A DNA stretch of 64,000 bases from Planococcus sp. PAMC 21323 (lineage in GTDB: Bacteria; Bacillota; Bacilli; Bacillales_A; Planococcaceae). The DNA is taken from assembly GCF_000785555.1 (NCBI RefSeq), contig NZ_CP009129.1, positions 2,728,001 to 2,792,000 on the forward strand, given 5' to 3'. A program made the position numbers and the translations under genes. Shown one piece after another: positions 1 to 64,000 of this stretch (the stretch's first letter is position 1; every line of letters begins with the position of its first letter). The notes beneath the pieces are model-generated. The model did no database searches and was not told the origin of the DNA. It worked only from the letters and a program-made list of their open reading frames with translations.

Positions 1-372
1 GCCTCCTGGACTATTAACTCGGATGATACCTGTTTCGTCAATCCACGAAAAGGAATTAAAATATCCACTGCTCACCCTTAAAAGCTCTAAATGCTCCTCG
101 AGCTCTTGATCCGTCATCTCCTCATTACTTTCCAAAAACTCTACCGTAGATTCTAAATGGGTTCTCATCGAAATAAATAATGAGTCGACAGAATGACTCA
201 TTTTTTCAGCTTTGGAGTAATTAAGCGCTAAATAAGTCGATGTTAAGGACTCTTTATTCGAATGATACGTCGAAATTGTAAGAATCAAAAGAGTTGATAT
301 CACAGAGATGGAAATAAGTAAAGATAACAACGTTGCCAAGCTCACTTTGCGAGTAGTAAAAATACTTTTCAT
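1..372 (-). CDS. Membrane-anchored sensor protein, N-terminal part (runs off the window)
   Basis: The frame is open from an ATG at 372 to the window edge (124 codons), with an AAGGAG ribosome site at 381-386. Residues 11-35 form one hydrophobic membrane segment after a short basic start. They are followed by an extracellular-looking stretch with SWIDETGIIRVNS near the break. That layout is typical of dCache-type sensor domains, which usually precede GGDEF, histidine kinase or chemoreceptor output domains. The output domain lies outside the window, so the type of sensor cannot be decided. A link to the PAS-GGDEF protein at 7205 and the PNAG locus is only inferred from proximity. Confidence 0.7.
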   Translation of the reverse strand, partial: MKSIFTTRKVSLATLLSLLISISVISTLLILTISTYHSNKESLTSTYLALNYSKAEKMSHSVDSLFISMRTHLESTVEFLESNEEMTDQELEEHLELLRVSSGYFNSFSWIDETGIIRVNSPGG

Positions 373-1970
373 TTAATGTACTCCTTAAAAAACTAATCAT
401 TATATGTATAAATGCGGTAATTCTTCGAGAATGCAAAATAGCATTCAAAGGATTAAGAATAAAAAAATCTTTGTTCCTATGAGTTCAATAGAATCGTTTA
501 AGTCAACGAGTATAGTTCTTTATTTTCTATTTGTTCATTTTTATGAAATATTTTATACTCTCTAAGAAAAGCTTGTTTTACTATTTCTCACTATTAGTCT
601 TGGTTTGTACATACGAAAATTCCCTTATGTTTTAAGATAACTATACCATTATTAATCTCAGGTTTTTGGTTACTTTTTGTCGCATATTAAAAAAGAGTTT
701 AGTAGGAAAGTGAACTTATAGAAAAAAGGTACGCTTTGAGCAACTTCTCTTTTCTCTACATATTTAAAAACTTCCGATAGTCCTGAATATGTTAACTCCC
801 ATTCATTCCCCCACGTCTTATTTCGAAGAAACTACAACACAACCATTGACTCAGCGCTTGTAGCAATTATCAATAAGGACAATTCATATATGATTTTTTT
901 ATCTATGAGTTCTCTTTCTTCGGTCGGTATGTCCATATAACCATATGGATCTCCTACAAGCCTCTTGAGATGGCTGCACTTTTTTGATTGTCAACAAAAA
1001 TAATTCGCGTTATTTCACTCCGCAACTTCTTCTAGATGAAATGGCTCTTAATTATCTTCACAACTTTTTTTAGTATCAAGTTAGAATGAAGTTCTTCTTT
1101 TTAAGCATAAAGAACTATAATTACACAATTTTATTCAATAAAATTATAAAAAATAGCTTATTTAAACTCAATAAGAAAATTATAAAAAGATATTTCTGAA
1201 AATTACAGTGTAAAAAGATGTATTAATTTTAAAAAATATAAATAAAATTAAAATTAATGGGTATATAAGCTTTGTAGCACTCAAGCTAAAATGAACAATA
1301 TGGCTCAATTTAGGTGGATGGAGTTTTTTAAAAACTAAAGTTCTTTTCTTGATAGATTCTAAAAATGCAAGGAGATATTAGTCTGGAGTCTCAGCAGAGT
1401 GTTTATGTCGGTAGTGCAATTGCAAACTCCCTTTGCACTTCCGTATCTTCTAAAGCGTTTCTAGAATTACAGGGGGATGCAGTACATTACGACAGATAGA
1501 GAAATCCCCTGGCAATTTCCTCCCTTCGAGGTAAACACCAATTCTCTGCTAAAGTTATTTGCCATCCATTATTTTTTACAAAAAAATACAAATGATGCAA
1601 TATAGAAATGTTTGAGCTAGAAACAACTCAACCGTTGATTCTTTATTTCGCTATTTTTCAGGAGGTTGTCTATTGAAATACAAACATTTTAAAAGTGTAA
1701 TTGAAAATCAACACTAGACATTTAAAAAAAGAGTGCCTGTCTGAGTTTTTGTCGCAGAAGAATTGAATGTCGTGAAAGGCTCAAAAAATCGGGCTTAGCC
1801 AAAGAAGGATTTATTTGTTAGAAGCACTACTCTCGTTTTGAAGAAAGACAACGATTGTTTGACCGAGTGATAAAAGTGAGTCCGCTTTTTCAAGTGATGA
1901 AGCAAAAGAAGTTACTGAATGCTGCAATTCACTAATAAAAAATGAGAACGATTGAAAGGAATTAAAATCA
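373..1970. other. 1.6-kb AT-rich stretch without an intact gene
   Basis: I see no intact gene here. The stretch holds a dif-like site at 770-797 and very AT-rich DNA at 1100-1260. At 1863-1955 there is a 30-codon open stretch on the plus strand that reads like protein (SDKSESAFSSDEAKEVTE) and ends 15 bases before the next gene. It lacks a start codon and is preceded by in-frame stops. It may be the decayed tail of a gene cotranscribed with the acetyltransferase. The region looks like degenerate accessory DNA. Confidence 0.4.
770..797 (+). repeat. dif-like XerC/XerD-type site (copy 1)
   Basis: The 28-bp site has arms ACTTCCGATAG and ATATGTTAACT around a 6-bp centre TCCTGA. The arms resemble the Bacillus subtilis dif arms as I recall them (left ACTTCC, right TTATGTAAACT). 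The same layout recurs at 8400-8427, 10955-10982 and, inverted, 19007-19035. The identity is inferred from the arms only. Confidence 0.5.
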
Positions 1971-2777
1971 ATGACTATAGCGCTAGAAAAGAAATACATT
2001 CCATTAGCAAACTATTTTTCCATGGCAACAAAACCAACTCTTACGCTACACCTTACTGAAATCGAAAAGATTATGGGGCAGAACCTGCCCAATAGTGCCC
2101 ACTTAAATCAAAGTTGGTGGAAAAAGACCAAATCACCTTCTAAGTATTTCCATGCTTGGCTGGATAACGGATATACGGTCAAGGAGTTCAAACCAAATCG
2201 TCATGTCAGTTTCGAAAAAATAGATTTTTTGGCTAAAAAAGGCGGAAATAAGGATTATGCCAATGAGGATATCTTGCTCATTCGACCAGCTGGACATAAT
2301 GACGCCCGCTTTCTTGCAGAGTTGCAGAAAAATATAGAAGGAGAATCGGACTTTCTATTGTATGGAGAAGAGGAACGAGCACTGTCTACACAAAAAATGA
2401 GAAAGCAGATAATTGAGTGGAATCAAAGCGATCATTCAATCCACTTTCTCGCAATTTTAAATGGAGAGCATGTCGGGTATTTGATGGTCATAGGAAATGA
2501 GGCCAAGCGAGCCAAGCACCGTGCTGCCTTACTTCTGGGGGTTCAAGCTCATGCACATGGCAAAGGAATCGCTGTTTCTCTACTTCAAAAAGCAGAGGAA
2601 TGGGCTATCACAAAAGCCATCAATCGTCTCGAGCTGACTGTTTCAGAAGAAAACACTCCAGCTCGGAAGCTTTTCGAAAAAGTCGGGTATGAACCGGAAG
2701 GCATTCGCAAAAACTCAATAATTATCAATAATAAACTGCACAACGAAATTTATATGGCCAAGATCTTGGACTACTAA
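1971..2777 (+). CDS. DUF7662-GNAT N-acetyltransferase fusion
   Basis: The protein has 268 residues. Residues 9-85 match the pattern of the small DUF7662 domain (LP.SA...WW, then W.dnGytV and a V.FEK end). Residues 98-265 are a GNAT acetyltransferase fold, with the acetyl-CoA loop around AHGKGIAVSLL and the usual ENTPARKLFEKVGYEPEGI tail of the RimJ/RimL-like branch. It probably transfers acetyl from acetyl-CoA to an amine, but the substrate is unknown. The ATG at 1971 has a GAAAGGA site 10 bases upstream. The gene appears monocistronic. Fusion of these two domains is uncommon to my knowledge. The N-terminal domain may bind the target. Confidence 0.75.
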   Translation: MTIALEKKYIPLANYFSMATKPTLTLHLTEIEKIMGQNLPNSAHLNQSWWKKTKSPSKYFHAWLDNGYTVKEFKPNRHVSFEKIDFLAKKGGNKDYANEDILLIRPAGHNDARFLAELQKNIEGESDFLLYGEEERALSTQKMRKQIIEWNQSDHSIHFLAILNGEHVGYLMVIGNEAKRAKHRAALLLGVQAHAHGKGIAVSLLQKAEEWAITKAINRLELTVSEENTPARKLFEKVGYEPEGIRKNSIIINNKLHNEIYMAKILDY

Positions 2778-2967
2778 AAAGGGCAGGCGCTTAGAACTCA
2801 TATTATCTCTAATGACAAGCCCTTGGGTCTATGTTTTTAAGGATGAGTCCATTTGTCTATTACCGTGTGAACTGTCTGCAGTTGTTGTTCAAAATAGGCT
2901 GTTTTAATCTCAAAAGTTCTTTTCTACTAATCTTTGAGTCTTGGATTTACTGTGCCTAAATGTATGT

Positions 2968-4005
2968 TTAGTTTTGACTTATGTTTAAATAGTTTTTTAT
3001 TAAAGGCAAAATTTGAGCTAATAATTGTTCATCTGTTAGTTCGATTCCACGCTCAGTCCAAAATGTGTATGCGGTACCTTTAAGGACATCTCGCGTGTTA
3101 ACTTCGCCATAAGGATTATCTTTGTAACAAAATACAGTTGATTTATGAAACGACTTTACGTAGTCAATTTGTTCCGTGATAGCTTCTGTATTTATACTGT
3201 CAATACTTGGACTGTACACTAATGTGTAAAAATTTGAATTGTGAAGTGCTCTATTTTGTGCAATAAAAACCTCTGGGGTCAACATGCTTTCTTGCCAATA
3301 GACGATCTCTACATTTGAATTTAATGCATGTAACCCAACTTCAGTTAACGAATCGTTCCACATTCTTGGTTTGTAGCCGTATTGCTCGACATAACCAGAA
3401 ATTGTATTGATAAACCTTATATACTCTTCCTGGAAGTTATTTGTCCCTGGCACTTCGTCACCGCCTATTGAGAATATTTGGTGTCCTTTATATTTGTCTT
3501 GCTTAAATAAAAAGGCTATTTCCTCGATCAAATGTTTAACGAGCGCTGTTGCTTGAAGGTTATCAAAATAGTCAACTAAACCCTCATCAAAGTCTGACAC
3601 GATCGATTTATAAAAGTTTTCATCGAATTTTTCTTTGACCAGGTTCAACCACGCCTTTGAGTGGCTTGGAACATCAAAATCTGGAACGATCATCACATCT
3701 CTATCATTTGCATAAGCGATGAGTTCTAGAATTTCGCTTTTAACGAGGTATTGATCATTTGTTTTTGTCAAAGTCTGACCTAGGATTTCAGAGAATAACC
3801 GGTATCCCTCTGCATCCGAAAAATGTAATTGAAGATAATCTCCACCACCTATTTGAATTTCATCGATAACGCGCATTAAGAACATAACTGACATATGACG
3901 TCTCGAAGTATCTAATATAATACCGCTAATCAACCGTGGCCGAGTGGCTTCCCTATGTAGATGTTTCGATAATTTAAAGAGCTCTTTTTTAATACGGTTT
4001 TGCAA
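2968..4005 (-). CDS. Glycoside hydrolase family 20, dispersin-B-like hexosaminidase
   Basis: The 345-residue protein has the family 20 barrel: LDTSRRHMSV near residue 32, LQLHFSDAEGY at 58-68, PDFDVPSHS near 108, and the catalytic pair Asp-Glu in GGDEV at 183-184. This resembles dispersin B, which cleaves beta-1,6-linked GlcNAc of PNAG. It is divergent from the PNAG synthesis genes that begin at 4163, which strongly supports PNAG as substrate. The start is a TTG at 4005 with a perfect AGGAGG 8 bases upstream. An in-frame TAG just before this excludes a longer form. No signal peptide is visible, which is odd for an enzyme that should act outside the cell. It may act on internal or released fragments, or a secretion signal was lost. 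Confidence 0.85.
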   Translation of the reverse strand: MQNRIKKELFKLSKHLHREATRPRLISGIILDTSRRHMSVMFLMRVIDEIQIGGGDYLQLHFSDAEGYRLFSEILGQTLTKTNDQYLVKSEILELIAYANDRDVMIVPDFDVPSHSKAWLNLVKEKFDENFYKSIVSDFDEGLVDYFDNLQATALVKHLIEEIAFLFKQDKYKGHQIFSIGGDEVPGTNNFQEEYIRFINTISGYVEQYGYKPRMWNDSLTEVGLHALNSNVEIVYWQESMLTPEVFIAQNRALHNSNFYTLVYSPSIDSINTEAITEQIDYVKSFHKSTVFCYKDNPYGEVNTRDVLKGTAYTFWTERGIELTDEQLLAQILPLIKNYLNISQN

Positions 4006-4162
4006 AATAAAAACCTCCTATATTTAAGTCTTTGGTTTAAGTAGTTCAGTTGCTTCCTAAGTATATAGACCTTTTAAAAAAGAAGTTAATAAAATTAATA
4101 CATTTATTTTGTTGACAAAAATTCATTATATAAATACAGAACACGAAAGTAGGAATATTGAA

Positions 4163-5407
4163 ATGGATTTCTTTTCAGGACCATATGGTTTGGTCGCAAG
4201 TTTTGTTTTTTGGTACCCATTTTTAATGGCACTTTTTTGGATGGCAGGATCTATTCTTTTTTTAAGAACAAAAGAAAAGAAACAAAGTGACATCGACATA
4301 GATGGATTTGACTGGCCGATGATCAGCATTCTCGTTCCTTGTTATAACGAAGAAGATACGATTAGGGAGACAATAGAAAATCTATCTGGATTGTCATATC
4401 CAAAAAAGGAAATTATTCTAATAAATGACGGTTCAACCGATCAAACTGCTTCTCTTTTAGAGGCATTATCAAAAGAACACAATGAAATAAGAGTGATTCA
4501 ACTAGAACAAAATCGAGGAAAAGCAAATGCTTTACAAGTTGGCTTATTTGCTTCTAAAGCTGAGTATTTAGTCTGCGTTGATGCAGATGCCCTTTTAGCA
4601 GATACAGCCCCTTACTATATGATTCATCAATTTTTTGTAAGCGGAGAACGAGTGGGTGCTGTTACAGGAAGTCCATCTATTCGGAACCGAAATACACTTT
4701 TGAGCCGTATGCAATTAGTTGAATATGCTTCAATTATTGGCGCGATAAAACGAACACAAAGATTGTTAGGAAAAGTAATGACGGTATCGGGAGTTGTTGT
4801 GACATTTCGTAAAAAAGCATTAGTAGATGTTGGATTATGGGACCGCGATATGATTACAGAGGACATTGCGGTTAGTTGGAAATTGCAAAAACGATTTTGG
4901 GATGTTCGCTATGAACCTCGTGCAATTTGTTGGATGCTTGTACCGGAAACACTGTCGGGTATTTGGCAACAGCGGATTCGCTGGGCGCAAGGAGGACAGG
5001 AAGTAGTTTTACGTCATTGGCGCATCTTATTCAGCTGGAAACAAAGACGGCTGTGGCTTATTTTTTTAGAGCAATGTGTTAGTACAATCTGGGCTTTTAG
5101 CTGGCTATTTATTACACTGGTCCTTGTTTTTTCAGCTAATGCATTTCAAGACCTATTGTTTTGGTTGACGTTAACTTCTTTTTTCCTTGTATTTATTAGC
5201 ATGATTCAACTGTTCATCTCTCTTGTAATAGATTCTAGACATAACGGTGTGATGAGATATTATTTTTGGGCCGCATGGTATCCGGCTATTTACTGGATGG
5301 TAAACACACTGGTAGTCGTTGTCGCATTACCAAGAGCCATTAAATCTCGTTACAAAGGAGGTTTCGCAATATGGTCGAGTCCAGATCGAGGTCTAAAGAA
5401 ATCATGA
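4163..5407 (+). CDS. pgaC: Poly-beta-1,6-GlcNAc synthase (IcaA/PgaC family)
   Basis: The 414-residue protein is a membrane processive family 2 glycosyltransferase that polymerises UDP-GlcNAc. It has a membrane segment at about residues 8-30, then the catalytic domain with NDGST, VDADA (metal-binding DxD), the TED general base and the QQRIRW product-binding motif, and 3-4 membrane helices at the C terminus. I chose the ATG at 4163 (AGTAGGA site upstream). The longer frame from TTG 4109 is less likely because its first codons overlap a TTGACA box at 4112-4117 that could belong to the promoter. It overlaps the next gene by 37 bases. It lies in an operon with pgaD and the deacetylase, divergent from the family 20 hydrolase. 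Confidence 0.92.
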   Translation: MDFFSGPYGLVASFVFWYPFLMALFWMAGSILFLRTKEKKQSDIDIDGFDWPMISILVPCYNEEDTIRETIENLSGLSYPKKEIILINDGSTDQTASLLEALSKEHNEIRVIQLEQNRGKANALQVGLFASKAEYLVCVDADALLADTAPYYMIHQFFVSGERVGAVTGSPSIRNRNTLLSRMQLVEYASIIGAIKRTQRLLGKVMTVSGVVVTFRKKALVDVGLWDRDMITEDIAVSWKLQKRFWDVRYEPRAICWMLVPETLSGIWQQRIRWAQGGQEVVLRHWRILFSWKQRRLWLIFLEQCVSTIWAFSWLFITLVLVFSANAFQDLLFWLTLTSFFLVFISMIQLFISLVIDSRHNGVMRYYFWAAWYPAIYWMVNTLVVVVALPRAIKSRYKGGFAIWSSPDRGLKKS

Positions 5408-5838
5408 TCATTAGTGGGAATCGCTCAAATTTTAGATTTGTTACCGACCTACTTTTTACTTTGCTTTTTTGGGTATACACGATTATTGTGATGATTTTCA
5501 TTTTATCAGCTACTACTGGATTTAGTAATGTTGTGACAAGAACGCTGAATACTGCATTCAAAACAACAAACAGTGAAGTTCAAGCAGTGATTTTATTTGG
5601 ATTTGTCATATTTATAGTTATTTATTTATTATTGTTTATTAATCGCCTTTATAATAAAAAACGGTTTGGTAAACTAACCCGTCGATCTTACCCAGAATCA
5701 GTGACTGGGCGTGATCTAATTTCATTGCAATTAATGAGTGCCGAAAACATTGAAAAACTCCAAAGTAACTATGTGGTTTTTGAAAGAAACCCAATTATCT
5801 CATTAGAAGAGGAAAAAATAAATGAAGAAAGCGATTAA
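5371..5838 (+). CDS. pgaD: PgaD/IcaD-like accessory membrane protein of PNAG synthase
   Basis: The protein has 155 residues with two membrane helices (about 27-49 and 68-90) and a cytoplasmic C-terminal tail. This is the architecture of PgaD, the c-di-GMP-responsive partner of the PgaC synthase in other bacteria. A perfect AAAGGAGG lies 9 bases before the ATG at 5371, inside the pgaC end, so the 37-base overlap is real and suggests translational coupling. The sequence is weakly conserved. The assignment rests on size, topology and position. If c-di-GMP is sensed here, the PAS-GGDEF protein at 7205 is a candidate source (inference). Confidence 0.75.
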   Translation: MVESRSRSKEIMIISGNRSNFRFVTDLLFTLLFWVYTIIVMIFILSATTGFSNVVTRTLNTAFKTTNSEVQAVILFGFVIFIVIYLLLFINRLYNKKRFGKLTRRSYPESVTGRDLISLQLMSAENIEKLQSNYVVFERNPIISLEEEKINEESD

Positions 5839-6691
5839 ACTAATCATTATTCTAGCTTTAATATACACGTTTTTTTTGTTCAAAGATGATATCAAAGAAG
5901 AAGTGTTTACAGTAAATGAGTCAGCGATGTCTTTTCCAGAGGAGCTAAACAAAGAGAGCTGCCTAGGTTTAAACTATCACCGCGTGTTAGAGGATACTTT
6001 GCCTGTTCGATTAAGCAGGTGGCTATTAAACTCGGATGAATTGGTTAAGTACAGCGTGTTAAGTACTGAATTTGAAGAACAATTGACGTCGTTAGTCGAT
6101 GCAGGAGCTGTTTTCTTGTCAGAAGACGAGTTACTTCAAGCAAAAAAATCAGGAAAATTCCCATCGAAATGTGTATGGGTTTCTTTTGATGACATCGATC
6201 ACTCAGTTTACAAAAATGCCTTTCCGATTTTGAAAAAAGCAAATGTTCCATTTACCATGTTTGTCATTGCAGGACGCGTTGGAGATGAAGACTTCAGTAA
6301 CTTAAAAATGGCAACATGGGATCAAATAAGAGAAATGGAAAAGAGTGGACTTGCCAGCGTGGGATCTCATACGTATAAAATGCATCGATTTGAAAACGAA
6401 ACCCCTATATTTCTTGTTCCAGAAAATAGAGAGGCGTTTAAAAGCGATTTGAAAAAAAGTATTGAAGTTATTGAAAAAGAGCTTGAAATAACTGTACGTA
6501 GCTTTGCTTATCCATATGGGAATACTGATGACTTTACGGCTCAGGCACTACGGGATCAAGGACTAGAAGCAGGGTATATATTAGCACCGCAAACAATAGT
6601 GCCGACAGATGATAATTTTTACATCAATCGCGTACTTGTTAACGATGCAACACATCGCAAAGTCATTCTTCCTTTCATTAAAAGTCAGTAA
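5822..6691 (+). CDS. icaB: PNAG N-deacetylase (IcaB/PgaB family)
   Basis: This 289-residue carbohydrate esterase family 4 protein starts with an uncleaved signal or anchor helix (residues 4-20). It has the NodB-type motifs NYHRV (51-55), SFDD (121-124, catalytic Asp and metal Asp), SHTYKMH (182-188, two metal histidines) and AYPYGN. The enzyme partially deacetylates exported PNAG so that it stays attached to cells. It overlaps pgaD by 17 bases, with an AGAGGAAAA site inside pgaD. No icaC-type acyltransferase/exporter gene follows, so export and O-modification must be done elsewhere or are absent. Confidence 0.9.
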   Translation: MKKAIKLIIILALIYTFFLFKDDIKEEVFTVNESAMSFPEELNKESCLGLNYHRVLEDTLPVRLSRWLLNSDELVKYSVLSTEFEEQLTSLVDAGAVFLSEDELLQAKKSGKFPSKCVWVSFDDIDHSVYKNAFPILKKANVPFTMFVIAGRVGDEDFSNLKMATWDQIREMEKSGLASVGSHTYKMHRFENETPIFLVPENREAFKSDLKKSIEVIEKELEITVRSFAYPYGNTDDFTAQALRDQGLEAGYILAPQTIVPTDDNFYINRVLVNDATHRKVILPFIKSQ

Positions 6692-6700
6692 GGTTCAAAT

Positions 6701-6787
6701 AAAGAACATCAGCGAGTAGTGTTTTCTAAAAGTTACGTTTGAACGCTAACTTTCGGGAGGCATTACTAATTTTGATGTTCTTTTTTT
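6701..6787 (+). terminator. Nested hairpin ending the PNAG operon
   Basis: AAAGAACATCA (6701-6711) pairs with TGATGTTCTTT (6773-6783), followed by a T run. The loop itself contains a smaller stem, AAAGTTA (6729-6735) with TAACTTT (6747-6753). It lies 9 bases after the deacetylase stop. Confidence 0.6.
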
Positions 6788-6802
6788 GTGGCTATCATAC
6801 GA

Positions 6803-6900
6803 CTAGTTAATAGCTTCTTTTAAATCTGGTCCCCTTTTTTTCGTTCCACTCATTTTATCGCAGCCATAAGCTACTTTTGCATTCGTCTGTTCATATAAGT
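6803..6900 (-). pseudogene. Remnant of a Tn3-type serine resolvase
   Basis: The reading AYGCDKMSGTKKRGPDLKEAIN matches residues of the intact resolvase at 16334-16888 (AYGCDKTFHDKMSGTKKQRP...). Both the catalytic N terminus and the rest of the protein are gone. Compared with the intact copy, exactly 15 bases (TFHDK) are missing between two TTTATCG repeats, which suggests a slippage deletion. The rest of 6692-7204 holds no intact gene. Confidence 0.7.
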
Positions 6901-7204
6901 TTATAATTCTGTTGAAAATCGTACGCATTCCAAAAACAATAGTAGAAAAGTATATTTTATTGTCAACACTGAAATATAAAATATATATGACACACAAAAA
7001 TCGTCACGACCATATCTGGCGCACCTATTCAAAAGAAACAGCTCTGACCGTATGACCCAGAAAGAGATTCTGGACTTTCTTCTGACGTTTAATTAGGTCA
7101 CCCCAAAAGTACTCAATTACAACACGTCTTTGCAACTGCAAGCCCGCAAATAAATTAATCTAAAACGAGAAATTTTCGTTGTTGAATATAGTAGTGAAGA
7201 AGTC

Positions 7205-8218
7205 ATGCTAAATGTCATAACTTTGACAGAATTACTTGCATTTCTTAGAATTCCGATTACTAGCTCAGTTAAACACTTTAATAAAAATATAAATCAAAGA
7301 AAGATGATGGTTATATTGAAGAAAGATTGCGAAAATATCCTATCAACAGAAGTAGGAATAGAGGAATCTATTCTGGATTCTTTGCGAGATCAAATTTGTT
7401 TGATTGATGCAACTGGTTCTATTCTTTTTGTAAATAATGAATGGCTTCAATTTGCATTAAGAAGTGGCGAAACTTTAGCGAGTTATGGTATTGGAATGAA
7501 TTATTTAGAACAATGTGAGAATGAGCCTCTACTGCATCAGGGGCTACGAGCGATATTGACAGGACAGAAAGACTCTTTTAATTTTGAACAATCCTGTCAC
7601 TCTCCTACTATAAAAAGATGGTTTTTGATGCAAGCTACGCCTCTTCAAACCGAGGGATTTATTGAAGGAGTAGTTATTCGCTATGTAGACATTACCAAAC
7701 AGAAACTTCTAGAACTTCAATTAAAAGAATTGGCAGAACAAGATCCTTTGACCTCTCTATATAATCGTCGTTATTTTATGGAGCAACTAGCTAAAGCATC
7801 AGATTGCGCGCGTCATGATGGTAGATTTTTGGCCTTGTTATGTATTGATACAGACAATTTCAAAGCCATTAACGATACTTATGGACACCCTGCAGGAGAC
7901 CATGTACTAAAAGAATTGGCAAATCAACTTAAAGAAGGCACAAGACTTGTGGACACTGTAGCACGTATAGGTGGAGACGAATTTGCTATCTTATTGCCCG
8001 ACATCACTCAAGTTGAAGTGAAACTTATTGCTGACAGGTTACTCCTATCTATTCAGCAATTGACCATTCACTATCAAGATTGCCTGCTTGAGTTTACCGT
8101 ATCGATTGGAGGGGGAATTTTCACTGATAAAATGCCGCTTACTTCTATGATGGAGTTAGTAGATAAATCCTTATATATAGCAAAAGATAAAGGGAAGAAT
8201 AAAGTAGTCATTAGTTGA
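7205..8218 (+). CDS. PAS-GGDEF diguanylate cyclase
   Basis: The 337-residue soluble protein has a PAS domain at about 52-165 (DSLRDQICLIDATGSILFVNNEW) and a GGDEF domain at about 178-335 with the active-site motif GGDEF at 256-260. An RLVD motif sits five residues before it (247-250), which is the product-inhibition I-site. It should make c-di-GMP from two GTP under control of a signal bound by PAS. No membrane segment is seen. The start is uncertain: the ATG at 7205 has only a weak ribosome site and ATG codons near 7304 are alternatives. Its position just after the PNAG operon suggests control of biofilm formation (inference). Confidence 0.9.
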   Translation: MLNVITLTELLAFLRIPITSSVKHFNKNINQRKMMVILKKDCENILSTEVGIEESILDSLRDQICLIDATGSILFVNNEWLQFALRSGETLASYGIGMNYLEQCENEPLLHQGLRAILTGQKDSFNFEQSCHSPTIKRWFLMQATPLQTEGFIEGVVIRYVDITKQKLLELQLKELAEQDPLTSLYNRRYFMEQLAKASDCARHDGRFLALLCIDTDNFKAINDTYGHPAGDHVLKELANQLKEGTRLVDTVARIGGDEFAILLPDITQVEVKLIADRLLLSIQQLTIHYQDCLLEFTVSIGGGIFTDKMPLTSMMELVDKSLYIAKDKGKNKVVIS

Positions 8219-8318
8219 AAGTATATGGGACCTAATACAATTTATAAACTATCCATTAAATGGGGCGCGAATCGCAAGAATAAGAATTTAGTTTTATTTA
8301 AATAATCATTTCAGAAGT

Positions 8319-8343
8319 GTTTGTAATAGTGCACTTTTGCAAA
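8319..8343 (+). repeat. Resolvase crossover-like palindrome (orphan copy a)
   Basis: The two half sites TTTGTAATAGT and ACTTTTGCAAA flank a 2-bp centre. They are a degenerate form of subsite I of the res site at 12995-13022. There is no neighbouring subsite II or III, so this copy alone is an orphan. Confidence 0.55.
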
Positions 8344-8344
8344 A

Positions 8345-8388
8345 AAAAGGAGAAAAGATGCGCAATGGACAGCCTCTTCTCTCCTTTT
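8345..8388 (+). terminator. Hairpin between crossover-like and dif-like sites
   Basis: AAAAGGAGAAAAGA pairs with TCTTCTCTCCTTTT with one bulge. A very similar hairpin lies at 10901-10942, again directly after a crossover-like site and before a dif-like site, so it is part of a repeated unit. It could act as a terminator for the upstream gene. Confidence 0.5.
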
Positions 8389-8399
8389 CACTATAAGTA

Positions 8400-8427
8400 G
8401 CTTCCGATAACTTATGATATGTAAACT
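8400..8427 (+). repeat. dif-like XerC/XerD-type site (copy 2)
   Basis: The arms are GCTTCCGATAA and ATATGTAAACT with a 6-bp centre CTTATG. The right arm differs at one position from the Bacillus dif right arm (TTATGTAAACT). It has the same orientation and spacing as copies 1 and 3. Confidence 0.55.
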
Positions 8428-8526
8428 CATGTCTATTCAAAATACGATCTAATATGTTATATATGTTCTAACATTCTAAAAAGGATGCTCCCTTACTATC
8501 TCTAATTATTGAAAGGAGATTTATTG

Positions 8527-8892
8527 ATGACCTATTTTTATTACATTGCCTCCGATATCGAGTTGACCACGGAAATCTATAAAGAACATGAATTATATTT
8601 TGAAAGATCTAATGAACGGATTAAAGGATTCGACTTTCCTATCCAGCTTGAAATTGATAATGGTATTAATACAAAAGAAGAAGTGGATATTCTGTTTGAG
8701 TACATTCACAAAAAAGCTGAGAATCACAAAAGATGTAGCTTTCAAGTTGCCAAGCTGGTTAATTCTAATAGAGTGCCATTTAAAGTCCTAGAGAAAAAAC
8801 AAGTATTCTTACATAAAATAAAGTCTTCTGAAGAATTATTTTTGTCTGAAGGCCATTTGCTCACTATCAAAAAAGTTCCGGTGGTGTATTAA
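8527..8892 (+). CDS. Hypothetical protein, 121 residues
   Basis: I do not recognise the family. The protein starts MTYFYYIASDIEL and is rich in acidic and aromatic residues. It has no signal peptide or membrane helix and could be a small soluble alpha/beta protein. I chose the ATG at 8527 because a clear AAAGGAG site lies at 8512-8518. The longer frame from 8509 would start inside that site. It is the only gene between the dif-like site at 8400 and the crossover-like palindrome at 8912, so it looks like a single-gene cassette. Confidence 0.7.
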   Translation: MTYFYYIASDIELTTEIYKEHELYFERSNERIKGFDFPIQLEIDNGINTKEEVDILFEYIHKKAENHKRCSFQVAKLVNSNRVPFKVLEKKQVFLHKIKSSEELFLSEGHLLTIKKVPVVY

Positions 8893-8911
8893 AATTGGAG
8901 AGACATATAAG

Positions 8912-8937
8912 CATTCATAAAAGTACACTTTTGCAAA
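8912..8937 (+). repeat. Resolvase crossover-like palindrome (orphan copy b)
   Basis: Half sites ATTCATAAAAGT and ACTTTTGCAAAC around the centre AC match subsite I at 12995-13022 closely. It lies 20 bases after the stop of the small gene at 8527-8892. Confidence 0.6.
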
Positions 8938-8962
8938 CTAAAAAGACAACGAACTCATAATT

Positions 8963-9038
8963 TGAACTGAGCCACTAATGTATCACTTTTTAAATGTCTA
9001 TCACCTGGGGTTCAGTTCACCTCTTCCCCTCTTTTTTT
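8963..9038 (+). terminator. Long-loop terminator-like inverted repeat
   Basis: TGAACTGA (8963-8970) pairs with TCAGTTCA (9012-9019) across a long loop and a run of eight T follows at 9031-9038. It lies between the plus-strand gene at 8527 and the minus-strand gene ending at 9077. Confidence 0.4.
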
Positions 9039-9076
9039 TGCATCCTCTCACAATTCCTGTATATGAAATTAAACCA

Positions 9077-9463
9077 TTATCTCCAACGTTCCATGGCCGC
9101 ATCTAAATTTTCCATCCTCACTGATCCTTTTTGAAGAGGTATCGGACAAATTTGGTTAAATTCATGAATTTTATCGTTGAGCAACGCAACCTTTAATTGC
9201 ACATCGCTTCTCTTTCCTTTGCTAAGTTGAAGAATCGCATCTTGAATCCCATCCCGAATATCATGCTGGAGCTTCAGCCAATGGGGTTTATGCCCTGCCT
9301 CATTTGCTACGCGCTGAAAATGCTGAAAAAGATCTCCTGAAAAATATTCCGCTGACAAAGGCTTTCCAGTACCGGGCAAATCATCCATTCCTCCTGTTTT
9401 AGTATATTCCTTTAAAATGTCTCCAATTAAATCATTCCGTGGATTCGAATCATATTCGCTCAT
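9077..9463 (-). CDS. DUF1992 (DnaJC28-conserved domain) protein
   Basis: The 128-residue protein has the DUF1992 core: a short N-terminal helix, then GKPLSAEYFSGDLFQHFQRVANEAGHKP and a C-terminal helical region. The hallmark reads DDLPGTGKPL, near the conserved family pattern of short chaperone-related proteins. Its function is unknown. In eukaryotes the domain occurs with a J domain, which is absent here. No signal or membrane segment is seen. The ATG at 9463 follows a GGAAG site. It is the second gene of a minus-strand pair with the MFS gene at 9505-10752, 41 bases apart. Confidence 0.8.
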   Translation of the reverse strand: MSEYDSNPRNDLIGDILKEYTKTGGMDDLPGTGKPLSAEYFSGDLFQHFQRVANEAGHKPHWLKLQHDIRDGIQDAILQLSKGKRSDVQLKVALLNDKIHEFNQICPIPLQKGSVRMENLDAAMERWR

Positions 9464-9504
9464 CTGGCATCTTCCTTTCTACAAGAATTGAGTCTATAGA
9501 GTCA

Positions 9505-10752
9505 TTAAACCAACACTTCCTTTTCGACCTCTTCCTCCTCTTCTCGGTAAAATGCAGCTTGTTGTGGTTTCAATACAAAATAGGAAAAGACGATTGATGC
9601 CAGCAGCATAATGCTGGCCAGTCCAACAATAGTGACTCGCAGGGAAATTACATCTGCCAAGATACCGATTCCTAAGATGAATAGGACTTGTACGACACTC
9701 TGCACCAATTGAAAAATGCTGGTGACTCTTCCCATCAGCGCAACCGGAATGTTGTTTTGGTAAAACGTAGCCATGCCAGTATTCATGAAGACATTGAAAA
9801 AACCTAAAATCAAGAAGCCGACTGTAATGGTGAGGAATGACCAAGAAAAAGCATACAGGACATAGCCGACCGCCGTCATCACCACACCGAGCACAATCAT
9901 AAACCGTAAAGAGAACTTTGACGAAAAGATGGTAAGCAGAACGCCGCCACTAACTGAACCAATGCCGGTGATACTGATTAACAAGCTGTAGTCTACTTCG
10001 GAAAGACCGATTACCCGTTGGGTAAACACGACTTCCTGGGCATCCATGGCGAACGAAAAAATCATGACCAGAATAAAACTCAAGTAAATAATAGCGATGT
10101 ATTTGTTTTCAGAAAGGAATTGCTTAACCACTGTAAAATCACTCCATACTTGAGCAACGGTCATCTTAGGAATCGTCTCACGGTCAATCTCTTCTTGCTC
10201 TGGAAGTCCCAAAAGCAGCAGTGCTGCAATCACAAAGAAAATTGCATTGATCCAAAGGGTGGCCTGAATCGAGCTAAGCAGAATTAACGTACCGCCAATG
10301 GCGGGACCGACGATAAATGCACCAGAAGAAGTAACCGAACGAATGGAGTTGAAACGTTTTCTCTTTAATTTCGGCACTAGCATGGTTGTATAGGTGGTCG
10401 AAGAAGGACCAAAAAAAGACTTAGCGATACTCAGGAAAACGAGAATCACGTAAATGCCAACGATGTTGGGAGCATAGGGAATCAATGCGATAAATCCTGC
10501 CCGTAAAAGATAAGTTGCGATAATGACTTTCTTCTTGCTGCGGTAATCGATAAAGCTTCCAGTCCAAAACTTCGTCAAGATGTTGACAATCGGTCCAATG
10601 ATCCAAAGTCCGGCTACTGCTGCAGCAGAACCAGTCATTTGATAAACAATGATATTGATGGCGACCAGGTAAATAAAGTCACCGATGCCAGCAATGCCAA
10701 GTGAAGTCAACAGTATGGCTGGATCTTTCCAATCTTTTAACTTTTTATTCAT
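9505..10752 (-). CDS. MFS transporter, EntS-like exporter
   Basis: The 415-residue protein has about twelve membrane helices and a charged loop after helix 2 (IDYRSKKKV), the usual MFS loop position. The N half contains TSSGAFIVGPAIGGTLI near helix 5, typical of drug/siderophore exporters of the MFS_3 branch. It probably exports a small compound. The substrate is unknown. It ends in a charged tail rich in Glu. The start ATG at 10752 follows AGGAGGCC. It lies between crossover-like sites b (8912) and c (10872), as a two-gene cassette with the DUF1992 gene. Confidence 0.85.
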   Translation of the reverse strand: MNKKLKDWKDPAILLTSLGIAGIGDFIYLVAINIIVYQMTGSAAAVAGLWIIGPIVNILTKFWTGSFIDYRSKKKVIIATYLLRAGFIALIPYAPNIVGIYVILVFLSIAKSFFGPSSTTYTTMLVPKLKRKRFNSIRSVTSSGAFIVGPAIGGTLILLSSIQATLWINAIFFVIAALLLLGLPEQEEIDRETIPKMTVAQVWSDFTVVKQFLSENKYIAIIYLSFILVMIFSFAMDAQEVVFTQRVIGLSEVDYSLLISITGIGSVSGGVLLTIFSSKFSLRFMIVLGVVMTAVGYVLYAFSWSFLTITVGFLILGFFNVFMNTGMATFYQNNIPVALMGRVTSIFQLVQSVVQVLFILGIGILADVISLRVTIVGLASIMLLASIVFSYFVLKPQQAAFYREEEEEVEKEVLV

Positions 10753-10871
10753 TTTGGCCTCCTATAAAATATATTGGGTCTTCTAAAAGCACTGTTATTT
10801 AAGTAACTTATTTAATATTCTTATAATAACATTAATTTCCATCTGCAAGATATACGTAAAGTGTAGCCACG

Positions 10872-10898
10872 CATTCGTAAAAGTACATTTTCACGAAC
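10872..10898 (+). repeat. Resolvase crossover-like palindrome (orphan copy c)
   Basis: Half sites CATTCGTAAAAGT and ATTTTCACGAAC around centre AC are a degenerate copy of res subsite I. It lies between the two MFS cassettes. Confidence 0.6.
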
Positions 10899-10900
10899 AA

Positions 10901-10942
10901 AAAGGAGAAAAGATGTGCTGGCTATAGCCTCTTTTCCCCTTT
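10901..10942. terminator. Hairpin repeated from 8345-8388
   Basis: AAAGGAGAAAAGA pairs with TCTTTTCCCCTTT with one mismatch. On the minus strand it would follow the MFS gene ending at 10998 after the dif-like site, and may serve as its terminator. Confidence 0.5.
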
Positions 10943-10954
10943 AAAATACACGTA

Positions 10955-10982
10955 GCTTCCGATAAGCTGCGATATGTAAACT
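10955..10982 (+). repeat. dif-like XerC/XerD-type site (copy 3)
   Basis: The arms GCTTCCGATAA and ATATGTAAACT are identical to copy 2, but the 6-bp centre (GCTGCG) differs. Identical arms with a different centre is the pattern expected of Xer-type sites. Confidence 0.6.
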
Positions 10983-10997
10983 TACTCCTTGCCACCT

Positions 10998-12272
10998 TTA
11001 CGATTTTTCTTTCCCATTAATGGTCGATGGGTGTAATGACTCAGGAATTTTAAGGTTATAAGATTTATTAGCTTGGACCAATGCAAAGAATTGAGCAAAC
11101 ACTATAAATAATAGGAACAGAAACAGATAGTTTATATTTAGATTGGTTAAAAGCAGACCTCCGATTCCAGGTCCAATCGCATATGCGAAGTTTCCTCCAG
11201 CGCCAATTAAAGAAAAATACGTGGCTTTCAAATTTGTCGGAGCGCTTTTCGCCATGATTGCCTGCATTTTCGGTGCGACTATCATTTCTCCGATTGTGAT
11301 AAATGCAAAAGAAACAAACCATGCGTAGGTAAAATTGTTTAAGAACAACAAAATTAAAAATCCAAGAAAGTAAAGACTGTTACCAAATATGAAGGAGCAC
11401 ACATTGCTAAACCGACTGAAAACGTGCGTTACAATCGGCTGTAAGACGACAATCAAGCCGGTCATCATGGCAACCAGCAATCCAAACAAGCGAACGCCAT
11501 CTTCAAAAGAGCCATTTAAATATTGTGCAATGTTCGTATCGACTTGCGCTTCGATGAAAAAGATAAAGAAATAACTAAGCATCAGCCAGATCAGTACGCG
11601 GTCTTTCGTGAGCAAAGTGAATATTGATCTGGAGCCTGCCAGTTCTTTTTCTGCTTCTACATAGTGAATAGAGATATCTGCTTTTTTGATACGGAATAAA
11701 CCAATCATTGATCCGGCCAACACGACTAAAATAATCGAAAACAAAATAATTGGCGTTTCATAACTCCCCATTTCAATGACCAGTACACCAAGCAACGGCC
11801 CTAAAACCCCGCCCAAATTGATAACCCAGTAGTTATAACCGAAAACCACTTCAGTATGCGCTTTGGGGGTATGCAGCGCAAGAATCGAATTACTAGTCGA
11901 ATTATAAACAGTCCAACCGATCCCGGCGAGGACGGAAAACAGTGCGATAACCAGATAATTTTCGAAGACGATATAACCGATCAAACTCGCCGCTGGAATA
12001 AGCAAAGCGATAGGATAAACTTTATGTATCCCAAACTTATCAGCAATCCTACCACCTAAAACACTGAATACCAAAGAACTGAGGGGGGAAATCCCGATCA
12101 AGACCCCGACTTCTGCAGGCGTGAGGTTCAGTTTTTCGCTGAAATAAATGGCCATGAATGGCATGGACATAAAACGAAATGTATTGAAGATAATATTGGC
12201 CAAAAGCAAAGACCACACCAAAAAAGGAATTTGTCGGTAGCGTTCTTTAATTTTAGACAACTTACTATTCAT
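10998..12272 (-). CDS. MFS transporter (multidrug-type)
   Basis: The protein has about 424 residues and twelve predicted helices. It has the MFS loop motif GGRIADKFG after helix 2, and GIGWTVYNSTSNSIL and YNYWVINLGGVLGP in helices 4-5. This fits the drug-exporter branch of MFS (YfmO/TetA-like). The ATG at 12272 is preferred because GGAGAAG lies just upstream and the longer frame from 12311 lies inside the regulator gene. It overlaps the regulator stop by 8 bases (ATGAATAG), so the two are translationally coupled. The product is likely under control of that regulator. Confidence 0.85.
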   Translation of the reverse strand: MNSKLSKIKERYRQIPFLVWSLLLANIIFNTFRFMSMPFMAIYFSEKLNLTPAEVGVLIGISPLSSLVFSVLGGRIADKFGIHKVYPIALLIPAASLIGYIVFENYLVIALFSVLAGIGWTVYNSTSNSILALHTPKAHTEVVFGYNYWVINLGGVLGPLLGVLVIEMGSYETPIILFSIILVVLAGSMIGLFRIKKADISIHYVEAEKELAGSRSIFTLLTKDRVLIWLMLSYFFIFFIEAQVDTNIAQYLNGSFEDGVRLFGLLVAMMTGLIVVLQPIVTHVFSRFSNVCSFIFGNSLYFLGFLILLFLNNFTYAWFVSFAFITIGEMIVAPKMQAIMAKSAPTNLKATYFSLIGAGGNFAYAIGPGIGGLLLTNLNINYLFLFLLFIVFAQFFALVQANKSYNLKIPESLHPSTINGKEKS

Positions 12273-12876
12273 GCTCTTCTCCATCTTCCGATGAATTGAA
12301 AAAAGGTTCATTCATACGGAAACCGAAGGTGGAAATATAGAACCACTCCCCATCTTCTCCCTCTTCTTCCACCCCTGTTAATTCTTCTAGTAAATTCTGG
12401 TATTTCATGACCCATTCTTTGAATTTTTTCTCCGTCATTTTCACTTCTAGCTGGCTGGAAATTTTACCCCATTCTTTCGGATTTTCCGTTTCTGTTATAA
12501 AGGCAGTATCAGGTGCTTTTAATACTCGTTCTTTGGTCCGTTCCAGCGCAGTGAGAGCCATCAGTTTTCCACCTTCATTTTGTATGGCTTGAAAAGGCAT
12601 TAATTCTTTCGCAGGAATGTAACTTCTTGCGGTCGATCGGTATTGTTTCTCTGTCATATTTCGTTTTTTTGACTCACTGACCAGATAAATCAATTCATTT
12701 TTTTCTAAATCTTTTAAGTGATAATGTATTTTTGAACGCGGAATATTTAACAACTGAGAAAGCTGTTGGCCCGAGTAAGGTTTTTCGATTAGTAAATGCA
12801 GCATCTCCACCCGTAAGGGATCGCTTAAGCTCTTTAACTGGTCTAACTGAGTTAAAAGAAAAATGCTTTGTTTCAT
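12265..12876 (-). CDS. ArsR-type winged-helix regulator of the MFS exporter
   Basis: The 203-residue protein has an N-terminal winged helix (residues 10-75: LKSLSDPLRVEMLHLL, YSGQQLSQLLNIPRSKIHYHLKDLEKNELI) of the ArsR type and a C-terminal acidic region of unknown ligand role. No cysteine pair for metals is visible, so a small-molecule ligand is more likely. The ATG at 12876 follows a strong AAAGGAGG. It forms an operon with the MFS gene at 10998-12272. A 42-bp inverted repeat upstream (12931-12972) is the likely operator for self-regulation. Confidence 0.85.
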   Translation of the reverse strand: MKQSIFLLTQLDQLKSLSDPLRVEMLHLLIEKPYSGQQLSQLLNIPRSKIHYHLKDLEKNELIYLVSESKKRNMTEKQYRSTARSYIPAKELMPFQAIQNEGGKLMALTALERTKERVLKAPDTAFITETENPKEWGKISSQLEVKMTEKKFKEWVMKYQNLLEELTGVEEEGEDGEWFYISTFGFRMNEPFFNSSEDGEEHE

Positions 12877-12930
12877 TTCATGTCCTCCTTTTTAGACTTG
12901 TCTATTTTTACTGACATAAAGATATCATTT

Positions 12931-12972
12931 TATATTCTCTCTTGTCAATAAAATTTGACATGAGAGAATATA
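12931..12972 (-). promoter_or_regulatory. Palindromic operator/promoter of the regulator-MFS operon
   Basis: TATATTCTCTC (12931-12941) and GAGAGAATATA (12962-12972) form a perfect 11-bp inverted repeat with a 20-base spacer. Within the spacer TGTCAA and TTGACA form a second perfect repeat. Read on the minus strand, the first of these gives a TTGACA -35 box. It is the only large palindrome before the regulator gene. Confidence 0.55.
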
Positions 12973-12994
12973 AAAATAGATTATTCTATTAAAC

Positions 12995-13117
12995 CGTTCG
13001 TAAAAGTACACTTTTGCGAACGCTTTGAAAACGGCTGAAAACGGCTGAAAATGACGTTCGTAAATGTATGAAATGACTTTACGAACGTTCACGAAATTGC
13101 ACACACTTTTACGAACG
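12995..13117 (+). promoter_or_regulatory. Three-part res site of the serine resolvase
   Basis: There are three inverted-repeat subsites, each with CGTTCG/CGAACG-type ends: I at 12995-13022 (28 bp, half sites CGTTCGTAAAAGT and ACTTTTGCGAACG), II at 13055-13087 (33 bp) and III at 13086-13117 (32 bp). A tandem AAAACGGCTG repeat lies between I and II. This is the classic layout of a resolvase res, directly upstream of the gene at 13164. A TATAAT at 13127-13132 suggests that the gene's promoter overlaps subsite III, which gives autoregulation. Confidence 0.8.
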
Positions 13118-13163
13118 GTTTTCAGGTATAATGAGAGGAAATAATCGTTTATAGAGGTGAATT

Positions 13164-13781
13164 ATGGAACATCGCAAATTTGGTTACATACGCGTCAGCA
13201 GCAAAGACCAAAATGAAGGCCGTCAGTTGGAAGCTATGAAAAAAATGGGCATCACTGATCGGGATATTTATTTGGACAAACAAAGCGGAAAGAGTTTCGA
13301 GCGAGCGAACTATCAGTTGCTCAAACGGATTATCCGTAAAGGCGATATTTTATATATTCACTCACTGGATCGGTTTGGCCGAAACAAAGAAGAGATCCTT
13401 CAGGAGTGGAATGACCTCACGAAAAATATTGAAGCGGATATTGTGGTGTTGGATATGCCGTTATTGGATACGACCCAATACAAAGACAGCATGGGAACGT
13501 TCATTGCGGATCTGGTGTTGCAGATTCTTTCCTGGATGGCAGAAGAAGAACGGGAACGCATCAGGAAACGGCAGCGTGAAGGAATCGATTTGGCACTGCA
13601 AAATGGTATTCAGTTTGGCAGACCCGCAGTTTATGTTTCAGAGGAATTCAAAGAGGTATATAGAAAATGGAAAGCTAAAGAACTGACAGCAGTGGAAGCC
13701 ATGCAACAGGCTGGAGTTAAAAAGACCAGTTTTTATAAATTGGTAAGAGCACTCGAAGAACAGGCAGCAAATCTATTATAA
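13164..13781 (+). CDS. Serine recombinase, plasmid-resolvase type
   Basis: The 205-residue protein has the resolvase catalytic domain with the active serine in YIRVSSKDQ (residues 7-15), then LDRFGRNKEEIL and EEERERIRKRQREGI (E helix), followed by a C-terminal helix-turn-helix at about 165-195. It resembles the Bin/Sin-type resolvases of Gram-positive plasmids. It would resolve dimers or exchange DNA between res sites. It sits directly downstream of its three-subsite res (12995-13117). Orphan subsite-I copies at 8319, 8912, 10872 and 17206 suggest that it, or a related enzyme, has shuffled neighbouring cassettes. Confidence 0.9.
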   Translation: MEHRKFGYIRVSSKDQNEGRQLEAMKKMGITDRDIYLDKQSGKSFERANYQLLKRIIRKGDILYIHSLDRFGRNKEEILQEWNDLTKNIEADIVVLDMPLLDTTQYKDSMGTFIADLVLQILSWMAEEERERIRKRQREGIDLALQNGIQFGRPAVYVSEEFKEVYRKWKAKELTAVEAMQQAGVKKTSFYKLVRALEEQAANLL

Positions 13782-13795
13782 TAGAAGAAACTTCA

Positions 13796-13847
13796 AAAAA
13801 AGAATGGCACTAAAGTTAACGAATAACTTCAGTGCCGTTCTTTTTTT
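13796..13847 (+). terminator. Strong terminator after the resolvase
   Basis: AAAGAATGGCACT and AGTTA pair with TAACT and AGTGCCGTTCTTT with one bulge. A-run before and T-run after make it bidirectional. Confidence 0.85.
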
Positions 13848-13868
13848 GTTCTAGTACTTGTTATTTTT

Positions 13869-14273
13869 CTAAGATTCTATCTCTGGCAAGGATGGCGGAG
13901 TATAATTTTTATGTACATATAATTCTTCTGCAATCTCTCCGTTTTCCTTCTTTCTATACAAAAGTGTTAATCTGGTTTGAGTTTTTTCATAATCATTATT
14001 CAATCTAGGAAAGAAAGAGATGAGGATATAGTCGTTTGACAACTTGTCTTTTTTCAAAAATAAATTCAAGTAATATTCTTTGGAGTCTTGTCTTATCTTT
14101 AATCGTAATAAATAATCAGCATCTATTTTACTGTATGCTTTTTTCTTCAAAAAAATGAAGCTTGCTTCTCCAACGTCAATTCCTTCATCAAAAATAGGCT
14201 TAATTAGAGGGGAAAACTTAATCCTATTTTCAATAGAATGCTCAAACTGACCATGTATATAAGTAAGCGTCAA
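13869..14273 (-). CDS. Hypothetical protein, probably N-terminally truncated
   Basis: The 134-residue product is not a recognised family. It reads as a mixed alpha/beta cytoplasmic protein ending KNYTPPSLPEIES. The first possible codon is a TTG at 14273 with no ribosome site. A stop lies only five codons further upstream, and the start sits inside a perfect inverted repeat (14263-14289). I infer that the true 5' part was lost at this repeat during rearrangement, so expression is doubtful. No membrane or signal segments are seen. Confidence 0.45.
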   Translation of the reverse strand: MTLTYIHGQFEHSIENRIKFSPLIKPIFDEGIDVGEASFIFLKKKAYSKIDADYLLRLKIRQDSKEYYLNLFLKKDKLSNDYILISFFPRLNNDYEKTQTRLTLLYRKKENGEIAEELYVHKNYTPPSLPEIES

Positions 14274-14289
14274 ATAATTGGACGCTTAC
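14263..14289. repeat. Perfect 9-bp inverted repeat at a gene break
   Basis: GTAAGCGTC (14263-14271) and GACGCTTAC (14281-14289) with a 9-base spacer. Its right half with flank, ATTGGACGCTTAC, recurs near 27030. Confidence 0.5.
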
Positions 14290-14378
14290 GTTTATGCAAA
14301 ATCCATAATCTGTTTTTATTCTACAAAATTCCATTAAATAATAGGGATTTATAGTTATTAAAAATTTTAGCCAGAATT

Positions 14379-14406
14379 AAAAAACAGACGAAATGTTATT
14401 CGTCTG
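14379..14406 (-). terminator. Terminator for the gene at 14577-15014
   Basis: CAGACGAA pairs with TTCGTCTG around a 6-base loop. Read on the minus strand it is followed by six T. Confidence 0.7.
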
Positions 14407-14576
14407 CTTTACTATCAATGTTTAATAGAGTTTTTCTTGCAGCACATAGCATTGAACTTTAAAGAATTCGATAATCATTTAGAAGATTTTATTAAAATAG
14501 AAATATGAAAATATAATAAAACATCTTCGAGTTAAAATTCCAGACGTTATATTATAAACACTGGACATCTTAACTA

Positions 14577-15014
14577 CTAAAAATTATCTAACCATTCACC
14601 GTCTTGTTTATTTAAATGAACTATCAATTCTGTTTTTGCACTTAAGATACAAACTTCAAAATCTTGCACATTCAATAATTCAACACCATTTTTAAGTAAA
14701 CTAAAATTCCATAGTGTACCTGTTGATTTACTAGGAGTCAAACACATATATTTTCGAATAAATGCTTTTGAACTCTCATTTAGTTCACTAGTATACTCAG
14801 TTGCCCACTCTAAATTACTCCAAGGTTTTTGAGTTGTTTTCAGTTGTAGACGTTCAAATTCTAATTTCCCTGTAAGTAACGGATTTTCTTCCTCATATTC
14901 TCCATTCGGAAAAACTACACAAAAACTATCTGCGTGTTCGAGCGCGGCTTTTAAAACCATATTCCAAGTAGAAAAGGAAGAAGAAATGTCTTCTAATACA
15001 ATAAAGTTTTCCAT
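14577..15014 (-). CDS. Hypothetical protein, 145 residues
   Basis: I do not recognise the family. The protein starts MENFIVLEDISSSFSTWNMVL and looks soluble, with alternating beta and helical stretches and no signal peptide. A strong GGAGG site 8 bases before the ATG at 15014 and a terminator at 14379-14406 support a real, single-gene unit. It lies between two resolvase genes in the accessory region. Confidence 0.75.
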   Translation of the reverse strand: MENFIVLEDISSSFSTWNMVLKAALEHADSFCVVFPNGEYEEENPLLTGKLEFERLQLKTTQKPWSNLEWATEYTSELNESSKAFIRKYMCLTPSKSTGTLWNFSLLKNGVELLNVQDFEVCILSAKTELIVHLNKQDGEWLDNF

Positions 15015-15139
15015 AAATAACCTCCATTATAATTTGCTATATTATAATTCTTTAACTAGTGAATATTCATTTTTTATAATTAGAAATTAAAATGAAAAGT
15101 AAAGAGAGCTGTAAACTATTTTTTTAAAATATACAATTT

Positions 15140-15955
15140 CTACATATCTTCTTTGTATGGACCTGTGTATATAGGTGTATATATTGGTGTTGGTGTTGGA
15201 GTTAATGTAGTTCCTGGTGTTGGTGTTACGGTAGTAGTTGGTTCTTCGTATTCTACTATTGGAAGTTCAGTTATATTAGTAATATCGTCTCCAAGTGTAC
15301 TGTTGACGACTGTACCGCCTAAAGTTTCCGACTCTATCTCTACTGAAGGGTCATAACCGGATATATCATTAGGTGGTTGAGGTTCAGTGATATATAGCGA
15401 CTCATTATATTCTACCAGTATCTCTGTATCAACAGAAGCTGGTCTTACAGCATATCCACCTGTAAGTAACTTATAAAGAATTACAGGAACTATGGCGAAT
15501 ATTGAAAATAAACTAGTTTGATCATTAAAAGAAAGACTACTTTTTGCAAAAGACTTCATTGCATTTGCTCCTACTTTTGATAAGTCGTTCCAATTGGAAG
15601 TGGAATTACACGTATCTATAACAGTTTTCTTTTTCTTCGTTTCGTAGATGTAAATACATGTTTTGGACTTCTTAATGTATCTAACAACATGAAAATTATA
15701 ATATGGTTTCCATTGGCCTCTTAAATCTTTTTTGTCTAAATGAACATTAGTATGCGGTGTGGAATTACTCGGGAATTTTGGGCCTGCCCAACCAGGATGG
15801 ACATTGGTAACATATAGTTTCATACCACCCACAATTTTCGGACCATATGCTAGCTTTGCACTTGCTGCGGAAACACTTTGAGAGTGGGGAAAAACGTAAA
15901 CTGAACTAAACGTAAAAGTGAGAAGAAGTAAAAAAATCAAAAACCTTTTTTTCAT
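15140..15955 (-). CDS. Secreted protein of unknown function with a Thr-Pro-rich tail
   Basis: The 271-residue protein has a signal peptide (MKKRFLIFLLLLTFTF, cleavage near SVSAASA around residue 32). A mature domain follows, with WAGPKFPSN and CIYIYETKKKKT, a hydrophobic stretch near 150-170, and a C-terminal low-complexity Thr/Pro/Tyr tail (TPTPGTTLTPTPTPIYTP). The tail has no LPXTG signal. The pair of cysteines (CIYIYE... CNSTS) could form a disulfide. I do not know a family for it. The ATG at 15955 follows an AGGAGG site, so the start is secure. Genes with similar repeat tails are often surface exposed. Confidence 0.75.
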   Translation of the reverse strand: MKKRFLIFLLLLTFTFSSVYVFPHSQSVSAASAKLAYGPKIVGGMKLYVTNVHPGWAGPKFPSNSTPHTNVHLDKKDLRGQWKPYYNFHVVRYIKKSKTCIYIYETKKKKTVIDTCNSTSNWNDLSKVGANAMKSFAKSSLSFNDQTSLFSIFAIVPVILYKLLTGGYAVRPASVDTEILVEYNESLYITEPQPPNDISGYDPSVEIESETLGGTVVNSTLGDDITNITELPIVEYEEPTTTVTPTPGTTLTPTPTPIYTPIYTGPYKEDM

Positions 15956-16268
15956 AAAATTAACCTCCTATTTTAATTTAAAAATCCCGAAAAACTAAAA
16001 TTGAAAATAAATCCAAAGCACCAATTTAATTCTTCTTATTTACAATAAACTTTTGAAAAATATTTGTATATCGCATTTTTTTGATGAATATAACATTACT
16101 CATCAGTCTGGGAAATTGATTAATGATAATAAGCTTTTAAGTACAATCTTAAAATAGACCACTTGTGGTTTATTTCTACTGTTAAGTTGTAATTACTTTA
16201 ACTTTTGTAATAGAAGATTATCACTACTAACGATAAAGAGAAAAATTTACAACAATATATATAAAACT
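15956..16268. other. AT-rich intergenic DNA
   Basis: I see no coding potential. It contains the promoter side of the secreted-protein gene and ends at the 46-bp palindrome. Nothing else is recognisable. Confidence 0.5.
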
Positions 16269-16314
16269 AAAAGAGGCATAACATGGATTTTAAAATCCAT
16301 GTTATGCCTCTTTT
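16269..16314 (-). terminator. Perfect 46-bp palindrome after the second resolvase
   Basis: The 23-bp half AAAAGAGGCATAACATGG plus ATTTT is mirrored perfectly with no loop (16269-16291 and 16292-16314), flanked by T-rich DNA. A hairpin of this type would terminate the resolvase at 16334. A perfect, loopless palindrome is unusual for a terminator. Confidence 0.65.
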
Positions 16315-16333
16315 AATTTTAGAAAGTGCAAGT

Positions 16334-16888
16334 TTATTGTTTTTCCAAGTAACGATAAATAGTGGTACGAGAAACGCCCCATCTTTCAGCCACATCTTTA
16401 ATCGGTGTCCCACCTTGAATCAACGAACGCATCATTTCAATATCTTTTGTGCCAAACTTCTCCGGTCGTCCACCGAGACGCCCTCTTGCTCTGGCAGCTG
16501 TCCGTCCGGCAGCCGAAAGTTCCTCAATCAAGTTCCGTTCGAATTCCGCAAATGCAGCGAACAAGTGGAACATCAATTGTCCAGTTGCATTGCGTTTATC
16601 CATCGTCAAGTTTTCCTGCAAACTGTGGAAGGTAACTCCCCGTTCATTTAAGGCATTTACAAGTTGAATCAAATCCTGCATGTTTCTTCCTAACCGATCC
16701 AATCGCCAAACAACAATCGTATCTCCTTCACGTGCATAGTTAATCGCTTCTTCTAAACCTGGACGCTGTTTTTTTGTGCCACTCATTTTATCGTGAAATG
16801 TTTTATCGCAGCCGTAAGCAGTTAACGCATCCATCTGTAAATCCAAATTTTGTAATCCCGTTGAGACCCGTGCATATCCAATTAACAT
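16334..16888 (-). CDS. tnpR: Tn3-type serine resolvase/invertase
   Basis: The 184-residue protein has the full resolvase domain: catalytic serine in YARVSTGLQN (residues 5-14), VVWRLDRLGRNMQDL, and the E helix FAAFAEFERNLI. A C-terminal Hin-type helix-turn-helix (LGGRPEKF, IKDVAERWGVSRTTIYRYL) follows. It is close to TnpR of Tn3-family elements and DNA invertases of the Pin type. No tnpA accompanies it, so it is an orphan. A decayed relative lies at 6803. The ATG at 16888 is the usual start MLIGYARVS. Confidence 0.9.
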   Translation of the reverse strand: MLIGYARVSTGLQNLDLQMDALTAYGCDKTFHDKMSGTKKQRPGLEEAINYAREGDTIVVWRLDRLGRNMQDLIQLVNALNERGVTFHSLQENLTMDKRNATGQLMFHLFAAFAEFERNLIEELSAAGRTAARARGRLGGRPEKFGTKDIEMMRSLIQGGTPIKDVAERWGVSRTTIYRYLEKQ

Positions 16889-16997
16889 CCAATCACTCTT
16901 TCGTCTTTTTCGTTAAATTAATTGTACCATAAGATAAAAAACCAATGGTTAGTGAACATAGAATAATGTACAGAGTTTTATTACACGTAACACATAA

Positions 16998-17042
16998 AAA
17001 AAGATCCTTTTCTAATCACCCAATGCCGTGTCCAGAAAAGGA
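16998..17042 (-). terminator. Terminator of a lost minus-strand gene
   Basis: TCCTTTTCT (17005-17013) pairs with AGAAAAGGA (17034-17042) and, on the minus strand, is followed by a seven-T run. It lies just after the gene fragment 17094-17205 and upstream of the second resolvase. Confidence 0.5.
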
Positions 17043-17093
17043 CGAGTTTTGGAACAGAGAAGGTAAGTGGACTTTTCAAAATTGAAGATATCT

Positions 17094-17205
17094 CTATGAA
17101 CGTGCCTCCTCTGCAAATGACGAAATCATCATAAGAGTCATCGTGGTCTGTTCTGTTAAAAGTACTATGACATTTTTTGATGCTGTTCCCTCTATATAAT
17201 AGAGT
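17094..17205 (-). pseudogene. 3' fragment of an unknown gene, cut at a crossover-like site
   Basis: A 36-codon open stretch on the minus strand ends in TAG at 17094. It contains the plausible protein sequence ASKNVIVLLTEQTTMTLMM, and a terminator follows. Its upstream end coincides with the crossover-like palindrome at 17206-17232. I infer that recombination there separated it from the rest of the gene. Coding potential is judged by eye only. Confidence 0.35.
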
Positions 17206-17232
17206 GTTCTTAAAGGTGGACTTTTACGAACG
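17206..17232 (+). repeat. Resolvase crossover-like palindrome (orphan copy e)
   Basis: Half sites GTTCTTAAAGGT and ACTTTTACGAACG around centre GG. The right half is identical to the left half of subsite I read on the other strand; the left half is degenerate. It marks the left border of the CD-NTase/SLATT block. Confidence 0.5.
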
Positions 17233-17441
17233 ATTTGATTTGAAAAATTAACTTCATATTCTTTTTTAGTTGGGAATTTATGCTAAAATGAGTATATTGA
17301 ATCGTGAAAAATGTATAATTACTTTGGTAATCTACTGCCCTTTTCAGTGAGCTATGTATTTTAAAATTTCAACAATGATATATCATGTGAGTTGTATTTC
17401 AAGTTCATTAATCGTTATATCAAATCAGGAGGTTATGTCCA

Positions 17442-18319
17442 GTGTCTGTAAGTGATTACTTTTCTACATTTTGTTCTAATCTAAGAATGAGTAGTGATAA
17501 TGTTAACAAAATACAATATCGCTATAAACAAATAACTAAACGGATAAATACAGCGTATAGAGGAAGTACATCTGAGACGGCAAATAGTTTTTATGTAGGT
17601 TCTTACGGTCGTGGAACAAAAATATGGACCAGTGATATAGATGTAATGGTTCAATTACCTTATCAAACGTATAAAAAATTTAACGATTATACTGGTAATG
17701 GACAATCTGCTTTATTGCAAGAAGTAAAAAATGAATTGGAAAAGACATATAGCACATCGCATCTAAATGGGGATGGACAAGTGATTGCAATTAACTTTTC
17801 GGACGGAATCAGTTTTGAAATTGTTCCTGCATTTATCAATGACGGTGGTAGCTACACTTACCCAGACACCAACAATGGGGGGAGCTGGAAATCTACTGAT
17901 CCAAAAAAGAAATTGAGGCCATGTATAATTTAAATAAAACTACAAATAAAAATTTAAAAAGATTGTGCAGAATGGCACGCTCTTGGAAAGCCGAATGTAG
18001 CGTTCCTATAAGTGGGATCTTAATTGACACGCTTGCTTATAGGTTCTTGAGCGATTGGGAACATAAAGATAAATCTTTTCTTTACTATGATTATATGAGT
18101 AGAGATTTCTTTAAATTTTTGAAGGATTTAGATAAAGAAAAGCTATACTGGTTAGCACCGGGCAGTGGTCGTTATGTTTGGAAGGGCGGCAATTTTCAAA
18201 ATAAAGCTTCTGTAGCTTATAATCTTTCTCTAGAAGCTATTAATCATGAATCTAATGATCGGCCCTACTCATCTAAGGTAAAGTGGAGGGAAATATATGG
18301 AACGAAATTCCCTGGATAG
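17442..18319 (+). pseudogene. CD-NTase (SMODS-type) of a CBASS-like system, frameshifted
   Basis: The protein is a DncV/cGAS-like nucleotidyltransferase that would make a cyclic oligonucleotide signal. The first frame (17442-17933, GTG start with AGGAGG 9 bases upstream) carries GSYGRGT (53-59), the metal pair DID (65-67) and E126 in FEIVPA. The second frame (17921-18319) holds the C-terminal alpha-helical half (NLKRLCRMARSWK). The frame is lost at a run of six A (17903-17908). One additional A would restore PKKEIEAMYNLN across the junction. This may be a sequencing error, a true inactivating deletion, or a phase-variable tract. It overlaps the SLATT gene by 23 bases, so the pair forms one operon. 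Confidence 0.8.
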
Positions 18320-18869
18320 TCAAGGTTATAAACTGGAATCCCAAATTAGAGAAGCATATGGACGATTAGTTTATACATTAACTTGTCATAATAAAATCGT
18401 TCACCGACTTATGTCGAAAAATAATACAATCAAAGTTTGGCAGATTATATTGTCAGCCTTAACCACAGGAAGTTTCTTGGCAATTATTTCGTCTTACGAG
18501 GTAATTGCCAGTATTGTGGGAGCTGTTATTTCCATTGCTTTGTTGATATTAAATGCCTATACCAAAAACTTCGACTTAGTTGAAACAGCTCAGTCACATC
18601 AGAAAGCTGCTGATGCACTGTGGAAGATAAGGGAGGAATACGTTTCATTACTCACAGATTTTGACTTGCTAGAGTCAACTGATGTAATGGAACGAAGAGA
18701 TGATTTGCAAAATAGGACAGCAGAAATTTATGCTCAATCCCCAAGAACCGATGCGAAGAGTTATAAGGAAGCACAAAAAGCTCTAAAAACAGAAGAAGAG
18801 CAGACTTTTTCAGAGAAAGAGATTGATGTGATGCTTCCAAACTCGATAAGAAGAGAAAATAGAAATTAA
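18297..18869 (+). CDS. SLATT-domain two-helix membrane effector
   Basis: The 190-residue protein has two membrane helices at about 42-65 and 68-88, preceded by a helical N terminus (LESQIREAYGRLVYTLTCHNK) and followed by a long coiled helical region with LWKIREEYVSLLTDF. This is the SLATT architecture (SMODS and SLOG-associating two-TM effectors), thought to form pores in the membrane when triggered by a nucleotide signal. A GGAGGG site precedes the ATG at 18297 inside the CD-NTase gene. The role, abortive defence against phage, is inferred from the pairing with a CD-NTase. Confidence 0.85.
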   Translation: MERNSLDSQGYKLESQIREAYGRLVYTLTCHNKIVHRLMSKNNTIKVWQIILSALTTGSFLAIISSYEVIASIVGAVISIALLILNAYTKNFDLVETAQSHQKAADALWKIREEYVSLLTDFDLLESTDVMERRDDLQNRTAEIYAQSPRTDAKSYKEAQKALKTEEEQTFSEKEIDVMLPNSIRRENRN

Positions 18870-19006
18870 GTTTTAAATCTTTATCTATTTGAAGAACTAG
18901 TTCAATTTAAACAAAGCTTTCCAAACAACGAGAAAATAAATTAATCAAAATTCTCTTGAAAATGATCTTTGCAACAGCTTGATTTTTAAACTCTATAAGA
19001 GGGTTC

Positions 19007-19035
19007 AGTTAACATATCACCGGATAATCGGTAGC
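19007..19035 (-). repeat. dif-like XerC/XerD-type site (copy 4, inverted)
   Basis: Read on the minus strand the arms are GCTACCGATTA and ATATGTTAACT with a 7-bp centre (TCCGGTG). The orientation is opposite to copies 1-3. It lies 138 bases after the SLATT gene. Confidence 0.45.
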
Positions 19036-19059
19036 TGCGATGGACCAAGTATATAATTC

Positions 19060-19106
19060 AAGAAACCCAGCAACCTTTTTATACTACGGTTATTGGGTTT
19101 CTTTAA
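19060..19106 (+). terminator. Terminator-like hairpin
   Basis: AAGAAACCCA and AACC pair with GGTT and TGGGTTTCTT. A T-rich tail follows. It would end the CD-NTase/SLATT transcript. The stretch 18870-19258 has no gene. Confidence 0.7.
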
Positions 19107-19182
19107 ATCCTATGCAAATTATCTCTTAAAGTAAAAAAATATAACTACTGGTAGTTGAATGAGTAGATATCTTGATTGTAAA

Positions 19183-19220
19183 ACAGGACAGGGCTGCCGC
19201 AAAAGATACAGCTGTCCTGT
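19183..19220 (-). terminator. Terminator of the tyrosine recombinase gene
   Basis: ACAGGACAG (19183-19191) and CTGTCCTGT (19212-19220) are a perfect 9-bp stem, with a T-rich stretch following on the minus strand. Confidence 0.55.
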
Positions 19221-19258
19221 ACTATTTTTAATTTCTTAAATTCATTTCAATGTTGTGT

Positions 19259-20155
19259 TTATAAATACTTGTCTACGGTTACTTCGGACACTGTAAGATA
19301 GTGCTGAATTAACGTTTCAAGTGATTGATGTCCTGTTTGCTGTGCAATAGTCGGTAAATCAGCGCCTGCTGCATGCATGGCCACCACTTGGCTTTTCCGG
19401 AAATTGTATCCCGTAAGCCCAGTCCAGCGTTGCAAAAACTGATAATACCCGATTTCACTGATTGCTGTGCTTTCATAGCGTCCATTCTTATACACTCTCC
19501 CCACGAAATAATTGTCTGCTTTAAGATGGTATTCACGTATATAAACATCGATTGCATAGATAACTTCCGGCGTGAGTCGCTTAGTGTGCCATCTTTTTTG
19601 CTTCTTCAAATAAACATGTACGCATTTGTTTTTCAAATCGAAATCGTTTATTTTTAAACGCACCATTTCGCTTGGTCTGTTAGCGGTTATTAGATTAACT
19701 AGACAAATCGCCTTTGCTCTTATCGGGAGACGATCGAGCATATCCGTCAACTCTTTCTTATCAATGGCTGACTTTCCTCGAACTTGAGTCAAATGAGCGT
19801 ATTGATCTTCCTGATACATTTTTCGTATCCCCGAAAGCTCATATGCCACTCCTGCTTCTCCTTTGAGCTCTATTTTATGAATGACACTCAAGTATTTTCT
19901 AATAGCTGCTAATCGGCGTTCCCACGTTGTTTTCTTAACTTGCTGTTCAGTCAGTGAGATGTACAAATAATCAAGCATGGCCTCTGTGCCAATTACTTGA
20001 CCTGTGCTGCAGCAATAGTTCTTGTATCTCCGAATATCGCCCTCATATTGTTTTGGGATTTCCTCCATCTTTTTTTCAATATGAATTTTTCTGTTGTGGT
20101 AACGTTTCTGAATCTCCAGAGTGTCCTGGTAAATTGCCAATTTGAAACCTGTCAT
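19259..20155 (-). CDS. Tyrosine recombinase (phage-integrase type)
   Basis: The 298-residue protein has a core-binding helical domain at about 30-130 and a catalytic domain from about 145 on. The catalytic residues visible are Arg in ANRPSEMV, Lys in KKQKRWHTK, the YNFRKSQ region in place of HxxR, His in TGHQSLETL and the nucleophile Tyr in QHYLTVS. It cuts and joins short core sites, as integrases of phages, transposons or mobile cassettes do. The missing first His of the HxxR box is a departure from the norm. No excisionase is adjacent, and the dif-like site at 19007 lies downstream. Confidence 0.85.
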   Translation of the reverse strand: MTGFKLAIYQDTLEIQKRYHNRKIHIEKKMEEIPKQYEGDIRRYKNYCCSTGQVIGTEAMLDYLYISLTEQQVKKTTWERRLAAIRKYLSVIHKIELKGEAGVAYELSGIRKMYQEDQYAHLTQVRGKSAIDKKELTDMLDRLPIRAKAICLVNLITANRPSEMVRLKINDFDLKNKCVHVYLKKQKRWHTKRLTPEVIYAIDVYIREYHLKADNYFVGRVYKNGRYESTAISEIGYYQFLQRWTGLTGYNFRKSQVVAMHAAGADLPTIAQQTGHQSLETLIQHYLTVSEVTVDKYL

Positions 20156-20242
20156 TTTTCTTCATCCCCATTTCTTTTCAAAATCATTGTGAAACAACAT
20201 TTATGATAGATTGATTTTGAGAAAAGTAATGGGACAAAGCAA

Positions 20243-20284
20243 AAGAGCCAGAGAAGAAAATTGACTCCTTCTTCTCTGACTCTT
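20243..20284. terminator. Strong hairpin upstream of the recombinase
   Basis: AAGAGCCAGAGAAGAA pairs with TTCTTCTCTGACTCTT with one mismatch. It has no obvious gene to end on either strand, so it may be left over from a removed neighbour. The rest of 20156-20492 contains AT-rich promoter-like DNA only. Confidence 0.5.
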
Positions 20285-20492
20285 ATAAACCATCGTTTTT
20301 GATAGTAATATGATTCATGAATTGTGTTTTAAATTTTACTCAGACTTACCTTACTAATAAATAAAATATCTACTAAGACCATTATAGAAAAAATTTACAT
20401 ATAATTAACTAACTAGTCTATAATTAATCAAACGAATAGCAATACTTATTATTAGGTACTAATTAAATACAATCCAAAAAGGGGCTGGACTT

Positions 20493-20713
20493 ATGAGTGT
20501 TTTAAAAGTTTATTCGGTATTACTGAAAAGAACGAAGTAAAAAGCAAACAAAAAGATAATTCAAAAAAAAGTACAAGAATCATTGATGTAGATACTTCCC
20601 CCTCTTTGACTATTTCAGCATCTCCTATAGGTGACATTACAGGCAGTACAGCAACAGATTTTTATGTATATGTAAATTGTCAATTCAAGTCGAACATGGT
20701 AAGAAATTTATGA
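20493..20713 (+). pseudogene. Small unknown ORF, frameshifted and interrupted by an IS
   Basis: After a good AAGGGGCTGG site, the ATG at 20493 opens a frame that stops after 15 codons. Adding one T in the T run near 20500 would give MSVFKSLFGITEKNEVKSK and then a long open frame through DTSPSLTISASPIGDITG. This is cut at 20671 by the IS30-type element and ends inside it at 20713. The product is unknown. Given the bacteriocin locus next door, a small peptide gene is possible but unproven. Confidence 0.4.
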
Positions 20714-21347
20714 ATACCTCAAAGGCCGTATTGTAATTCACTTGCCGATGACGGTGTCGACTTCCCAATGGCCACTTGGCTTCGAGGCGCCAAACGTGCA
20801 TGGATTTTTTTCAGACGAGGCAGCTTGCCCCGGATCACCACTTCATTGTTTTTCAACTTCTGTCCTTTACGGATCAGAAGCTTTGGGGACAGCTTGAACA
20901 GGCCAAGTGCCGCGTAACAATAGATGCTCGAGACACTAATTGGAAAGGGTTTCTTATGCGTTTTCCAGTGCCGTCCAACGAGGCATTCTGGTGACAAGCC
21001 CAACTTCAGTTTGGACAGGATATAATCGACGTCTTCTTGATTGACCGATCGTCTAGCGCCACAGTTTTCACGTTCGGCCTCGTAATCAGCCTGTGCCAAC
21101 AGAGCGTTGTATGGCTTACAGCGTTTCAATTCATAGTGGATGGTGCTTTTACTTCGTTTCAACTGTTTCGCCATATAGGACAACGATTTCTCTTCGAGGC
21201 AATAACGCTCGATTAGCACACGTTCCCATGATATCATGTGGGCATTGCTCATTTTGGGACACTCCTTTAGTTGATTCGCGTTAACTACGGTGTACCCACT
21301 TGAGCTATTTTATTTTCTAACCGTTCGACTTAATATGATAATCTACA
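20671..21347. mobile_element. Internally deleted IS30-family element (copy 1)
   Basis: The ends are 25-bp imperfect inverted repeats (20671-20695 and 21323-21347), about 20 of 25 matching, both ending TCAAGTCGAAC/TTAAGTCGAAC. An ATA triplet flanks both ends as a possible 3-bp target duplication. The element is about 677 bp, far shorter than a full IS30 element (about 1.0-1.2 kb), so the catalytic part has been deleted. Confidence 0.75.
20719..21252 (-). pseudogene. Truncated IS30-type transposase
   Basis: The 177-residue reading has the IS30 N-terminal helix-turn-helix (LEEKSLSYMAKQLKRSKSTIHYELKR) and the following domain (SPECLVGRHW). After about residue 160 the sequence no longer fits, and the DDE catalytic core is missing. 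It cannot transpose by itself. Confidence 0.8.
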
Positions 21348-21519
21348 ATAAGAAAGAAAACTCAATTTACCATTTGGTAACAGTTAAGCCTTCTTTCATT
21401 CTGTACTTAAATTTTCGCAAAATCACATTACAATATATTGCATTCTACAACTTCGAATGACAGCTTTTCAAAAAAATAATAGAAAATTTTTCACTTCTAA
21501 CAAGAAGCATATATTAAAA

Positions 21520-23682
21520 CTAACTGCTAGAATTCAAATGTTTTTTCAAAGATTTTTGCTTAATACCCCACACACCCCAAATTATTGAAATTACTAAAAT
21601 TAATATCATTAAAAAAACTATTGAAATTAAAATATTAAGAGATAACAAGTTTTTGAACAGTAAAAAGTATGGTGTAGTACTTAAATAAAACTCATTAATT
21701 AGCAAAGCAGCTACATAGGATATAAATAAGTATCCAGAAAATAATAAAAGTGTTTCAAAGGAAATTATTGAAAAGATATTCTTTTTTGAATATCCCATAC
21801 TATACAATATAGCTAATTCTCTATTTCTATCATTAATATGGCCTTTATTCAAAAAAGCAACTAAAACTCCAATAATTAACGCAATAATAGCTGAACCTAT
21901 TACCAATCTCTTCATCAATGAAGAATATATGTTTGACAATTCTCCGTTTTTAATATCATACTGGGAAACTAAATGATACGAAGGAAATTGTTGTTGTAGT
22001 TTTTTGTGAAGAGTAGGAAGTTGATCTTTAGATTTTGCTACCACTATCATTTCGTTAGAACCAGTACCTACCGCCTTCTTAAATGAAGGATAGTCTTTAG
22101 TAATCTCCTCATTGAACTTTTGAGTCTGCTCATTTTCACTCAAGACGTTTGTGAAGTATTCATAACTTTCATCCTTAAGATACCCTTCTTGATCGCTTTG
22201 GTTAAAATAACTTGTGTAAATGCGATAATCAGTGGTTAAAGTTTGCTCATAATCAGTGGCGTATACTCCTGCAATCACATAGTTAACTTTTTTCTTTCTC
22301 TTCTCAAAAGATTCTACATCTAATGTTATTTCTCTATTAATTAATTTGCTGAAATTGCTATCTTGTATTAGTGTAAGAGCAAAGACGTCAGGAATCAGTA
22401 TTTGATTACTTAAATCCTTAGGAAAGCTCCCTTTTATAACATTTAAGTTTTTCACATTATAATTAGGGATATAGCTCATAGGAACTTGTAATGCCGTAAA
22501 AGAAAAATTTATTTCCTGTATATCGTTGAAATATCCAGTATATTTCTTTAATTCATTTGGGAAGTCTTCTTCGGTTATACTTTCATCAAGAATATTTTTG
22601 TCTTTATCATAATTTGTTTCAACGTCTCCTGTTATTAAAATGGCATCTTCAACTTGCTCAATTTTCTTAACTTCCTGTAAATCCTCTTCTGAAAAACCGA
22701 TTCTCATTCCATCAAATTGAGAACTAATATTTTTCTCTTGAATTTCACTTACGGTGCTCTGATTAAGTTCTTGCGTGTTTAAAACAACAGTTCTTTCACC
22801 TATACCTGAAAAAAATTTATCAAATGATTCTACAGATGAGGCTTGATATGCTGTAAAAGATAAAACAAAACTACATAAAATCATAATTATAGGAATAGCT
22901 AAGAAGCCAATCTTTTTTTTAGTTCTCGTTAAATTTTTTATAGCATAGGATAAAGAATGTTTTTTAGAGGAATAATTTTGTAGAGGTTCTTTTGATATCA
23001 CACTCTCGTTGCTATTAATATTAATAGTTGAATTTTCATTTTTGATTTCTGTAATTTTTCCATCTTTTATCTCGTATAAAACATCTGCCATTTGAATAAC
23101 TGATGGATCATGAGTTACTAGAAACACCAAAATTCCTTTAGAACGTAACTTTTGTATGTATTGCATTACTTTGGCTGATGTCATTCCATCTAGATTACCT
23201 GTTGGTTCATCTAGTAATAATATTCTAGGATTTCCAATAACAGCTCTTGCGATCGCTACTCTTTGTTTTTGTCCACCACTTAAGTTTTTCACTAAATTTC
23301 CAGATAAATCTATTATATCCATTTCAATTAGAATATTATTTATATTTTCTTCTGTATAATCACCTGAATAAAAAATGTTTTCATAGACCGTAAAGTTCTC
23401 TAATAACTTATAATCTTGGAAAACAATTTGAATATCATGAGTCCTCGAACGATTCCACTCTTTTTTTGAAATGTTCTTAGAATTTTGGTTTAATAAGTAA
23501 TAATCGCCTGAAAAATCTGTATCTAAACCCAATAAGATATTTAGTAAAGTTGTCTTCCCTTGTCCGCTTTTGCCAATTAAAACGTGTATGTGGGACGGAT
23601 TAGAAACGCTTAAGTTTACATTGTTAAATATAGTTCTTTTTCCAAATTTTTTTGATAAATTTTTCAACTCAAATATATTCAT
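21520..23682 (-). CDS. Bacteriocin-type ABC exporter, ATPase fused to FtsX-like permease
   Basis: In the 720-residue protein, residues 1-205 are an ABC ATPase with Walker A GKSGQGKTT, signature LSGGQKQR and Walker B ILLLDEPTGNLD. Residues 245-720 are an FtsX/MacB-like permease with four membrane helices and a large extracellular loop between helices 1 and 2. This fused form is typical of the lactococcin-972 group of bacteriocin exporters/immunity transporters. The ATG at 23682 follows GGAGG. It is downstream of the small secreted protein and separated from it by a terminator-like hairpin. Its GC content is lower than that of the flanking metabolic genes, in line with recent transfer. Confidence 0.85.
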   Translation of the reverse strand: MNIFELKNLSKKFGKRTIFNNVNLSVSNPSHIHVLIGKSGQGKTTLLNILLGLDTDFSGDYYLLNQNSKNISKKEWNRSRTHDIQIVFQDYKLLENFTVYENIFYSGDYTEENINNILIEMDIIDLSGNLVKNLSGGQKQRVAIARAVIGNPRILLLDEPTGNLDGMTSAKVMQYIQKLRSKGILVFLVTHDPSVIQMADVLYEIKDGKITEIKNENSTININSNESVISKEPLQNYSSKKHSLSYAIKNLTRTKKKIGFLAIPIIMILCSFVLSFTAYQASSVESFDKFFSGIGERTVVLNTQELNQSTVSEIQEKNISSQFDGMRIGFSEEDLQEVKKIEQVEDAILITGDVETNYDKDKNILDESITEEDFPNELKKYTGYFNDIQEINFSFTALQVPMSYIPNYNVKNLNVIKGSFPKDLSNQILIPDVFALTLIQDSNFSKLINREITLDVESFEKRKKKVNYVIAGVYATDYEQTLTTDYRIYTSYFNQSDQEGYLKDESYEYFTNVLSENEQTQKFNEEITKDYPSFKKAVGTGSNEMIVVAKSKDQLPTLHKKLQQQFPSYHLVSQYDIKNGELSNIYSSLMKRLVIGSAIIALIIGVLVAFLNKGHINDRNRELAILYSMGYSKKNIFSIISFETLLLFSGYLFISYVAALLINEFYLSTTPYFLLFKNLLSLNILISIVFLMILILVISIIWGVWGIKQKSLKKHLNSSS

Positions 23683-23703
23683 AAAATATGTCCTCCAAAT
23701 TAA

Positions 23704-23741
23704 AAAGTAAAGAACGATATTAATATACCGTTCTTTACTTT
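23704..23741 (-). terminator. Attenuator hairpin between bacteriocin gene and transporter
   Basis: AAAGTAAAGAACG (23704-23716) and CGTTCTTTACTTT (23729-23741) are a perfect 13-bp stem. On the minus strand a TTTTT run follows, and then the GGAGG of the transporter. It likely reduces transcription into the exporter relative to the peptide gene. Confidence 0.75.
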
Positions 23742-23746
23742 GTGTT

Positions 23747-24088
23747 TTACACTTCGAACCATGGACTATGGTAGTATTGTGGACTAACTAAAACCATACC
23801 TTTTTTATCTCGACTAGGAGTTCCATAAAATGTAGACGATGCGCTTTTGTTAGTACCTAAATAGTATGATTTATTCCCCACTATAGTACCAGTTGCATAC
23901 ACAACCCTTAATTGATAATTGCCTCCCTCGGACGCATTGCTCGTTCCAACTGAAGAAATTCCATTAATGTCATACTTAAACGCTGAACTCCAAGGACCCT
24001 GAGCTGCAAATGCAGGCATTGTTGATACTAGAAGCAAAGATACTGCAAAAATTGTGCTAAAAATACCTAAACCTAATTTCTTTTTCAA
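23747..24088 (-). CDS. Secreted bacteriocin-like precursor (lactococcin-972-like)
   Basis: The 113-residue product has a signal peptide (MKKKLGLGIFSTIFAVSLLL, cleavage after AFA at about 29) and a mature part of about 84 residues without cysteine, rich in Gly, Ser and Tyr, starting AQGPWSSAF and ending HSPWFEV. Lactococcin 972 has the same layout: Sec signal, small cysteine-free mature peptide, aromatic C terminus, and an adjacent fused ABC exporter. The similarity is by architecture and context, not proven by alignment. The start is a TTG at 24088 with a strong GGGGAGG. It is cotranscribed with the membrane protein at 24129. Confidence 0.7.
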   Translation of the reverse strand: MKKKLGLGIFSTIFAVSLLLVSTMPAFAAQGPWSSAFKYDINGISSVGTSNASEGGNYQLRVVYATGTIVGNKSYYLGTNKSASSTFYGTPSRDKKGMVLVSPQYYHSPWFEV

Positions 24089-24128
24089 AAAATCACCTCC
24101 CCTAAGTTTAAGAACTAAGAAATATTTT

Positions 24129-24596
24129 TTATTGTTTAGTAAAGTCTTTTATTAATTTCTTTTTTGTAAAATTATTAACTTCAATAGAATCTACGTTACC
24201 CTCACCTGTATTCTTTACAATTATTTCAGGTCCACTGATCAATACAATTTCTTTAACCTCTGTACTATCATAGTTAACAAGTACATTATCCAGAGATTGA
24301 CTAAATTTATTCGATAGTGAAATGCCTTTTACGGTATTAATATAAACGTAAATAACTCCCTCTTTTTTTAATGCGGAAATGGAAGAAATTTTTTCGAAAT
24401 TTCCTGCGTCAATAGTTCCTTCTAAGACTAAGTTGTCTGAAGGGATGCTTGAACTTTCTTCTTGGTTAATACTAATACCTTTAATTTTTTCAACATCTAC
24501 GATTCCTCTTGTGCTATCTTGAAAAATTCTTCCTCCAATATATAAAAAAATAACTAAAACTAATAACAAAATAATTCTTATAGCCCATTTTTTCAT
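24129..24596 (-). CDS. Single-span membrane protein of the bacteriocin operon
   Basis: The 155-residue protein starts MKKWAIRIILLLVLVIFLY, a membrane anchor at residues 4-23, then an extracellular-looking domain of about 130 residues with repeated Ser/Glu/Val-rich strands and no cysteine. The ATG at 24596 follows AGGAAG; an upstream ATG at 24662 has no ribosome site. It lies first in the operon, 40 bases before the bacteriocin-like gene. Immunity or maturation is a possible role (inference). I do not recognise the family. Confidence 0.65.
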   Translation of the reverse strand: MKKWAIRIILLLVLVIFLYIGGRIFQDSTRGIVDVEKIKGISINQEESSSIPSDNLVLEGTIDAGNFEKISSISALKKEGVIYVYINTVKGISLSNKFSQSLDNVLVNYDSTEVKEIVLISGPEIIVKNTGEGNVDSIEVNNFTKKKLIKDFTKQ

Positions 24597-24826
24597 TCGG
24601 CCACTTCCTATCGACATTGAATAACTTTTATTTTTCAACAAAATAATTGAAAAAACTATCAAAATATCTAATTACAGAAATAAAATGTTTTGATTATATA
24701 GTGATTTTTGTTTACACGATTTTTACCAAAATTATCTTTCTTTAAACATTTGAATTTGCTTTAATTAAAACTTAAAGTAAGATTTATCTATGATGCAATG
24801 GAAATTTATAGGAAAAAGGTGATGGT

Positions 24827-25714
24827 GTGCTTGATAAACAACGATTAGGATCCGAAATAAAAAGAATTCGTAAAGCAAAAAAGTTAACGCAAAACCAGTT
24901 AGCTGAAGGTATGTGCAGCCAATCAGAAATTAGTCGAATTGAAGCGGGTGAGTTCTATCCGAGTATAGATTTGCTCTATTTAATTGCCAACAAACTCCAA
25001 CTTTCGGTCAATTATTTCTTTGAAATTTTAACTCATGAACAAGCTGAGGAGACAAAGACAATTAAAAACAAGATATGGGCTATGTCTTCTAATAAGAGCT
25101 ATAAAAAGCTTCTTCAATATGTTGAAAAATTGCTGTTAGAAGAAAAAAACTTCCATCCTGAAACAAAAAAGTTTCTTTTATGGCAAAATTATATGGCTGC
25201 TTATTATTTAAAAAGAATTGATGCTGACAATTGCAAAACAGAACTTCTTCTCTTGTTGCGAAAAAAAATGCCAGGTATGGACAACCTTCTAAATCTTCAT
25301 ATTAAAAATTCAATTGCCAACATCTATGCAGAAAATAACTTCTTTAATAAGAGTATCGAGATTTATCAGAGCATATTAGATGAAGATTTAAATACTCAAG
25401 AAGCAGAAAATTTAAAAATAAAAGTAATTTACAATTTCGGGAAATTACTTTATTTGAAGAAGGACTACGCATCTTCTCTTTTGTATACTGATCAAGGAAT
25501 CAAAATCTCAATTGAAACAGCCAATATGTCCCTTCTTGGCCAATTTTACTATCAAAGAGGTTCTTTATTAGAAGAGCTTGATTTCTCTTTCGAAGATATT
25601 ACTTCCTCTTACAAGAGTGCTCAATTCTTCTTTGGATTGCTAAATCTTGATCTATACACAAATATTCTATTAGAAAATAAGTCTAATTATCTCTTAGAAA
25701 AGATAACAACCTAG
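24827..25714 (+). CDS. plcR-like: PlcR-family quorum-sensing transcriptional regulator
   Basis: The 295-residue protein has an Xre-type helix-turn-helix at residues 9-60 (LGSEIKRIRKAKKLTQNQLAEGM, CSQSEISRIEAGEFYPSIDLL) and five degenerate TPR repeats over 75-290 (for example SIANIYAENNFFNKSIEIYQSIL, GQFYYQRGSLLEEL). As I recall PlcR of the Bacillus cereus group, several of these stretches match it closely. PlcR activates target genes when bound by the pheromone PapR. The start is a GTG at 24827, after AAAGGTGATG. Its 3' end overlaps the stop of a short minus-strand ORF (25711-25869) that looks like the pheromone gene. It is divergent from the bacteriocin operon. Confidence 0.85.
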   Translation: MLDKQRLGSEIKRIRKAKKLTQNQLAEGMCSQSEISRIEAGEFYPSIDLLYLIANKLQLSVNYFFEILTHEQAEETKTIKNKIWAMSSNKSYKKLLQYVEKLLLEEKNFHPETKKFLLWQNYMAAYYLKRIDADNCKTELLLLLRKKMPGMDNLLNLHIKNSIANIYAENNFFNKSIEIYQSILDEDLNTQEAENLKIKVIYNFGKLLYLKKDYASSLLYTDQGIKISIETANMSLLGQFYYQRGSLLEELDFSFEDITSSYKSAQFFFGLLNLDLYTNILLENKSNYLLEKITT

Positions 25715-25869
25715 TTTTCGAATGGAAGTTCAGTATTCGGAAATAAATCTCCAGCAATGTCCCCTCCGTTGCTGAAAGCACTGTCAATTTGCAAACCATT
25801 TGTAAATATTAAAGTTATTGAAAAAATAGCTATAATAGTACCCAATATAAAACTCTTACTTTTTAACAT
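25711..25869 (-). CDS. papR-like: PapR-like signalling peptide precursor
   Basis: The 52-residue ORF has a signal peptide (MLKSKSFILGTIIAIFSIT, hydrophobic 7-23), a linker rich in Gly, Asp and Ser, and the C-terminal tail PNTELPFEN. PapR of B. cereus ends in ADLPFEF, with the active pheromone in the last 5-7 residues, so LPFE is shared. An AGGAGG site lies 7 bases before the ATG. The stop overlaps the end of the PlcR-like gene by three bases, tail to tail. In B. cereus papR lies directly downstream of plcR in tandem, so the convergent order is different. A PlcR-box-like sequence lies 62 bases upstream. Confidence 0.75.
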   Translation of the reverse strand: MLKSKSFILGTIIAIFSITLIFTNGLQIDSAFSNGGDIAGDLFPNTELPFEN

Positions 25870-25920
25870 ATTATTCCTCCTAGACATTTAACTTATAAAT
25901 AATAAATTAACAGATTAAGT

Positions 25921-25956
25921 GGGAATAAAATATGTATTTATGCATATTTTATTCCC
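25921..25956 (-). promoter_or_regulatory. PlcR-box operator within a perfect palindrome
   Basis: TATGTATTTATGCATA at 25931-25946 fits the known PlcR box (TATGNAWWWWTNCATA) at every defined position. It lies inside a longer perfect repeat: GGGAATAAAATATG (25921-25934), an 8-base spacer, and CATATTTTATTCCC (25943-25956). It lies upstream of the PapR-like gene on the minus strand, so self-induction is expected. Confidence 0.8.
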
Positions 25957-26384
25957 ATTTAAATAATTTATATAAATATTTATGCCTATGACTATTTACC
26001 TCAACCTCTCTATTACCTAATATTCTTAAAGTTCCTGTTTACGTATCGGTTAATTTGGTATATTCCAATTTAAGATACAAGAGGGTAAAGGCATATTCTG
26101 ATGACTCTGGTGTTGACCACAATCAACTTTTTTAGATACAATTGCTTACTCAAAATATCTTAATATTTAAAAAAATGGTGCATTATTAAGGTAGTTGATA
26201 CCTCTTTAAAATAAATTGCAAAAAATCTATTTGCTATAACAACCGATGTTATCCATGATTTTTAAAGTAGTGAACCCTTTAGTATCAATGAATCATTGAA
26301 GAAGGACAAACTCGAGGACCAGTCGTGCCATGAAATAGAACCAGGGCGGACATGTTTAAAAACCACTCCGGACATCAGAGAACC
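25957..26384. other. Intergenic DNA with IS21-type end repeats
   Basis: No gene is visible. The last 90 bases hold repeats such as CCACTCCGGACATCAGAGAACC (26363-26384), which resemble the terminal repeats of IS21-family elements and lie next to the istB remnant. Confidence 0.45.
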
Positions 26385-26436
26385 ACTCATAAGAATAAAA
26401 AGGCAGCCCTCGGGCGGTCTTTTTATTCTTATGAGT
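26385..26436 (-). terminator. Perfect hairpin at the end of the istB remnant
   Basis: ACTCATAAGAATAAAAAG (26385-26402) and CTTTTTATTCTTATGAGT (26419-26436) are a perfect 18-bp stem with an inner GCCC/GGGC pair. Confidence 0.6.
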
Positions 26437-26712
26437 GAATCCCTAGTCTCTCTCGCATAGAAATCTTTCCGTCAATGAAAATGGAGTGCGAACTATGAAT
26501 CACCCGGTCGAAAATGGCATCAGTTAACGTTGCTTCGCCAATTTATTCATACCAACCGTCTGGTTCAAATTGAGAACAGAAGACTGTGGGTAGCGTTCTG
26601 ATACCTGGCCTCAACGATTTCCAAGACATCTCGTGCTTCATTTTCTGTCAAGGAGACAAGCATCCACTCTTCTAATTTCAATAAGTTTACCTTCCGGTAA
26701 GCTTTCATGGTT
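26429..26712 (-). pseudogene. Remnant of IS21-family istB
   Basis: On the minus strand the reading YRKVNLLKLEEWMLVSLTENEARDVLEIVEARYQN and then, after a frameshift and a stop, DAIFDRVIHSSHSIFIDGKISM matches the C-terminal half of IstB, the ATPase helper of IS21 elements. The N-terminal Walker A part and istA are missing. It is not functional. Confidence 0.7.
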
Positions 26713-26936
26713 TTTTGGTAGGTTCCTTGAAATGGACGCTGTTCTATAAACAGCGCGCCGCAGTGGAACGCGTCAACGCTTACTTGAAGGAGTATTTCGA
26801 TTTGAATAATGTTCGACACCGGACAGGCAAGAAAGCGAAAGTCCATTTTGAACTCGTTTCGTTGATTTACAACGCGTCCCGATTGGCGAGCGATCGTTTG
26901 AAAGTCGCTAGAAACCGTGCTTTAGCAGCCGCTTAA
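26713..26936 (+). pseudogene. C-terminal fragment of a DDE transposase (IS4/IS1182-type)
   Basis: The 74-codon frame reads LFYKQRAAVERVNAYLKEYFDLNNVRHRTGKKAKVHFELV. This is the conserved end (R..VERVN..LKE) of DDE transposases of the IS1182/IS4 group. The rest of the gene is absent; it abuts the istB remnant, so one IS landed in another or a deletion joined them. Confidence 0.7.
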
Positions 26937-27242
26937 ATTTTAAAAACAGGAAAAATGGTCCGAAAAACCGTCTAAACTTTTTTAAAAGGGCGATTTATGA
27001 AATTGATTCAAGAAACTAGGTTTTTGATATTGGACGCTTACAAAAGTAGAAGGTAAGCGAGGGTATATTAGTATTGGTATTCCTCTATTGTCCATATTCA
27101 AATTATTTACAAAAACTCAAAAAAGATGACTCCGGCAGAATACCGAAGTCATCTAATAGCAACCTAGCTGGGCTCTTTTTTTATAAACTGTTCATTTAAT
27201 GGAGCGTAGATCGCATACTCGATGGGCCAGCACTTTTTCAGA
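26937..27242. other. Junction between accessory DNA and the sugar-acid cluster
   Basis: No gene is visible. The 13-mer ATTGGACGCTTAC, found also at 14277-14289, recurs near 27030, followed by a GTAAGCG. The gluconokinase terminator at 27124-27154 lies within. Confidence 0.45.
27124..27154 (-). terminator. Terminator of gluconokinase
   Basis: AGATGACTCCGG and CCGAAGTCATCT pair with two mismatches. On the minus strand a TTTTTT run follows. Confidence 0.75.
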
Positions 27243-28787
27243 TTAGCCTAAATGCTTTCGTTGAAAATTGGAAATACTTTCGTATTCATCGGTCATCAAA
27301 TGGGATAGACGGATGTAGATTGGCAATAACTCTTGATAGACAATACTTGTTTCTTTATTTGGTGTATGGGTGTAGGTTTGACCAATCATCTCTGAAACGA
27401 TGCTGAAGTTGTCAATTTCACCTAATGCATACATGCCAAGCACCACAGCGCCAAGACAGGCGCTTTCAAAACTTTCCGGAACAACGACAGGTTTGTCGAA
27501 AACGTCTGCCATTAGCTGCCGCCACATTTCAGAGCGCGCAAAACCTCCCGAAGCTTGGATGCGTATAGGTTCGCCGGCTAATTCTTCAACCGCCAGCAAG
27601 ACGGTGTACAGATTGTAGACGATGCCTTCCAACACCGAACGAATCATATGCTGTTTCTGATGATGAATGCTCAGGCCGAAGAAGGAACCGCGTGCATTTG
27701 CATTCCATAACGGGGCGCGTTCACCGGTCATATATGGGTGAAACAAAAGACCGTCGGAGCCTGGATTCACCGTGGATGCGATTTTGGTTAACACTTCATA
27801 AGGATCGATGCAGAGCCGCTTAGCTGTTTCCACTTCTGAAGAAGCAAATTCATCACGCAGCCAGCGTAGTATGATCCCGCCATTATTGACGGCCCCACCG
27901 ACAATCCAGTGATTTTCCGTCAATGCATAGCAAAAAGTCCGTCCTTTTGGATCCGTTTTCGGTACTGGTGAGACGGTGCGAATGGCACCACTCGTGCCGA
28001 TGGTCACGGCAATAACGCCTGGCTCGATGGCATCCACTCCAAGGTTGGCTAAAACGCCGTCGCTCGCTCCGACGATAAACGGCACATCTTCAGCGATTCC
28101 CATAAATGCCGCATGTTCTGGTTTTAAACCAACCATTTGATGAGTGGTCGGAACAGGTTTAGATAGATAATCTGACGTCACGCCGGCCACTTTTAAAGCA
28201 CCTTCGTCCCAGTCAAGATTCTCTAAATTAAATAGACCGGTAGCAGAAGCAATAGAATAATCAATTATATATTTTCCGAATAACTCATGGAAGATAAACT
28301 CTTTAATCCCAATAAATTTGGCAGCCTTTTTGCAAATTTCCGATTTTTCCGCTTTCAACCACACCAACTTGGCTAAAGGTGACATAGCGTGAATCGGCGT
28401 CCCTGTGCGCAAATAAATTTCATGGCCCTTCATTTCTTCTTTTATTTTTTTTGCATGCTTGCCACTTCTTGTGTCGGCCCAAGTGATACTATTGGTTAGA
28501 AGCTTACCTTCTCTATCCACAGCGATTAGGCTGTGCATCGCCGAGCTAAACGAGACCAAACGGAGCGAGCCGGCTGGAATTTCACTTTGCTGGATAGTTT
28601 CTCGCACCGTTCCAAGTACTGCACGGAAAATTTCCTGTGGGTCTTGTTCCGCTGTCAGCGGATTCGGCGTATGTAGCGGATAAAGAATCGTATGACTCTT
28701 TATAACTTCTCCTTTTTTATTAAACAGGACTGATTTTGTTGAAGTCGTGCCGATATCTACTCCCAGATAATATACTTGCTCAGACAT
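27243..28787 (-). CDS. gntK: Gluconokinase (FGGY family)
   Basis: The 514-residue protein is an FGGY carbohydrate kinase with the N-terminal phosphate motif DIGTTSTK (10-17), ITWADTR, GASDGVLANLG, the IGTSGAIR phosphate-2 motif and SGGFARSEMW at the adenosine site. The length is normal. It phosphorylates gluconate (or a related acid) to the 6-phospho form. The identification as gluconokinase is supported by the neighbouring gnd and by YYLGVDIGTTSTK, usual for GntK of Firmicutes. It lies 234 bases after rpiA, on the same strand, and has its own AAAGGAGG site and terminator, so it may be transcribed separately. Confidence 0.88.
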   Translation of the reverse strand: MSEQVYYLGVDIGTTSTKSVLFNKKGEVIKSHTILYPLHTPNPLTAEQDPQEIFRAVLGTVRETIQQSEIPAGSLRLVSFSSAMHSLIAVDREGKLLTNSITWADTRSGKHAKKIKEEMKGHEIYLRTGTPIHAMSPLAKLVWLKAEKSEICKKAAKFIGIKEFIFHELFGKYIIDYSIASATGLFNLENLDWDEGALKVAGVTSDYLSKPVPTTHQMVGLKPEHAAFMGIAEDVPFIVGASDGVLANLGVDAIEPGVIAVTIGTSGAIRTVSPVPKTDPKGRTFCYALTENHWIVGGAVNNGGIILRWLRDEFASSEVETAKRLCIDPYEVLTKIASTVNPGSDGLLFHPYMTGERAPLWNANARGSFFGLSIHHQKQHMIRSVLEGIVYNLYTVLLAVEELAGEPIRIQASGGFARSEMWRQLMADVFDKPVVVPESFESACLGAVVLGMYALGEIDNFSIVSEMIGQTYTHTPNKETSIVYQELLPIYIRLSHLMTDEYESISNFQRKHLG

Positions 28788-28961
28788 GATAGCCCTCCTT
28801 TATACATAAGAAAAAGGCAAAAGAACTTTTCTTTTTTCTTCATATTTTCCTTCATCATTGTTAGAGTCACATTTTTCTAATAACCCACTAATTCATCGAT
28901 TACCCTCTCAGTAATTTCTCATGTAGGGCTTTCATTTCACAAAATCGACTATGAATAAAAA

Positions 28962-28986
28962 AGCCTAGCAGTCAAACTGCTAGACT
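28962..28986 (-). terminator. Terminator of the rpiA end of the operon
   Basis: AGCCTAGCAGT and ACTGCTAGACT with a CAA loop; six T follow on the minus strand. Confidence 0.8.
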
Positions 28987-29021
28987 GATAATTCCTTTAT
29001 CTAATTAAAACTATATCTATT

Positions 29022-29702
29022 CTATTTATCAATCACTTTTACACCATTAGGACCTGCAAGAATGACTGTATCTGTCATATCAACAAACAAACCCGATTCA
29101 ACAACTCCAAGAAGCTGTTTCAAGCTATGATGAAGGCTTTTAGGATCCGAAATGGATTCGAACGCGCAATCTAAAATATAATTCCCGTTATTGGAAACAA
29201 AAATATCCCCCTCTATTTCCCTTAAGACGGGAGTCGCTCCGAGTTCGGAAATTTTGTTAGCGGTCAGTTGCCAGCCGAATTGCAGGACTTCCACTGGCAG
29301 AGGAAACTTGCCCAATTCGTCGACCATTTTTGAATGGTCAGCAACGATGATCAGTTTTTTTGCGTGGGCATTGACAACTTTCTCTCTTACGAGAGAGCCG
29401 CCACCTCCTTTTGTAAGGTTGAAACTAGAATCGATTTCATCTGCACCATCGATTGCTACATCCAGAAGCTGAACTTCAGAAAAATCGGTAAGCGGAATTT
29501 TAAAATCTTTTGCCCATTTTTCAGTCCTTAGTGAAGAAGGAATACCTTTGATATTCAATCCCAGTTCAACCAATTCCCCAAGCTTTTTCAGCATCCAATA
29601 GACCGTGCTACCGGATCCGAGCCCTACCACCATACCATCTTTAATATATTCGACCGCTTTTTCTCCAGCCGCTTTCTTATAACAATTTGCTTGTTCTGCC
29701 AT
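29022..29702 (-). CDS. rpiA: Ribose-5-phosphate isomerase A
   Basis: The protein has about 226 residues. It has the RpiA motifs GLGSGSTVYWML (phosphate loop), DGADEID (catalytic Asp), KGGGGSLVREKV and the FPLPVEV motif. It interconverts ribose-5-P and ribulose-5-P, the product of the Gnd protein upstream in the operon. The ATG at 29702 is preferred: AGGGAG lies 8 bases before it, while the longer start at 29771 overlaps the preceding gene. It is the last gene of the long minus-strand sugar-acid operon. Confidence 0.92.
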   Translation of the reverse strand: MAEQANCYKKAAGEKAVEYIKDGMVVGLGSGSTVYWMLKKLGELVELGLNIKGIPSSLRTEKWAKDFKIPLTDFSEVQLLDVAIDGADEIDSSFNLTKGGGGSLVREKVVNAHAKKLIIVADHSKMVDELGKFPLPVEVLQFGWQLTANKISELGATPVLREIEGDIFVSNNGNYILDCAFESISDPKSLHHSLKQLLGVVESGLFVDMTDTVILAGPNGVKVIDK

Positions 29703-29715
29703 TTGGTCCATCTCC

Positions 29716-29967
29716 CTAAGGTTGGCTAAGATATCCAATGACATCTTCCATCGCTTCTTTACAATCTTCACCGACCGTGCGAATATTTAAATGATCTCCA
29801 TTGCGCAACTGTAAAGTGATCAGTCCAAGAAAACTTTTCAAATTGATTTCATGGGGGGTACCGTTTAATTTTTTCTTGAGATAAATTTCAGATTCGAATT
29901 TTTGTGTCGCTTTACTGACCTCAACAATTGTCACTTTGTCTGAAATATTGACTACGATATCTTTCAT
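29716..29967 (-). CDS. HPr-like protein lacking the phosphorylated histidine
   Basis: The 83-residue protein has the HPr fold pattern: the INLKSFLGLITLQL segment matches VNLKSIMGVMSL of HPr, including the regulatory Ser46 site. The active site GIHARPA of HPr is absent; the corresponding stretch reads KVTIVEVSKAT. It therefore cannot take part in PTS phosphotransfer but could be phosphorylated on serine, as Crh is in Bacillus. The ATG at 29967 follows GGAGAAG. It lies in the middle of a carbon-catabolic operon, which fits a role as catabolite-repression cofactor (inference). Confidence 0.8.
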   Translation of the reverse strand: MKDIVVNISDKVTIVEVSKATQKFESEIYLKKKLNGTPHEINLKSFLGLITLQLRNGDHLNIRTVGEDCKEAMEDVIGYLSQP

Positions 29968-30011
29968 CAAACTCTTCTCCAAAATATCCCTTCCTTTCTA
30001 TTTCGGTTACT

Positions 30012-31007
30012 TTACTGTTTATCCCTTAAGCTTACTGTTTCTTTGACCACTTTATTGACCAAATAAGTCGGATAGTAGCCAGACAGCACATCTGCAACGT
30101 TCTCAGCCGTTTTCCGCTTCAGTTCCGTTTCAGCTTCAACTGAATAGAAAGCAGAATGAGGGTTAATGATAACATTATCCATTTTTAGCAATGGATTATC
30201 TGGTTCGACCGGTTCTGTTTCAAAAACATCCAATCCTGCTCCTGCAATTTGCCCTTCTTGTAGAGCTTTTATCAGCGCCTGCTCGTCAATAATCGGGCCC
30301 CGGGCTGTATTAATGATAAATACTTCTTTTTTCATTTTACTGAACTGTTCATAGCTGATCATTTTTTCTGTATGCTCGTTCAGCGGTACATGGATAGAAA
30401 TATAATCCGAGTGTCTACAAAGTTCCTCCAGACTGACCAATTCAACATTTCTGCTGGCAGCCAGTTCTTCAGAAACAAACGGATCGTATGTAATCACATT
30501 CAAATCGAAAGTCTGAACCTTTTTCGCAACTAACTGAGGAATATTTCCGAATCCAACTAAACCGAGCGTGCGCCCTTTGAGACGGTAAATCGGCACAGCG
30601 ACTTTAAAATCCCAATTTCCTCTTTTCACAGCATTATTCAGTTGCGTTACTTTGCGGGCATTAGAAAGTATCAAAGCTATCGCATGGTTCGACACTTCGT
30701 CTAGGCAGTAATCAGTCACATTGCTGACGATAATACCTTTTTCAGTTGCTGCATCCACATCAATTGTATTGAAGCCCACGCCGTAACGGGAAATGACTTT
30801 ACATTTTTCAAGTTTTTCAATAACGTTCCGTGAAATAGGTGCATATTGGTTAATTAAAGCATCGGCATCTTTACAAGCTTCAATGACCTCATCCTCCGTT
30901 TTGCACTGCGCAAATTCAAGTTCTATTCCAAGCTTGCTTAATACTTCTTCTTCTGGTGCAAATGTGCTGTATTCGTAGTCTGTTACCACTACTTTAAACT
31001 GGCTCAC
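30012..31007 (-). CDS. D-2-hydroxyacid dehydrogenase, C-terminal-binding-protein type
   Basis: The protein has 331 residues, with a Rossmann domain (LGLVGFGNIPQLVAKK, with GxGxxP in place of GxGxxG), catalytic Arg in TARGPIIDE, Glu in LDVFETEP and His in INPHSAFYS. It interconverts a 2-oxo and a D-2-hydroxy acid with NAD(P)H, for example a sugar-acid derivative or glyoxylate. The substrate is unknown. I prefer the GTG at 31007 (AAGGAG 8 bases before) over the GTG at 31016, which is too close to it. It is in the operon between the AEC transporter and the HPr-like gene. Confidence 0.85.
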   Translation of the reverse strand: MSQFKVVVTDYEYSTFAPEEEVLSKLGIELEFAQCKTEDEVIEACKDADALINQYAPISRNVIEKLEKCKVISRYGVGFNTIDVDAATEKGIIVSNVTDYCLDEVSNHAIALILSNARKVTQLNNAVKRGNWDFKVAVPIYRLKGRTLGLVGFGNIPQLVAKKVQTFDLNVITYDPFVSEELAASRNVELVSLEELCRHSDYISIHVPLNEHTEKMISYEQFSKMKKEVFIINTARGPIIDEQALIKALQEGQIAGAGLDVFETEPVEPDNPLLKMDNVIINPHSAFYSVEAETELKRKTAENVADVLSGYYPTYLVNKVVKETVSLRDKQ

Positions 31008-31036
31008 CCTTTTCACTCCTTTAGTTATGATTGTTT

Positions 31037-31933
31037 TTATCCTAATAGAATAAGCATTATCGTAACCGTAAAAATACTGACTAGTGTTGTAATAAGCGTG
31101 ATACTTGAAACTAGGTCAGATTCTGCATCGTATTGAACCGCGTAAATGACCGTGTTTGCCGCTGATGGCATTGCCGCTGTTAAGATAAGGACTTTTGCCA
31201 AAATCGGATCCATCGGAATAAGAAAGACTATTCCTACTGCAATAGCTGGAGAAATTATTAATCGGGTTACAACTCCAAAAGAAATTTTCTCCCATTCCAG
31301 CTTGAATAAATTAATGTCAGCAAGCTGCATTCCTAAAATAACCATAATAAGCGGGATAGTTGCAGGACCCAATAAATCCACTGCAGACATTAAATTCTCC
31401 GGTACCTTAATATCATTTATTTGAAGCAGAATTGCAAAGAGAATTGCATAAGTAGGCGGCATTGCTAAAACCGCTTTCAATGCTGCTTTGACACCGCTAT
31501 CTCCTCTGGCTGCATAGTATATGCCAAAGAAATTCATCAAAATCGTATGAAGTACCAACAAAGAGACAGCATAAGCAAATGCTGTTTCTCCATATGCAAA
31601 CAAAATAATGGGTGCTCCGTAATTGCCGGAATTCATAAAGGCCGTTGATAAAATAAGACCGCTTTCGGTTAGCCTGGTTAGTTTTCTAATACGAACATAA
31701 AATTTACAAATCAAAATGATTGCAGCCATTAAGATTATAGAAAATACGACCATATTGATATATTGCTGGTCAATTTTAGTCCTATAAAAGGTTTGAAAAA
31801 TCAGCATAGGAGTGAAAATATATATCGCCACAGTAGAAAGGGGCTTTACATTAACCTTTTTCCACTTTTGTAGACCGAATCCTGCTGAAAAAATCAACAG
31901 AACTGGCAGTACTACCTGAACAAAGATCGTCAT
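31037..31933 (-). CDS. AEC-family (auxin efflux carrier-like) transporter
   Basis: The 298-residue protein has ten predicted membrane helices, the internal repeat of the AEC family, MNSGNYGAPIILFAYGE and PSAANTVIYAVQYDAE. The family exports or imports organic acids such as malate or citrate. Here a sugar acid or breakdown acid is likely. It lies 3 bases after dgoD and may be translationally coupled to it. Together with the TRAP system upstream this cluster carries two transporter types. Confidence 0.85.
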   Translation of the reverse strand: MTIFVQVVLPVLLIFSAGFGLQKWKKVNVKPLSTVAIYIFTPMLIFQTFYRTKIDQQYINMVVFSIILMAAIILICKFYVRIRKLTRLTESGLILSTAFMNSGNYGAPIILFAYGETAFAYAVSLLVLHTILMNFFGIYYAARGDSGVKAALKAVLAMPPTYAILFAILLQINDIKVPENLMSAVDLLGPATIPLIMVILGMQLADINLFKLEWEKISFGVVTRLIISPAIAVGIVFLIPMDPILAKVLILTAAMPSAANTVIYAVQYDAESDLVSSITLITTLVSIFTVTIMLILLG

Positions 31934-31936
31934 TTT

Positions 31937-33085
31937 TTACCACTCAGCAATAGAGCCGTCTTTATGGCGCCACACCGGATTTTTCCAGTTATGTCCAATT
32001 TCTGCTTGAGCCCGGACAAAATCTTCATTAATCGAAATGCCAAGTCCCGGCTGCTGAAGCATATCCACATAACCGTCTTTATATTCAAAAATGGTTTTGT
32101 CATTCAAATAATCTAGCAAATCACTACCTTGGTTATAATGAATGCCCAAACTTTGTTCTTGGATAAAGACATTATGTGAAGTTGCGTCCACTTGCAAACA
32201 TGCAGCTAAAGCGATTGGTCCCAGTGGGCAATGAGGTGCAACGGCTACGTCATACGCTTCAGCCATGGCAAATATTTTCTTACATTCGGTAATCCCGCCG
32301 GCATGTGAAAGATCTGGCTGGATGATGTCTACATAACCATCTTCCAAAATCTTTTTAAAATCCCATTTCGAAAACATTCTCTCACCTGTAGCGATCGGAA
32401 TATTAGTAATGCGGGCAATGTCTCGCAAGGCTTCGTTATTTTCAGGTAACACCGGTTCTTCAATAAACATTGGTCTAAACTGCTCCAGCTCTTTAACAAG
32501 TATTTTAGCCATCGGTTTATGCACACGGCCATGGAAATCAATGCCGATTCCTATATAATCACCAACAGCTTCGCGGACTGCAGCAATTCGTGCAACTGCT
32601 TGATCGATTTTTTCGTAGGAATCGATATACTGAAGTTCTTCAGTTCCGTTCATTTTCACAGCAGTAAAACCGGCTTCCACAGCTTCGGTGGCTGCTTTTC
32701 CCACATCATTCGGACGGTCCCCTCCAATCCAAGAGTAGACACGAACAGAATCCCGTACAGCACCACCCATTAATTCAGAAATAGGGGCGTTATGGTATTT
32801 CCCTTTAATATCCCATAGTGCCTGATCAATGCCGGCAATAGCGCTCATTAAAATTGGACCTCCACGGTAAAAACCTGAACGGTACATCATTTGCCATAAA
32901 TCTTCGATACGGCGAGGATCTTTGCCTATCAAATAATCGCTTAATTCTTCAACGGCAGCCTTAACTGTTCCAGCACGGCCTTCAACAATTGGTTCGCCCC
33001 AACCAGAAATTCCTTCATCAGTTTCAATTTTCAAAAACAGCCATCTTGGCGGTACGATAAACGTTTCCATTTTTGTTATTTTCAT
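31937..33085 (-). CDS. dgoD: D-galactonate dehydratase-type enolase
   Basis: The 382-residue protein is an enolase-superfamily mandelate racemase/muconate cycloisomerase member. It starts [32 protein letters not shown], which matches galactonate dehydratase. It has metal ligands in IDFHGR, FIEEPV and ATGERMFSK, and catalytic His in [10 protein letters not shown]. It converts D-galactonate to 2-keto-3-deoxy-galactonate. The length is usual (382). The adjacent keto-acid kinase and aldolase fit this pathway. Confidence 0.88.
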
Positions 33086-33165
33086 AGTAAAACCTCGCTA
33101 TCTAATATTTTTTATTGCTATACAGATTTTTTCAACCGGTTGATGATTACAGTCATTTGCTCCTT

Positions 33166-33810
33166 TTAGCTTCTTGCATTTTTTATTTTTTGTACAAATT
33201 GTTTTGAAAGATCAGTCAGCACTTCATAGCGCTCTTCAAAAATAGCTTTACTGTCCACCAATGAACCACCGGCTCCAACAGCCGTGGCGCCATTTTTAAT
33301 AAATGTCTCAACATTATCGAGGTTAACACCGCCAGTTGGCATTATTGGAATATGACCCAGTGGCCCTTGCAAATCTTTTATAAAAGCTGCGCCAAGTGTT
33401 CCACCCGGAAAAATTTTCAACAAATCCGCACCTGCTGCATATGCGTTCACGATTTCAGTAGGGGTCATGACACCTGGAATGGAAATTCTTCCGTAACGAT
33501 TGGCCATCTGGATGGTTTCGATATCGAAGCTCGGACAGAAGATGAAATCCGATCCGGCATCGATAGCCATTTTTGCGGATGGCGCGTCAAGAACGGTACC
33601 TGCTCCGACAAGGACACGGTCGCCGAATTTTTCTTTCATTTCACGAATCATATCGAGTGCGCCGGGAGTGTCCAGGGTAATTTCAAGGGCACCCGTACCG
33701 CCTTCGACAAGCGCTTCCGCAATATGATTGATCTGCGATTGTTTTGGTTTGCGGATGACTGCGATAAGTCCTGATTCTTTCAAACGGATCAGGTTTTCCC
33801 ATTTTTTCAT
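33166..33810 (-). CDS. eda: KDPG/KDPGal aldolase
   Basis: The 214-residue class I aldolase has the KDPG aldolase motifs AVIRK (N terminus), GALEITLDTPGAL, GAGTVLDAPSA, the Schiff-base Lys in DLLKIFPGG, and MPTGGVN. It splits 2-keto-3-deoxy-6-phosphogluconate or -galactonate into pyruvate and glyceraldehyde-3-P. The ATG at 33810 follows AGGAGG. It is 18 bases after the sugar kinase gene, which makes its substrate. Confidence 0.9.
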   Translation of the reverse strand: MKKWENLIRLKESGLIAVIRKPKQSQINHIAEALVEGGTGALEITLDTPGALDMIREMKEKFGDRVLVGAGTVLDAPSAKMAIDAGSDFIFCPSFDIETIQMANRYGRISIPGVMTPTEIVNAYAAGADLLKIFPGGTLGAAFIKDLQGPLGHIPIMPTGGVNLDNVETFIKNGATAVGAGGSLVDSKAIFEERYEVLTDLSKQFVQKIKNARS

Positions 33811-33828
33811 GACTGTTACCTCCTAGAT

Positions 33829-34797
33829 TTAGCGTTTTACGTCGCGGTTTGCACCGCTCGGCTTCATGAAGCGTTCGACCGCTTCGAATGTGGGTAGCCC
33901 TTCAATGTCACCGCTGACACCCACTACCAATGCGCCTATTGCGTTGGCACGGCGCACCGCCTGTTCCAGCGGCTCCTCGCGCAGCAATCCACTAATGATG
34001 CCTGCAGCAAAGCCGTCTCCCGCGCCGACAGGATCGACAATACGATTTACTGGAAAGCCTTCTATATAAGCTGTTTGCTCACCTGCATGCAGATAAGCCC
34101 CTTTCTCTCCCAGTTTGATGACGATAATTTTTTTATTGTCTCCACCGGAAAGTGCCTGTGCCACTGCTTCGACGTCCGTTTCACCCGTCATCAGCTGGCC
34201 TTCATCGAGTCCTGGCAGGATGACATCGGCGTTTACAGCGATCTCATTAAATGTCTTTTTGGCTTGTTCAGCGCTATATAGTTTGAAGCGCAGGTTCGGA
34301 TCGAAAACGATTGTTGTGCCGTTGCGTTTCGCTATATCAATCGCTTCCATAACTGTGGCAAGCGCCGAATCACTGAGCGCCGGTGTGATGCCACTGATAT
34401 GCAGGATGCGCGCAGCAGCAATTGCGGCTGCATCCAGTTCTTGCGGCTGCATCAGGCTTGCAGCAGACCCTTTCCGGTAATAATAGACGTTCATGTCTTC
34501 CGGCGATAATTGTTCTTTGAACAAGAGTCCGGTAGGTGCTTCATCTGTCAGCAGACAGGACGAAACATCGACGCCTTCTCCGCGCACACTTTTCAGCACA
34601 AAGCGGCCGAACGGGTCGTTGCCGAGTTTACTGAACCAAGTGACAGAATGGCCAAGTCTTGCAAGGCCGATCGCGACATTCGATTCCGCTCCCCCGATTT
34701 TCTTTGGAAACTGATGGATGTATTCGAGCGGCAGCATCTGCTCCGGCTGGAACAGTACCATCGTTTCGCCGAATGTAAACACTTCTGATTTCTCCAA
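33829..34797 (-). CDS. kdgK: 2-keto-3-deoxygluconate kinase (PfkB family)
   Basis: The 322-residue protein is a ribokinase-family (PfkB) kinase with GGAESNVAIGLARLG at 36-50 and the catalytic DPVGAGDGFAAGI near the C terminus. These motifs plus YYYRKGSAASLM are typical of KDG kinases. It phosphorylates 2-keto-3-deoxygluconate (or -galactonate) at position 6. The start is a TTG at 34797 with AGAAGG about 11 bases before it. The GC content is higher than in its neighbours, as also seen in dctM, gnd and kduD. Confidence 0.9.
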   Translation of the reverse strand: MEKSEVFTFGETMVLFQPEQMLPLEYIHQFPKKIGGAESNVAIGLARLGHSVTWFSKLGNDPFGRFVLKSVRGEGVDVSSCLLTDEAPTGLLFKEQLSPEDMNVYYYRKGSAASLMQPQELDAAAIAAARILHISGITPALSDSALATVMEAIDIAKRNGTTIVFDPNLRFKLYSAEQAKKTFNEIAVNADVILPGLDEGQLMTGETDVEAVAQALSGGDNKKIIVIKLGEKGAYLHAGEQTAYIEGFPVNRIVDPVGAGDGFAAGIISGLLREEPLEQAVRRANAIGALVVGVSGDIEGLPTFEAVERFMKPSGANRDVKR

Positions 34798-34835
34798 TTA
34801 AGACACAACCTTCTAAAATAAATTTGCTAATTTTG

Positions 34836-36110
34836 TTATTCTGGTATAAAGAACATCGTGATTGCCGGAACAAATGTCAAGAATAATAATGTGATGATCA
34901 TTGAAGTGACAAATGGCAATACAGCGCGGGAAAGTGATTCGATTGATACTCCGGAAATTCCCGATGCGACAAATAAGTTGACCCCGACCGGTGGCGTGAA
35001 GAACCCGATTGCCAGGTTGACGACCATCAAGATACCAAAATGGACCGGATCGTAACCAATTTGGACTGCGATAGGCAATAGGATTGGCGTCAAGATGATG
35101 ATCGCGGCCAATGTATCCATAAACATACCTACGACCAACAATAACAGCATAATTAATAAGATGATGACGTATTGGTTCGTCGAAATTGACAGCAGAGCGT
35201 CCGCAATCTGGACCGGTACCTGTTCGATTGTCAACAGACGTCCGAAAGCGTTGGCTGTACCGACGATGATCAGCACTGTCGCTGTCGTCAATGCGGAATC
35301 GATGATGACTTTCGGCAAATCACGGATTTTCAATGCGCGGTAAAGGACCATCGCCGCGAATAAACCGTATACGACTGCAATGACAGCGGCTTCTGTCGGT
35401 GTGAAATAACCGCCGTAAATACCACCGAGGATGATGACGGGAATGAGCAATGCCCATTTAGCTTCCCAGAAAGCGATACCGATTTTTTTGAAGGAAGTCT
35501 TTTCTTCCAAACCTTTATAGCCTTTTCTCTTCGAATAGAAGTAAGCCCAGGCAATCATTGCCAGACCGACAAGGACGCCGGGGATGATACCGGCGATGAA
35601 AAGATCACCGATTGATACGCTGCCGGTTACCCCGTAGATGACCATCGGGATACTTGGCGGGATGATGACACCGATCGACCCGGCTGCCGCTACGGTAGCC
35701 GTTGCGAACTTGATGTCATAGCCCTGACGTACCATTGCGGGAATCATGATTCCACCGATTGCCGCAACTGTTGCGGGACCCGAACCCGAAATGGCCGCGA
35801 AGAACATGCAGGTAATGATTGTTGCAATAGCGAATCCGCCGGTTCTGTTGCCGACAAGTGCGTTCGCCACATTGAAGAGGCGTTCGGAAATACCGCCTTT
35901 GCCCATGATTTCACCGGCAAGGATGAAGAATGGAACCGCCATCAACGGGAAAGAATCAACAGACGTGATCAATTCCTTTGCAAGGAATTCGACCGGCAGA
36001 CTGCCAGTATACATAATCGTGATAAGTGTGGATAAGCCGATTGCGATACCGATTGGCACCGTCAAGATCAGCAATAGCGCAAAACTGCCAAATAACACTG
36101 CAATAGTCAT
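34836..36110 (-). CDS. dctM: TRAP transporter, large permease subunit
   Basis: The 424-residue protein has about 12 helices of the DctM family, with GGISERLFNVANALVGNRTGG, PPSIPMVIYG and FTPPVGVNLFVASG. It forms the channel of a Na+-dependent TRAP transporter, with the small permease and the binding protein upstream. By context it probably transports a sugar acid such as galacturonate, glucuronate or gluconate. The ATG at 36110 follows TAGGAGG. It is 32 bases after dctQ. Confidence 0.92.
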   Translation of the reverse strand: MTIAVLFGSFALLLILTVPIGIAIGLSTLITIMYTGSLPVEFLAKELITSVDSFPLMAVPFFILAGEIMGKGGISERLFNVANALVGNRTGGFAIATIITCMFFAAISGSGPATVAAIGGIMIPAMVRQGYDIKFATATVAAAGSIGVIIPPSIPMVIYGVTGSVSIGDLFIAGIIPGVLVGLAMIAWAYFYSKRKGYKGLEEKTSFKKIGIAFWEAKWALLIPVIILGGIYGGYFTPTEAAVIAVVYGLFAAMVLYRALKIRDLPKVIIDSALTTATVLIIVGTANAFGRLLTIEQVPVQIADALLSISTNQYVIILLIMLLLLVVGMFMDTLAAIIILTPILLPIAVQIGYDPVHFGILMVVNLAIGFFTPPVGVNLFVASGISGVSIESLSRAVLPFVTSMIITLLFLTFVPAITMFFIPE

Positions 36111-36142
36111 TCTATAAACCTCCTAGATGTTTCATTCCGGGC

Positions 36143-36652
36143 TTACCCTAGTTTTTCGACTTGCTTATCCTGAGTCACTTCATGCTTAAATGCTTTGATG
36201 TGTTTGATCAGGTTCTGTATCAGACGGATCAGCGTCAAGCCCATGCCGACCGGTGTTGCCAGGTAGATCAGCCCCATCGGAATCTGGTTGGCCGGAGATT
36301 TCTGACCGAATGCCAGCAATTGGCTGGCAATGTCATAACCGTAACGGATGACGAAAATGGCAAATGCGATGAACAGCAGATTAGCAATGATGGTTAAAAT
36401 GATTTTGCCTTTGTTCTTAAGTACCAGTAACAGGACATCCACTTTGATGTGACGGTCTTTTTTGACACCGTAGCTGATGCCGATATAGACGAGCCAGATA
36501 AAGCTGTAGCGCGCCAGTTCTTCAGTCCAGGACAAAGAACTGTCGAGTTGTCTCATGACCACTTGCATAAAAATAACCGCTACCATTACCGTGGAGAAAA
36601 GGACTAATAACACTTCCTCGATATGACGGTCTAACCAATGTAGGATTTTCAT
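36143..36652 (-). CDS. dctQ: TRAP transporter, small permease subunit
   Basis: The 169-residue protein has four membrane helices and the DctQ signature (SWTEELARYSFIWLVYIGISYGVKKDRHI). It is the smaller membrane partner of DctM. The ATG at 36652 follows AAAGGAG. It lies between the binding protein and dctM in the usual TRAP order. Confidence 0.9.
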   Translation of the reverse strand: MKILHWLDRHIEEVLLVLFSTVMVAVIFMQVVMRQLDSSLSWTEELARYSFIWLVYIGISYGVKKDRHIKVDVLLLVLKNKGKIILTIIANLLFIAFAIFVIRYGYDIASQLLAFGQKSPANQIPMGLIYLATPVGMGLTLIRLIQNLIKHIKAFKHEVTQDKQVEKLG

Positions 36653-36733
36653 GTCGGTCTCCTTTATCAATATGTATTTAAATAATTTCAGAAAATCTAT
36701 TTAGAGAAATGTCAGTAAGTTTTGTAGAAAGAA

Positions 36734-36769
36734 AACGACTTTAAGGAAAAAATCCTCCTCAAAGCCGTT
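36734..36769 (-). terminator. Attenuator between binding protein and permease genes
   Basis: AACGACTTTAAGGA pairs with a TCCT...CAAAGCCGTT arm, with some mismatches; a T run follows on the minus strand. Such hairpins favour high expression of the binding protein over the permeases. Confidence 0.55.
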
Positions 36770-36778
36770 AATCCTATA

Positions 36779-37822
36779 TTACTCTAACTCTGCTTCAGCA
36801 GCTGCGATTGCATCGTAGACTTCCTGAACTGTTTCCGCACCAATTTTTTCTGCGTACTCGTCAAGAACGGGCTGTATGAGATCAATCATTTCCTGACGTG
36901 CTTCTGGAGATACTTCGTTGTAGTTCATACCTTCGTCTTTCAAGTCCTGAAGATTTTCAGCAGTAGCTTCACGGTTAAGCTCACGGTTAAGAGCACCAGC
37001 TTCAACCGCTGCTTCTGTTACGATTGTTTGTTGTTCCTCAGTCAATCCGTCAAAGAATGATTTACTCATCAAGAATACAAATGGGCTGTAAATATGGTTT
37101 GTTGCAGAAACGTAATCCTGTACTTCATAGAAACCTTGCAGGTAAATTGTCGGGATCGGGTTTTCCTGACCATCAACAGTACCTTGTTGCATAGCTGTAA
37201 ACAATTCCCCTAATGCCATTGGCGTCGGGTTTGCTCCAAGTGCTTTAAACGCATCTAGGTGCAATTCGTTTTCCATTGTACGAAGTTTCAATCCTTGTAA
37301 ATCTTCTGCTGATTCAATCGGGCGTTCACTATTCGTGATATCACGGAATCCATTTTCCCAGTAGGCTAGTCCTACCAGATTTTGGTCTTCAAGCATATCA
37401 AGGAATTTTTGGCCAACTTCGCCATCCAATACTTTATCCGCAACTTGTTCGTTAGGGAATAGGAACGGGAAATCGAATACGCTGTATTCTGGTACAAAGT
37501 TAGCGATTGGTGCTGTCGAAGGAATTGTTACTTCCTGTGAACCGATTTGAAGTGCTTCAGTCATTGAACGGTCATCGCCCAATTGGCTGCTGTGGTACGT
37601 TTCAACTTTGATCGCGCCGTCAGTTTTCTCTTCAACGATTTTTTTCCATTCCAATAATGCCAAATACTGTGGGTGTGAATCGTTAAGGCCGATACCGGCG
37701 CGAATTGTTTTCGTTTCGCCTTCGTTCCCAGAACCTTCAGAAGCCTCATCGTCGCCTCCTCCGCATGCTGCAAGAATTAATACCATCATTGCCGATACGA
37801 ATAAAGAAAATACCTTTTTCAT
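36779..37822 (-). CDS. dctP: TRAP transporter, substrate-binding lipoprotein
   Basis: The 347-residue protein has a lipoprotein signal (LILAAC, Cys at about 20). The mature DctP fold carries TIRAGIGLNDSHPQYLAL, LKLRTMENELHLDAFKALGANPTPMALGELFTAMQQGTVDGQENP. The conserved Arg in KLRT ligates the carboxylate of a sugar acid. It delivers substrate to DctQM. The ATG at 37822 follows AAAGGAGAG. It is the first transport gene after gnd. Confidence 0.92.
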   Translation of the reverse strand: MKKVFSLFVSAMMVLILAACGGGDDEASEGSGNEGETKTIRAGIGLNDSHPQYLALLEWKKIVEEKTDGAIKVETYHSSQLGDDRSMTEALQIGSQEVTIPSTAPIANFVPEYSVFDFPFLFPNEQVADKVLDGEVGQKFLDMLEDQNLVGLAYWENGFRDITNSERPIESAEDLQGLKLRTMENELHLDAFKALGANPTPMALGELFTAMQQGTVDGQENPIPTIYLQGFYEVQDYVSATNHIYSPFVFLMSKSFFDGLTEEQQTIVTEAAVEAGALNRELNREATAENLQDLKDEGMNYNEVSPEARQEMIDLIQPVLDEYAEKIGAETVQEVYDAIAAAEAELE

Positions 37823-37901
37823 GTTAGTCTCTCCTTTTTCATGTTTTTATTTTGCGAAAATTTGTAAACGCCTTTATAGAGTGAAACATGTGTAACCGTT
37901 A

Positions 37902-38798
37902 TTATTTTTTGACAACATCGTGGCCGCCGAATTCATTGCGAAGCGCCGCTACGACTTTTCCGGTAAAGGTATCGTCTTCCTGAGAGCGATAACGCATCAA
38001 CAGTGACATCGTGATGACTGGAGCTGGCACCTGAAGGTCAAGCGCGGTTTCCACCGTCCATTTCCCTTCGCCTGAAGAGTTCATGACGCCGCGGATCTCT
38101 TCCAGTTTCGGATCTTTCGAAAATGCACTTTCGACTAATTCCATCAGCCATGAGCGGATGACGGAACCATGGTTCCAAACTTTCGCCACGCCTTCGAGGT
38201 CGTAGTCGTAGTCGCTCTTCTCAAGAATGTCGAAACCTTCAGCCATTGCCTGCATCATGCCGTACTCGATACCGTTGTGAATCATTTTCAGGAAATGCCC
38301 GCTGCCGAGTTCACCGGTATAGAAATAGCCATTTTCGACAGAAACACTTTTGATGACCGGTTCAATTATTTTGAATGCTTCCGGATCGCCGCCGATCATC
38401 GTGCAGATCCCTTCACGCGCACCGGAAACCCCGCCGCTTGTTCCGCAATCCATGAAGTGGATGCCTTTTTCTTTCAGGCTTTCGCCCAATCTGACCGATT
38501 CTTTGAAATTGGAATTTCCTCCATCGATGATGATGTCGCCTTCATCGAGAAGCGGCTTTAATGTCGCAATGACATTTTCCGTAATCTCGCCGTGTGGCAC
38601 TAGCATCATCAGAACGCGGGGTTTCTCCAATTGTTGCACGACTTCTTCGAGTGAATATGCGCCAATCGCGCCATCCGCAGCAATTTTGTCCACCTGCTCG
38701 CGGTTTGCATCGTGTGCAACGACCTGATGGCCATTGTCCATAAGGTTGAGTGCCAGGTTGTAGCCCATCTTGCCGCAACCAATCATAGCTAATTTCAT
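37902..38798 (-). CDS. gnd: 6-phosphogluconate dehydrogenase, decarboxylating (short NAD type)
   Basis: The 298-residue protein has the short 6PGDH form (YqeC/GndA-type): nucleotide motif MIGCGKMGYNLA, substrate motif DCGTSGGVSGAREG, catalytic Lys in HFLKMIHNGIEYGMMQ and the GEGKWTVE end. It converts 6-phosphogluconate to ribulose-5-P, CO2 and NADH. The start at 38798 (GAGGGG site) is preferred over the longer frame from 38840. It is the second gene of the operon. Confidence 0.9.
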   Translation of the reverse strand: MKLAMIGCGKMGYNLALNLMDNGHQVVAHDANREQVDKIAADGAIGAYSLEEVVQQLEKPRVLMMLVPHGEITENVIATLKPLLDEGDIIIDGGNSNFKESVRLGESLKEKGIHFMDCGTSGGVSGAREGICTMIGGDPEAFKIIEPVIKSVSVENGYFYTGELGSGHFLKMIHNGIEYGMMQAMAEGFDILEKSDYDYDLEGVAKVWNHGSVIRSWLMELVESAFSKDPKLEEIRGVMNSSGEGKWTVETALDLQVPAPVITMSLLMRYRSQEDDTFTGKVVAALRNEFGGHDVVKK

Positions 38799-38902
38799 AG
38801 GATGTAACCCCTCTCTTTTTACTTCAAAACGATTTGGCAATTTTCAAACTTTAAAGTGTGTAATAGCCGAATTCAAGAAGTTTTTTATTAGTTTTTGGTA
38901 AT

Positions 38903-39658
38903 TCATCTTCCTAGCCAGCCTCCGTCAACCGGAATCGTGGTGCCGTGAAGATAATCTGATGCAGCGGAAGCGAGGAATACGGCTGCTCCATGCATATCTT
39001 CCGGTTTGCCCCAGCGACCTGCGGGAATGCGCTCCAGAATCTGGCGGTTGCGCGTTTCATCCGCCAGCAATGCCGTGTTCATCTCTGTATCTATATACCC
39101 CGGAGCAATCGCGTTGACGTTAACGCCGCGATGTGCCCATTCGTTGGCCAGCGCTTTTGTAAATTGAATCACGGCTCCTTTGCTCGCCGCATATGCTGGA
39201 ACCCTTAGCCCCCCTTGAAATGATAATAAGGAAGCCATATTAATTATTTTACCGTAACCGCTTTCAAGCATATGTTTTCCAAATAGTTGACAAAGGAAAA
39301 AAGTTGCATTTGCATTAATATCTATCACAAAATCCCAATCTTCTTTTGGAAATTCCACTGAATCATATCGCTTTTGAACGCCGGCATTATTAACCAAGAT
39401 GTCAACTTTTTCCGTCTCTAATAGGATTTGATCGAGTATACTGCTGTATTGATCAAAATTTAATAAGTCGAATTCTAGTTTCATAGCTTTTACTCCATGT
39501 TTCTCAATATCAGAAATGACTTGTTCATCTATTTTGCGTGCGATGACCACGATATTAGCTCCTGCTTCCGCAAGACCTAGCGCAATTTCTTTGCCCAGAC
39601 CTCTATTTCCTCCTGTTACGACCGCCGTTTTACCGGTTAAGTCAAATAAGGAACTCAT
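38903..39658 (-). CDS. kduD: 2-dehydro-3-deoxy-D-gluconate 5-dehydrogenase
   Basis: The 251-residue SDR has the nucleotide motif TGGNRGLGKE (residues 14-23), NNAGVQ, catalytic Ser in NMASLLSFQG and YAASKG (Tyr/Lys). The tail HGTTIPVDGGWLGR is the KduD type. It interconverts 2,5-diketo-3-deoxygluconate and KDG in uronate breakdown. The ATG at 39658 follows GGGGGG. It is the first gene of the operon, so uronate or hexonate breakdown products are likely inducers. Confidence 0.88.
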   Translation of the reverse strand: MSSLFDLTGKTAVVTGGNRGLGKEIALGLAEAGANIVVIARKIDEQVISDIEKHGVKAMKLEFDLLNFDQYSSILDQILLETEKVDILVNNAGVQKRYDSVEFPKEDWDFVIDINANATFFLCQLFGKHMLESGYGKIINMASLLSFQGGLRVPAYAASKGAVIQFTKALANEWAHRGVNVNAIAPGYIDTEMNTALLADETRNRQILERIPAGRWGKPEDMHGAAVFLASAASDYLHGTTIPVDGGWLGR

Positions 39659-39724
39659 CTTCAATCCCCCCTTTGTTTTGTTCTCAATCAAACGATAGAA
39701 ATTCTCAAGGATAAATTTTGGAGC

Positions 39725-39788
39725 ACAATAAATTTCTATTGTTCTTTATTAAAAGATGGATTATAATTTGTTCCATATAGCAGAACAA
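39725..39788 (-). promoter_or_regulatory. Operon promoter with two palindromes, probable IclR-type operator
   Basis: Two perfect repeats lie between the operon and iclR: ACAATA-N6-TATTGT at 39725-39742 and TTGTTC-N9-GAACAA at 39768-39788. A TATAAT on the minus strand (39760-39765) lies 17 bases from the TTGTTC -35 on that strand, so the second palindrome covers the promoter. This fits repression by the divergent IclR protein. Confidence 0.55.
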
Positions 39789-39952
39789 CGTTCCACTTTT
39801 CTATTATAACCTGTGTTTTAAAAATTTCAACAATAATTCAGATAATTTATTTCATTTTTTTGAGATGTTCAATGTATAAAACCTAAGTTTCCATTTATTA
39901 TTGATATAATTGCAAAGTAAATACATGCAATGAGCAGAAAGAGGGATACTAT

Positions 39953-40741
39953 ATGTCAAATGTTCAATCTATAGAGCGGGCTTTTAAGCTTTTGGAAGTT
40001 CTTTCAGAATTTCCTGATGGAATTCAGATTACTCGTTTAGCCGAGAAAGTTAATTTGTCTAAAAGTACTGTGCATCGACTTTTGGCAACTTTAATAGATT
40101 TAAAATATGTCAGTAAAGACCGGGAAACCGAGAAGTACAGAATTGGCTATCGTTTAATTTACTTATCACGGAATCTTATCGACAATATTGATATCATCTC
40201 TATTGCCAAGCCTTTTTTAGAAGACCTTTCTGCGGAAGTAAATGAAACTATTCATTTATGTATCGAAGATTGCGGGGAAGTTTTGTATGTTGATAAAATT
40301 GAGAGTAATCAAACCATCCGGATGATTTCGAAAATAGGCAACCGTGCCCCAATGTACTGCACAGGGGTCGGTAAGGCTCTTCTTTCTGGCATGAACCGAG
40401 AGCAATTCGACAATGTCGCCAACAAAACAAATTTCATCATCCATACTCCTACTACTATTTCCACAAAAGAAGAGTTATGGAATGAAGTACAGTTGATTAA
40501 ACAACAAGGTTATGCACTTGATAATGTAGAACACGAAGAGGGAATTCGCTGTATTGCAGCTCCTATATTTAATTCAGAAAAGAAAATAATTGCAAGCTTT
40601 AGCATTGCCGGTCCCAGTAACCGGATTACGATGGAAAGAATCGAATTCGAGTTAATAGAGAAAATTAGAAAAACTTCTTTAGATATCTCAAGAATGCTAG
40701 ATTATAAAGTTGGCAGTTCCCTAAATTCTATTGATATGTAA
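39953..40741 (+). CDS. IclR-family transcriptional regulator
   Basis: The 262-residue protein has an N-terminal winged helix (5-65: SIERAFKLLEVLSEFPDGIQITRLAEKVNLSKSTVHRLLATL) and an IclR effector domain (80-250: DLSAEVNETIHLCIEDCGEVLYVDKI, PMYCTGVGKALLSG, EEGIRCIAAPIF). Members such as KdgR bind keto-deoxy sugar acids. The divergent catabolic operon is the likely target. The ATG at 39953 follows GAGGG. The stop TAA is built at the joint with an IS30-type element: the last codons ATG TAA use bases of the IS end, so the natural C terminus has probably been replaced. Confidence 0.9.
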   Translation: MSNVQSIERAFKLLEVLSEFPDGIQITRLAEKVNLSKSTVHRLLATLIDLKYVSKDRETEKYRIGYRLIYLSRNLIDNIDIISIAKPFLEDLSAEVNETIHLCIEDCGEVLYVDKIESNQTIRMISKIGNRAPMYCTGVGKALLSGMNREQFDNVANKTNFIIHTPTTISTKEELWNEVQLIKQQGYALDNVEHEEGIRCIAAPIFNSEKKIIASFSIAGPSNRITMERIEFELIEKIRKTSLDISRMLDYKVGSSLNSIDM

Positions 40742-41512
40742 ATTGTCAATTTAAATCGAACACGACAAGAAACTCATGTATATTTCAAATGGTATGTTAT
40801 AACTCAGCACTTTACGGAGGACCTGATTGAATACCCAAAAAGTTCATGATTTCCTTCTGACTCATCAGGCTGAAATCGACTCCTTTTGGACAGGTGCATC
40901 GGATGCGGTCATTGCTATTTTCGTTAGTGCCACGCCGGCACCCGAGAAGTAAAAAGGAACTTCTAGCTCCTTCTCCATTTCGACCCAGAGATGACGCTCC
41001 TTGCCCCGGGTCTCTACTTTGTTATTCTTCAGCTTTCGTCCTTTGCGAGTCACCAGCTTTGGAGACAGCTTGAACAGGCCAAGTGCAGCGTACCGGAAAA
41101 TTCTCAAGACACTGACAGGAAGCGGTTTCTTATGCAATTTCCAATATCGGTCGACGATGCTTTCTGACGATCAGCCCAGCTTTAGCTTGGACAGGATATA
41201 ATCGACGTCTTCTTGATTGATCGACCGTCGACATCCTCATTTTTTCCGCTTAATATCGTAATAAGCCTGCGCACAAAGAGCATTATACGGCTGACACGGT
41301 TCAAATCATAGTTGATGGTGCTCTTGCTTCGCTTCAATTCCATGGTGATGTAGGACAGGGATTTCTGTTCCAGGCAATAACTCTCGATAATCACGTACGA
41401 TATGTGACACAGCTCATTTGAGAACACTTCTTAGTTGATTCGCGTTAACTACTGTGTATCCACTTGAGCTATTTCTATTTTCTAGCCGTTCGACTTAATA
41501 TGATAATCTACA
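40737..41512. mobile_element. Internally deleted IS30-family element (copy 2)
   Basis: The 25-bp ends at 40737-40761 and 41488-41512 are nearly identical to those of copy 1 at 20671-21347. The element is about 776 bp long. Its coding part is broken by several frameshifts and lacks the DDE core. It sits directly at the 3' end of the iclR gene. Confidence 0.7.
40865..41427 (-). pseudogene. Decayed IS30-type transposase
   Basis: Two readings on the minus strand match the N-terminal part of the transposase in copy 1: LEQKSLSYITMELKRSKSTINYDLNR (41182-41427) and HKKPLPVSVLRIFRYAALGLFKLSPKLVTRKG (40865-41137). They lie in different frames. It is dead. Confidence 0.7.
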
Positions 41513-41664
41513 TATTAACTATAGACGCTCCTCTATTAACACAACTAACGAAAGAATAACCACCTTAAGTGATTAATTTTTACGACTAGTTACCGAACCC
41601 ACTACACCTCTTCATAAAGTGGACCACGGTGGGTCGCTCTATTTCTAGATCTTGGTTTTTATTT

Positions 41665-41695
41665 TTTGCATTTACACGCAATTAACATATAATTG
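41665..41695 (+). promoter_or_regulatory. Promoter of the abiE pair with overlapping palindrome
   Basis: TTTGCA (41665-41670) and TATAAT (41688-41693) are spaced 17 bases apart. CAATTA-N5-TAATTG (41679-41695) is a perfect palindrome over the -10 box. AbiEi-type antitoxins repress their own promoters, so this is the likely operator. Confidence 0.55.
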
Positions 41696-41726
41696 TAGTA
41701 TAAACGCAAAAAAGAAGGTGAATATA

Positions 41727-42320
41727 GTGTCCTACACAACAAAGCTCCTTGAATTGATTGATAGGCAAAATGGGCTCGTCTTGACACGAGATGCTGAAAC
41801 AGCTGGAATTCCGCGGTATTATTTAACGTTATTGGTCCGTGAAGGGATCCTTGAGCGCGTGGGTCATGGGGTCTACTTGACCCCTGATACATTCGAAGAT
41901 GACCTGTATATGCTACAGGCGCGAAGTCCACAACTCATTTTTTCTCACGAAACGGCTCTGTATTTGCACGATTTGACGGATCGGGACCCTATCTCGTATT
42001 CCGTTACTGTGCCAACAGGCTATCATAACCGACTCCTTATGAATAATGACTTACAAGTTTATACGGTAAAAAAAGAATGGCATGAGCTTGGGGTAACAGA
42101 ATCTTCTACAGTTTATGGCCGGCAGATTCGTCTATACAATGCCGAACGTACCTTATGTGACCTGTTCAGGCAACGAAACAAAGTAGATGCTGACCTATTG
42201 AACGACAGCATGAAGCGTTACTTAAATCGGAAAGAAAAAAATATTCCGCAGTTGCTACGCTATGCTGACCTATTCCGGGTTTCTTCCCCGATTCGAAAGT
42301 ATGTGGAGATTCTCTTATGA
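41727..42320 (+). CDS. abiEi: AbiEi-family antitoxin
   Basis: The protein has 197 residues: an N-terminal winged helix (LLELIDRQNGLVLTRDAETAGIPRYYLTLLVREGILERVGHGVY) and a C-terminal AbiEi antitoxin domain (SHETALYLHDLTDR, YNAERTLCDLFR). It represses the pair's promoter and neutralises the AbiEii toxin. The start is a GTG at 41727 with a GAAGGTG site upstream. The long frame from 41652 has no site. It overlaps the toxin gene by four bases (ATGA), and the pair is a type IV toxin-antitoxin module known for abortive phage defence. Confidence 0.88.
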   Translation: MSYTTKLLELIDRQNGLVLTRDAETAGIPRYYLTLLVREGILERVGHGVYLTPDTFEDDLYMLQARSPQLIFSHETALYLHDLTDRDPISYSVTVPTGYHNRLLMNNDLQVYTVKKEWHELGVTESSTVYGRQIRLYNAERTLCDLFRQRNKVDADLLNDSMKRYLNRKEKNIPQLLRYADLFRVSSPIRKYVEILL

Positions 42321-43156
42321 GAAGTTCTAGACAAGTGAAAGACCTCATTAAAAATATGTCCAAACAACGTGGAATTCACGCGCAGCTTCTTTTGCGGAAT
42401 TACATGTTCGAACGCTTACTGGAGCGTATCGCCCATTCGGATTTCAATCAACATTTTGTACTAAAAGGCGGCGTCTTGGCAGCTTCTATTATTGGCGTTG
42501 ATTTGCGTTCCACTATGGATATGGATGCAACAATCCAAGGGTATCCCGTGAACCAGGGTGCGATTGAGAAAGCCTTCTTGGATATCGTTTCCATTTCCCT
42601 CGAGGATGGCGTCATCCTGAGTTTAGAAAAGGTGGAACCGATTCGTGACGAAGCAGATTACAACGGCTTCCGTTTGTCTATATTGGCGCAGCTCGATCAA
42701 GTTCGACTTCCTTTAAAGGTTGATTTAACAACTGGAGACAAAATCACACCGAAGGAAATAGAATACCAGTATCAGCTTTTGTTGGAAGATCGGAAAATCG
42801 AGGTACTCGCCTATCCAATTGAAACGGTCCTCGCTGAAAAGCTCGAGACGATGATTACAAGAGGCACAACTAATACCCGACTTCGGGATTTTTATGATAT
42901 TTATGCTCTACTCGAAACAAAAAAAGCCGGCTTCAATAATGACCTGCTGCAAAAAGCATTCCTCTCTACTGCCAACCACCGCGGATCTGAAGGATTGCTA
43001 AAAGATGGAGAAACTATTCTAAACGAAGTCTTTCAGAGCGATTATATGGAACAACTGTGGACTCGGTATCAGCAACAGTATCCGTATGCTATCGATATTA
43101 ATTGGAAAGCCATCGAAAACGCCGTATTGCAGTTGTGGAAAATGAGCATTCAATAA
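42317..43156 (+). CDS. abiEii: AbiEii nucleotidyltransferase toxin
   Basis: The 279-residue protein is a DUF1814/AbiEii nucleotidyltransferase with FVLKGGVLA (GS-like motif) and STMDMDATIQGYP (DxD metal site), plus the RLRDFYDIYALLE region near residue 190. The toxin is thought to modify tRNA with nucleotides, as its relatives MenT and AbiEii do, and stops growth after phage infection. It follows abiEi with a 4-base overlap. A strong terminator follows. Confidence 0.88.
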   Translation: MRSSRQVKDLIKNMSKQRGIHAQLLLRNYMFERLLERIAHSDFNQHFVLKGGVLAASIIGVDLRSTMDMDATIQGYPVNQGAIEKAFLDIVSISLEDGVILSLEKVEPIRDEADYNGFRLSILAQLDQVRLPLKVDLTTGDKITPKEIEYQYQLLLEDRKIEVLAYPIETVLAEKLETMITRGTTNTRLRDFYDIYALLETKKAGFNNDLLQKAFLSTANHRGSEGLLKDGETILNEVFQSDYMEQLWTRYQQQYPYAIDINWKAIENAVLQLWKMSIQ

Positions 43157-43167
43157 TAATCATAATG

Positions 43168-43210
43168 AAAGCCAACTTTTCCTTATGTGAGGAAAAGTTG
43201 GCTTTTTTTG
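43168..43210 (+). terminator. Terminator of the abiE pair
   Basis: AAAGCCAACTTTTCC (43168-43182) pairs perfectly with GGAAAAGTTGGCTTT (43191-43205), followed by T. Confidence 0.92.
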
Positions 43211-43267
43211 AAAATCTCCTTTTGTTCTTTAAGTCAATCCTCTATTAACCCTATCTATTTTATTACA

Positions 43268-43295
43268 CAAAAAACCGATTCATCGAAGAACCGGC
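43268..43295 (-). terminator. Terminator of the CBS gene
   Basis: CCGATTC and GAACCGG form a stem, followed by a T run on the minus strand. Confidence 0.6.
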
Positions 43296-43300
43296 TCATA

Positions 43301-43714
43301 CTATTCTGTACTAGAATCTCTCATTTCAACTCTGGCAGGATGACTATCCGTTGCTTTAGTGATCGCAAAATCGCACCAGGAAACAATTCCAATCATGCGA
43401 TTATTTTCGACAATTGGGAGTCGCCGAATTTTATGTGCAACCATTAATTCAATTGCTTGCTCGGCACTTAAGTCGATTGTGCCCGTAATAACTTGTTCTG
43501 ACAAAATTTCCTCTACGGCAGTATCACTCGAAAGTTGTTCAGCTATTCCTCGAATGACGATATCTCGATCCGTAACAATTCCAACTAACCGATCTTGTTC
43601 ACATATCGGAATAGCACCTACATTTATTTCTCGCATTTTTGAGGCAACTTCTTGGAGTGTTGACTTGGGCATACATGTTTCGACATCTGTGGTCATAATT
43701 TCTTCAATTTTCAT
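43301..43714 (-). CDS. Two-CBS-domain (Bateman) protein
   Basis: The 137-residue protein contains two CBS motifs: MTTDVETCMPKSTLQEVASKM with GAIPICEQDRLVGIVTDRDIV (first), and the second from IDLSAEQAIELM with RRLPIVENNRMIGIVSWCDFA. Bateman modules bind adenosine nucleotides and regulate other proteins. No other domain is fused. Its target is unknown. The ATG at 43714 has only a GGGA-type site. Confidence 0.9.
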   Translation of the reverse strand: MKIEEIMTTDVETCMPKSTLQEVASKMREINVGAIPICEQDRLVGIVTDRDIVIRGIAEQLSSDTAVEEILSEQVITGTIDLSAEQAIELMVAHKIRRLPIVENNRMIGIVSWCDFAITKATDSHPARVEMRDSSTE

Positions 43715-43790
43715 CCCTTCTGCCTCCCCCTAATGGTCTCTTATACTATATCTTAACCGTTTTAAGGAGGGGCAAACGTCAATTGCTAAA

Positions 43791-43832
43791 AGAAGGAAAG
43801 AGTCAGTTCAAATGAACTGACTCTTTCCTTCT
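43791..43832 (-). terminator. Terminator of the amino acid transporter operon
   Basis: AGAAGGAAAGAGTCAGTTCA and its exact complement form a perfect 20-bp stem with a 2-base loop. Confidence 0.9.
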
Positions 43833-43865
43833 AATTATAGGATTTTCAACCCATTTTTAGTATGT

Positions 43866-44588
43866 TTATTCCACTAATTGAATAAATTGTTTTGTTCGCT
43901 CATTTTGTGGATTTTCAAAGAATGTTTTTGGATCTGCTGATTCAATGATGGTTCCTTTATCAATCATGATGATGCGGTCCGCTACTTCTTTTGCGAATTT
44001 CATCTCATGAGTCACAACAACCATCGTCATTCCTTCTTCAGCTAATTGCTTCATAACTTGAAGCACTTCTCCAACTAATTCTGGATCTAACGCCGAAGTT
44101 GGCTCATCAAACAACATAACCTTTGGCTCCATCGCTAAAGACCTCGCAATAGCCACACGCTGTTTTTGTCCGCCTGATAGTTTGCTTGGGTAAACATTTG
44201 CCTTATCTTCCAAACCAACTTTTTTCAACAATTCCATCCCTAGAACTTTGGCTTTTTCTTTTTTCATCTTTTTAACCGTAAGTGGAGCTTCGATTACATT
44301 TTCCAATACGGTCTTATGAGGAAACAAGTTGAAATGTTGAAATACCATGCCGACTTCCGCACGAATATTGGTTAAGTTGTCTTTTTTCGTATTTACCTCA
44401 TGACCATCAATGGTGATTTTTCCTTCATTGATCATTTCAAGAAAGTTAAAGCATCTAAGAAGCGTACTTTTCCCTGAACCACTAACTCCAACAAGAACAA
44501 CTACTTCCTGAGGCTTCACATGAAGGTCTACGCCTTTTAGCACCTCGAGGTCACCAAAGGATTTATGAATGTTTTCTCCAATAATCAT
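43866..44588 (-). CDS. Amino acid ABC transporter ATPase (GlnQ/ArtP-type)
   Basis: The 240-residue ATPase has Walker [10 protein letters not shown] (36-44), Q loop FQHFNLF, signature LSGGQKQR and Walker [13 protein letters not shown]. The PAAT-type signature and length fit polar amino acid uptake. It is the last gene of an operon with the permease and the binding protein. Substrate inferred: polar amino acid such as glutamine or arginine. Confidence 0.92.
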
Positions 44589-44600
44589 GTTAGTTCCTCC

Positions 44601-45269
44601 TTAGGCCTTATCGACATCGAGTTTATTTTCGTACCAACGTAGCAGGTACGTAAAGATCATTACAAGTACTAAGTAGTAAAGTGCAACAACTAAGAAAGAT
44701 TCAAAGGGTTGGAAAGACTGCGCAGCTTCACGGTTCGCTAGTGCAAAAATTTCCGATACTCCAATGATATAAACAAGTGATGAATCTTTTAATGTAATGA
44801 TAAATTGGTTGCCCAGTGGCGGAATCGAGCGACGCAAAGCTTGCGGAAAGACAATACGCTGCATCGTCTGTTTCCGGTTCATACCAAGCGACATACTCGC
44901 TTCACGCTGTCCAGGGTCAACGCCTTGAATAGCACCACGGAAAATTTCCGCAATATATGCACCATTATGGATACCTAGCGCAATTGCACCTGCCCAGAAA
45001 TTATCCATCGTATAAATTTCCACGATACCAAAGTACAAGAACATAATTTGAACGATTAACGGCGTTCCTCGGATAATGGTGATATAGACATTCGCAATGC
45101 CCTGTAAAATTTTCGATCCTGAAATTTTCATCAATGCAAAAACTAAACCAATCACCGTACCTAAAATAACACCAATCGCAGTCAATTGAAGCGTGACAAC
45201 GGATGCTCTCAGAAATCCTGGATAAGTCCGCATGAATACTTCATAGACTGTTGAAAATAACTCTAACAT
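44601..45269 (-). CDS. Amino acid ABC transporter permease
   Basis: The protein has 222 residues and five helices, with the HisM/GlnP-type EAA loop (EASMSLGMNRKQTMQRIVFPQALRRSIPPLGNQFI). It carries polar amino acids together with the binding protein and ATPase. I choose the ATG at 45269 (AAGGAGG 10 bases upstream). It is 12 bases before the ATPase gene. Confidence 0.92.
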   Translation of the reverse strand: MLELFSTVYEVFMRTYPGFLRASVVTLQLTAIGVILGTVIGLVFALMKISGSKILQGIANVYITIIRGTPLIVQIMFLYFGIVEIYTMDNFWAGAIALGIHNGAYIAEIFRGAIQGVDPGQREASMSLGMNRKQTMQRIVFPQALRRSIPPLGNQFIITLKDSSLVYIIGVSEIFALANREAAQSFQPFESFLVVALYYLVLVMIFTYLLRWYENKLDVDKA

Positions 45270-45297
45270 AGACACCACTCCTCCTTATCCCATATGA

Positions 45298-46134
45298 TTA
45301 CTTGAGGATTTCTACACCTTCAAGATCTACATCAAGGAGGTTACGCCCAAACCACTTATCTGAAATCTCTTCATATGTGCCATTTTCAACGATTGCAGCT
45401 AACGCTTCGTTTACTGCAGCTAATAGTTCTTCGTCTTCTTTATTAATGGCAACAGCAGCTTGTTCAATCCATAATGGATCGCCAACCATCTCTACTTCAA
45501 GTCCTGCATTTTGTGCTTCAAATCCTACGACATCAGCAGTAATAACTGCATCCAGGCGCCCTTCAATTGCTAAATCCTGTAATGCGACAACATCACTATT
45601 ATAGTACTGGATATCGTCTGTATATTTTTGTGCAGCTGTATCGTATGTGCTTTGACCAACTACGCCAATTTTTGCCCCTTCAAGATCTGCTTCAGACTTA
45701 ATTTCTGTATTTCCAGCTCTTGTGAAGATTACGCCACCTGAGTAATAATATGGATCAGAGAACGAAACTTGTTTTTCACGCTCTTCTGTAATTGCCATTG
45801 ATCCGATAATCGCATCGAAACGATTCGTTGTTAGACCCTGGAGAATTGTTTCCCATGGTGTCGTAACTGGATTTGGTTCAAGTCCCATTTCTTCTGAAAG
45901 TGCGTTGCTGATATCAATATCAAAACCAGTCAAATCCCCACCTTCTGTAAAGTTAAATGGCTTATACAGACCACTTGATGCTGTCGTGAATTTCCCATCT
46001 TCTACTAATTTTAAGTCGCTTCCGCCGTCAGTGCTTGATCCTTCTTCCGAACTGGTTGAGTCATCTCCTCCACAAGCTGCTAATAACATTCCTGTAGAAA
46101 AAATTACACCTAAAAATGATAATTTCTTTTTCAT
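45298..46134 (-). CDS. Amino acid ABC transporter binding lipoprotein
   Basis: The 278-residue protein has a lipoprotein signal (MKKKLSFLGVIFSTGMLLAAC, Cys at 21). The mature family 3 binding fold contains SGLYKPFNFTEGGDLTGFDIDI, LTTNRFDAIIGSMAITEERE and GAKIGVVGQSTYDTAA. It binds a polar amino acid. The ATG at 46134 follows GGGGAG; a longer frame (from 46194) has no site. It is the first transport gene of the operon. Confidence 0.92.
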   Translation of the reverse strand: MKKKLSFLGVIFSTGMLLAACGGDDSTSSEEGSSTDGGSDLKLVEDGKFTTASSGLYKPFNFTEGGDLTGFDIDISNALSEEMGLEPNPVTTPWETILQGLTTNRFDAIIGSMAITEEREKQVSFSDPYYYSGGVIFTRAGNTEIKSEADLEGAKIGVVGQSTYDTAAQKYTDDIQYYNSDVVALQDLAIEGRLDAVITADVVGFEAQNAGLEVEMVGDPLWIEQAAVAINKEDEELLAAVNEALAAIVENGTYEEISDKWFGRNLLDVDLEGVEILK

Positions 46135-46202
46135 TTTGCTCTCCCCTTTTCGTTTATAATTGACCAAATCGCCAAGGCGTTTCGGAACTTCCATAAGTAA
46201 TG

Positions 46203-47045
46203 TTACATAAAAAGATTCCGGTCTTTATAGACCGCTTCTACTTTCGCCAAATTACTATTCACTTTGGCGTGCTCTTTGACGTAAACAAAGCGCATAATTG
46301 AGGTTAATAGCGCATGAACAGATGTGTACGAATCGATGTTCAAGTTAGAATTTACAGATACCGTAAGCGCATAGTCCGCATAGGCAAGAGCCGGTGACTC
46401 CTTTGAATCTGTTAAAACAATAACTTCAGCCCCTTGTGCTTTTGCGCTTCTCAGCGTATCAATGACTAACCTCGTGTACCGCGGAAATACAAAGGCAATT
46501 ACCAAATCCCCTTTTTCCACTTTAGAAAGCTGTGTGTAGTATTCTCCAGTTGAAGGATACATCGTTTCCGTATGACCTAGCACCAGGTTTAACCAATTGG
46601 CGAACCAATGAGCGATTCCATAATCGAAAAAATTTCCAGTTACATAAATCTGATCTGCTTGACTAATTTTGTCGACAACTTGAAGTAGTTTTTCTTCATT
46701 TATCGATTTCTTCAGCTTCACAATGCTCAAGATGTCTGCATCCAATAAATTTTCCAAAAAAGACTGATCGGCAATAGGTTCTGGAATTTTCTGCTCCGCT
46801 TTCTCCAGACGTTCTTCAGCCAGTTTTCGCTGCACAACTTGTTGGAATTCTGCATATCCTTTGTATCCAAGTTTTTGTGTCCACCTGATTACTGTCGATT
46901 CACTGACATTGACTCGCTTGCCGACTTCAAGAGCAGTAGAAAACGCTAAGAAAATAGGTTCTTTAAAAAACAAATCACCAACTTTTTTTTGGCCTGAACT
47001 AAAATCCGGATAAAAATTAGAAATACTTCGCAGTAAATCCTGCAT
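46203..47045 (-). CDS. MurR/RpiR-family transcriptional regulator
   Basis: The 280-residue protein has an N-terminal helix-turn-helix of the RpiR type (FFKEPIFLAFSTALEVGKRVNVSESTVIRWTQKLGYKGYAEF) and a SIS sugar-phosphate domain (110-260: VTGNFFDYGIAHWF, GDLVIAFVFPRYTRLVIDTLRSAKAQGAEVIVLTDS). The ATG at 47045 has GGAGG 8 bases before it. It precedes the amino acid ABC transporter genes, which suggests it controls them. RpiR proteins usually sense sugar phosphates, so the pairing is interesting. Confidence 0.88.
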   Translation of the reverse strand: MQDLLRSISNFYPDFSSGQKKVGDLFFKEPIFLAFSTALEVGKRVNVSESTVIRWTQKLGYKGYAEFQQVVQRKLAEERLEKAEQKIPEPIADQSFLENLLDADILSIVKLKKSINEEKLLQVVDKISQADQIYVTGNFFDYGIAHWFANWLNLVLGHTETMYPSTGEYYTQLSKVEKGDLVIAFVFPRYTRLVIDTLRSAKAQGAEVIVLTDSKESPALAYADYALTVSVNSNLNIDSYTSVHALLTSIMRFVYVKEHAKVNSNLAKVEAVYKDRNLFM

Positions 47046-47100
47046 ATTTAACGCCTCCACTTGAAGAACACACTCATTTACTCTTTAAAGTATACCTTTA

Positions 47101-47116
47101 TGCAGGAAAACCTGCA
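47101..47116 (-). promoter_or_regulatory. Perfect palindrome before the RpiR gene
   Basis: TGCAGGAAAACCTGCA is a perfect 6-bp palindrome with a 4-base centre, 56 bases upstream of the RpiR start. It could be the operator for RpiR. Confidence 0.5.
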
Positions 47117-47425
47117 ATAGTTTACTGAAAATTCTATAGAAATTATTTTCTCAGTTTATTTATAAAAATGCATAAAAAACCTTTCACAAAGGGCTTAGGA
47201 GGTTCTTTATTAAGATGAAAATAATTTAATTTTAATTACCGAACACTCCTTATCAGAGAGGACTTATCCCAACTCTAATTAATTGTTTTTCTAAAATCAG
47301 TCTTCTTTTGGGCGCTCTTACACAAAATCCACAATCACCTTCTTTATAGCATCGGTTCTTTTCATATTTCCCTTTCGCTCCTGTATAATCTTTGTATAAG
47401 TCAATCTAGTAAGGGGCTGTTTGTC
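47117..47425. other. Divergent promoter region, no gene
   Basis: The segment separates rpiR from the carotenoid operon. A TATAAT at 47384-47389 with a weak -35 (near 47361) may drive the carotenoid genes. A CCTTTCACAAAGG stem lies near 47180. No gene is visible. Confidence 0.45.
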
Positions 47426-48175
47426 GTGTGGGAAGATCGGATTTTTAAACTTTTTATCTTTTGGTATATTTGTGGCATTATACTTCTCGGATTTGACCTC
47501 TTACCTTCTTGGTTAGAATGGGCAAATGCATTCTTTTTGATTTTGGCAGGCACTCTTGGGTTTTTATATTTCCTTAAACGCTTTGGATTGGTTAGTGGGA
47601 CTATATTAGGTATCTTTATTTTCTTCTCAACTTTTATTGTTGAATGGGCAGGTTCAGATAGCGGATTTTTATTTGGTTCTTATGATTACACAGATCGCTT
47701 TGCACCAAATCTATTTGGTGTACCCATCGCTATCGGGTTTGCTTGGCTAATGGTCATGGCCACTACACATGTAGTAGCACGTTGGATATTTCCTGCCGGT
47801 GGTTTGTTGTACACGGTAGCTGGAGGAATTGGTGCTGTGATTATCGATTTGATCATCGACCCAGTAGCCTATCAAATCAAAGAGTATTGGATTTGGGAAG
47901 ATACCGGTCTTTATTATGATATTCCTTGGACGAACTTTTTTGGCTGGTTCGTAGTCGCTTTTGTTCTTCACATGGCAATCGACTTCGTCATGAATAAGAA
48001 GTCGCTGGTCGTTACTGCTGAACAAGCTGAAAAACGGATGGTTCTTTTATATGTATTGATGATTGCGATGTTTGTCATGCTTGGATTGATCGGTGGGTTA
48101 TTATTAGCTTCCTTCTTAACTGCTGGATTAACGACTTTGATTGTTTTCGTCGCATGGAAGAGGCGACCCATATGA
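47426..48175 (+). CDS. CruF-type carotenoid biosynthesis membrane protein
   Basis: The 249-residue protein has about 7 helices. It is the DUF422/CruF family, with FIVEWAGSDSGFLFGSYDYTDRFAPNLFGVPIAIGFAWLMV as hallmark. CruF proteins hydrate carotenoid ends (gamma-carotene 1',2'-hydratase in cyanobacteria and relatives). Here the C30 backbone is likely the substrate. The GTG at 47426 follows AAGGGG about 10 bases upstream. It is the first gene of a five-gene plus-strand operon. Confidence 0.85.
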   Translation: MWEDRIFKLFIFWYICGIILLGFDLLPSWLEWANAFFLILAGTLGFLYFLKRFGLVSGTILGIFIFFSTFIVEWAGSDSGFLFGSYDYTDRFAPNLFGVPIAIGFAWLMVMATTHVVARWIFPAGGLLYTVAGGIGAVIIDLIIDPVAYQIKEYWIWEDTGLYYDIPWTNFFGWFVVAFVLHMAIDFVMNKKSLVVTAEQAEKRMVLLYVLMIAMFVMLGLIGGLLLASFLTAGLTTLIVFVAWKRRPI

Positions 48176-48852
48176 TCCAAGCGAAAAAATCCGTTTTGTT
48201 TGAAATGGGCTTTAATCTATACTTAACACCACTTATTCGATCTTCCTTTTCTCGATTACTTGGAGATGGAGTAAAAGCAATTCCTGAAAAACCTGTGTTA
48301 TTCATCGCCAACCATAGCTCATGGTGGGATGGGCTCGTTTTTTTCTATTTAAACCGCACAATCTGGCATCACGATATTCATATGATGATGCATGAAAAAG
48401 GTCTTAAAAGACATTCTTACTTTCGCTTTCTTGGCGCATTTTCCATTAATCGCAACAAACCAAAGGAAATTATAACTTCACTTCAATATGCTGAAGACTT
48501 ATTAAAGCAAGGAAAATCGGTTGTTCTTTTTCCTCAAGGGGATGAATTCCACCTTGAAAAGCGGCCACTTTCGTTTCAAGCAGGTGTCGCTTATTTACTG
48601 GAACATTGTCCTGAAGTACCGGTAATACCACTTAGCTTTTACTATTCTTTCGGACACCAGCAAAAACCTGACCTTTGGATTCGTCAGCACAATGCGGTTT
48701 CTAAAAGCGAACTCGAGCATTTAACTCGCAAAGAAAAAACTTTGTATCTTCAACAACTTTGCACAGAACAACTCGACCTTTTAAAAACCACGGTAATGAA
48801 TGAAAACAGCGAAGATTTTCATTCTCTAGGGAAAAGGAGAAGGAGATTATGA
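48172..48852 (+). CDS. Lysophospholipid-acyltransferase-like (PlsC) protein
   Basis: The 226-residue protein has the PlsC HX4D motif (NHSSWWD) and the FPQGDE motif of glycerolipid acyltransferases. In the C30 carotenoid cluster such an enzyme likely acylates the glycosylated carotenoid, as CrtO does for staphyloxanthin, though the two are not homologous as far as I can see. The ATG at 48172 overlaps the CruF stop (ATGA). An upstream ATG at 48154 is less likely. It also overlaps the next gene by four bases. Confidence 0.8.
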   Translation: MIQAKKSVLFEMGFNLYLTPLIRSSFSRLLGDGVKAIPEKPVLFIANHSSWWDGLVFFYLNRTIWHHDIHMMMHEKGLKRHSYFRFLGAFSINRNKPKEIITSLQYAEDLLKQGKSVVLFPQGDEFHLEKRPLSFQAGVAYLLEHCPEVPVIPLSFYYSFGHQQKPDLWIRQHNAVSKSELEHLTRKEKTLYLQQLCTEQLDLLKTTVMNENSEDFHSLGKRRRRL

Positions 48853-49949
48853 TCTTTTATATCGGAATCCACGTACTTTTTTTGGCCTGGATTATCATCA
48901 ACCGACTGTTTCTCCCTTCCTTACCAAAAAGACCAGAACTTACCGCTGAACCTTTAGTTTCTGTTTTGGTCCCTATGAGAAATGAAGAACGAAATGTAGC
49001 TACTTTAATAAAGTCTTTAAAACACTCTACGTATCAGCATGTAGAATTCATCCTACTAAACGATCAATCAACAGACGGGACACAGCTTGCATTAGAAAGA
49101 GAAATTGCAGGAGACCCACGCTTTACTATTATGATGGGCAAAAAACTTCCAGAGGATTGGGTTGGCAAAGTTCATGCTTGTCATCAATTACAACAAGATG
49201 CTTCTGGGGATTATCTCCTATTCGTAGATGCTGACGTTCGCTTTCGTCCAAAAGCTATCGAGCAATCACTTGCATTGCTTCAACGAAAAAAAGCCCATTT
49301 ATTAACGGGGTTTCCAGCGTTCGATGTATCTCCCTTTCTCAGTAAACTTCTTGTGCCAATGCAGCATTTTGTAGTGTTATTTCATCTACCGATTTTTTTA
49401 GCTAATTACACAAAGTTTAAAGCTGCTACTGCTGCTAATGGCATGTGGATGCTGTTCGAAACAACTAGCTACCGAGAAATTGGTGGTCACGCAGCTGTTT
49501 ACGATTCATTAGTAGAAGATGTTCACATTGCTCGCAAAGTAAAAGAGCATGACTTTCGAGTTGTCTTAGCCAATATTACGAGTTCAGTGAAATGTCGGAT
49601 GTATGATACTAACGCAGAGGTATGGGAAGGCTTTTTAAAAAATAGTTATGCTGGAATCGGTCGTTCTCCTATCATGGCTATCATCTTGATTCTTTTTTAT
49701 GGAATCTTTTACATTCTCCCTCCTTTCTTAGCTGTCTATGGAATATTCAACGGTTTGTATATATGGATTGTTCCTTATGTACTAACAGTAGCTCAACGCT
49801 GGTATATTGATATGGTTACCAATCAGCGCTGGTATTTATCATTTCTTATTCCGTTACAAGCTTTCGCCATGCTCGCAGTACTCACACAATCCATGCGAAA
49901 GTCTATAAAAAAACAAGCTTATTCATGGAAAGGAAGACATTATTCATGA
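48849..49949 (+). CDS. crtQ: Diaponeurosporenoate glycosyltransferase (CrtQ-like)
   Basis: The 366-residue family 2 glycosyltransferase has an N-terminal membrane segment, VLVPMRNEERNVATLIKSL, NDQSTDGT (nucleotide site), DADVRF (metal site) and C-terminal helices. The end AYSWKGRHYS resembles the CrtQ end WKGRQYS. It glycosylates the C30 carotenoid carboxyl or hydroxyl. It overlaps its neighbours by 4 bases on both sides (ATGA), which supports one operon. Confidence 0.85.
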   Translation: MIFYIGIHVLFLAWIIINRLFLPSLPKRPELTAEPLVSVLVPMRNEERNVATLIKSLKHSTYQHVEFILLNDQSTDGTQLALEREIAGDPRFTIMMGKKLPEDWVGKVHACHQLQQDASGDYLLFVDADVRFRPKAIEQSLALLQRKKAHLLTGFPAFDVSPFLSKLLVPMQHFVVLFHLPIFLANYTKFKAATAANGMWMLFETTSYREIGGHAAVYDSLVEDVHIARKVKEHDFRVVLANITSSVKCRMYDTNAEVWEGFLKNSYAGIGRSPIMAIILILFYGIFYILPPFLAVYGIFNGLYIWIVPYVLTVAQRWYIDMVTNQRWYLSFLIPLQAFAMLAVLTQSMRKSIKKQAYSWKGRHYS

Positions 49950-51424
49950 AAAAAATTGTGATCGTTGGTGGTGGATTAGGAGGACTAGCTTCTGCTGTTA
50001 CACTTGCTCACGCAGGATTTGATGTAGAACTTTTTGAAAAAAATGACCATCTTGGCGGGAAGCTAATGCCTGTTCAACTTGGCAATTATCATTTTGATTT
50101 TGGACCAAATACAATTACCATGCCAGAGGTATTTAATACCGTCATTTCTCAAACTGGGGAAAATCCACAAAATTATTTAAACTTTATCCCTTTAACTTCT
50201 CATACACGCAATCACTTTCCAGATGGCAGTGTTTTTGACTTTACGAGCAATCAGCAAGACATGATTTCACAACTCAAAACGATGGATATTAGGGCAGCAG
50301 AAGACTATCCTACTTTCATAAAAGAAATTAGTCGCTTGTATAAACTGTCAGAACGTTATTTCTTTCCCGTGACTTTTCAGTCTTGGCGTGATTACTTGTC
50401 ACCGTCTCTAGGTTTCGCACTTTTTCAAGTACGTCCGACAGAATCGATGCATCATTTTTTCCAACGTTATTTTTCGAATCCCTTCTTGGTTCAAGCATTT
50501 GATCGATATGCGACCTATATCGGCTCGTCTCCTTACCGGGCACCTGCTACGTTTTCGATGATTGCTTATTTAGAGTTGGTTGAAGGCGTTTACTACACAG
50601 AAGGTGGTAATACTAGAATTGCTGAAGCTTTTGAAACAGTTGCAAGAAATGCAGGTGCTCAATTGCATACTAATACGCCCGTTTCAAAAATCCTCTCTAA
50701 AAAAGGAAAAGTGACTGGCGTCGAACTTCAAGATGGGACATCTGTTCCAGCTGATAAAGTAATTTTAAACGGAGATTTGTTATCGGCTTTCCCTGACTTA
50801 GTCGATGAAAAAGCACGACCTTCTTTATCTAACAAGAAGATCGCAGCTTTTGAACCTTCAATATCCGCTTTTGTTATTACTGCAGGCTTAACAAAAAAGT
50901 TGGATATGTTAAAACACCATAATGTTTTTTTCTCGTCAGATTATAAAAAAGAATTCGCTGATTTATTTGAGGCTTCTGCTTATAGTGATGAACCCACTGT
51001 TTATATTAGTAATTCTTCTTATACAGATTCAACGGTCTCACCAGAAGGAGATAATTTGTTTATCTTAGTCAATGCACCAGCATTAACGAAAGAAGGAAAT
51101 CTTCAAATTGACCCTGAGTCCTATAAAGAACGAATTTATGACTTTCTCTTAAGTTATGGCATTGATATAAGGAGTCATTTAGCAGAGGAGAAGATTTTCA
51201 CCCCCGCTTTTATTCGCGATCAATTTGGTTCGTTTCGCGGGGCATTATATGGCCCTTCATCCAATCGACGAAAAGACGCATTTTTACGCCCACCGAATGC
51301 TAGTCGCGATATTCAAAACCTATATTTTGTCGGCGGTAGCACTCATCCGGGAGGCGGATCACCGATGGTTGTTTTAAGCGGATTGAATGTAGCCCAAAAA
51401 ATAATTGAACAAACTAAAAAATGA
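49946..51424 (+). CDS. crtP: Carotenoid oxidase/desaturase (CrtP-like)
   Basis: The 492-residue protein is an FAD amine-oxidase-type enzyme with GGGLGGLASAVTLAHAGFDVELFEK at the N terminus and YFVGGSTHPGGGSPMVVLSGLNVA at the end. The RGALYG and PGGGSPMV motifs match CrtP (diaponeurosporene oxidase) better than CrtN. It oxidises the terminal methyl of the C30 chain. The ATG at 49946 overlaps crtQ (ATGA); the frame from 49925 is less likely. Confidence 0.85.
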   Translation: MKKIVIVGGGLGGLASAVTLAHAGFDVELFEKNDHLGGKLMPVQLGNYHFDFGPNTITMPEVFNTVISQTGENPQNYLNFIPLTSHTRNHFPDGSVFDFTSNQQDMISQLKTMDIRAAEDYPTFIKEISRLYKLSERYFFPVTFQSWRDYLSPSLGFALFQVRPTESMHHFFQRYFSNPFLVQAFDRYATYIGSSPYRAPATFSMIAYLELVEGVYYTEGGNTRIAEAFETVARNAGAQLHTNTPVSKILSKKGKVTGVELQDGTSVPADKVILNGDLLSAFPDLVDEKARPSLSNKKIAAFEPSISAFVITAGLTKKLDMLKHHNVFFSSDYKKEFADLFEASAYSDEPTVYISNSSYTDSTVSPEGDNLFILVNAPALTKEGNLQIDPESYKERIYDFLLSYGIDIRSHLAEEKIFTPAFIRDQFGSFRGALYGPSSNRRKDAFLRPPNASRDIQNLYFVGGSTHPGGGSPMVVLSGLNVAQKIIEQTKK

Positions 51425-51434
51425 TATTAAAGAC

Positions 51435-51481
51435 AAAAAGACACTTAAACGCGGGCTCTATCCGTGTTTAAGTGTCTTTTT
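51435..51481. terminator. Bidirectional terminator between the two convergent blocks
   Basis: AAAAAGACACTTAAAC (51435-51450) pairs with GTTTAAGTGTCTTTTT (51466-51481). It would end crtP on the plus strand and the DUF1059-type gene on the minus strand. Confidence 0.9.
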
Positions 51482-51714
51482 CATTTATCTTCAGGCAAGA
51501 GATCAAACTCTTCTTTTTTCTGCTCAACCCATGCGTTCATTTCTTCAGATGTTAATTTGCTCATGTCACTCATCGCATCAAGGTGAGCCTGATCTTCTTG
51601 TTGAAACATCTCTTTCCCGTGTTGCTGGCTTTTTGCTGCAATTTCCTCAAAAGAATCTGCACTGAATGATTGATCACAAGCTCCAGCTAATTGCCTGCAG
51701 GTCATAGCCTTCAT
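51481..51714 (-). CDS. DUF1059-like small protein
   Basis: The 77-residue protein has MKAMTCRQLAGACDQSF, the two-cysteine start of DUF1059 proteins, then an extended acidic helical tail (QHGKEMFQQEDQAHLDAM). Its function is unknown. The ATG at 51714 follows GAGGAG; the longer start at 51735 would be inside the ribosome site. It lies downstream of crtM, 37 bases apart, and may share its transcript. Confidence 0.75.
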   Translation of the reverse strand: MKAMTCRQLAGACDQSFSADSFEEIAAKSQQHGKEMFQQEDQAHLDAMSDMSKLTSEEMNAWVEQKKEEFDLLPEDK

Positions 51715-51750
51715 TGTTATGCACTCCTCACTCAATATCAGTATTTGAGA

Positions 51751-52584
51751 TTATAGACAAGCCAATATCGCTTGTTTCGATTCGTCTGGAACGTAATGTT
51801 TTTCGCAGAAGACCTTATATTCTTTTATACGGATTGTGGCTAAGATTTCGCGATATATGAGAGCTGCTCCTTTGACCGGTACACGTGAAGATAGAGGATA
51901 TTCGTTAATTGTCTCAAAAGCTTTTTTATAGTGAAGTTCAGCTGTTTCTGCCAACTCTTCCCAAACTGCAATAAATCGAGGACTGACAATTCCAGCACGC
52001 AGTTCATCTTCATGCAATTCATATTTCTCCATAACTTCTTCTGGTAAATAAATTCTACCCATTTCCAAATCTTCCCCGATATCCCGAAGAATATTGGTAA
52101 TTTGCATGGCATAGCCAAGTGAGATGGCACCTTCTTTTAGAACTGCTGTTTTGCTTGGCGCTAAAATTGGCAACAACATTAACCCCACTGTGCTTGCCAC
52201 GTAATAACTATAGTTCAGCAATTCCTCCATTGTCCGGTAACGATTAATGGTCAAGTCCATTTCCTGTCCCGTAATTAAACCTGAAAATGCCTCAACATCC
52301 ATATCATGCTTTTCAAATACATCTGCAAGTGCTACCCACATCGGATTTTCAATGTCGTAGTCGCCTGTCAAAAAAACTTGGAAGTCTGTTTTAAATTGTT
52401 CAAGTTCTTCTCTAGAATTAGAGCCTTCGTCCACAATATCATCTACTGTCCGGCAAAAAGCATAAACTGCCCAGACAGCTTTCCGTTTTTCTTTTGGCAA
52501 TAACGAAAAAGCTTTGTAAAAACTTTTTGAATGCATGGCAATGATTTTTTCACAGGAAGTGTAAGCATCTTTTAAATTCATCAT
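51751..52584 (-). CDS. crtM: Dehydrosqualene (diapophytoene) synthase
   Basis: The 277-residue squalene/phytoene synthase has DDIVDE (first Asp-rich motif, about residue 47), HSKSFYKAFSLLPKEKRKAVWAVYAFCR and QITNILRDIGEDLEMGRIYLP (second motif). It joins two farnesyl diphosphates to dehydrosqualene, the first step to C30 carotenoids. It overlaps the next upstream gene by four bases. The C-terminal length is normal. Confidence 0.9.
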   Translation of the reverse strand: MMNLKDAYTSCEKIIAMHSKSFYKAFSLLPKEKRKAVWAVYAFCRTVDDIVDEGSNSREELEQFKTDFQVFLTGDYDIENPMWVALADVFEKHDMDVEAFSGLITGQEMDLTINRYRTMEELLNYSYYVASTVGLMLLPILAPSKTAVLKEGAISLGYAMQITNILRDIGEDLEMGRIYLPEEVMEKYELHEDELRAGIVSPRFIAVWEELAETAELHYKKAFETINEYPLSSRVPVKGAALIYREILATIRIKEYKVFCEKHYVPDESKQAILACL

Positions 52585-54038
52585 GCATTGCTCCTTTCCT
52601 TTGCAAAATCACTTTGAATTTCTTGAGCCAGCAACTTTGCGCCTTGCATTACAATCGGAATGCCTCCCCCTGGATGTACTGAGGCTCCAACTGCGTACAA
52701 GCCCTCTGTTTTAAACGGTTTGACTTGGGGGCGAAAAACACCGGATTGGAACAAAGTGGGACCTATTCCAAAACTGCCTCCTTTAAATAACCCAAATGCT
52801 TCTGCATCTGAAGGTGTACGAACTTCCATCCATTCAACAGCATTACGGAAATCCGGGAATGCTAAACTCTCCATGCGATCAATAATGCGATCAATCCACG
52901 CTTGATCATTTGCCCAATCGATATCGGTTCCTGAAGGTACGGGAACTAATACGTATAAAACCCCTTTGCCTTCTGGAGCTAATGAATCATCTATTTTCGA
53001 TGGATGGAAAGTATAAATTGCAGGATTTTCGGTTTTCTGTTTTTTCACAAACACATCATCCATGTGGTCAACATAATTGTCTCCAATGAAAAATTGATGG
53101 ACATTTCCTTCTTCGTATACTTTGTTTAATCCGAAATACAATAACACGCAGCCAGAAGACGCTGTATACTTCTTCTTTTTCTGCTCGGGTAATACTTTTT
53201 CAATGCCTGGAAAATCGCCATTATAAACAACCGCATCAAACGCTTCAAAACCGGCTGTTGTTTCGATACCTTTAGCTTTTTGGTTTTCTGTGACGATTTT
53301 TTTGACCGGACTATTTGTTTTAATAGTTACGTTATTTCGTGACCGAAGTGCTTTTTCTAGCACAGGGATTAAACTGCCATATCCACCTTTTAAGTAATAA
53401 ACACCGTGTTCGTGCTCACTAAAAGGCACTAACGCATACATCGCCGGAGCACGAAACGGGTCCCCACCGATATACAATGACTGCAAGGAATAAGCTAATT
53501 GCAATCGTTCATCGCGGAAATAATTTGACATGAGCTTATTAACAGACTGCTGAGGTTTTAACTTCATTAACTTTTTTATATTATCTGCTGTAAAAAAACT
53601 GGCTTTGTTAACGAATGAATGCTCTAAAAATGAAGATTTACCAATTTTGAAACGCTCGCGTCCTTCTGAAATAAAGCGAAGAAACCCTTCTTTTTCAGCA
53701 GGAAAAACATTTTCAATTTCTTCTAGCTGACGATTAATGTCTGGGTATTTTGTGTAAACAACCCCGTCTGGAAAACGAATAGAGTAAAGTGGGTCACATA
53801 ATAACAATTCGATATCTTCTTCTGGAACTCCTGCTTGTTGGAGAAGATCTTGGAACATTTCCGGTAACAGTACAATGGTGGGTCCTTGATCAACTTTAAA
53901 GCCATCTCGCTCTACAAATGTTAAACGACCACCTAGCTTTTCTTCTTTTTCAAAAATGGTGACGTCAAATCCCATATTAGATAAATACAAAGAACCCATC
54001 ATGCCCCCAACGCCACTACCAATCATCGCGATTTTCAT
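52581..54038 (-). CDS. Carotenoid desaturase/oxidase (CrtN family, second paralogue)
   Basis: The 485-residue FAD protein has GSGVGGMMGSLYLSNMGFDVTIFEK and the end YAVGASVHPGGGIPIVMQGAKLLAQEI. It is similar to CrtN and CrtP of Staphylococcus, with the FGIGPTLFQSGVFRPQ segment close to CrtN. In such clusters a second CrtN-type enzyme (CrtNb) oxidises or further desaturates the backbone. It overlaps crtM and crtN by four bases each, so the three form one transcript. Confidence 0.85.
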   Translation of the reverse strand: MKIAMIGSGVGGMMGSLYLSNMGFDVTIFEKEEKLGGRLTFVERDGFKVDQGPTIVLLPEMFQDLLQQAGVPEEDIELLLCDPLYSIRFPDGVVYTKYPDINRQLEEIENVFPAEKEGFLRFISEGRERFKIGKSSFLEHSFVNKASFFTADNIKKLMKLKPQQSVNKLMSNYFRDERLQLAYSLQSLYIGGDPFRAPAMYALVPFSEHEHGVYYLKGGYGSLIPVLEKALRSRNNVTIKTNSPVKKIVTENQKAKGIETTAGFEAFDAVVYNGDFPGIEKVLPEQKKKKYTASSGCVLLYFGLNKVYEEGNVHQFFIGDNYVDHMDDVFVKKQKTENPAIYTFHPSKIDDSLAPEGKGVLYVLVPVPSGTDIDWANDQAWIDRIIDRMESLAFPDFRNAVEWMEVRTPSDAEAFGLFKGGSFGIGPTLFQSGVFRPQVKPFKTEGLYAVGASVHPGGGIPIVMQGAKLLAQEIQSDFAKERSNA

Positions 54039-55561
54039 ACAAATCCCCCCGATGCTGGAAGCGGTAAGATTGGAATCCCTGTTTTTCCATGCTGTTCAAG
54101 TATGCCGTTTGTTGTAATGCGTGCCGATTCCAAAATTGTGGGTAATCCACTCCCAGGATGCGTACCTCCACCGACTAACCAACAATTCTTTAGTTCTTCG
54201 AATTTATTGTGTGGGCGGAACACCATCATTTGTGTTAGTTGGTGTCCTAAGTTAAATGTTGCTCCTTGATACACTGAATAATCTTCCTGCCAGCCCATTG
54301 GCGTTAACATTTTTTCAACTTCAATATGATCTCGTAAATTCTTGAATTCCGATTTTTCTTCAATGGTATCCAGTACTAATTCACGAAAAGCAGCTTGTTC
54401 ATTTTCCCAGCCGATGTCACTAAAGTTATTTGGCACTGGCGCTAGAATATATAATGCCGATTTGCCTTCTGGCGCTAAAGTTGGATCGGTAACACTGGCA
54501 TTTTGCACATAGATTGAAGGATCTGCAGAGAGAATACGCGATTTCGTCATTTCTTCAACATTTTTCTTATAATCTTTCGCAAATATAATCGTATGGTGAG
54601 AAAGATCGTATTTTTTATCAAGACCTAAATAAAGCATGAATGTGGAGCACGAATATTTTTTCTTCGCTAGTTTCTCTGGTGTGTATTTTTTCAAGATTCC
54701 TGGTTCAACTAAGTGATTCATGACATGAGCAAAGTCTCCGTTAATAATCACTTCATCTGCTTCTTCACGTTTTCCGTTTTCAAGATCTACACCTTTAACT
54801 TTTCGGTTTTCAATCCATAGTTTTTCTACCCCTGTACTCGTGTGAATTTTACCACCTAGCTCTTCAACCACTTTAGCCATGGCTTGTGACAATTGATTGA
54901 CTCCACCGATTGGATGATAGATACCATATGCATGCTCCATATAAGAAAGGATTGAAAAAGCGCCAGGACATTCCCAAGGAGACATTCCTAAGTATTTGGA
55001 TTGAAAAGCAAACGCCATTTTTAAACGCTCGTCTTTAAAATATCGAGACAATACGTCATATAAGGTTTTATTAACTTCTAGTTGTGGCAATGCTCTTAAC
55101 ACTTTTGGGTGAACCATTCCAAAATAACTGTCCATTTTTGTTTGCAAAATAGGCGATAAGGCTTCTAGTTTCTTGCCCGTGTCTTTCATAAAACGTTCGT
55201 AACCTTCTCCATCACCTTTGAATTTCTCATTAATTTGCTTTTTCATTTCTTGGTTATTCCGCGTCATAACCAAATTTTCTTCTTCGAAAATCAACTCATA
55301 CATCGGATCTAATTCAACCGCATTCATATAATCTTTTAACTTACGGCCTGTTACTTCAAATAGTTCTTCTACTAAATGAAGCATGCTCAAAAAAGTGGGG
55401 CCGGTATCGAACGTGAATTCACCTAGGCGGAGTTCCGCATTTCGGCCTCCTACCCATGGTTGTTTCTCATAGACATCTACTTTATATCCTTTACTTGCTA
55501 ATAACATCGCTGCAGCCAGTCCTCCAGGGCCCGCGCCTATGACGATCATTTTCTCTGACAT
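54035..55561 (-). CDS. crtN: Dehydrosqualene desaturase
   Basis: The 508-residue protein has GAGPGGLAAAMLLASKGYKVDVYEK at the N terminus, the YSCSTFMLYLGLDKKYD and DPSIYVQNASVTDPTLAPEGK segments matching staphylococcal CrtN, and WLVGGGTHPGSGLPTILESARI at the end. It introduces conjugated double bases into dehydrosqualene to give diaponeurosporene-type pigments. The ATG at 55561 follows GGAGG; the ATG at 55576 has no site. It is the first gene of the minus-strand operon. Confidence 0.88.
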   Translation of the reverse strand: MSEKMIVIGAGPGGLAAAMLLASKGYKVDVYEKQPWVGGRNAELRLGEFTFDTGPTFLSMLHLVEELFEVTGRKLKDYMNAVELDPMYELIFEEENLVMTRNNQEMKKQINEKFKGDGEGYERFMKDTGKKLEALSPILQTKMDSYFGMVHPKVLRALPQLEVNKTLYDVLSRYFKDERLKMAFAFQSKYLGMSPWECPGAFSILSYMEHAYGIYHPIGGVNQLSQAMAKVVEELGGKIHTSTGVEKLWIENRKVKGVDLENGKREEADEVIINGDFAHVMNHLVEPGILKKYTPEKLAKKKYSCSTFMLYLGLDKKYDLSHHTIIFAKDYKKNVEEMTKSRILSADPSIYVQNASVTDPTLAPEGKSALYILAPVPNNFSDIGWENEQAAFRELVLDTIEEKSEFKNLRDHIEVEKMLTPMGWQEDYSVYQGATFNLGHQLTQMMVFRPHNKFEELKNCWLVGGGTHPGSGLPTILESARITTNGILEQHGKTGIPILPLPASGGFV

Positions 55562-55762
55562 ACTAGATGCCTCCATTCCAAATCTCTCTTAAACTCCACA
55601 ATAGTTATACAAATATTATACCTCTCGATTTTTAAAAAACCTACTTATTTGAATTTACCCTCTTGTGACGTTTTTTATGTCTGCATTCGTTTATACATGA
55701 ATCTTTATAGAACGATTGATCATCACTCCAGCAAGTCGAGATCGTGAATCTTGTTTAAACAA

Positions 55763-55795
55763 AAAAATCCAGCTCATGAACTGAGCTGGATTTTT
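55763..55795 (-). terminator. Terminator of the LysM-3D gene
   Basis: AAAAATCCAGCTCA pairs with TGAGCTGGATTTTT with a 5-base loop. Confidence 0.9.
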
Positions 55796-55796
55796 C

Positions 55797-56555
55797 TTAG
55801 TTTAATATTTTTATTTTCACGTTTTTGCGTCCCCATTTAAGCGCTTTGCTTTGAGTCGGGATGAACACATCAATTTTATTTCCTTTGATCGCGCCACCTG
55901 TATCTCCAGCGACTGCATAGCCATAACCTTCAACATGTACTTTAGAACCTAATGGAATGACTCTTGGATCTACTGCAATCACTTTAAGTCCAGGGTTTTT
56001 CTTTAAGTTAATTCCTGTTCTTGTTATACCAGAACAGCCTTTGCAGTATGCTGTATAAGCTGTCGCACTAACTGTGAATTCTTTTGCTACCGATCCGCTC
56101 GTTGAACGAGAAGGAGTTGCTTTTTTAGAAACTGTTTTTGCTGCCGTTTTATTTAACTTAAGTTTTTGATTTGGATAAATTGTATTAGACTTTAAGCCGT
56201 TCCACGTCTTTATGTTTGTAACGGATACTTTTTGTGATTTTGATATTTTATAAAGCGTATCTCCACGTTTCACAGTGTATACTGTTGAACTTCCACTTTT
56301 AGAAGCAGATGCTTTTTTTGAAACTGTTTGGACTGTAGCTTTTTTCAATTTAAGTTTTTGATTTGGATAAATCGTATTAGACTTTAAACCATTCCATGCT
56401 TTCAAACTGCTAACTGATACGTTATTCATTTTTGAGATTTTATAAAGTGAATCCCCACTTTTTACTGTGTATGTATTAGATGCTGCTGAACTTTCAATCG
56501 AAGTGCCTAAGAATAAAATCAGTGCAAAACTCAAGATCATTAATAGTTTTTTCAA
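55797..56555 (-). CDS. Secreted LysM-3D-domain cell-wall protein (YocH-like)
   Basis: The 252-residue protein has a signal peptide (MKKLLMILSFALILFLG, cleavage after SSAASA at about 26) and two LysM repeats (TYTVKSGDSLYKISKMNNVS; VYTVKRGDTLYKISKSQKVS), each followed by an NGLKSNTIYPNQKLKLKK linker. A C-terminal 3D domain contains DPRVIPLGSKV and GDTGGAIKGNKIDVF with the catalytic aspartates. It binds peptidoglycan and cleaves or modifies it as an autolysin. The start is a TTG at 56555 with AAAGGGG 8 bases before it. Confidence 0.88.
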   Translation of the reverse strand: MKKLLMILSFALILFLGTSIESSAASNTYTVKSGDSLYKISKMNNVSVSSLKAWNGLKSNTIYPNQKLKLKKATVQTVSKKASASKSGSSTVYTVKRGDTLYKISKSQKVSVTNIKTWNGLKSNTIYPNQKLKLNKTAAKTVSKKATPSRSTSGSVAKEFTVSATAYTAYCKGCSGITRTGINLKKNPGLKVIAVDPRVIPLGSKVHVEGYGYAVAGDTGGAIKGNKIDVFIPTQSKALKWGRKNVKIKILN

Positions 56556-56766
56556 TCCGCTATCCCCTTTGCTTTTTCTTAGTACAACCAAAATAGCACG
56601 GCAATATTACAGACATGTAACAATTTGAAGCATGTTTCATTACAATATGACTCTTTATTGTGACATAAGTATTGCTTATACCCTTTTTTATCCCTAAATA
56701 TTGGGTTTATAAAAGACTATCAACCCATTCTATATGATACACACCCCTTTATTTCCGAGGAAATAA

Positions 56767-56798
56767 AAACACACGAGCTTTTATGAGCTCGTGTGTTT
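56767..56798 (-). terminator. Terminator of dbpA
   Basis: AAACACACGAGCT and AGCTCGTGTGTTT form a perfect 13-bp stem. Confidence 0.9.
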
Positions 56799-56800
56799 CG

Positions 56801-58246
56801 TTATTTGTTTGCTTTATGAACTTTTAATACTTTGCCTTTTACGGTCTTATCCTTCATAGCTTTTAGCACCATTGGACCTTTACCATTTAAAATATCAATA
56901 TACGTTACGGTATCTTGAATCTTAATGATCCCAATATCTTCAGCTGTGACTCCTGGAATACTCGTCAATGTTCCAACAAAGTCAAAAGCACGCAGTTTCT
57001 TTTTCTTACCACCGTTAAAATAGAGTTTTAAAATATCTTTATTCACTTGTTCGTTTTTGTTTTTCTTTAATTTCGGGCGACTTTCGAGTTTCTCTGTAAA
57101 GGCTAGCATCGCTGCATCTACTTCATGAACGGAAGGTGAAGTTCTATGTGGAATTTCAAACCCGATATAATTTTCAATTTCAGTTAAGAATTTATCTTCA
57201 TTCGGCGTTACAAACGAAATTGCTTTACCTGTTTTCCCAGCACGTCCTGTACGACCTGAGCGGTGGACGTAGCTTTCTTTTTCCATTGGTAAATCATAAT
57301 TGATAACATGCGTGATATTGTCGATATCAATTCCACGAGCCGCTACGTCAGTGGCTACTAAATAACGGAACTCTCCACGCTTAAAATCATTCATAACCGC
57401 AGTCCGGTCTTCTTGTAACATACCGCCATGCAATTTATCACATGTATAATAATGTTTTTCTAATTGCTCCATCACAAAATCAACATTGTCTTTGGTGCGA
57501 CAGAAAATAATACAGCTGTCTGGGTTTTCAACAATTGTCACGTCACGCAATAAAGAAAATTTCTTCTGTTCTGCTACCACAAATAAGGAGTGATCAATTT
57601 GATCTGTTAAAGTTTCAGTGGATGCAATTTCAATGTGCTGGGGGTCAATCATATACTTTTTCTGTAACTTTTCTACATTTTCAGGCAATGTTGCTGAAAA
57701 AAGCATTGTTGTGCGTTGCTTTGGTAATTTGTTAATAATCGATTCTACTTGTTCAACAAATCCCATATTCAGCATTTCATCTGCTTCATCGAGAACGAGG
57801 TATTCGATTCGCTCTAAGTTTAATGTGCCTCGTTCAATGTGGTCTAATACCCGACCTGGAGTTCCAACAACAACATGGCATTTTTGCTTAAGTTCAGCTT
57901 GTTGGTAAGCAAAAGGCTGTTTGCCATATACTGCTGCTGCTTTAATGCGTTTAAAGCGCCCAATATTTGTTACATCTTCTTTTACTTGATCTGCTAGTTC
58001 GCGTGTTGGCGTCAAAATCAATGCCTGTGGTTTGTTTTCTTCCCAATCCACTAGCTCACAAATTGGTATACCGAATGCTGCTGTTTTACCACTTCCTGTT
58101 TGAGACTTTACCGTTAGGTCAGTCTTAGACAGAGCTACAGGGATAACTTTCTCCTGCACTTCTGTTGGTTCTGTATAGCCAAGACCTTCAAGTGCCTTTA
58201 CGATTGACTCACTAATGTTGTATTCGCTAAATTGTTTGTTACTCAT
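56801..58246 (-). CDS. dbpA: DEAD-box RNA helicase DbpA-type
   Basis: The 481-residue protein has the helicase core with Q motif, Walker [14 protein letters not shown] box [12 protein letters not shown] motif [17 protein letters not shown], and a C-terminal RNA-binding domain ([28 protein letters not shown]) typical of DbpA/YxiN, which binds helix 92 of 23S rRNA. It helps ribosome assembly. The gene appears monocistronic. Confidence 0.92.
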
Positions 58247-58360
58247 AATTATTCTCCATCTCCGTTCAAAAATTTCAGGTTCTTCTATTATCGCACGGAT
58301 TAGAACATTCTGCAGTTAAACGATTATTAAGTTATATCTAGTTTTGGTGAATCGACCCTA

Positions 58361-60232
58361 TCATTGGTCCATTAAACTGACCGAAACTTTGACGTCTAAT
58401 GACTGACTGCCACCTCGATAAACACCTTGTACTGGGCTCACATCATTATAGTCACGTCCAACGCCGACACGGATATGATTTTCTAATGCTTCTACATTAT
58501 TTGTTGGATCTAGACCAACCCAACCAATTCCCGGCACCATCACTTCTACCCAGGCATGACTTGCTGCATCTCCCACAAGTGCAGAGTTTTCACCTACATA
58601 TAAATATCCACTTACATAGCGTGCTGGAATATGCTTACTACGCAGAATCCCAAGCATAACGTGTGTAATATCTTGGCAGACACCTTTTTTAAGGGAGAAC
58701 GATTCTTCTGCTTTTGTATGAACCGTTGTCGAATCTCCGTCATACGTAAAATGTTGATGGATATACTCCATGACATCAATCGCATATTGCACTGGGTTTT
58801 TCATTGTCCCAAGCTCACGATCAATTTGACTCATTTGTTCCGGTGTTAAGTAAGTGTAGGCTGTGTTACTTAAAAAAGCTAAATAATGCTCTCCGAATAA
58901 TTGCGAATGAAAAATAGCATTCATTTCTGGAGAATAGTCTATTCGGTGGATAAATGGGCTTTTTTGAATACTGACAATCGAGCTTGTTTTAACTTCTAAA
59001 TGCTGGTGATGCTCCGCAATAAAAAAGGTTTCTACATGGTTACCCCAAATATCAATATGTTCTTTTGTTAAAGAAGCAGGTGTAATTTCTGCGCGATAAG
59101 ATAAAAGACGCTGACACTCATCTGTTCTTGGTTTTAAACGAATCGAGTTCATACTTTGATCGACAATGGTGTCATATTTGAATACATTCGTATGTTCAAT
59201 TTTAAATTTCATAGAAGTTATTCCTTTCGCGCCCATGCTCTGTGATTGGCTGGATTCTACCAATTTCGTCTCGGAATCGCTTAAATAATAAGTCTTCGAG
59301 AATATATGCCCTACTTCATTGCAATTGTTTTGAAAATCATTGAGAAATTCCATAATTTCATCCGAGTTTAGTTCCTCCATACTGACTTCCTTAAACTCTT
59401 TTTGTAATTGATCTAGTTTTGCGTAAAGCTCCCAAGAATAATGCGAAATTTTCCCATCTTCCAGTTCATCCACTGCCTGGCGTACATGTGCCAAACAATA
59501 ACGTATCGATCGTGGAAAATTGGTATTGGCAATTAAAAACGACAACACTTTTTTTGGTTTCATTTGGGGCGGATTCATTTTTAAATAAGCATTATAGCCG
59601 TTCGTCATTCGTAAAGCAGCTAACCAATAATAATAGTCTTCGGACTGCGTTTGAAATGCTCTTTCTAGTGTCCGTTCGCAAACTACATTTAAAATACGGG
59701 CTGTTTTTTCTGCACGCTCTAACCACTTAGCGATTTTAATAATCTGATATGGGACCCCGCGAGGCATAGAAGATTCGACAATCCCTTGTGTAATCAATGA
59801 GGTTAATTTGACTTGTTCTAAGAAGTCCCGCATTTGTTTAACGGTACAACTTTGTTGGTCCATTTCCTGTAATGTTAAATAACAGCGATTCCAAGCTTCC
59901 CAATAATCATCTGGAATATGATCTCTACTAATTCGGGCATTTTCTCGAACCACTTTTACACAGCTTGCGACAGCGTTGAAATTACTTTCTTCCATCGCCA
60001 AATAATATACAAGTTGGTCTTCTTGATAGCTCGGCATAGATTGTATTCGTTCCATCGTCTCGGTTGAAGCACAAATCTCATAAACCAATTTCCAGTCACT
60101 GCCTCGGGCCAACTCTTCGTCAGAGGCTTCAATCATCTGCAATAATTGCACGTCTAAAATGCGAGCATTATTCTCTGCCCTTTCTACATTTCTCGACATC
60201 CAATACAAAGAATTCGCTACACGACTAAGCAT
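58361..60232 (-). CDS. Alpha-E domain fused to a transglutaminase-like domain
   Basis: The protein has 623 residues. Residues 1-310 form the alpha-E helical domain (MLSRVANSLYWMSRNVERAENNARILDV) and residues about 336-620 a transglutaminase-like enzyme with an N-terminal beta domain and the catalytic triad Cys in KKGVCQDITHVML, His in ASHAWVEVMVPG and Asp in LDPTNN. In most species these are two neighbouring genes; here they are fused in one continuous frame. The upstream partner is a circularly permuted ATP-grasp. Together they probably make or process a peptide conjugate of unknown identity. The ATG at 60232 overlaps the ATP-grasp stop (TGATG). Confidence 0.88.
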   Translation of the reverse strand: MLSRVANSLYWMSRNVERAENNARILDVQLLQMIEASDEELARGSDWKLVYEICASTETMERIQSMPSYQEDQLVYYLAMEESNFNAVASCVKVVRENARISRDHIPDDYWEAWNRCYLTLQEMDQQSCTVKQMRDFLEQVKLTSLITQGIVESSMPRGVPYQIIKIAKWLERAEKTARILNVVCERTLERAFQTQSEDYYYWLAALRMTNGYNAYLKMNPPQMKPKKVLSFLIANTNFPRSIRYCLAHVRQAVDELEDGKISHYSWELYAKLDQLQKEFKEVSMEELNSDEIMEFLNDFQNNCNEVGHIFSKTYYLSDSETKLVESSQSQSMGAKGITSMKFKIEHTNVFKYDTIVDQSMNSIRLKPRTDECQRLLSYRAEITPASLTKEHIDIWGNHVETFFIAEHHQHLEVKTSSIVSIQKSPFIHRIDYSPEMNAIFHSQLFGEHYLAFLSNTAYTYLTPEQMSQIDRELGTMKNPVQYAIDVMEYIHQHFTYDGDSTTVHTKAEESFSLKKGVCQDITHVMLGILRSKHIPARYVSGYLYVGENSALVGDAASHAWVEVMVPGIGWVGLDPTNNVEALENHIRVGVGRDYNDVSPVQGVYRGGSQSLDVKVSVSLMDQ

Positions 60233-61689
60233 CAAGAGTCCCCCTCTTCTTCTTTATTTTTGAATACCCACGTATCCTTTCCGCCGCCACCTTGCGAAGA
60301 ATTAACGACAAGAGAACCTTCTTTTAAAGCAACACGTGAAAGTCCGCCTGGCATAACATGCGTATCTCTCCCTCTTACCACAAAGACTCTCAAATCAACG
60401 TGACACGGATAAAACTCTTCTCCTTGATATGCTGGAGCACGAGACAGTTTAATAGTTGGTTGGGCAATGTATTGGTGTGGTGTTTCAATGATTTTCTCAC
60501 GGAATATTTCGATCAACTCTTCAGATGCATGGGGTCCAACGAGCATATCGTAACCACCTGAGGCCCCAACATTTTTAACCACCAATTCATGTAAGTGATC
60601 TAATACCCATTCCCTTTCCTCCGGATTATCCAATAGATAGGTTTTCACATTATCGATAATTGGCTCTTCTCCCAAATAATAGCGAATCATGTCTGGTACA
60701 TAAGCATAAATGGCTTTATCGTCAGCTACTCCATTGCCAATTCCATTTAATATAGCCACATTCCCTTTTCGATAAGCAAGCAGTAATCCCGGAACCCCTA
60801 GTGTAGATTCAGCAAGAAATGCTTCTGGGTCAAGGTAATCATCATCAATACGACGATATATGATATCGACTCGTTTTAAGCCTCTCATGGATTTCATATA
60901 GACAATATTTTTTTTGACGATTAAATCTCTACCTTCCACCAAATCAATGCCCATCTGCTGTGCTAAAAAAACATGATCATAATAAGCAGAATTATACATC
61001 CCTGGCGTTAACAACACTGCAAAAGCCTTGTCTTTTCTCGATTCTGGGGCATGATCGAGTATCGCTTGGTGTAAATGCGACAGCTGGTGTTCGAGGGTAT
61101 GAACAGACTGGCTAGCGAAAAATTCGGGGTACACTTGCCGCATAACATAACGATTTTGGTACACATATGACAAACCTGAAGGATTGCGTAAATTATCTTC
61201 AAGCACATGATATTTTCCTTCTTCATCACGAATCAAATCAATGCCAGCTAAAAAAATATGATTTTTTAGCGGAATGTCTATTCCTTTTACTTGTTCATCA
61301 TAATAATAAGGATTTTCTTCCACTAATCGTCTTGGAACAATTCCATCCTTGAGTATGCGCTTTTCATTGTAAACATCTTCTAAAAATTGATTGAGTGCTT
61401 CGGCACGTTGAATCATTCCTTTTTCGATCACTTCCCAATCTTCCGAAGGAATAATAATCGGAACAAAATCAAAAGGCATTGTTCTTTCAGTGCCCACATT
61501 ATTGTTATAAACAGTGAACGTAATGCCTTGCCTTAAAAATGATAATTGAGCGGTCTCGTGCTTTTCTTTAAGCTCCTCTTTCGAAAACCTTTGAAGAACA
61601 TCGAAAAACTTCCTATAATGCGATTTCGGTTTTCCATGCGGCGTAAACATTTCGTCAAAAAATGCTCCTGTTGAATAAGTTTTGAACAA
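60232..61689 (-). CDS. Circularly permuted ATP-grasp protein
   Basis: The 485-residue protein has the CP_ATPgrasp_2 pattern: DNLRNPSGLSYVYQNRYVMRQVYPE, RVDIIYRRIDDDYLDPE, NVGASGGYDMLVGP and the tail SSQGGGGKDTWVF. ATP-grasp enzymes ligate amines to carboxylates; the combination with alpha-E and transglutaminase domains is known as a conserved peptide-synthesis module. It is coupled to the downstream fusion protein by a one-base overlap. Confidence 0.9.
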   Translation of the reverse strand: MFKTYSTGAFFDEMFTPHGKPKSHYRKFFDVLQRFSKEELKEKHETAQLSFLRQGITFTVYNNNVGTERTMPFDFVPIIIPSEDWEVIEKGMIQRAEALNQFLEDVYNEKRILKDGIVPRRLVEENPYYYDEQVKGIDIPLKNHIFLAGIDLIRDEEGKYHVLEDNLRNPSGLSYVYQNRYVMRQVYPEFFASQSVHTLEHQLSHLHQAILDHAPESRKDKAFAVLLTPGMYNSAYYDHVFLAQQMGIDLVEGRDLIVKKNIVYMKSMRGLKRVDIIYRRIDDDYLDPEAFLAESTLGVPGLLLAYRKGNVAILNGIGNGVADDKAIYAYVPDMIRYYLGEEPIIDNVKTYLLDNPEEREWVLDHLHELVVKNVGASGGYDMLVGPHASEELIEIFREKIIETPHQYIAQPTIKLSRAPAYQGEEFYPCHVDLRVFVVRGRDTHVMPGGLSRVALKEGSLVVNSSQGGGGKDTWVFKNKEEEGDS

Positions 61690-61742
61690 ACCGATGACCC
61701 CCTCTAATACATAGAATATTCAGACAAAAAATGAGTAAGAAA

Positions 61743-61775
61743 AAGCTATGCCGTTTCTGCAAACGCGCATAGCTT
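61743..61775 (-). terminator. Terminator after the YtxH-like gene
   Basis: AAGCTATGC and GCATAGCTT form a perfect stem with a 15-base loop. On the minus strand a TTTTTC tail follows. Confidence 0.75.
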
Positions 61776-61798
61776 ATCTTAATTCTATTATAACAAAA

Positions 61799-62263
61799 TC
61801 ATTTTCCGAATGTTGAATCTTCTGAAGATGACTGATTTTTTTTCAAAGAATCGCCAGTGCTTCCGCCGAAATCCCCGCTTGTCGGCTTGTTACTGTCCGC
61901 AGCACTTGCGCTAAAATCACTCTTGGAGCTATCTGTCTGTTTCGCAGTAGAATCCTGAAATTCTTTATTGGCTTTGTCTAAAACTTCTTTTTCTTTATTC
62001 ATCATATCTTGCTGAGCATCTATTGCCGTTTTCACTTTTTCCACTGCTTTGTTGACTGTCGGTTTTACTTTATCAACCATGCCACCAGATTGTTCGTTTA
62101 AACGATCAAGCCCTTTTTTAATACTTGCTTTTACTTCCTCTTTATTAACTTGAGAAGTTCTGCCTGTCATCGTTTTTTGTTGAGTCATTGCCGCGCCAAT
62201 TACAGCACCAAGACCGATTAAGACAAGCTTACCAAATAGGCCACCTGATGAATTTCTAGCCAT
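61799..62263 (-). CDS. YtxH-like general-stress-type membrane protein
   Basis: The 154-residue protein has one hydrophobic segment at residues 10-27 (GLFGKLVLIGLGAVIGAAM), then a long helical, charged stretch (VNKEEVKASIKKGLDRL) and a Ser/Asp-rich disordered tail. It resembles small YtxH-type membrane proteins with a role in stress. The ATG at 62263 follows GGAG; the longer start at 62272 is less likely. It stands alone between the ATP-grasp gene and gltD. Confidence 0.7.
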   Translation of the reverse strand: MARNSSGGLFGKLVLIGLGAVIGAAMTQQKTMTGRTSQVNKEEVKASIKKGLDRLNEQSGGMVDKVKPTVNKAVEKVKTAIDAQQDMMNKEKEVLDKANKEFQDSTAKQTDSSKSDFSASAADSNKPTSGDFGGSTGDSLKKNQSSSEDSTFGK

Positions 62264-62373
62264 ATAAATCACTCCATTCTTAAAGTAGTTAAACTATTTT
62301 TATAAAGTATTGACTAATTTTTTTGTTTCTAAACATTTAAGTAAATAATGATACCTAAAAATAATTTTCAAAA

Positions 62374-62411
62374 AAACTGCGACAACTTCTGATTCAAGGT
62401 TGTCGCAGTTT
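62374..62411 (-). terminator. Terminator of gltD
   Basis: AAACTGCGACAAC pairs with GTTGTCGCAGTTT. Confidence 0.9.
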
Positions 62412-62430
62412 AAAAATGATTCTTTTTTAT

Positions 62431-63918
62431 TTACGGTAATACGGTAGTGCCCATTAAGAAACGATCGCATTCACGCGCTGCTTCACGACCTTCGTTTATC
62501 GCCCAAACGATTAAACTTTGACCACGACGCACATCACCTGCTGCAAAAATACCTTCTACACTTGTATTGTATTTGCCATACTCTGCTTTTGCTCTTGAAT
62601 TCGTCTCTGTTTCAATTTCCAATTGCTGTAGTAGGTCCTGTTCTGGTCCACTAAAGCCAATGGCGATTAACACTAAGTCAGCTTTCCAGACTTTTTCAGT
62701 CCCTGGAATTTCTTCACGAATTCGATTGCCTTGCTCGTCTATTTTCAATTTCACATTGACTGTATGCACTTCTTTTAATTCACCTTGTTCATTGCCGACA
62801 AACTTCTTGGTCATAACAGCATATGCACGCGGATCTTCTCCAAAAGTTGCAGCTGCTTCTTTATGACCGTATTCGATACGATGAACTTTTGGATATTGCG
62901 GCCACGGATTGCCTTTTTCATCACGAATTGCACCTTTTTTATCGTATACATCAAACTGAACAAGGCTCTTACACTCATGACGCACTGATGTCGCTAAACA
63001 ATCTGTACCTGTATCTCCGCCTCCGATAACGATGACGTTTTTGTCTTTTGCGGAAATATATTCACCATCTTCAAAGTTCGAATCTAGCAAACTTTTTGTA
63101 CTAGCATGTAAAAAGTCCATCGCAAAGTGAACACCCTTTAGTTCGCGACCTTCTATATCAATATTTCGGTGCACAGTTGATCCTGTACACATGATTACCG
63201 CATCAAAATCTGCTTTTAGTTTTGAAGAAGGATAATTTTTCCCTACTTCTACACTTGTAATGAACGTAATGCCTTCTTGCTCAAGAATGTTCACTCGTCT
63301 GGTCACCATATCATATGGCAGTTTCATTTCTGGAATTCCATAGGTCAATAAGCCACCAACACGATCGCTTTTTTCAAAGACCGTTACGAGATGACCTGCT
63401 TTGTTTAACTGCGCTGCAGCAGCGAGACCTGCTGGCCCAGAACCAATAACCGCTACTTTTTTACCAGTTCGTGTTTTAGGTGGTTCTGGCACTACCCAAC
63501 CTTCTGCAAATCCACGCTCAATGATCGAACGCTCTACTGTACGAATCGCTACAGGTGGTTCGTTAATGCCTAAAACACAGGCCCCTTCGCAAGGTGCCGG
63601 ACAAGCTACTCCGGTAAACTCTGGGAAATTATTTTTTAAGTGCTCTCGGTGCAATGCTTCTTTCCATTGGTCACGGTAGACAAGATCGTTCCACTCCGGA
63701 ATTAGGTGGTTTACAGGGCACCCTGTCGTTACATTTTCAAGTTCCATTCCTGTATGACAGGTTGGCACTCCACAATCCATACAACGTGCACCTTGCTTAG
63801 CAACTTCTTCATTTGTTAAAGGGATGGTGTAGTCGTTCCAGTCTTTTGTCCGTTCAGCCGGTAGTCGCTCTTTGACCGTTTGCCTGTCGTATTCCATAAA
63901 TCCTGTTGGTTTCCCCAT
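62431..63918 (-). CDS. gltD: Glutamate synthase small subunit
   Basis: The 495-residue protein has an N-terminal pair of 4Fe-4S motifs (CMDCGVPTCH and the CPAPCEGACV block), a FAD site (VIGSGPAGLAAAAQLNKAGHLVTVFEKSDRVGG) and an NADPH site (VIVIGGGDTGTDCLATSVRH). It passes electrons from NADPH to the large subunit GltB, which forms glutamate from glutamine and 2-oxoglutarate. The ATG at 63918 follows AGGAGG; the longer frame from 63936 is less likely. It follows the end of gltB by about 28 bases. Confidence 0.92.
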   Translation of the reverse strand: MGKPTGFMEYDRQTVKERLPAERTKDWNDYTIPLTNEEVAKQGARCMDCGVPTCHTGMELENVTTGCPVNHLIPEWNDLVYRDQWKEALHREHLKNNFPEFTGVACPAPCEGACVLGINEPPVAIRTVERSIIERGFAEGWVVPEPPKTRTGKKVAVIGSGPAGLAAAAQLNKAGHLVTVFEKSDRVGGLLTYGIPEMKLPYDMVTRRVNILEQEGITFITSVEVGKNYPSSKLKADFDAVIMCTGSTVHRNIDIEGRELKGVHFAMDFLHASTKSLLDSNFEDGEYISAKDKNVIVIGGGDTGTDCLATSVRHECKSLVQFDVYDKKGAIRDEKGNPWPQYPKVHRIEYGHKEAAATFGEDPRAYAVMTKKFVGNEQGELKEVHTVNVKLKIDEQGNRIREEIPGTEKVWKADLVLIAIGFSGPEQDLLQQLEIETETNSRAKAEYGKYNTSVEGIFAAGDVRRGQSLIVWAINEGREAARECDRFLMGTTVLP

Positions 63919-63946
63919 AGTTTCCCTCCTATACACATTACTTGAT

Positions 63947-64000
63947 CTATTCTTCAGCGTTAGAGATAAAATTGAACGTAAATTTTTTAAGTTGCACGCT
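63947..64000 (-). CDS. gltB: C-terminal end of glutamate synthase large subunit (partial)
   Basis: An open 17-codon frame to the edge of the window reads SVQLKKFTFNFISNAEE and ends in TAG. It sits just before gltD on the same strand, where gltB is expected. The fragment alone is too short to prove the identity. Confidence 0.5.
   Translation of the reverse strand, partial: SVQLKKFTFNFISNAEE

Follow-up and report, generated by a model that had tools for sequence, protein, structure and literature searches.

Described systems of cassette exchange

Recombinase-mediated cassette exchange, as engineered, uses a slot between two unlike sites, whose content can be swapped only if both sites find a like partner. 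In nature, Acinetobacter carries gene modules with dif-like borders and variable 6-bp spacers on plasmids and chromosomes; according to the cited portions of two reports, these modules are moved by XerCD, exchange takes place at equal or near-equal spacers, and chromosomal islands of modules exist (PMC13141974, PMC12907356). In the standard modules, as described in the cited portion of one of these reports, the sites are inversely oriented, and C and D modules alternate (PMC13141974). Tn3-type resolvase systems recombine efficiently only full res sites in direct repeat on one molecule; Tn3 resolvase is reported to discriminate strongly against pairs of res sites that lie on different DNA molecules, for which the reaction is typically at least a thousandfold slower (PMC9943657).

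Throughout the genus Planococcus, chromosomes and plasmids carry arrays of recombination sites. The sites belong to three families with a common polarity and a mostly constant order, namely dif-like sites (centres A > B > C > D), lox-like palindromes of 34 bp (centres E > F > G > H), and res, either complete or as subsite I alone. No description of such arrays in Planococcus was found in the open-access literature, a scope outside which most subscription papers lie. Judging from sequence comparison, orphan copies of subsite I are probably joints at which DNA was exchanged, within an array of heterospecific sites that has a polarity and an order and extends over plasmids and chromosomes.

Sites in the window

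The window is a stretch of 64,000 nucleotides from Planococcus sp. PAMC 21323 (NZ_CP009129.1, positions 2,728,001 to 2,792,000); its features lie on the forward strand unless the reverse strand is named. The res site of the window (12995-13117) adjoins the gene of a 205-aa serine resolvase (13164-13781; PF00239; 100% identical over 203 aa to pPS15-1). It consists of subsite I (12995-13022) and of subsites II and III (13023-13117, limits set by eye), with three further half-sites of at most one mismatch within the next 105 bp (class FULL), so that the three-subsite res claimed ahead of this gene by a sequence-only reading is present. The same reading had listed four orphan copies of subsite I, which fared differently. 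Those at 8914-8937 and 10874-10897, both with the centre AC, stand with two and three mismatches, respectively, to TTCGTAAAAGTACACTTTTGCGAA. The copy at 8320-8343 has four mismatches and the centre GC where the others have AC, and is, by its sequence, a weaker variant of subsite I. The copy placed at 17206 (17207-17230, reverse strand; four to five mismatches, centre GG/CC) was rejected as a member of the array because its centre does not match and no border lies there, the plasmid-derived block passing through it without interruption; it probably stands outside the system. Chance palindromes were likewise rejected: 100 shuffles of the window yielded no match to the subsite I pattern, and the whole genome holds ten matches at up to three mismatches, the window res counted, against none for the reversed pattern, as in all reversed-pattern controls. 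For the dif-like pattern, too, shuffles spoke against chance.

The repeated hairpin and dif-like site that had been noted beside the copies at 8320 and 10874 are confirmed. The repeat pair (8341-8427 and 10896-10982) has 78% identity, and between subsite I and the dif-like site it includes hairpins at 8345-8389 (fold z -3.61) and 10899-10942 (z -3.70). The dif-like sites that follow, at 8401-8426 (centre CTTATG, type C) and 10956-10981 (centre GCTGCG, type D), have no mismatches to the pattern, and the orphan at 10874 belongs to class I+dif. Transcription terminators were rejected as an explanation of the hairpins, and our claim is limited to the fold, because the output of the terminator scan of the window contains neither of them. 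The copy at 8914 has no dif-like site after it (class I-only). A further dif-like site, at 771-796 (centre TCCTGA, type A; three mismatches), belongs to the left part of the array, and no lox-like 34-bp site occurs in this window.

Between the dif-like site at 8401 and the subsite I at 8914 lies a small open reading frame (8509-8892), which is also present in P. versutus and in genome G015 and has no Pfam or NCBIfam match at E 0.001. The cargo, all on the reverse strand, comprises a DnaJ-C28 conserved domain protein (9077-9463; PF09350, 27.2 bits at a cut-off of 27), two MFS transporters (9505-10752 and 10998-12311; PF07690) and an ArsR-type regulator (12265-12876; PF01022).

Order and polarity of the arrays

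The sites, their order and polarity, as well as the block borders and the composite joint treated below, are established by comparison of sequences. In the 36 loci compared there are 155 dif-like sites, and 461 of 488 sites are intergenic, frequencies that do not represent genome-wide rates because the loci were chosen for holding sites. Adjacent typed lox-like sites, near-palindromes with 6-bp centres, follow each other on one strand in forward order in 130 cases, in backward order in ten, and are of equal type in 16; the forward share of the unequal pairs is 0.93, with a maximum of 0.61 in 1000 shuffles (26 untyped lox-like sites left out). The corresponding numbers for dif-like sites are 43 forward, seven backward and two equal, a forward share of 0.86 with a shuffle maximum of 0.75. 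When all site families are taken together, 394 of 410 adjacent pairs lie on the same strand and 16 on opposite strands. A cluster of this genome at 1547728-1550068, locus L011 and extra contig loci that partly duplicate included genomes stand outside these statistics, and the order, border and class counts include only those subsite I copies that have an AC centre. The scan for protein families covered 57 of the 72 array open reading frames; eleven of the other 15 lie in the window, and six of these were scanned separately. One of the 46 Planococcus genomes (G035) has no lox-like site at two mismatches.

Recombinases and the age of the arrays

Small Planococcus plasmids possess a 187-aa tyrosine recombinase near their first lox-like site. 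Lox-like sites are present in 13 of 15 plasmid records with this recombinase or a homologue and absent from the other two; the first site lies 202-206 bp ahead of the start codon in five of the 13 records and 390-967 bp ahead in eight, and its upstream arm is common to chromosomal arrays. The enzyme is no IntI (32.3 bits against a cut-off of 265 in the TIGR02249 model). Of 46 genomes, nine have an unbroken, near full-length XerS-like recombinase with at least 81% identity, and two more have one with 46-47% (assessed by eye); elsewhere it is broken or partial, and the host genome has only pieces of it. We prefer the 187-aa enzyme to the XerS-like one as the recombinase of the lox-like sites because it is located at the array start, an assignment made by gene neighbourhood. 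A 298-aa tyrosine recombinase in the plasmid block of the window (19259-20155, reverse strand; PF00589; 91.7%, in three pieces, on pPS15-1; matches in seven plasmid records) was set aside for this role. Two strong tyrosine recombinase genes lie outside the arrays and are presumed to be XerC and XerD. Homologues of the recombinase in Bacillus velezensis and Rummeliibacillus have no adjoining lox-like site of this sequence; inverted repeats are listed beside them.

The 187-aa recombinase has no match in the host genome, and many sites in the arrays carry several mismatches, both of which favour the view that the arrays are relics, with exchange confined to earlier times and the sites of this genome now inert scars. 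We consider this rather unlikely, given that blocks in different species reach 99.9% identity (3813 bp), that the plasmid block of the window reaches 99.97%, and that the 187-aa recombinase has a match in 20 of 46 genomes, 18 of them with at least 90% identity.

A joint between chromosomal and plasmid DNA

To the left of the window res lies a module 90% identical to one of P. versutus; at this end the P. versutus copy has a decayed subsite I (seven of 24 positions mismatched, centre AA, the left half alone intact). To the right, the block 12995-27089 is 99.7-99.97% identical to part of the plasmid pPS15-1 of P. versutus, which also carries pPS15-2. The left homology ends at 13008 and the right begins at 12986-12991, and beyond subsite I the flanks of the partners are unrelated; by these alignments the window res is a composite joint, in which a chromosomal module passes into plasmid DNA at subsite I. 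The partner module in P. versutus has an A-type dif-like site at its other end, and the window has a D-type site there. On its right the plasmid block ends at 27089, where no site was found. Further borders of the window also lie on sites: a block that matches P. versutus at 95% identity (8400-8892) has its left end at the dif-like site at 8401, the orphan at 8914 is the left end of a block common with P. versutus, in which the border is likewise an orphan subsite I, and the dif-like site at 10956-10981 borders two such common blocks (9526-10982 and 10956-13008).

The Xer reaction at cer and psi uses accessory sequences, and a lone subsite I beside a dif-like site might be such a sequence, its likeness to res being secondary. 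This reading draws on 31 copies of subsite I, out of 86 with an AC centre, that precede a dif-like site; the spacing falls into two classes, with 15 pairs at 44-62 bp and 23 at 76-84 bp, counted at slightly laxer mismatch limits. The reading appears improbable to us: another 27 of the 86 copies have no dif-like site, lox-like site or further res half-site nearby, in the window it is at subsite I that the chromosomal module gives way to plasmid DNA, and 59 block ends (40 distinct copies) fall on a subsite I in both partners, where random intergenic places give a mean of 0.5 and a maximum of four. In 14 of these 59 ends, one partner has a full res and the other an orphan (ten distinct full res, six distinct orphans); these 14 do not depend on the decayed P. 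versutus partner of the window joint. The suggestion that the orphans are scars of earlier exchange, or targets of a relaxed recombinase, agrees with these ends and with the joint at the window res.

Block borders on sites

Blocks differ between loci; invariant blocks had been named beforehand as evidence against exchange. Between the 36 loci, 237 of 601 block ends lie at a site in both partners, compared to a mean of 3.3 (maximum 12) for random intergenic places and of 0.6 (maximum five) for shifted sites, in 200 runs each. The ends are not independent events, because pairwise comparison re-uses the same loci and modules; this re-use is kept in both border nulls and not in the shuffle of lox-like types. 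Among blocks of at least 98% identity, 23 of 39 ends are at paired sites. In the whole set, there are 62 blocks of which each of the four ends is at a site, and 33 ends have a dif-like site in both partners. Full res sites away from a resolvase gene, and lone subsite I copies along the chromosomes, coincide with block borders. Three small plasmids have a G-H module with a chromosomal counterpart at 98.1-98.2% identity. Measured by the like-site rule of cassette exchange, typed lox-like end pairs are of the same type in 89 of 120 cases and of unlike type in 31 (shuffled mean 30.3, maximum 48 in 2000 runs), and dif-like end pairs with both types named agree in 25 of 27. That homologous recombination or IS elements shuffle the blocks, the sites being conserved intergenic sequence where alignments stop, is very unlikely: it would accord with the intergenic position of most sites and with the 364 of 601 ends off paired sites, but not with how few ends random intergenic places catch, with the unrelated flanks of the window joint, or with lox-like ends that match in centre type far above shuffling.

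Proposed mechanism

We favour, with considerable confidence, natural slot-by-slot cassette exchange between plasmids and the chromosome as the best reading, the exchange being deduced from comparison. Several observations weigh against it: 364 of 601 block ends lie off paired sites, and the ends are not independent events; 31 typed lox-like end pairs are unlike; the P. versutus partner of the window joint is decayed and has a dif-like site of another type at its far end; no site marks where the plasmid block stops on the right; the host lacks a match to the 187-aa enzyme and has only pieces of a XerS-like one; G035 has no lox-like site; and Tn3 resolvase is reported to disfavour res sites on different molecules. 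Each array would run from dif-like A, B, C and D through lox-like E, F, G and H to res or subsite I, and each interval between sites would be a slot with one or few genes. We infer that the dif-like sites are served by host XerC/XerD, the lox-like sites by the plasmid-borne 187-aa tyrosine recombinase, and res or subsite I by the resolvase. Where two arrays meet in one cell, recombination would occur mainly between sites of like centre, and two such exchanges would replace the slot between them, as in the engineered reaction. The order of the array would be preserved because unlike centres rarely recombine. An orphan may recombine with the subsite I of a full res; in the window, a plasmid related to pPS15-1 would have joined a chromosomal module in this way, the res at 12995 being the joint.

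If true, this would explain how the genus keeps a fast-changing gene store unscrambled, and it would offer a compact 187-aa recombinase together with a candidate set of 34-bp sites that are selective for their own type. An old question could then also be put to the test, namely whether a resolvase under strict topological control uses a lone crossover site in nature. To our knowledge, no natural counterpart of heterospecific cassette exchange is known, and the arrays, if read correctly, would be one.

Comparison with known systems

The components are each of a known kind; for the ordered array of three families no counterpart was found. Like the dif modules of Acinetobacter, the Planococcus modules have dif-like borders with a variable 6-bp spacer. 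They differ in that adjacent sites mostly point in the same direction and centre types are ordered, in contrast to inverse sites and C/D alternation, and in that the arrays hold two further site families. With integrons they have in common that the plasmid recombinase gene points away from the array and adjoins the first site (at the distances given above), and that small gene units lie between sites; unlike those of integrons, the sites are 34-bp near-palindromes with ordered, unlike 6-bp centres. The resolvase N-terminal domain and the multi-subsite res ahead of its gene are of Tn3 type, whereas full res sites away from a resolvase gene and a lone subsite I at block borders are not; the 14 ends that pair a full res with an orphan suggest that the rule of full res on one molecule may not hold here. 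As in engineered cassette exchange, unlike sites flank a slot, but the Planococcus arrays are natural, with many slots and probably three recombinase families. On balance, we incline to count them as a natural platform for gene cassettes of a third kind, next to integrons and dif modules, with an ordered centre code, three recombinase families and slot-for-slot trade between plasmid and chromosome in which order and orientation are kept.

Ends of shared blocks

The ends of DNA blocks common to two loci were compared across 36 array loci, taken from seven genomes (pPS15-1, a plasmid of Planococcus versutus, included) and three plasmid records (two of P. maritimus, one of MB-3u-03). Counting blocks from 200 bp and 85% identity upwards, we found that 237 of the 601 countable ends carry a site in both partners (random intergenic places: mean 3.3, maximum 12), where the ends are not independent events because the comparisons are pairwise and loci are reused. 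These paired ends fall at lox-like sites (145), res subsite I (59) and dif-like sites (33). A site lies at all four ends in 62 blocks, and the comparison of G015 with G034, two Planococcus genomes, gave a 3813-bp block of this kind at 99.9% identity. All exchange between arrays we infer from such sequence comparisons.

The 6-bp centres of the sites were typed by rules drawn up post hoc, with the data already seen: dif-like centres as A (TCC-, TTC-), B (-GTC), C (-TG) and D (GC-CG), lox-like centres as E (TTAG-, TTACAC), F (TTGCTA and four relatives), G (TTC-) and H (-TGCAC and the like). Among typed lox-like end pairs 89 of 120 are alike (shuffled mean 30.3, maximum 48), as are 25 of the 27 dif-like pairs with both types named; unlike centres are joined in some cases.

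Subsite I and the joint in the window

The window covers 2728001-2792000 of a 3.2-Mb chromosome. The sequence-only reading had placed a full res before the resolvase gene at 13164 and four orphan copies of its subsite I, without other res subsites, elsewhere. The full res is real (12995-13117), and so are the orphans at 8914 and 10874; the GC-centred copy at 8320 is a weaker relative, and the one at 17207, with a GG centre, has no evidence in its favour and was dropped. A hairpin and then a dif-like site do follow 8320 and 10874, as that reading had noted. The genome of strain PAMC 21323 holds 10 copies of subsite I at up to three mismatches, and none of the reversed pattern used as a control. 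Among 86 AC-centred copies, 24 belong to a full res, 31 stand before a dif-like site, 4 before a lox-like site and 27 alone.

At 14 block ends the two partners have the array side of subsite I in common; past it lies a full res in one and an orphan context in the other. Counting each copy once, 10 full res and 6 orphans take part, and one such pair lies within the PAMC 21323 genome itself (own_1036k, 97.5%). A joint of this type is seen at the window's own res. Positions 10956-13008 match a P. versutus chromosomal module at 90% identity, beyond which that module continues with a hairpin and a type B dif-like site, while positions 12986-27089 match plasmid pPS15-1 at 99.7-99.97%. All three have 14 bp in common, CGTTCGTAAAAGTA, made up of the left half of subsite I and one centre base; the P. 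versutus copy of this subsite is decayed (7/24 mismatches, centre AA). The right border of the plasmid-derived block, at 27089, has no known site in the sequence there. A further block, 41514-43246, is 95.4% identical to pPS15-1 53151-54878, where an AbiEi/AbiEii-type pair is annotated.

To the left, window 8914-10982 has its P. versutus counterpart in two pieces lying side by side (93.5% and 96.6%), with subsite I and the D-type dif-like site at their outer ends. Window 8400-8892 is likewise found there (95%); on the left it is bounded by the dif-like site, and on the right it stops 22 bp before subsite I 8914.

Order and polarity of the sites

Steps between successive centre types mostly follow one direction in the 36 loci, 130 forward vs 10 backward for lox-like and 43 vs 7 for dif-like sites, in each family a forward excess above that of all 1000 within-locus type shuffles. 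The orientation of dif-like sites tracks the replication arms and is opposite on the two in PAMC 21323 and three further genomes (G028, G014, G034). The match at 1532612 is probably the chromosomal dif of PAMC 21323, relative to which 15/15 sites to the left have one orientation and 7/7 to the right the other. A hand count in the further genomes, with the origin assumed opposite dif and plasmid contigs excluded, found the rule kept by 16/16 (G028), 12/13 (G014) and 17/17 (G034). In P. versutus two arrays of opposite orientation lie at most about 20 kb apart, so one of them violates the rule.

Distribution, recombinases and plasmid vectors

PAMC 21323 has 23 dif-like matches (at most three mismatches), mostly clustered, and 32 lox-like sites, 34-bp palindromes of the form TGAATGTAACTTAA-N6-TTAAGTTACATTCA, which in most clusters come next after the last dif-like site. 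The window's own array gave no lox-like site at four mismatches. At up to two mismatches an order-wide search found the palindromes in 45 of 46 Planococcus genomes (the genus search around PAMC 21323) and in 1 of 215 others; the named genomes with them are nearly all Planococcus or Planomicrobium. Outside Planococcus we saw four in G090, of another genus of the family, four in a Gracilibacillus contig and one in an Exiguobacterium genome (L035, L093).

The five small lox-bearing plasmid contigs examined first each encode a 187-aa tyrosine recombinase, which has a match in 20 of the 46 genomes (at least 90% identity in 18); PAMC 21323 has no match. Twelve aligned copies all retain R, K, H-x-x-R, H and Y, the active-site residues of the family. 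Lox-like sites occur on 13 of 15 records with the recombinase or a homologue, the first lying 202-206 bp upstream of the start codon in 5 records and 390-967 bp in 8; Bacillus and Rummeliibacillus homologue records have none. The roughly 105-119 bp leading up to the first lox-like site are 69-84% alike between plasmid and chromosomal arrays in most pairs compared, and over shorter stretches only in some. Of 16 close pairs in chromosomal arrays, 14 have the dif-like site 142-145 bp ahead of the first lox-like site. Modules of the small plasmids are also found in chromosomal arrays, and of the 110 ends that could be counted 37 lie on sites in both partners. Neighbourhood and resemblance suggest putative enzymes for the lox-like and dif-like sites. 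Fragments of a XerS-like recombinase lie within an array at 1460502-1461105 of PAMC 21323.

A family scan of 57 of the 72 listed array proteins found acetyltransferases to recur (n=4), other Pfam families shown mostly once each, and a few proteins matching defence-system models.

Lysinibacillus capsici plasmid pFN9D (L185) carries a Planococcus-type backbone in tandem repeat with six recombinase places, the resistance genes cfr and lsa(B), and one lox-like site within the 12 kb examined. Plasmids of Staphylococcus aureus, Proteus, Providencia, Pasteurella and E. coli encode resolvases that share 93.5-94.8% identity with the one in the window across 84-97% of its length.
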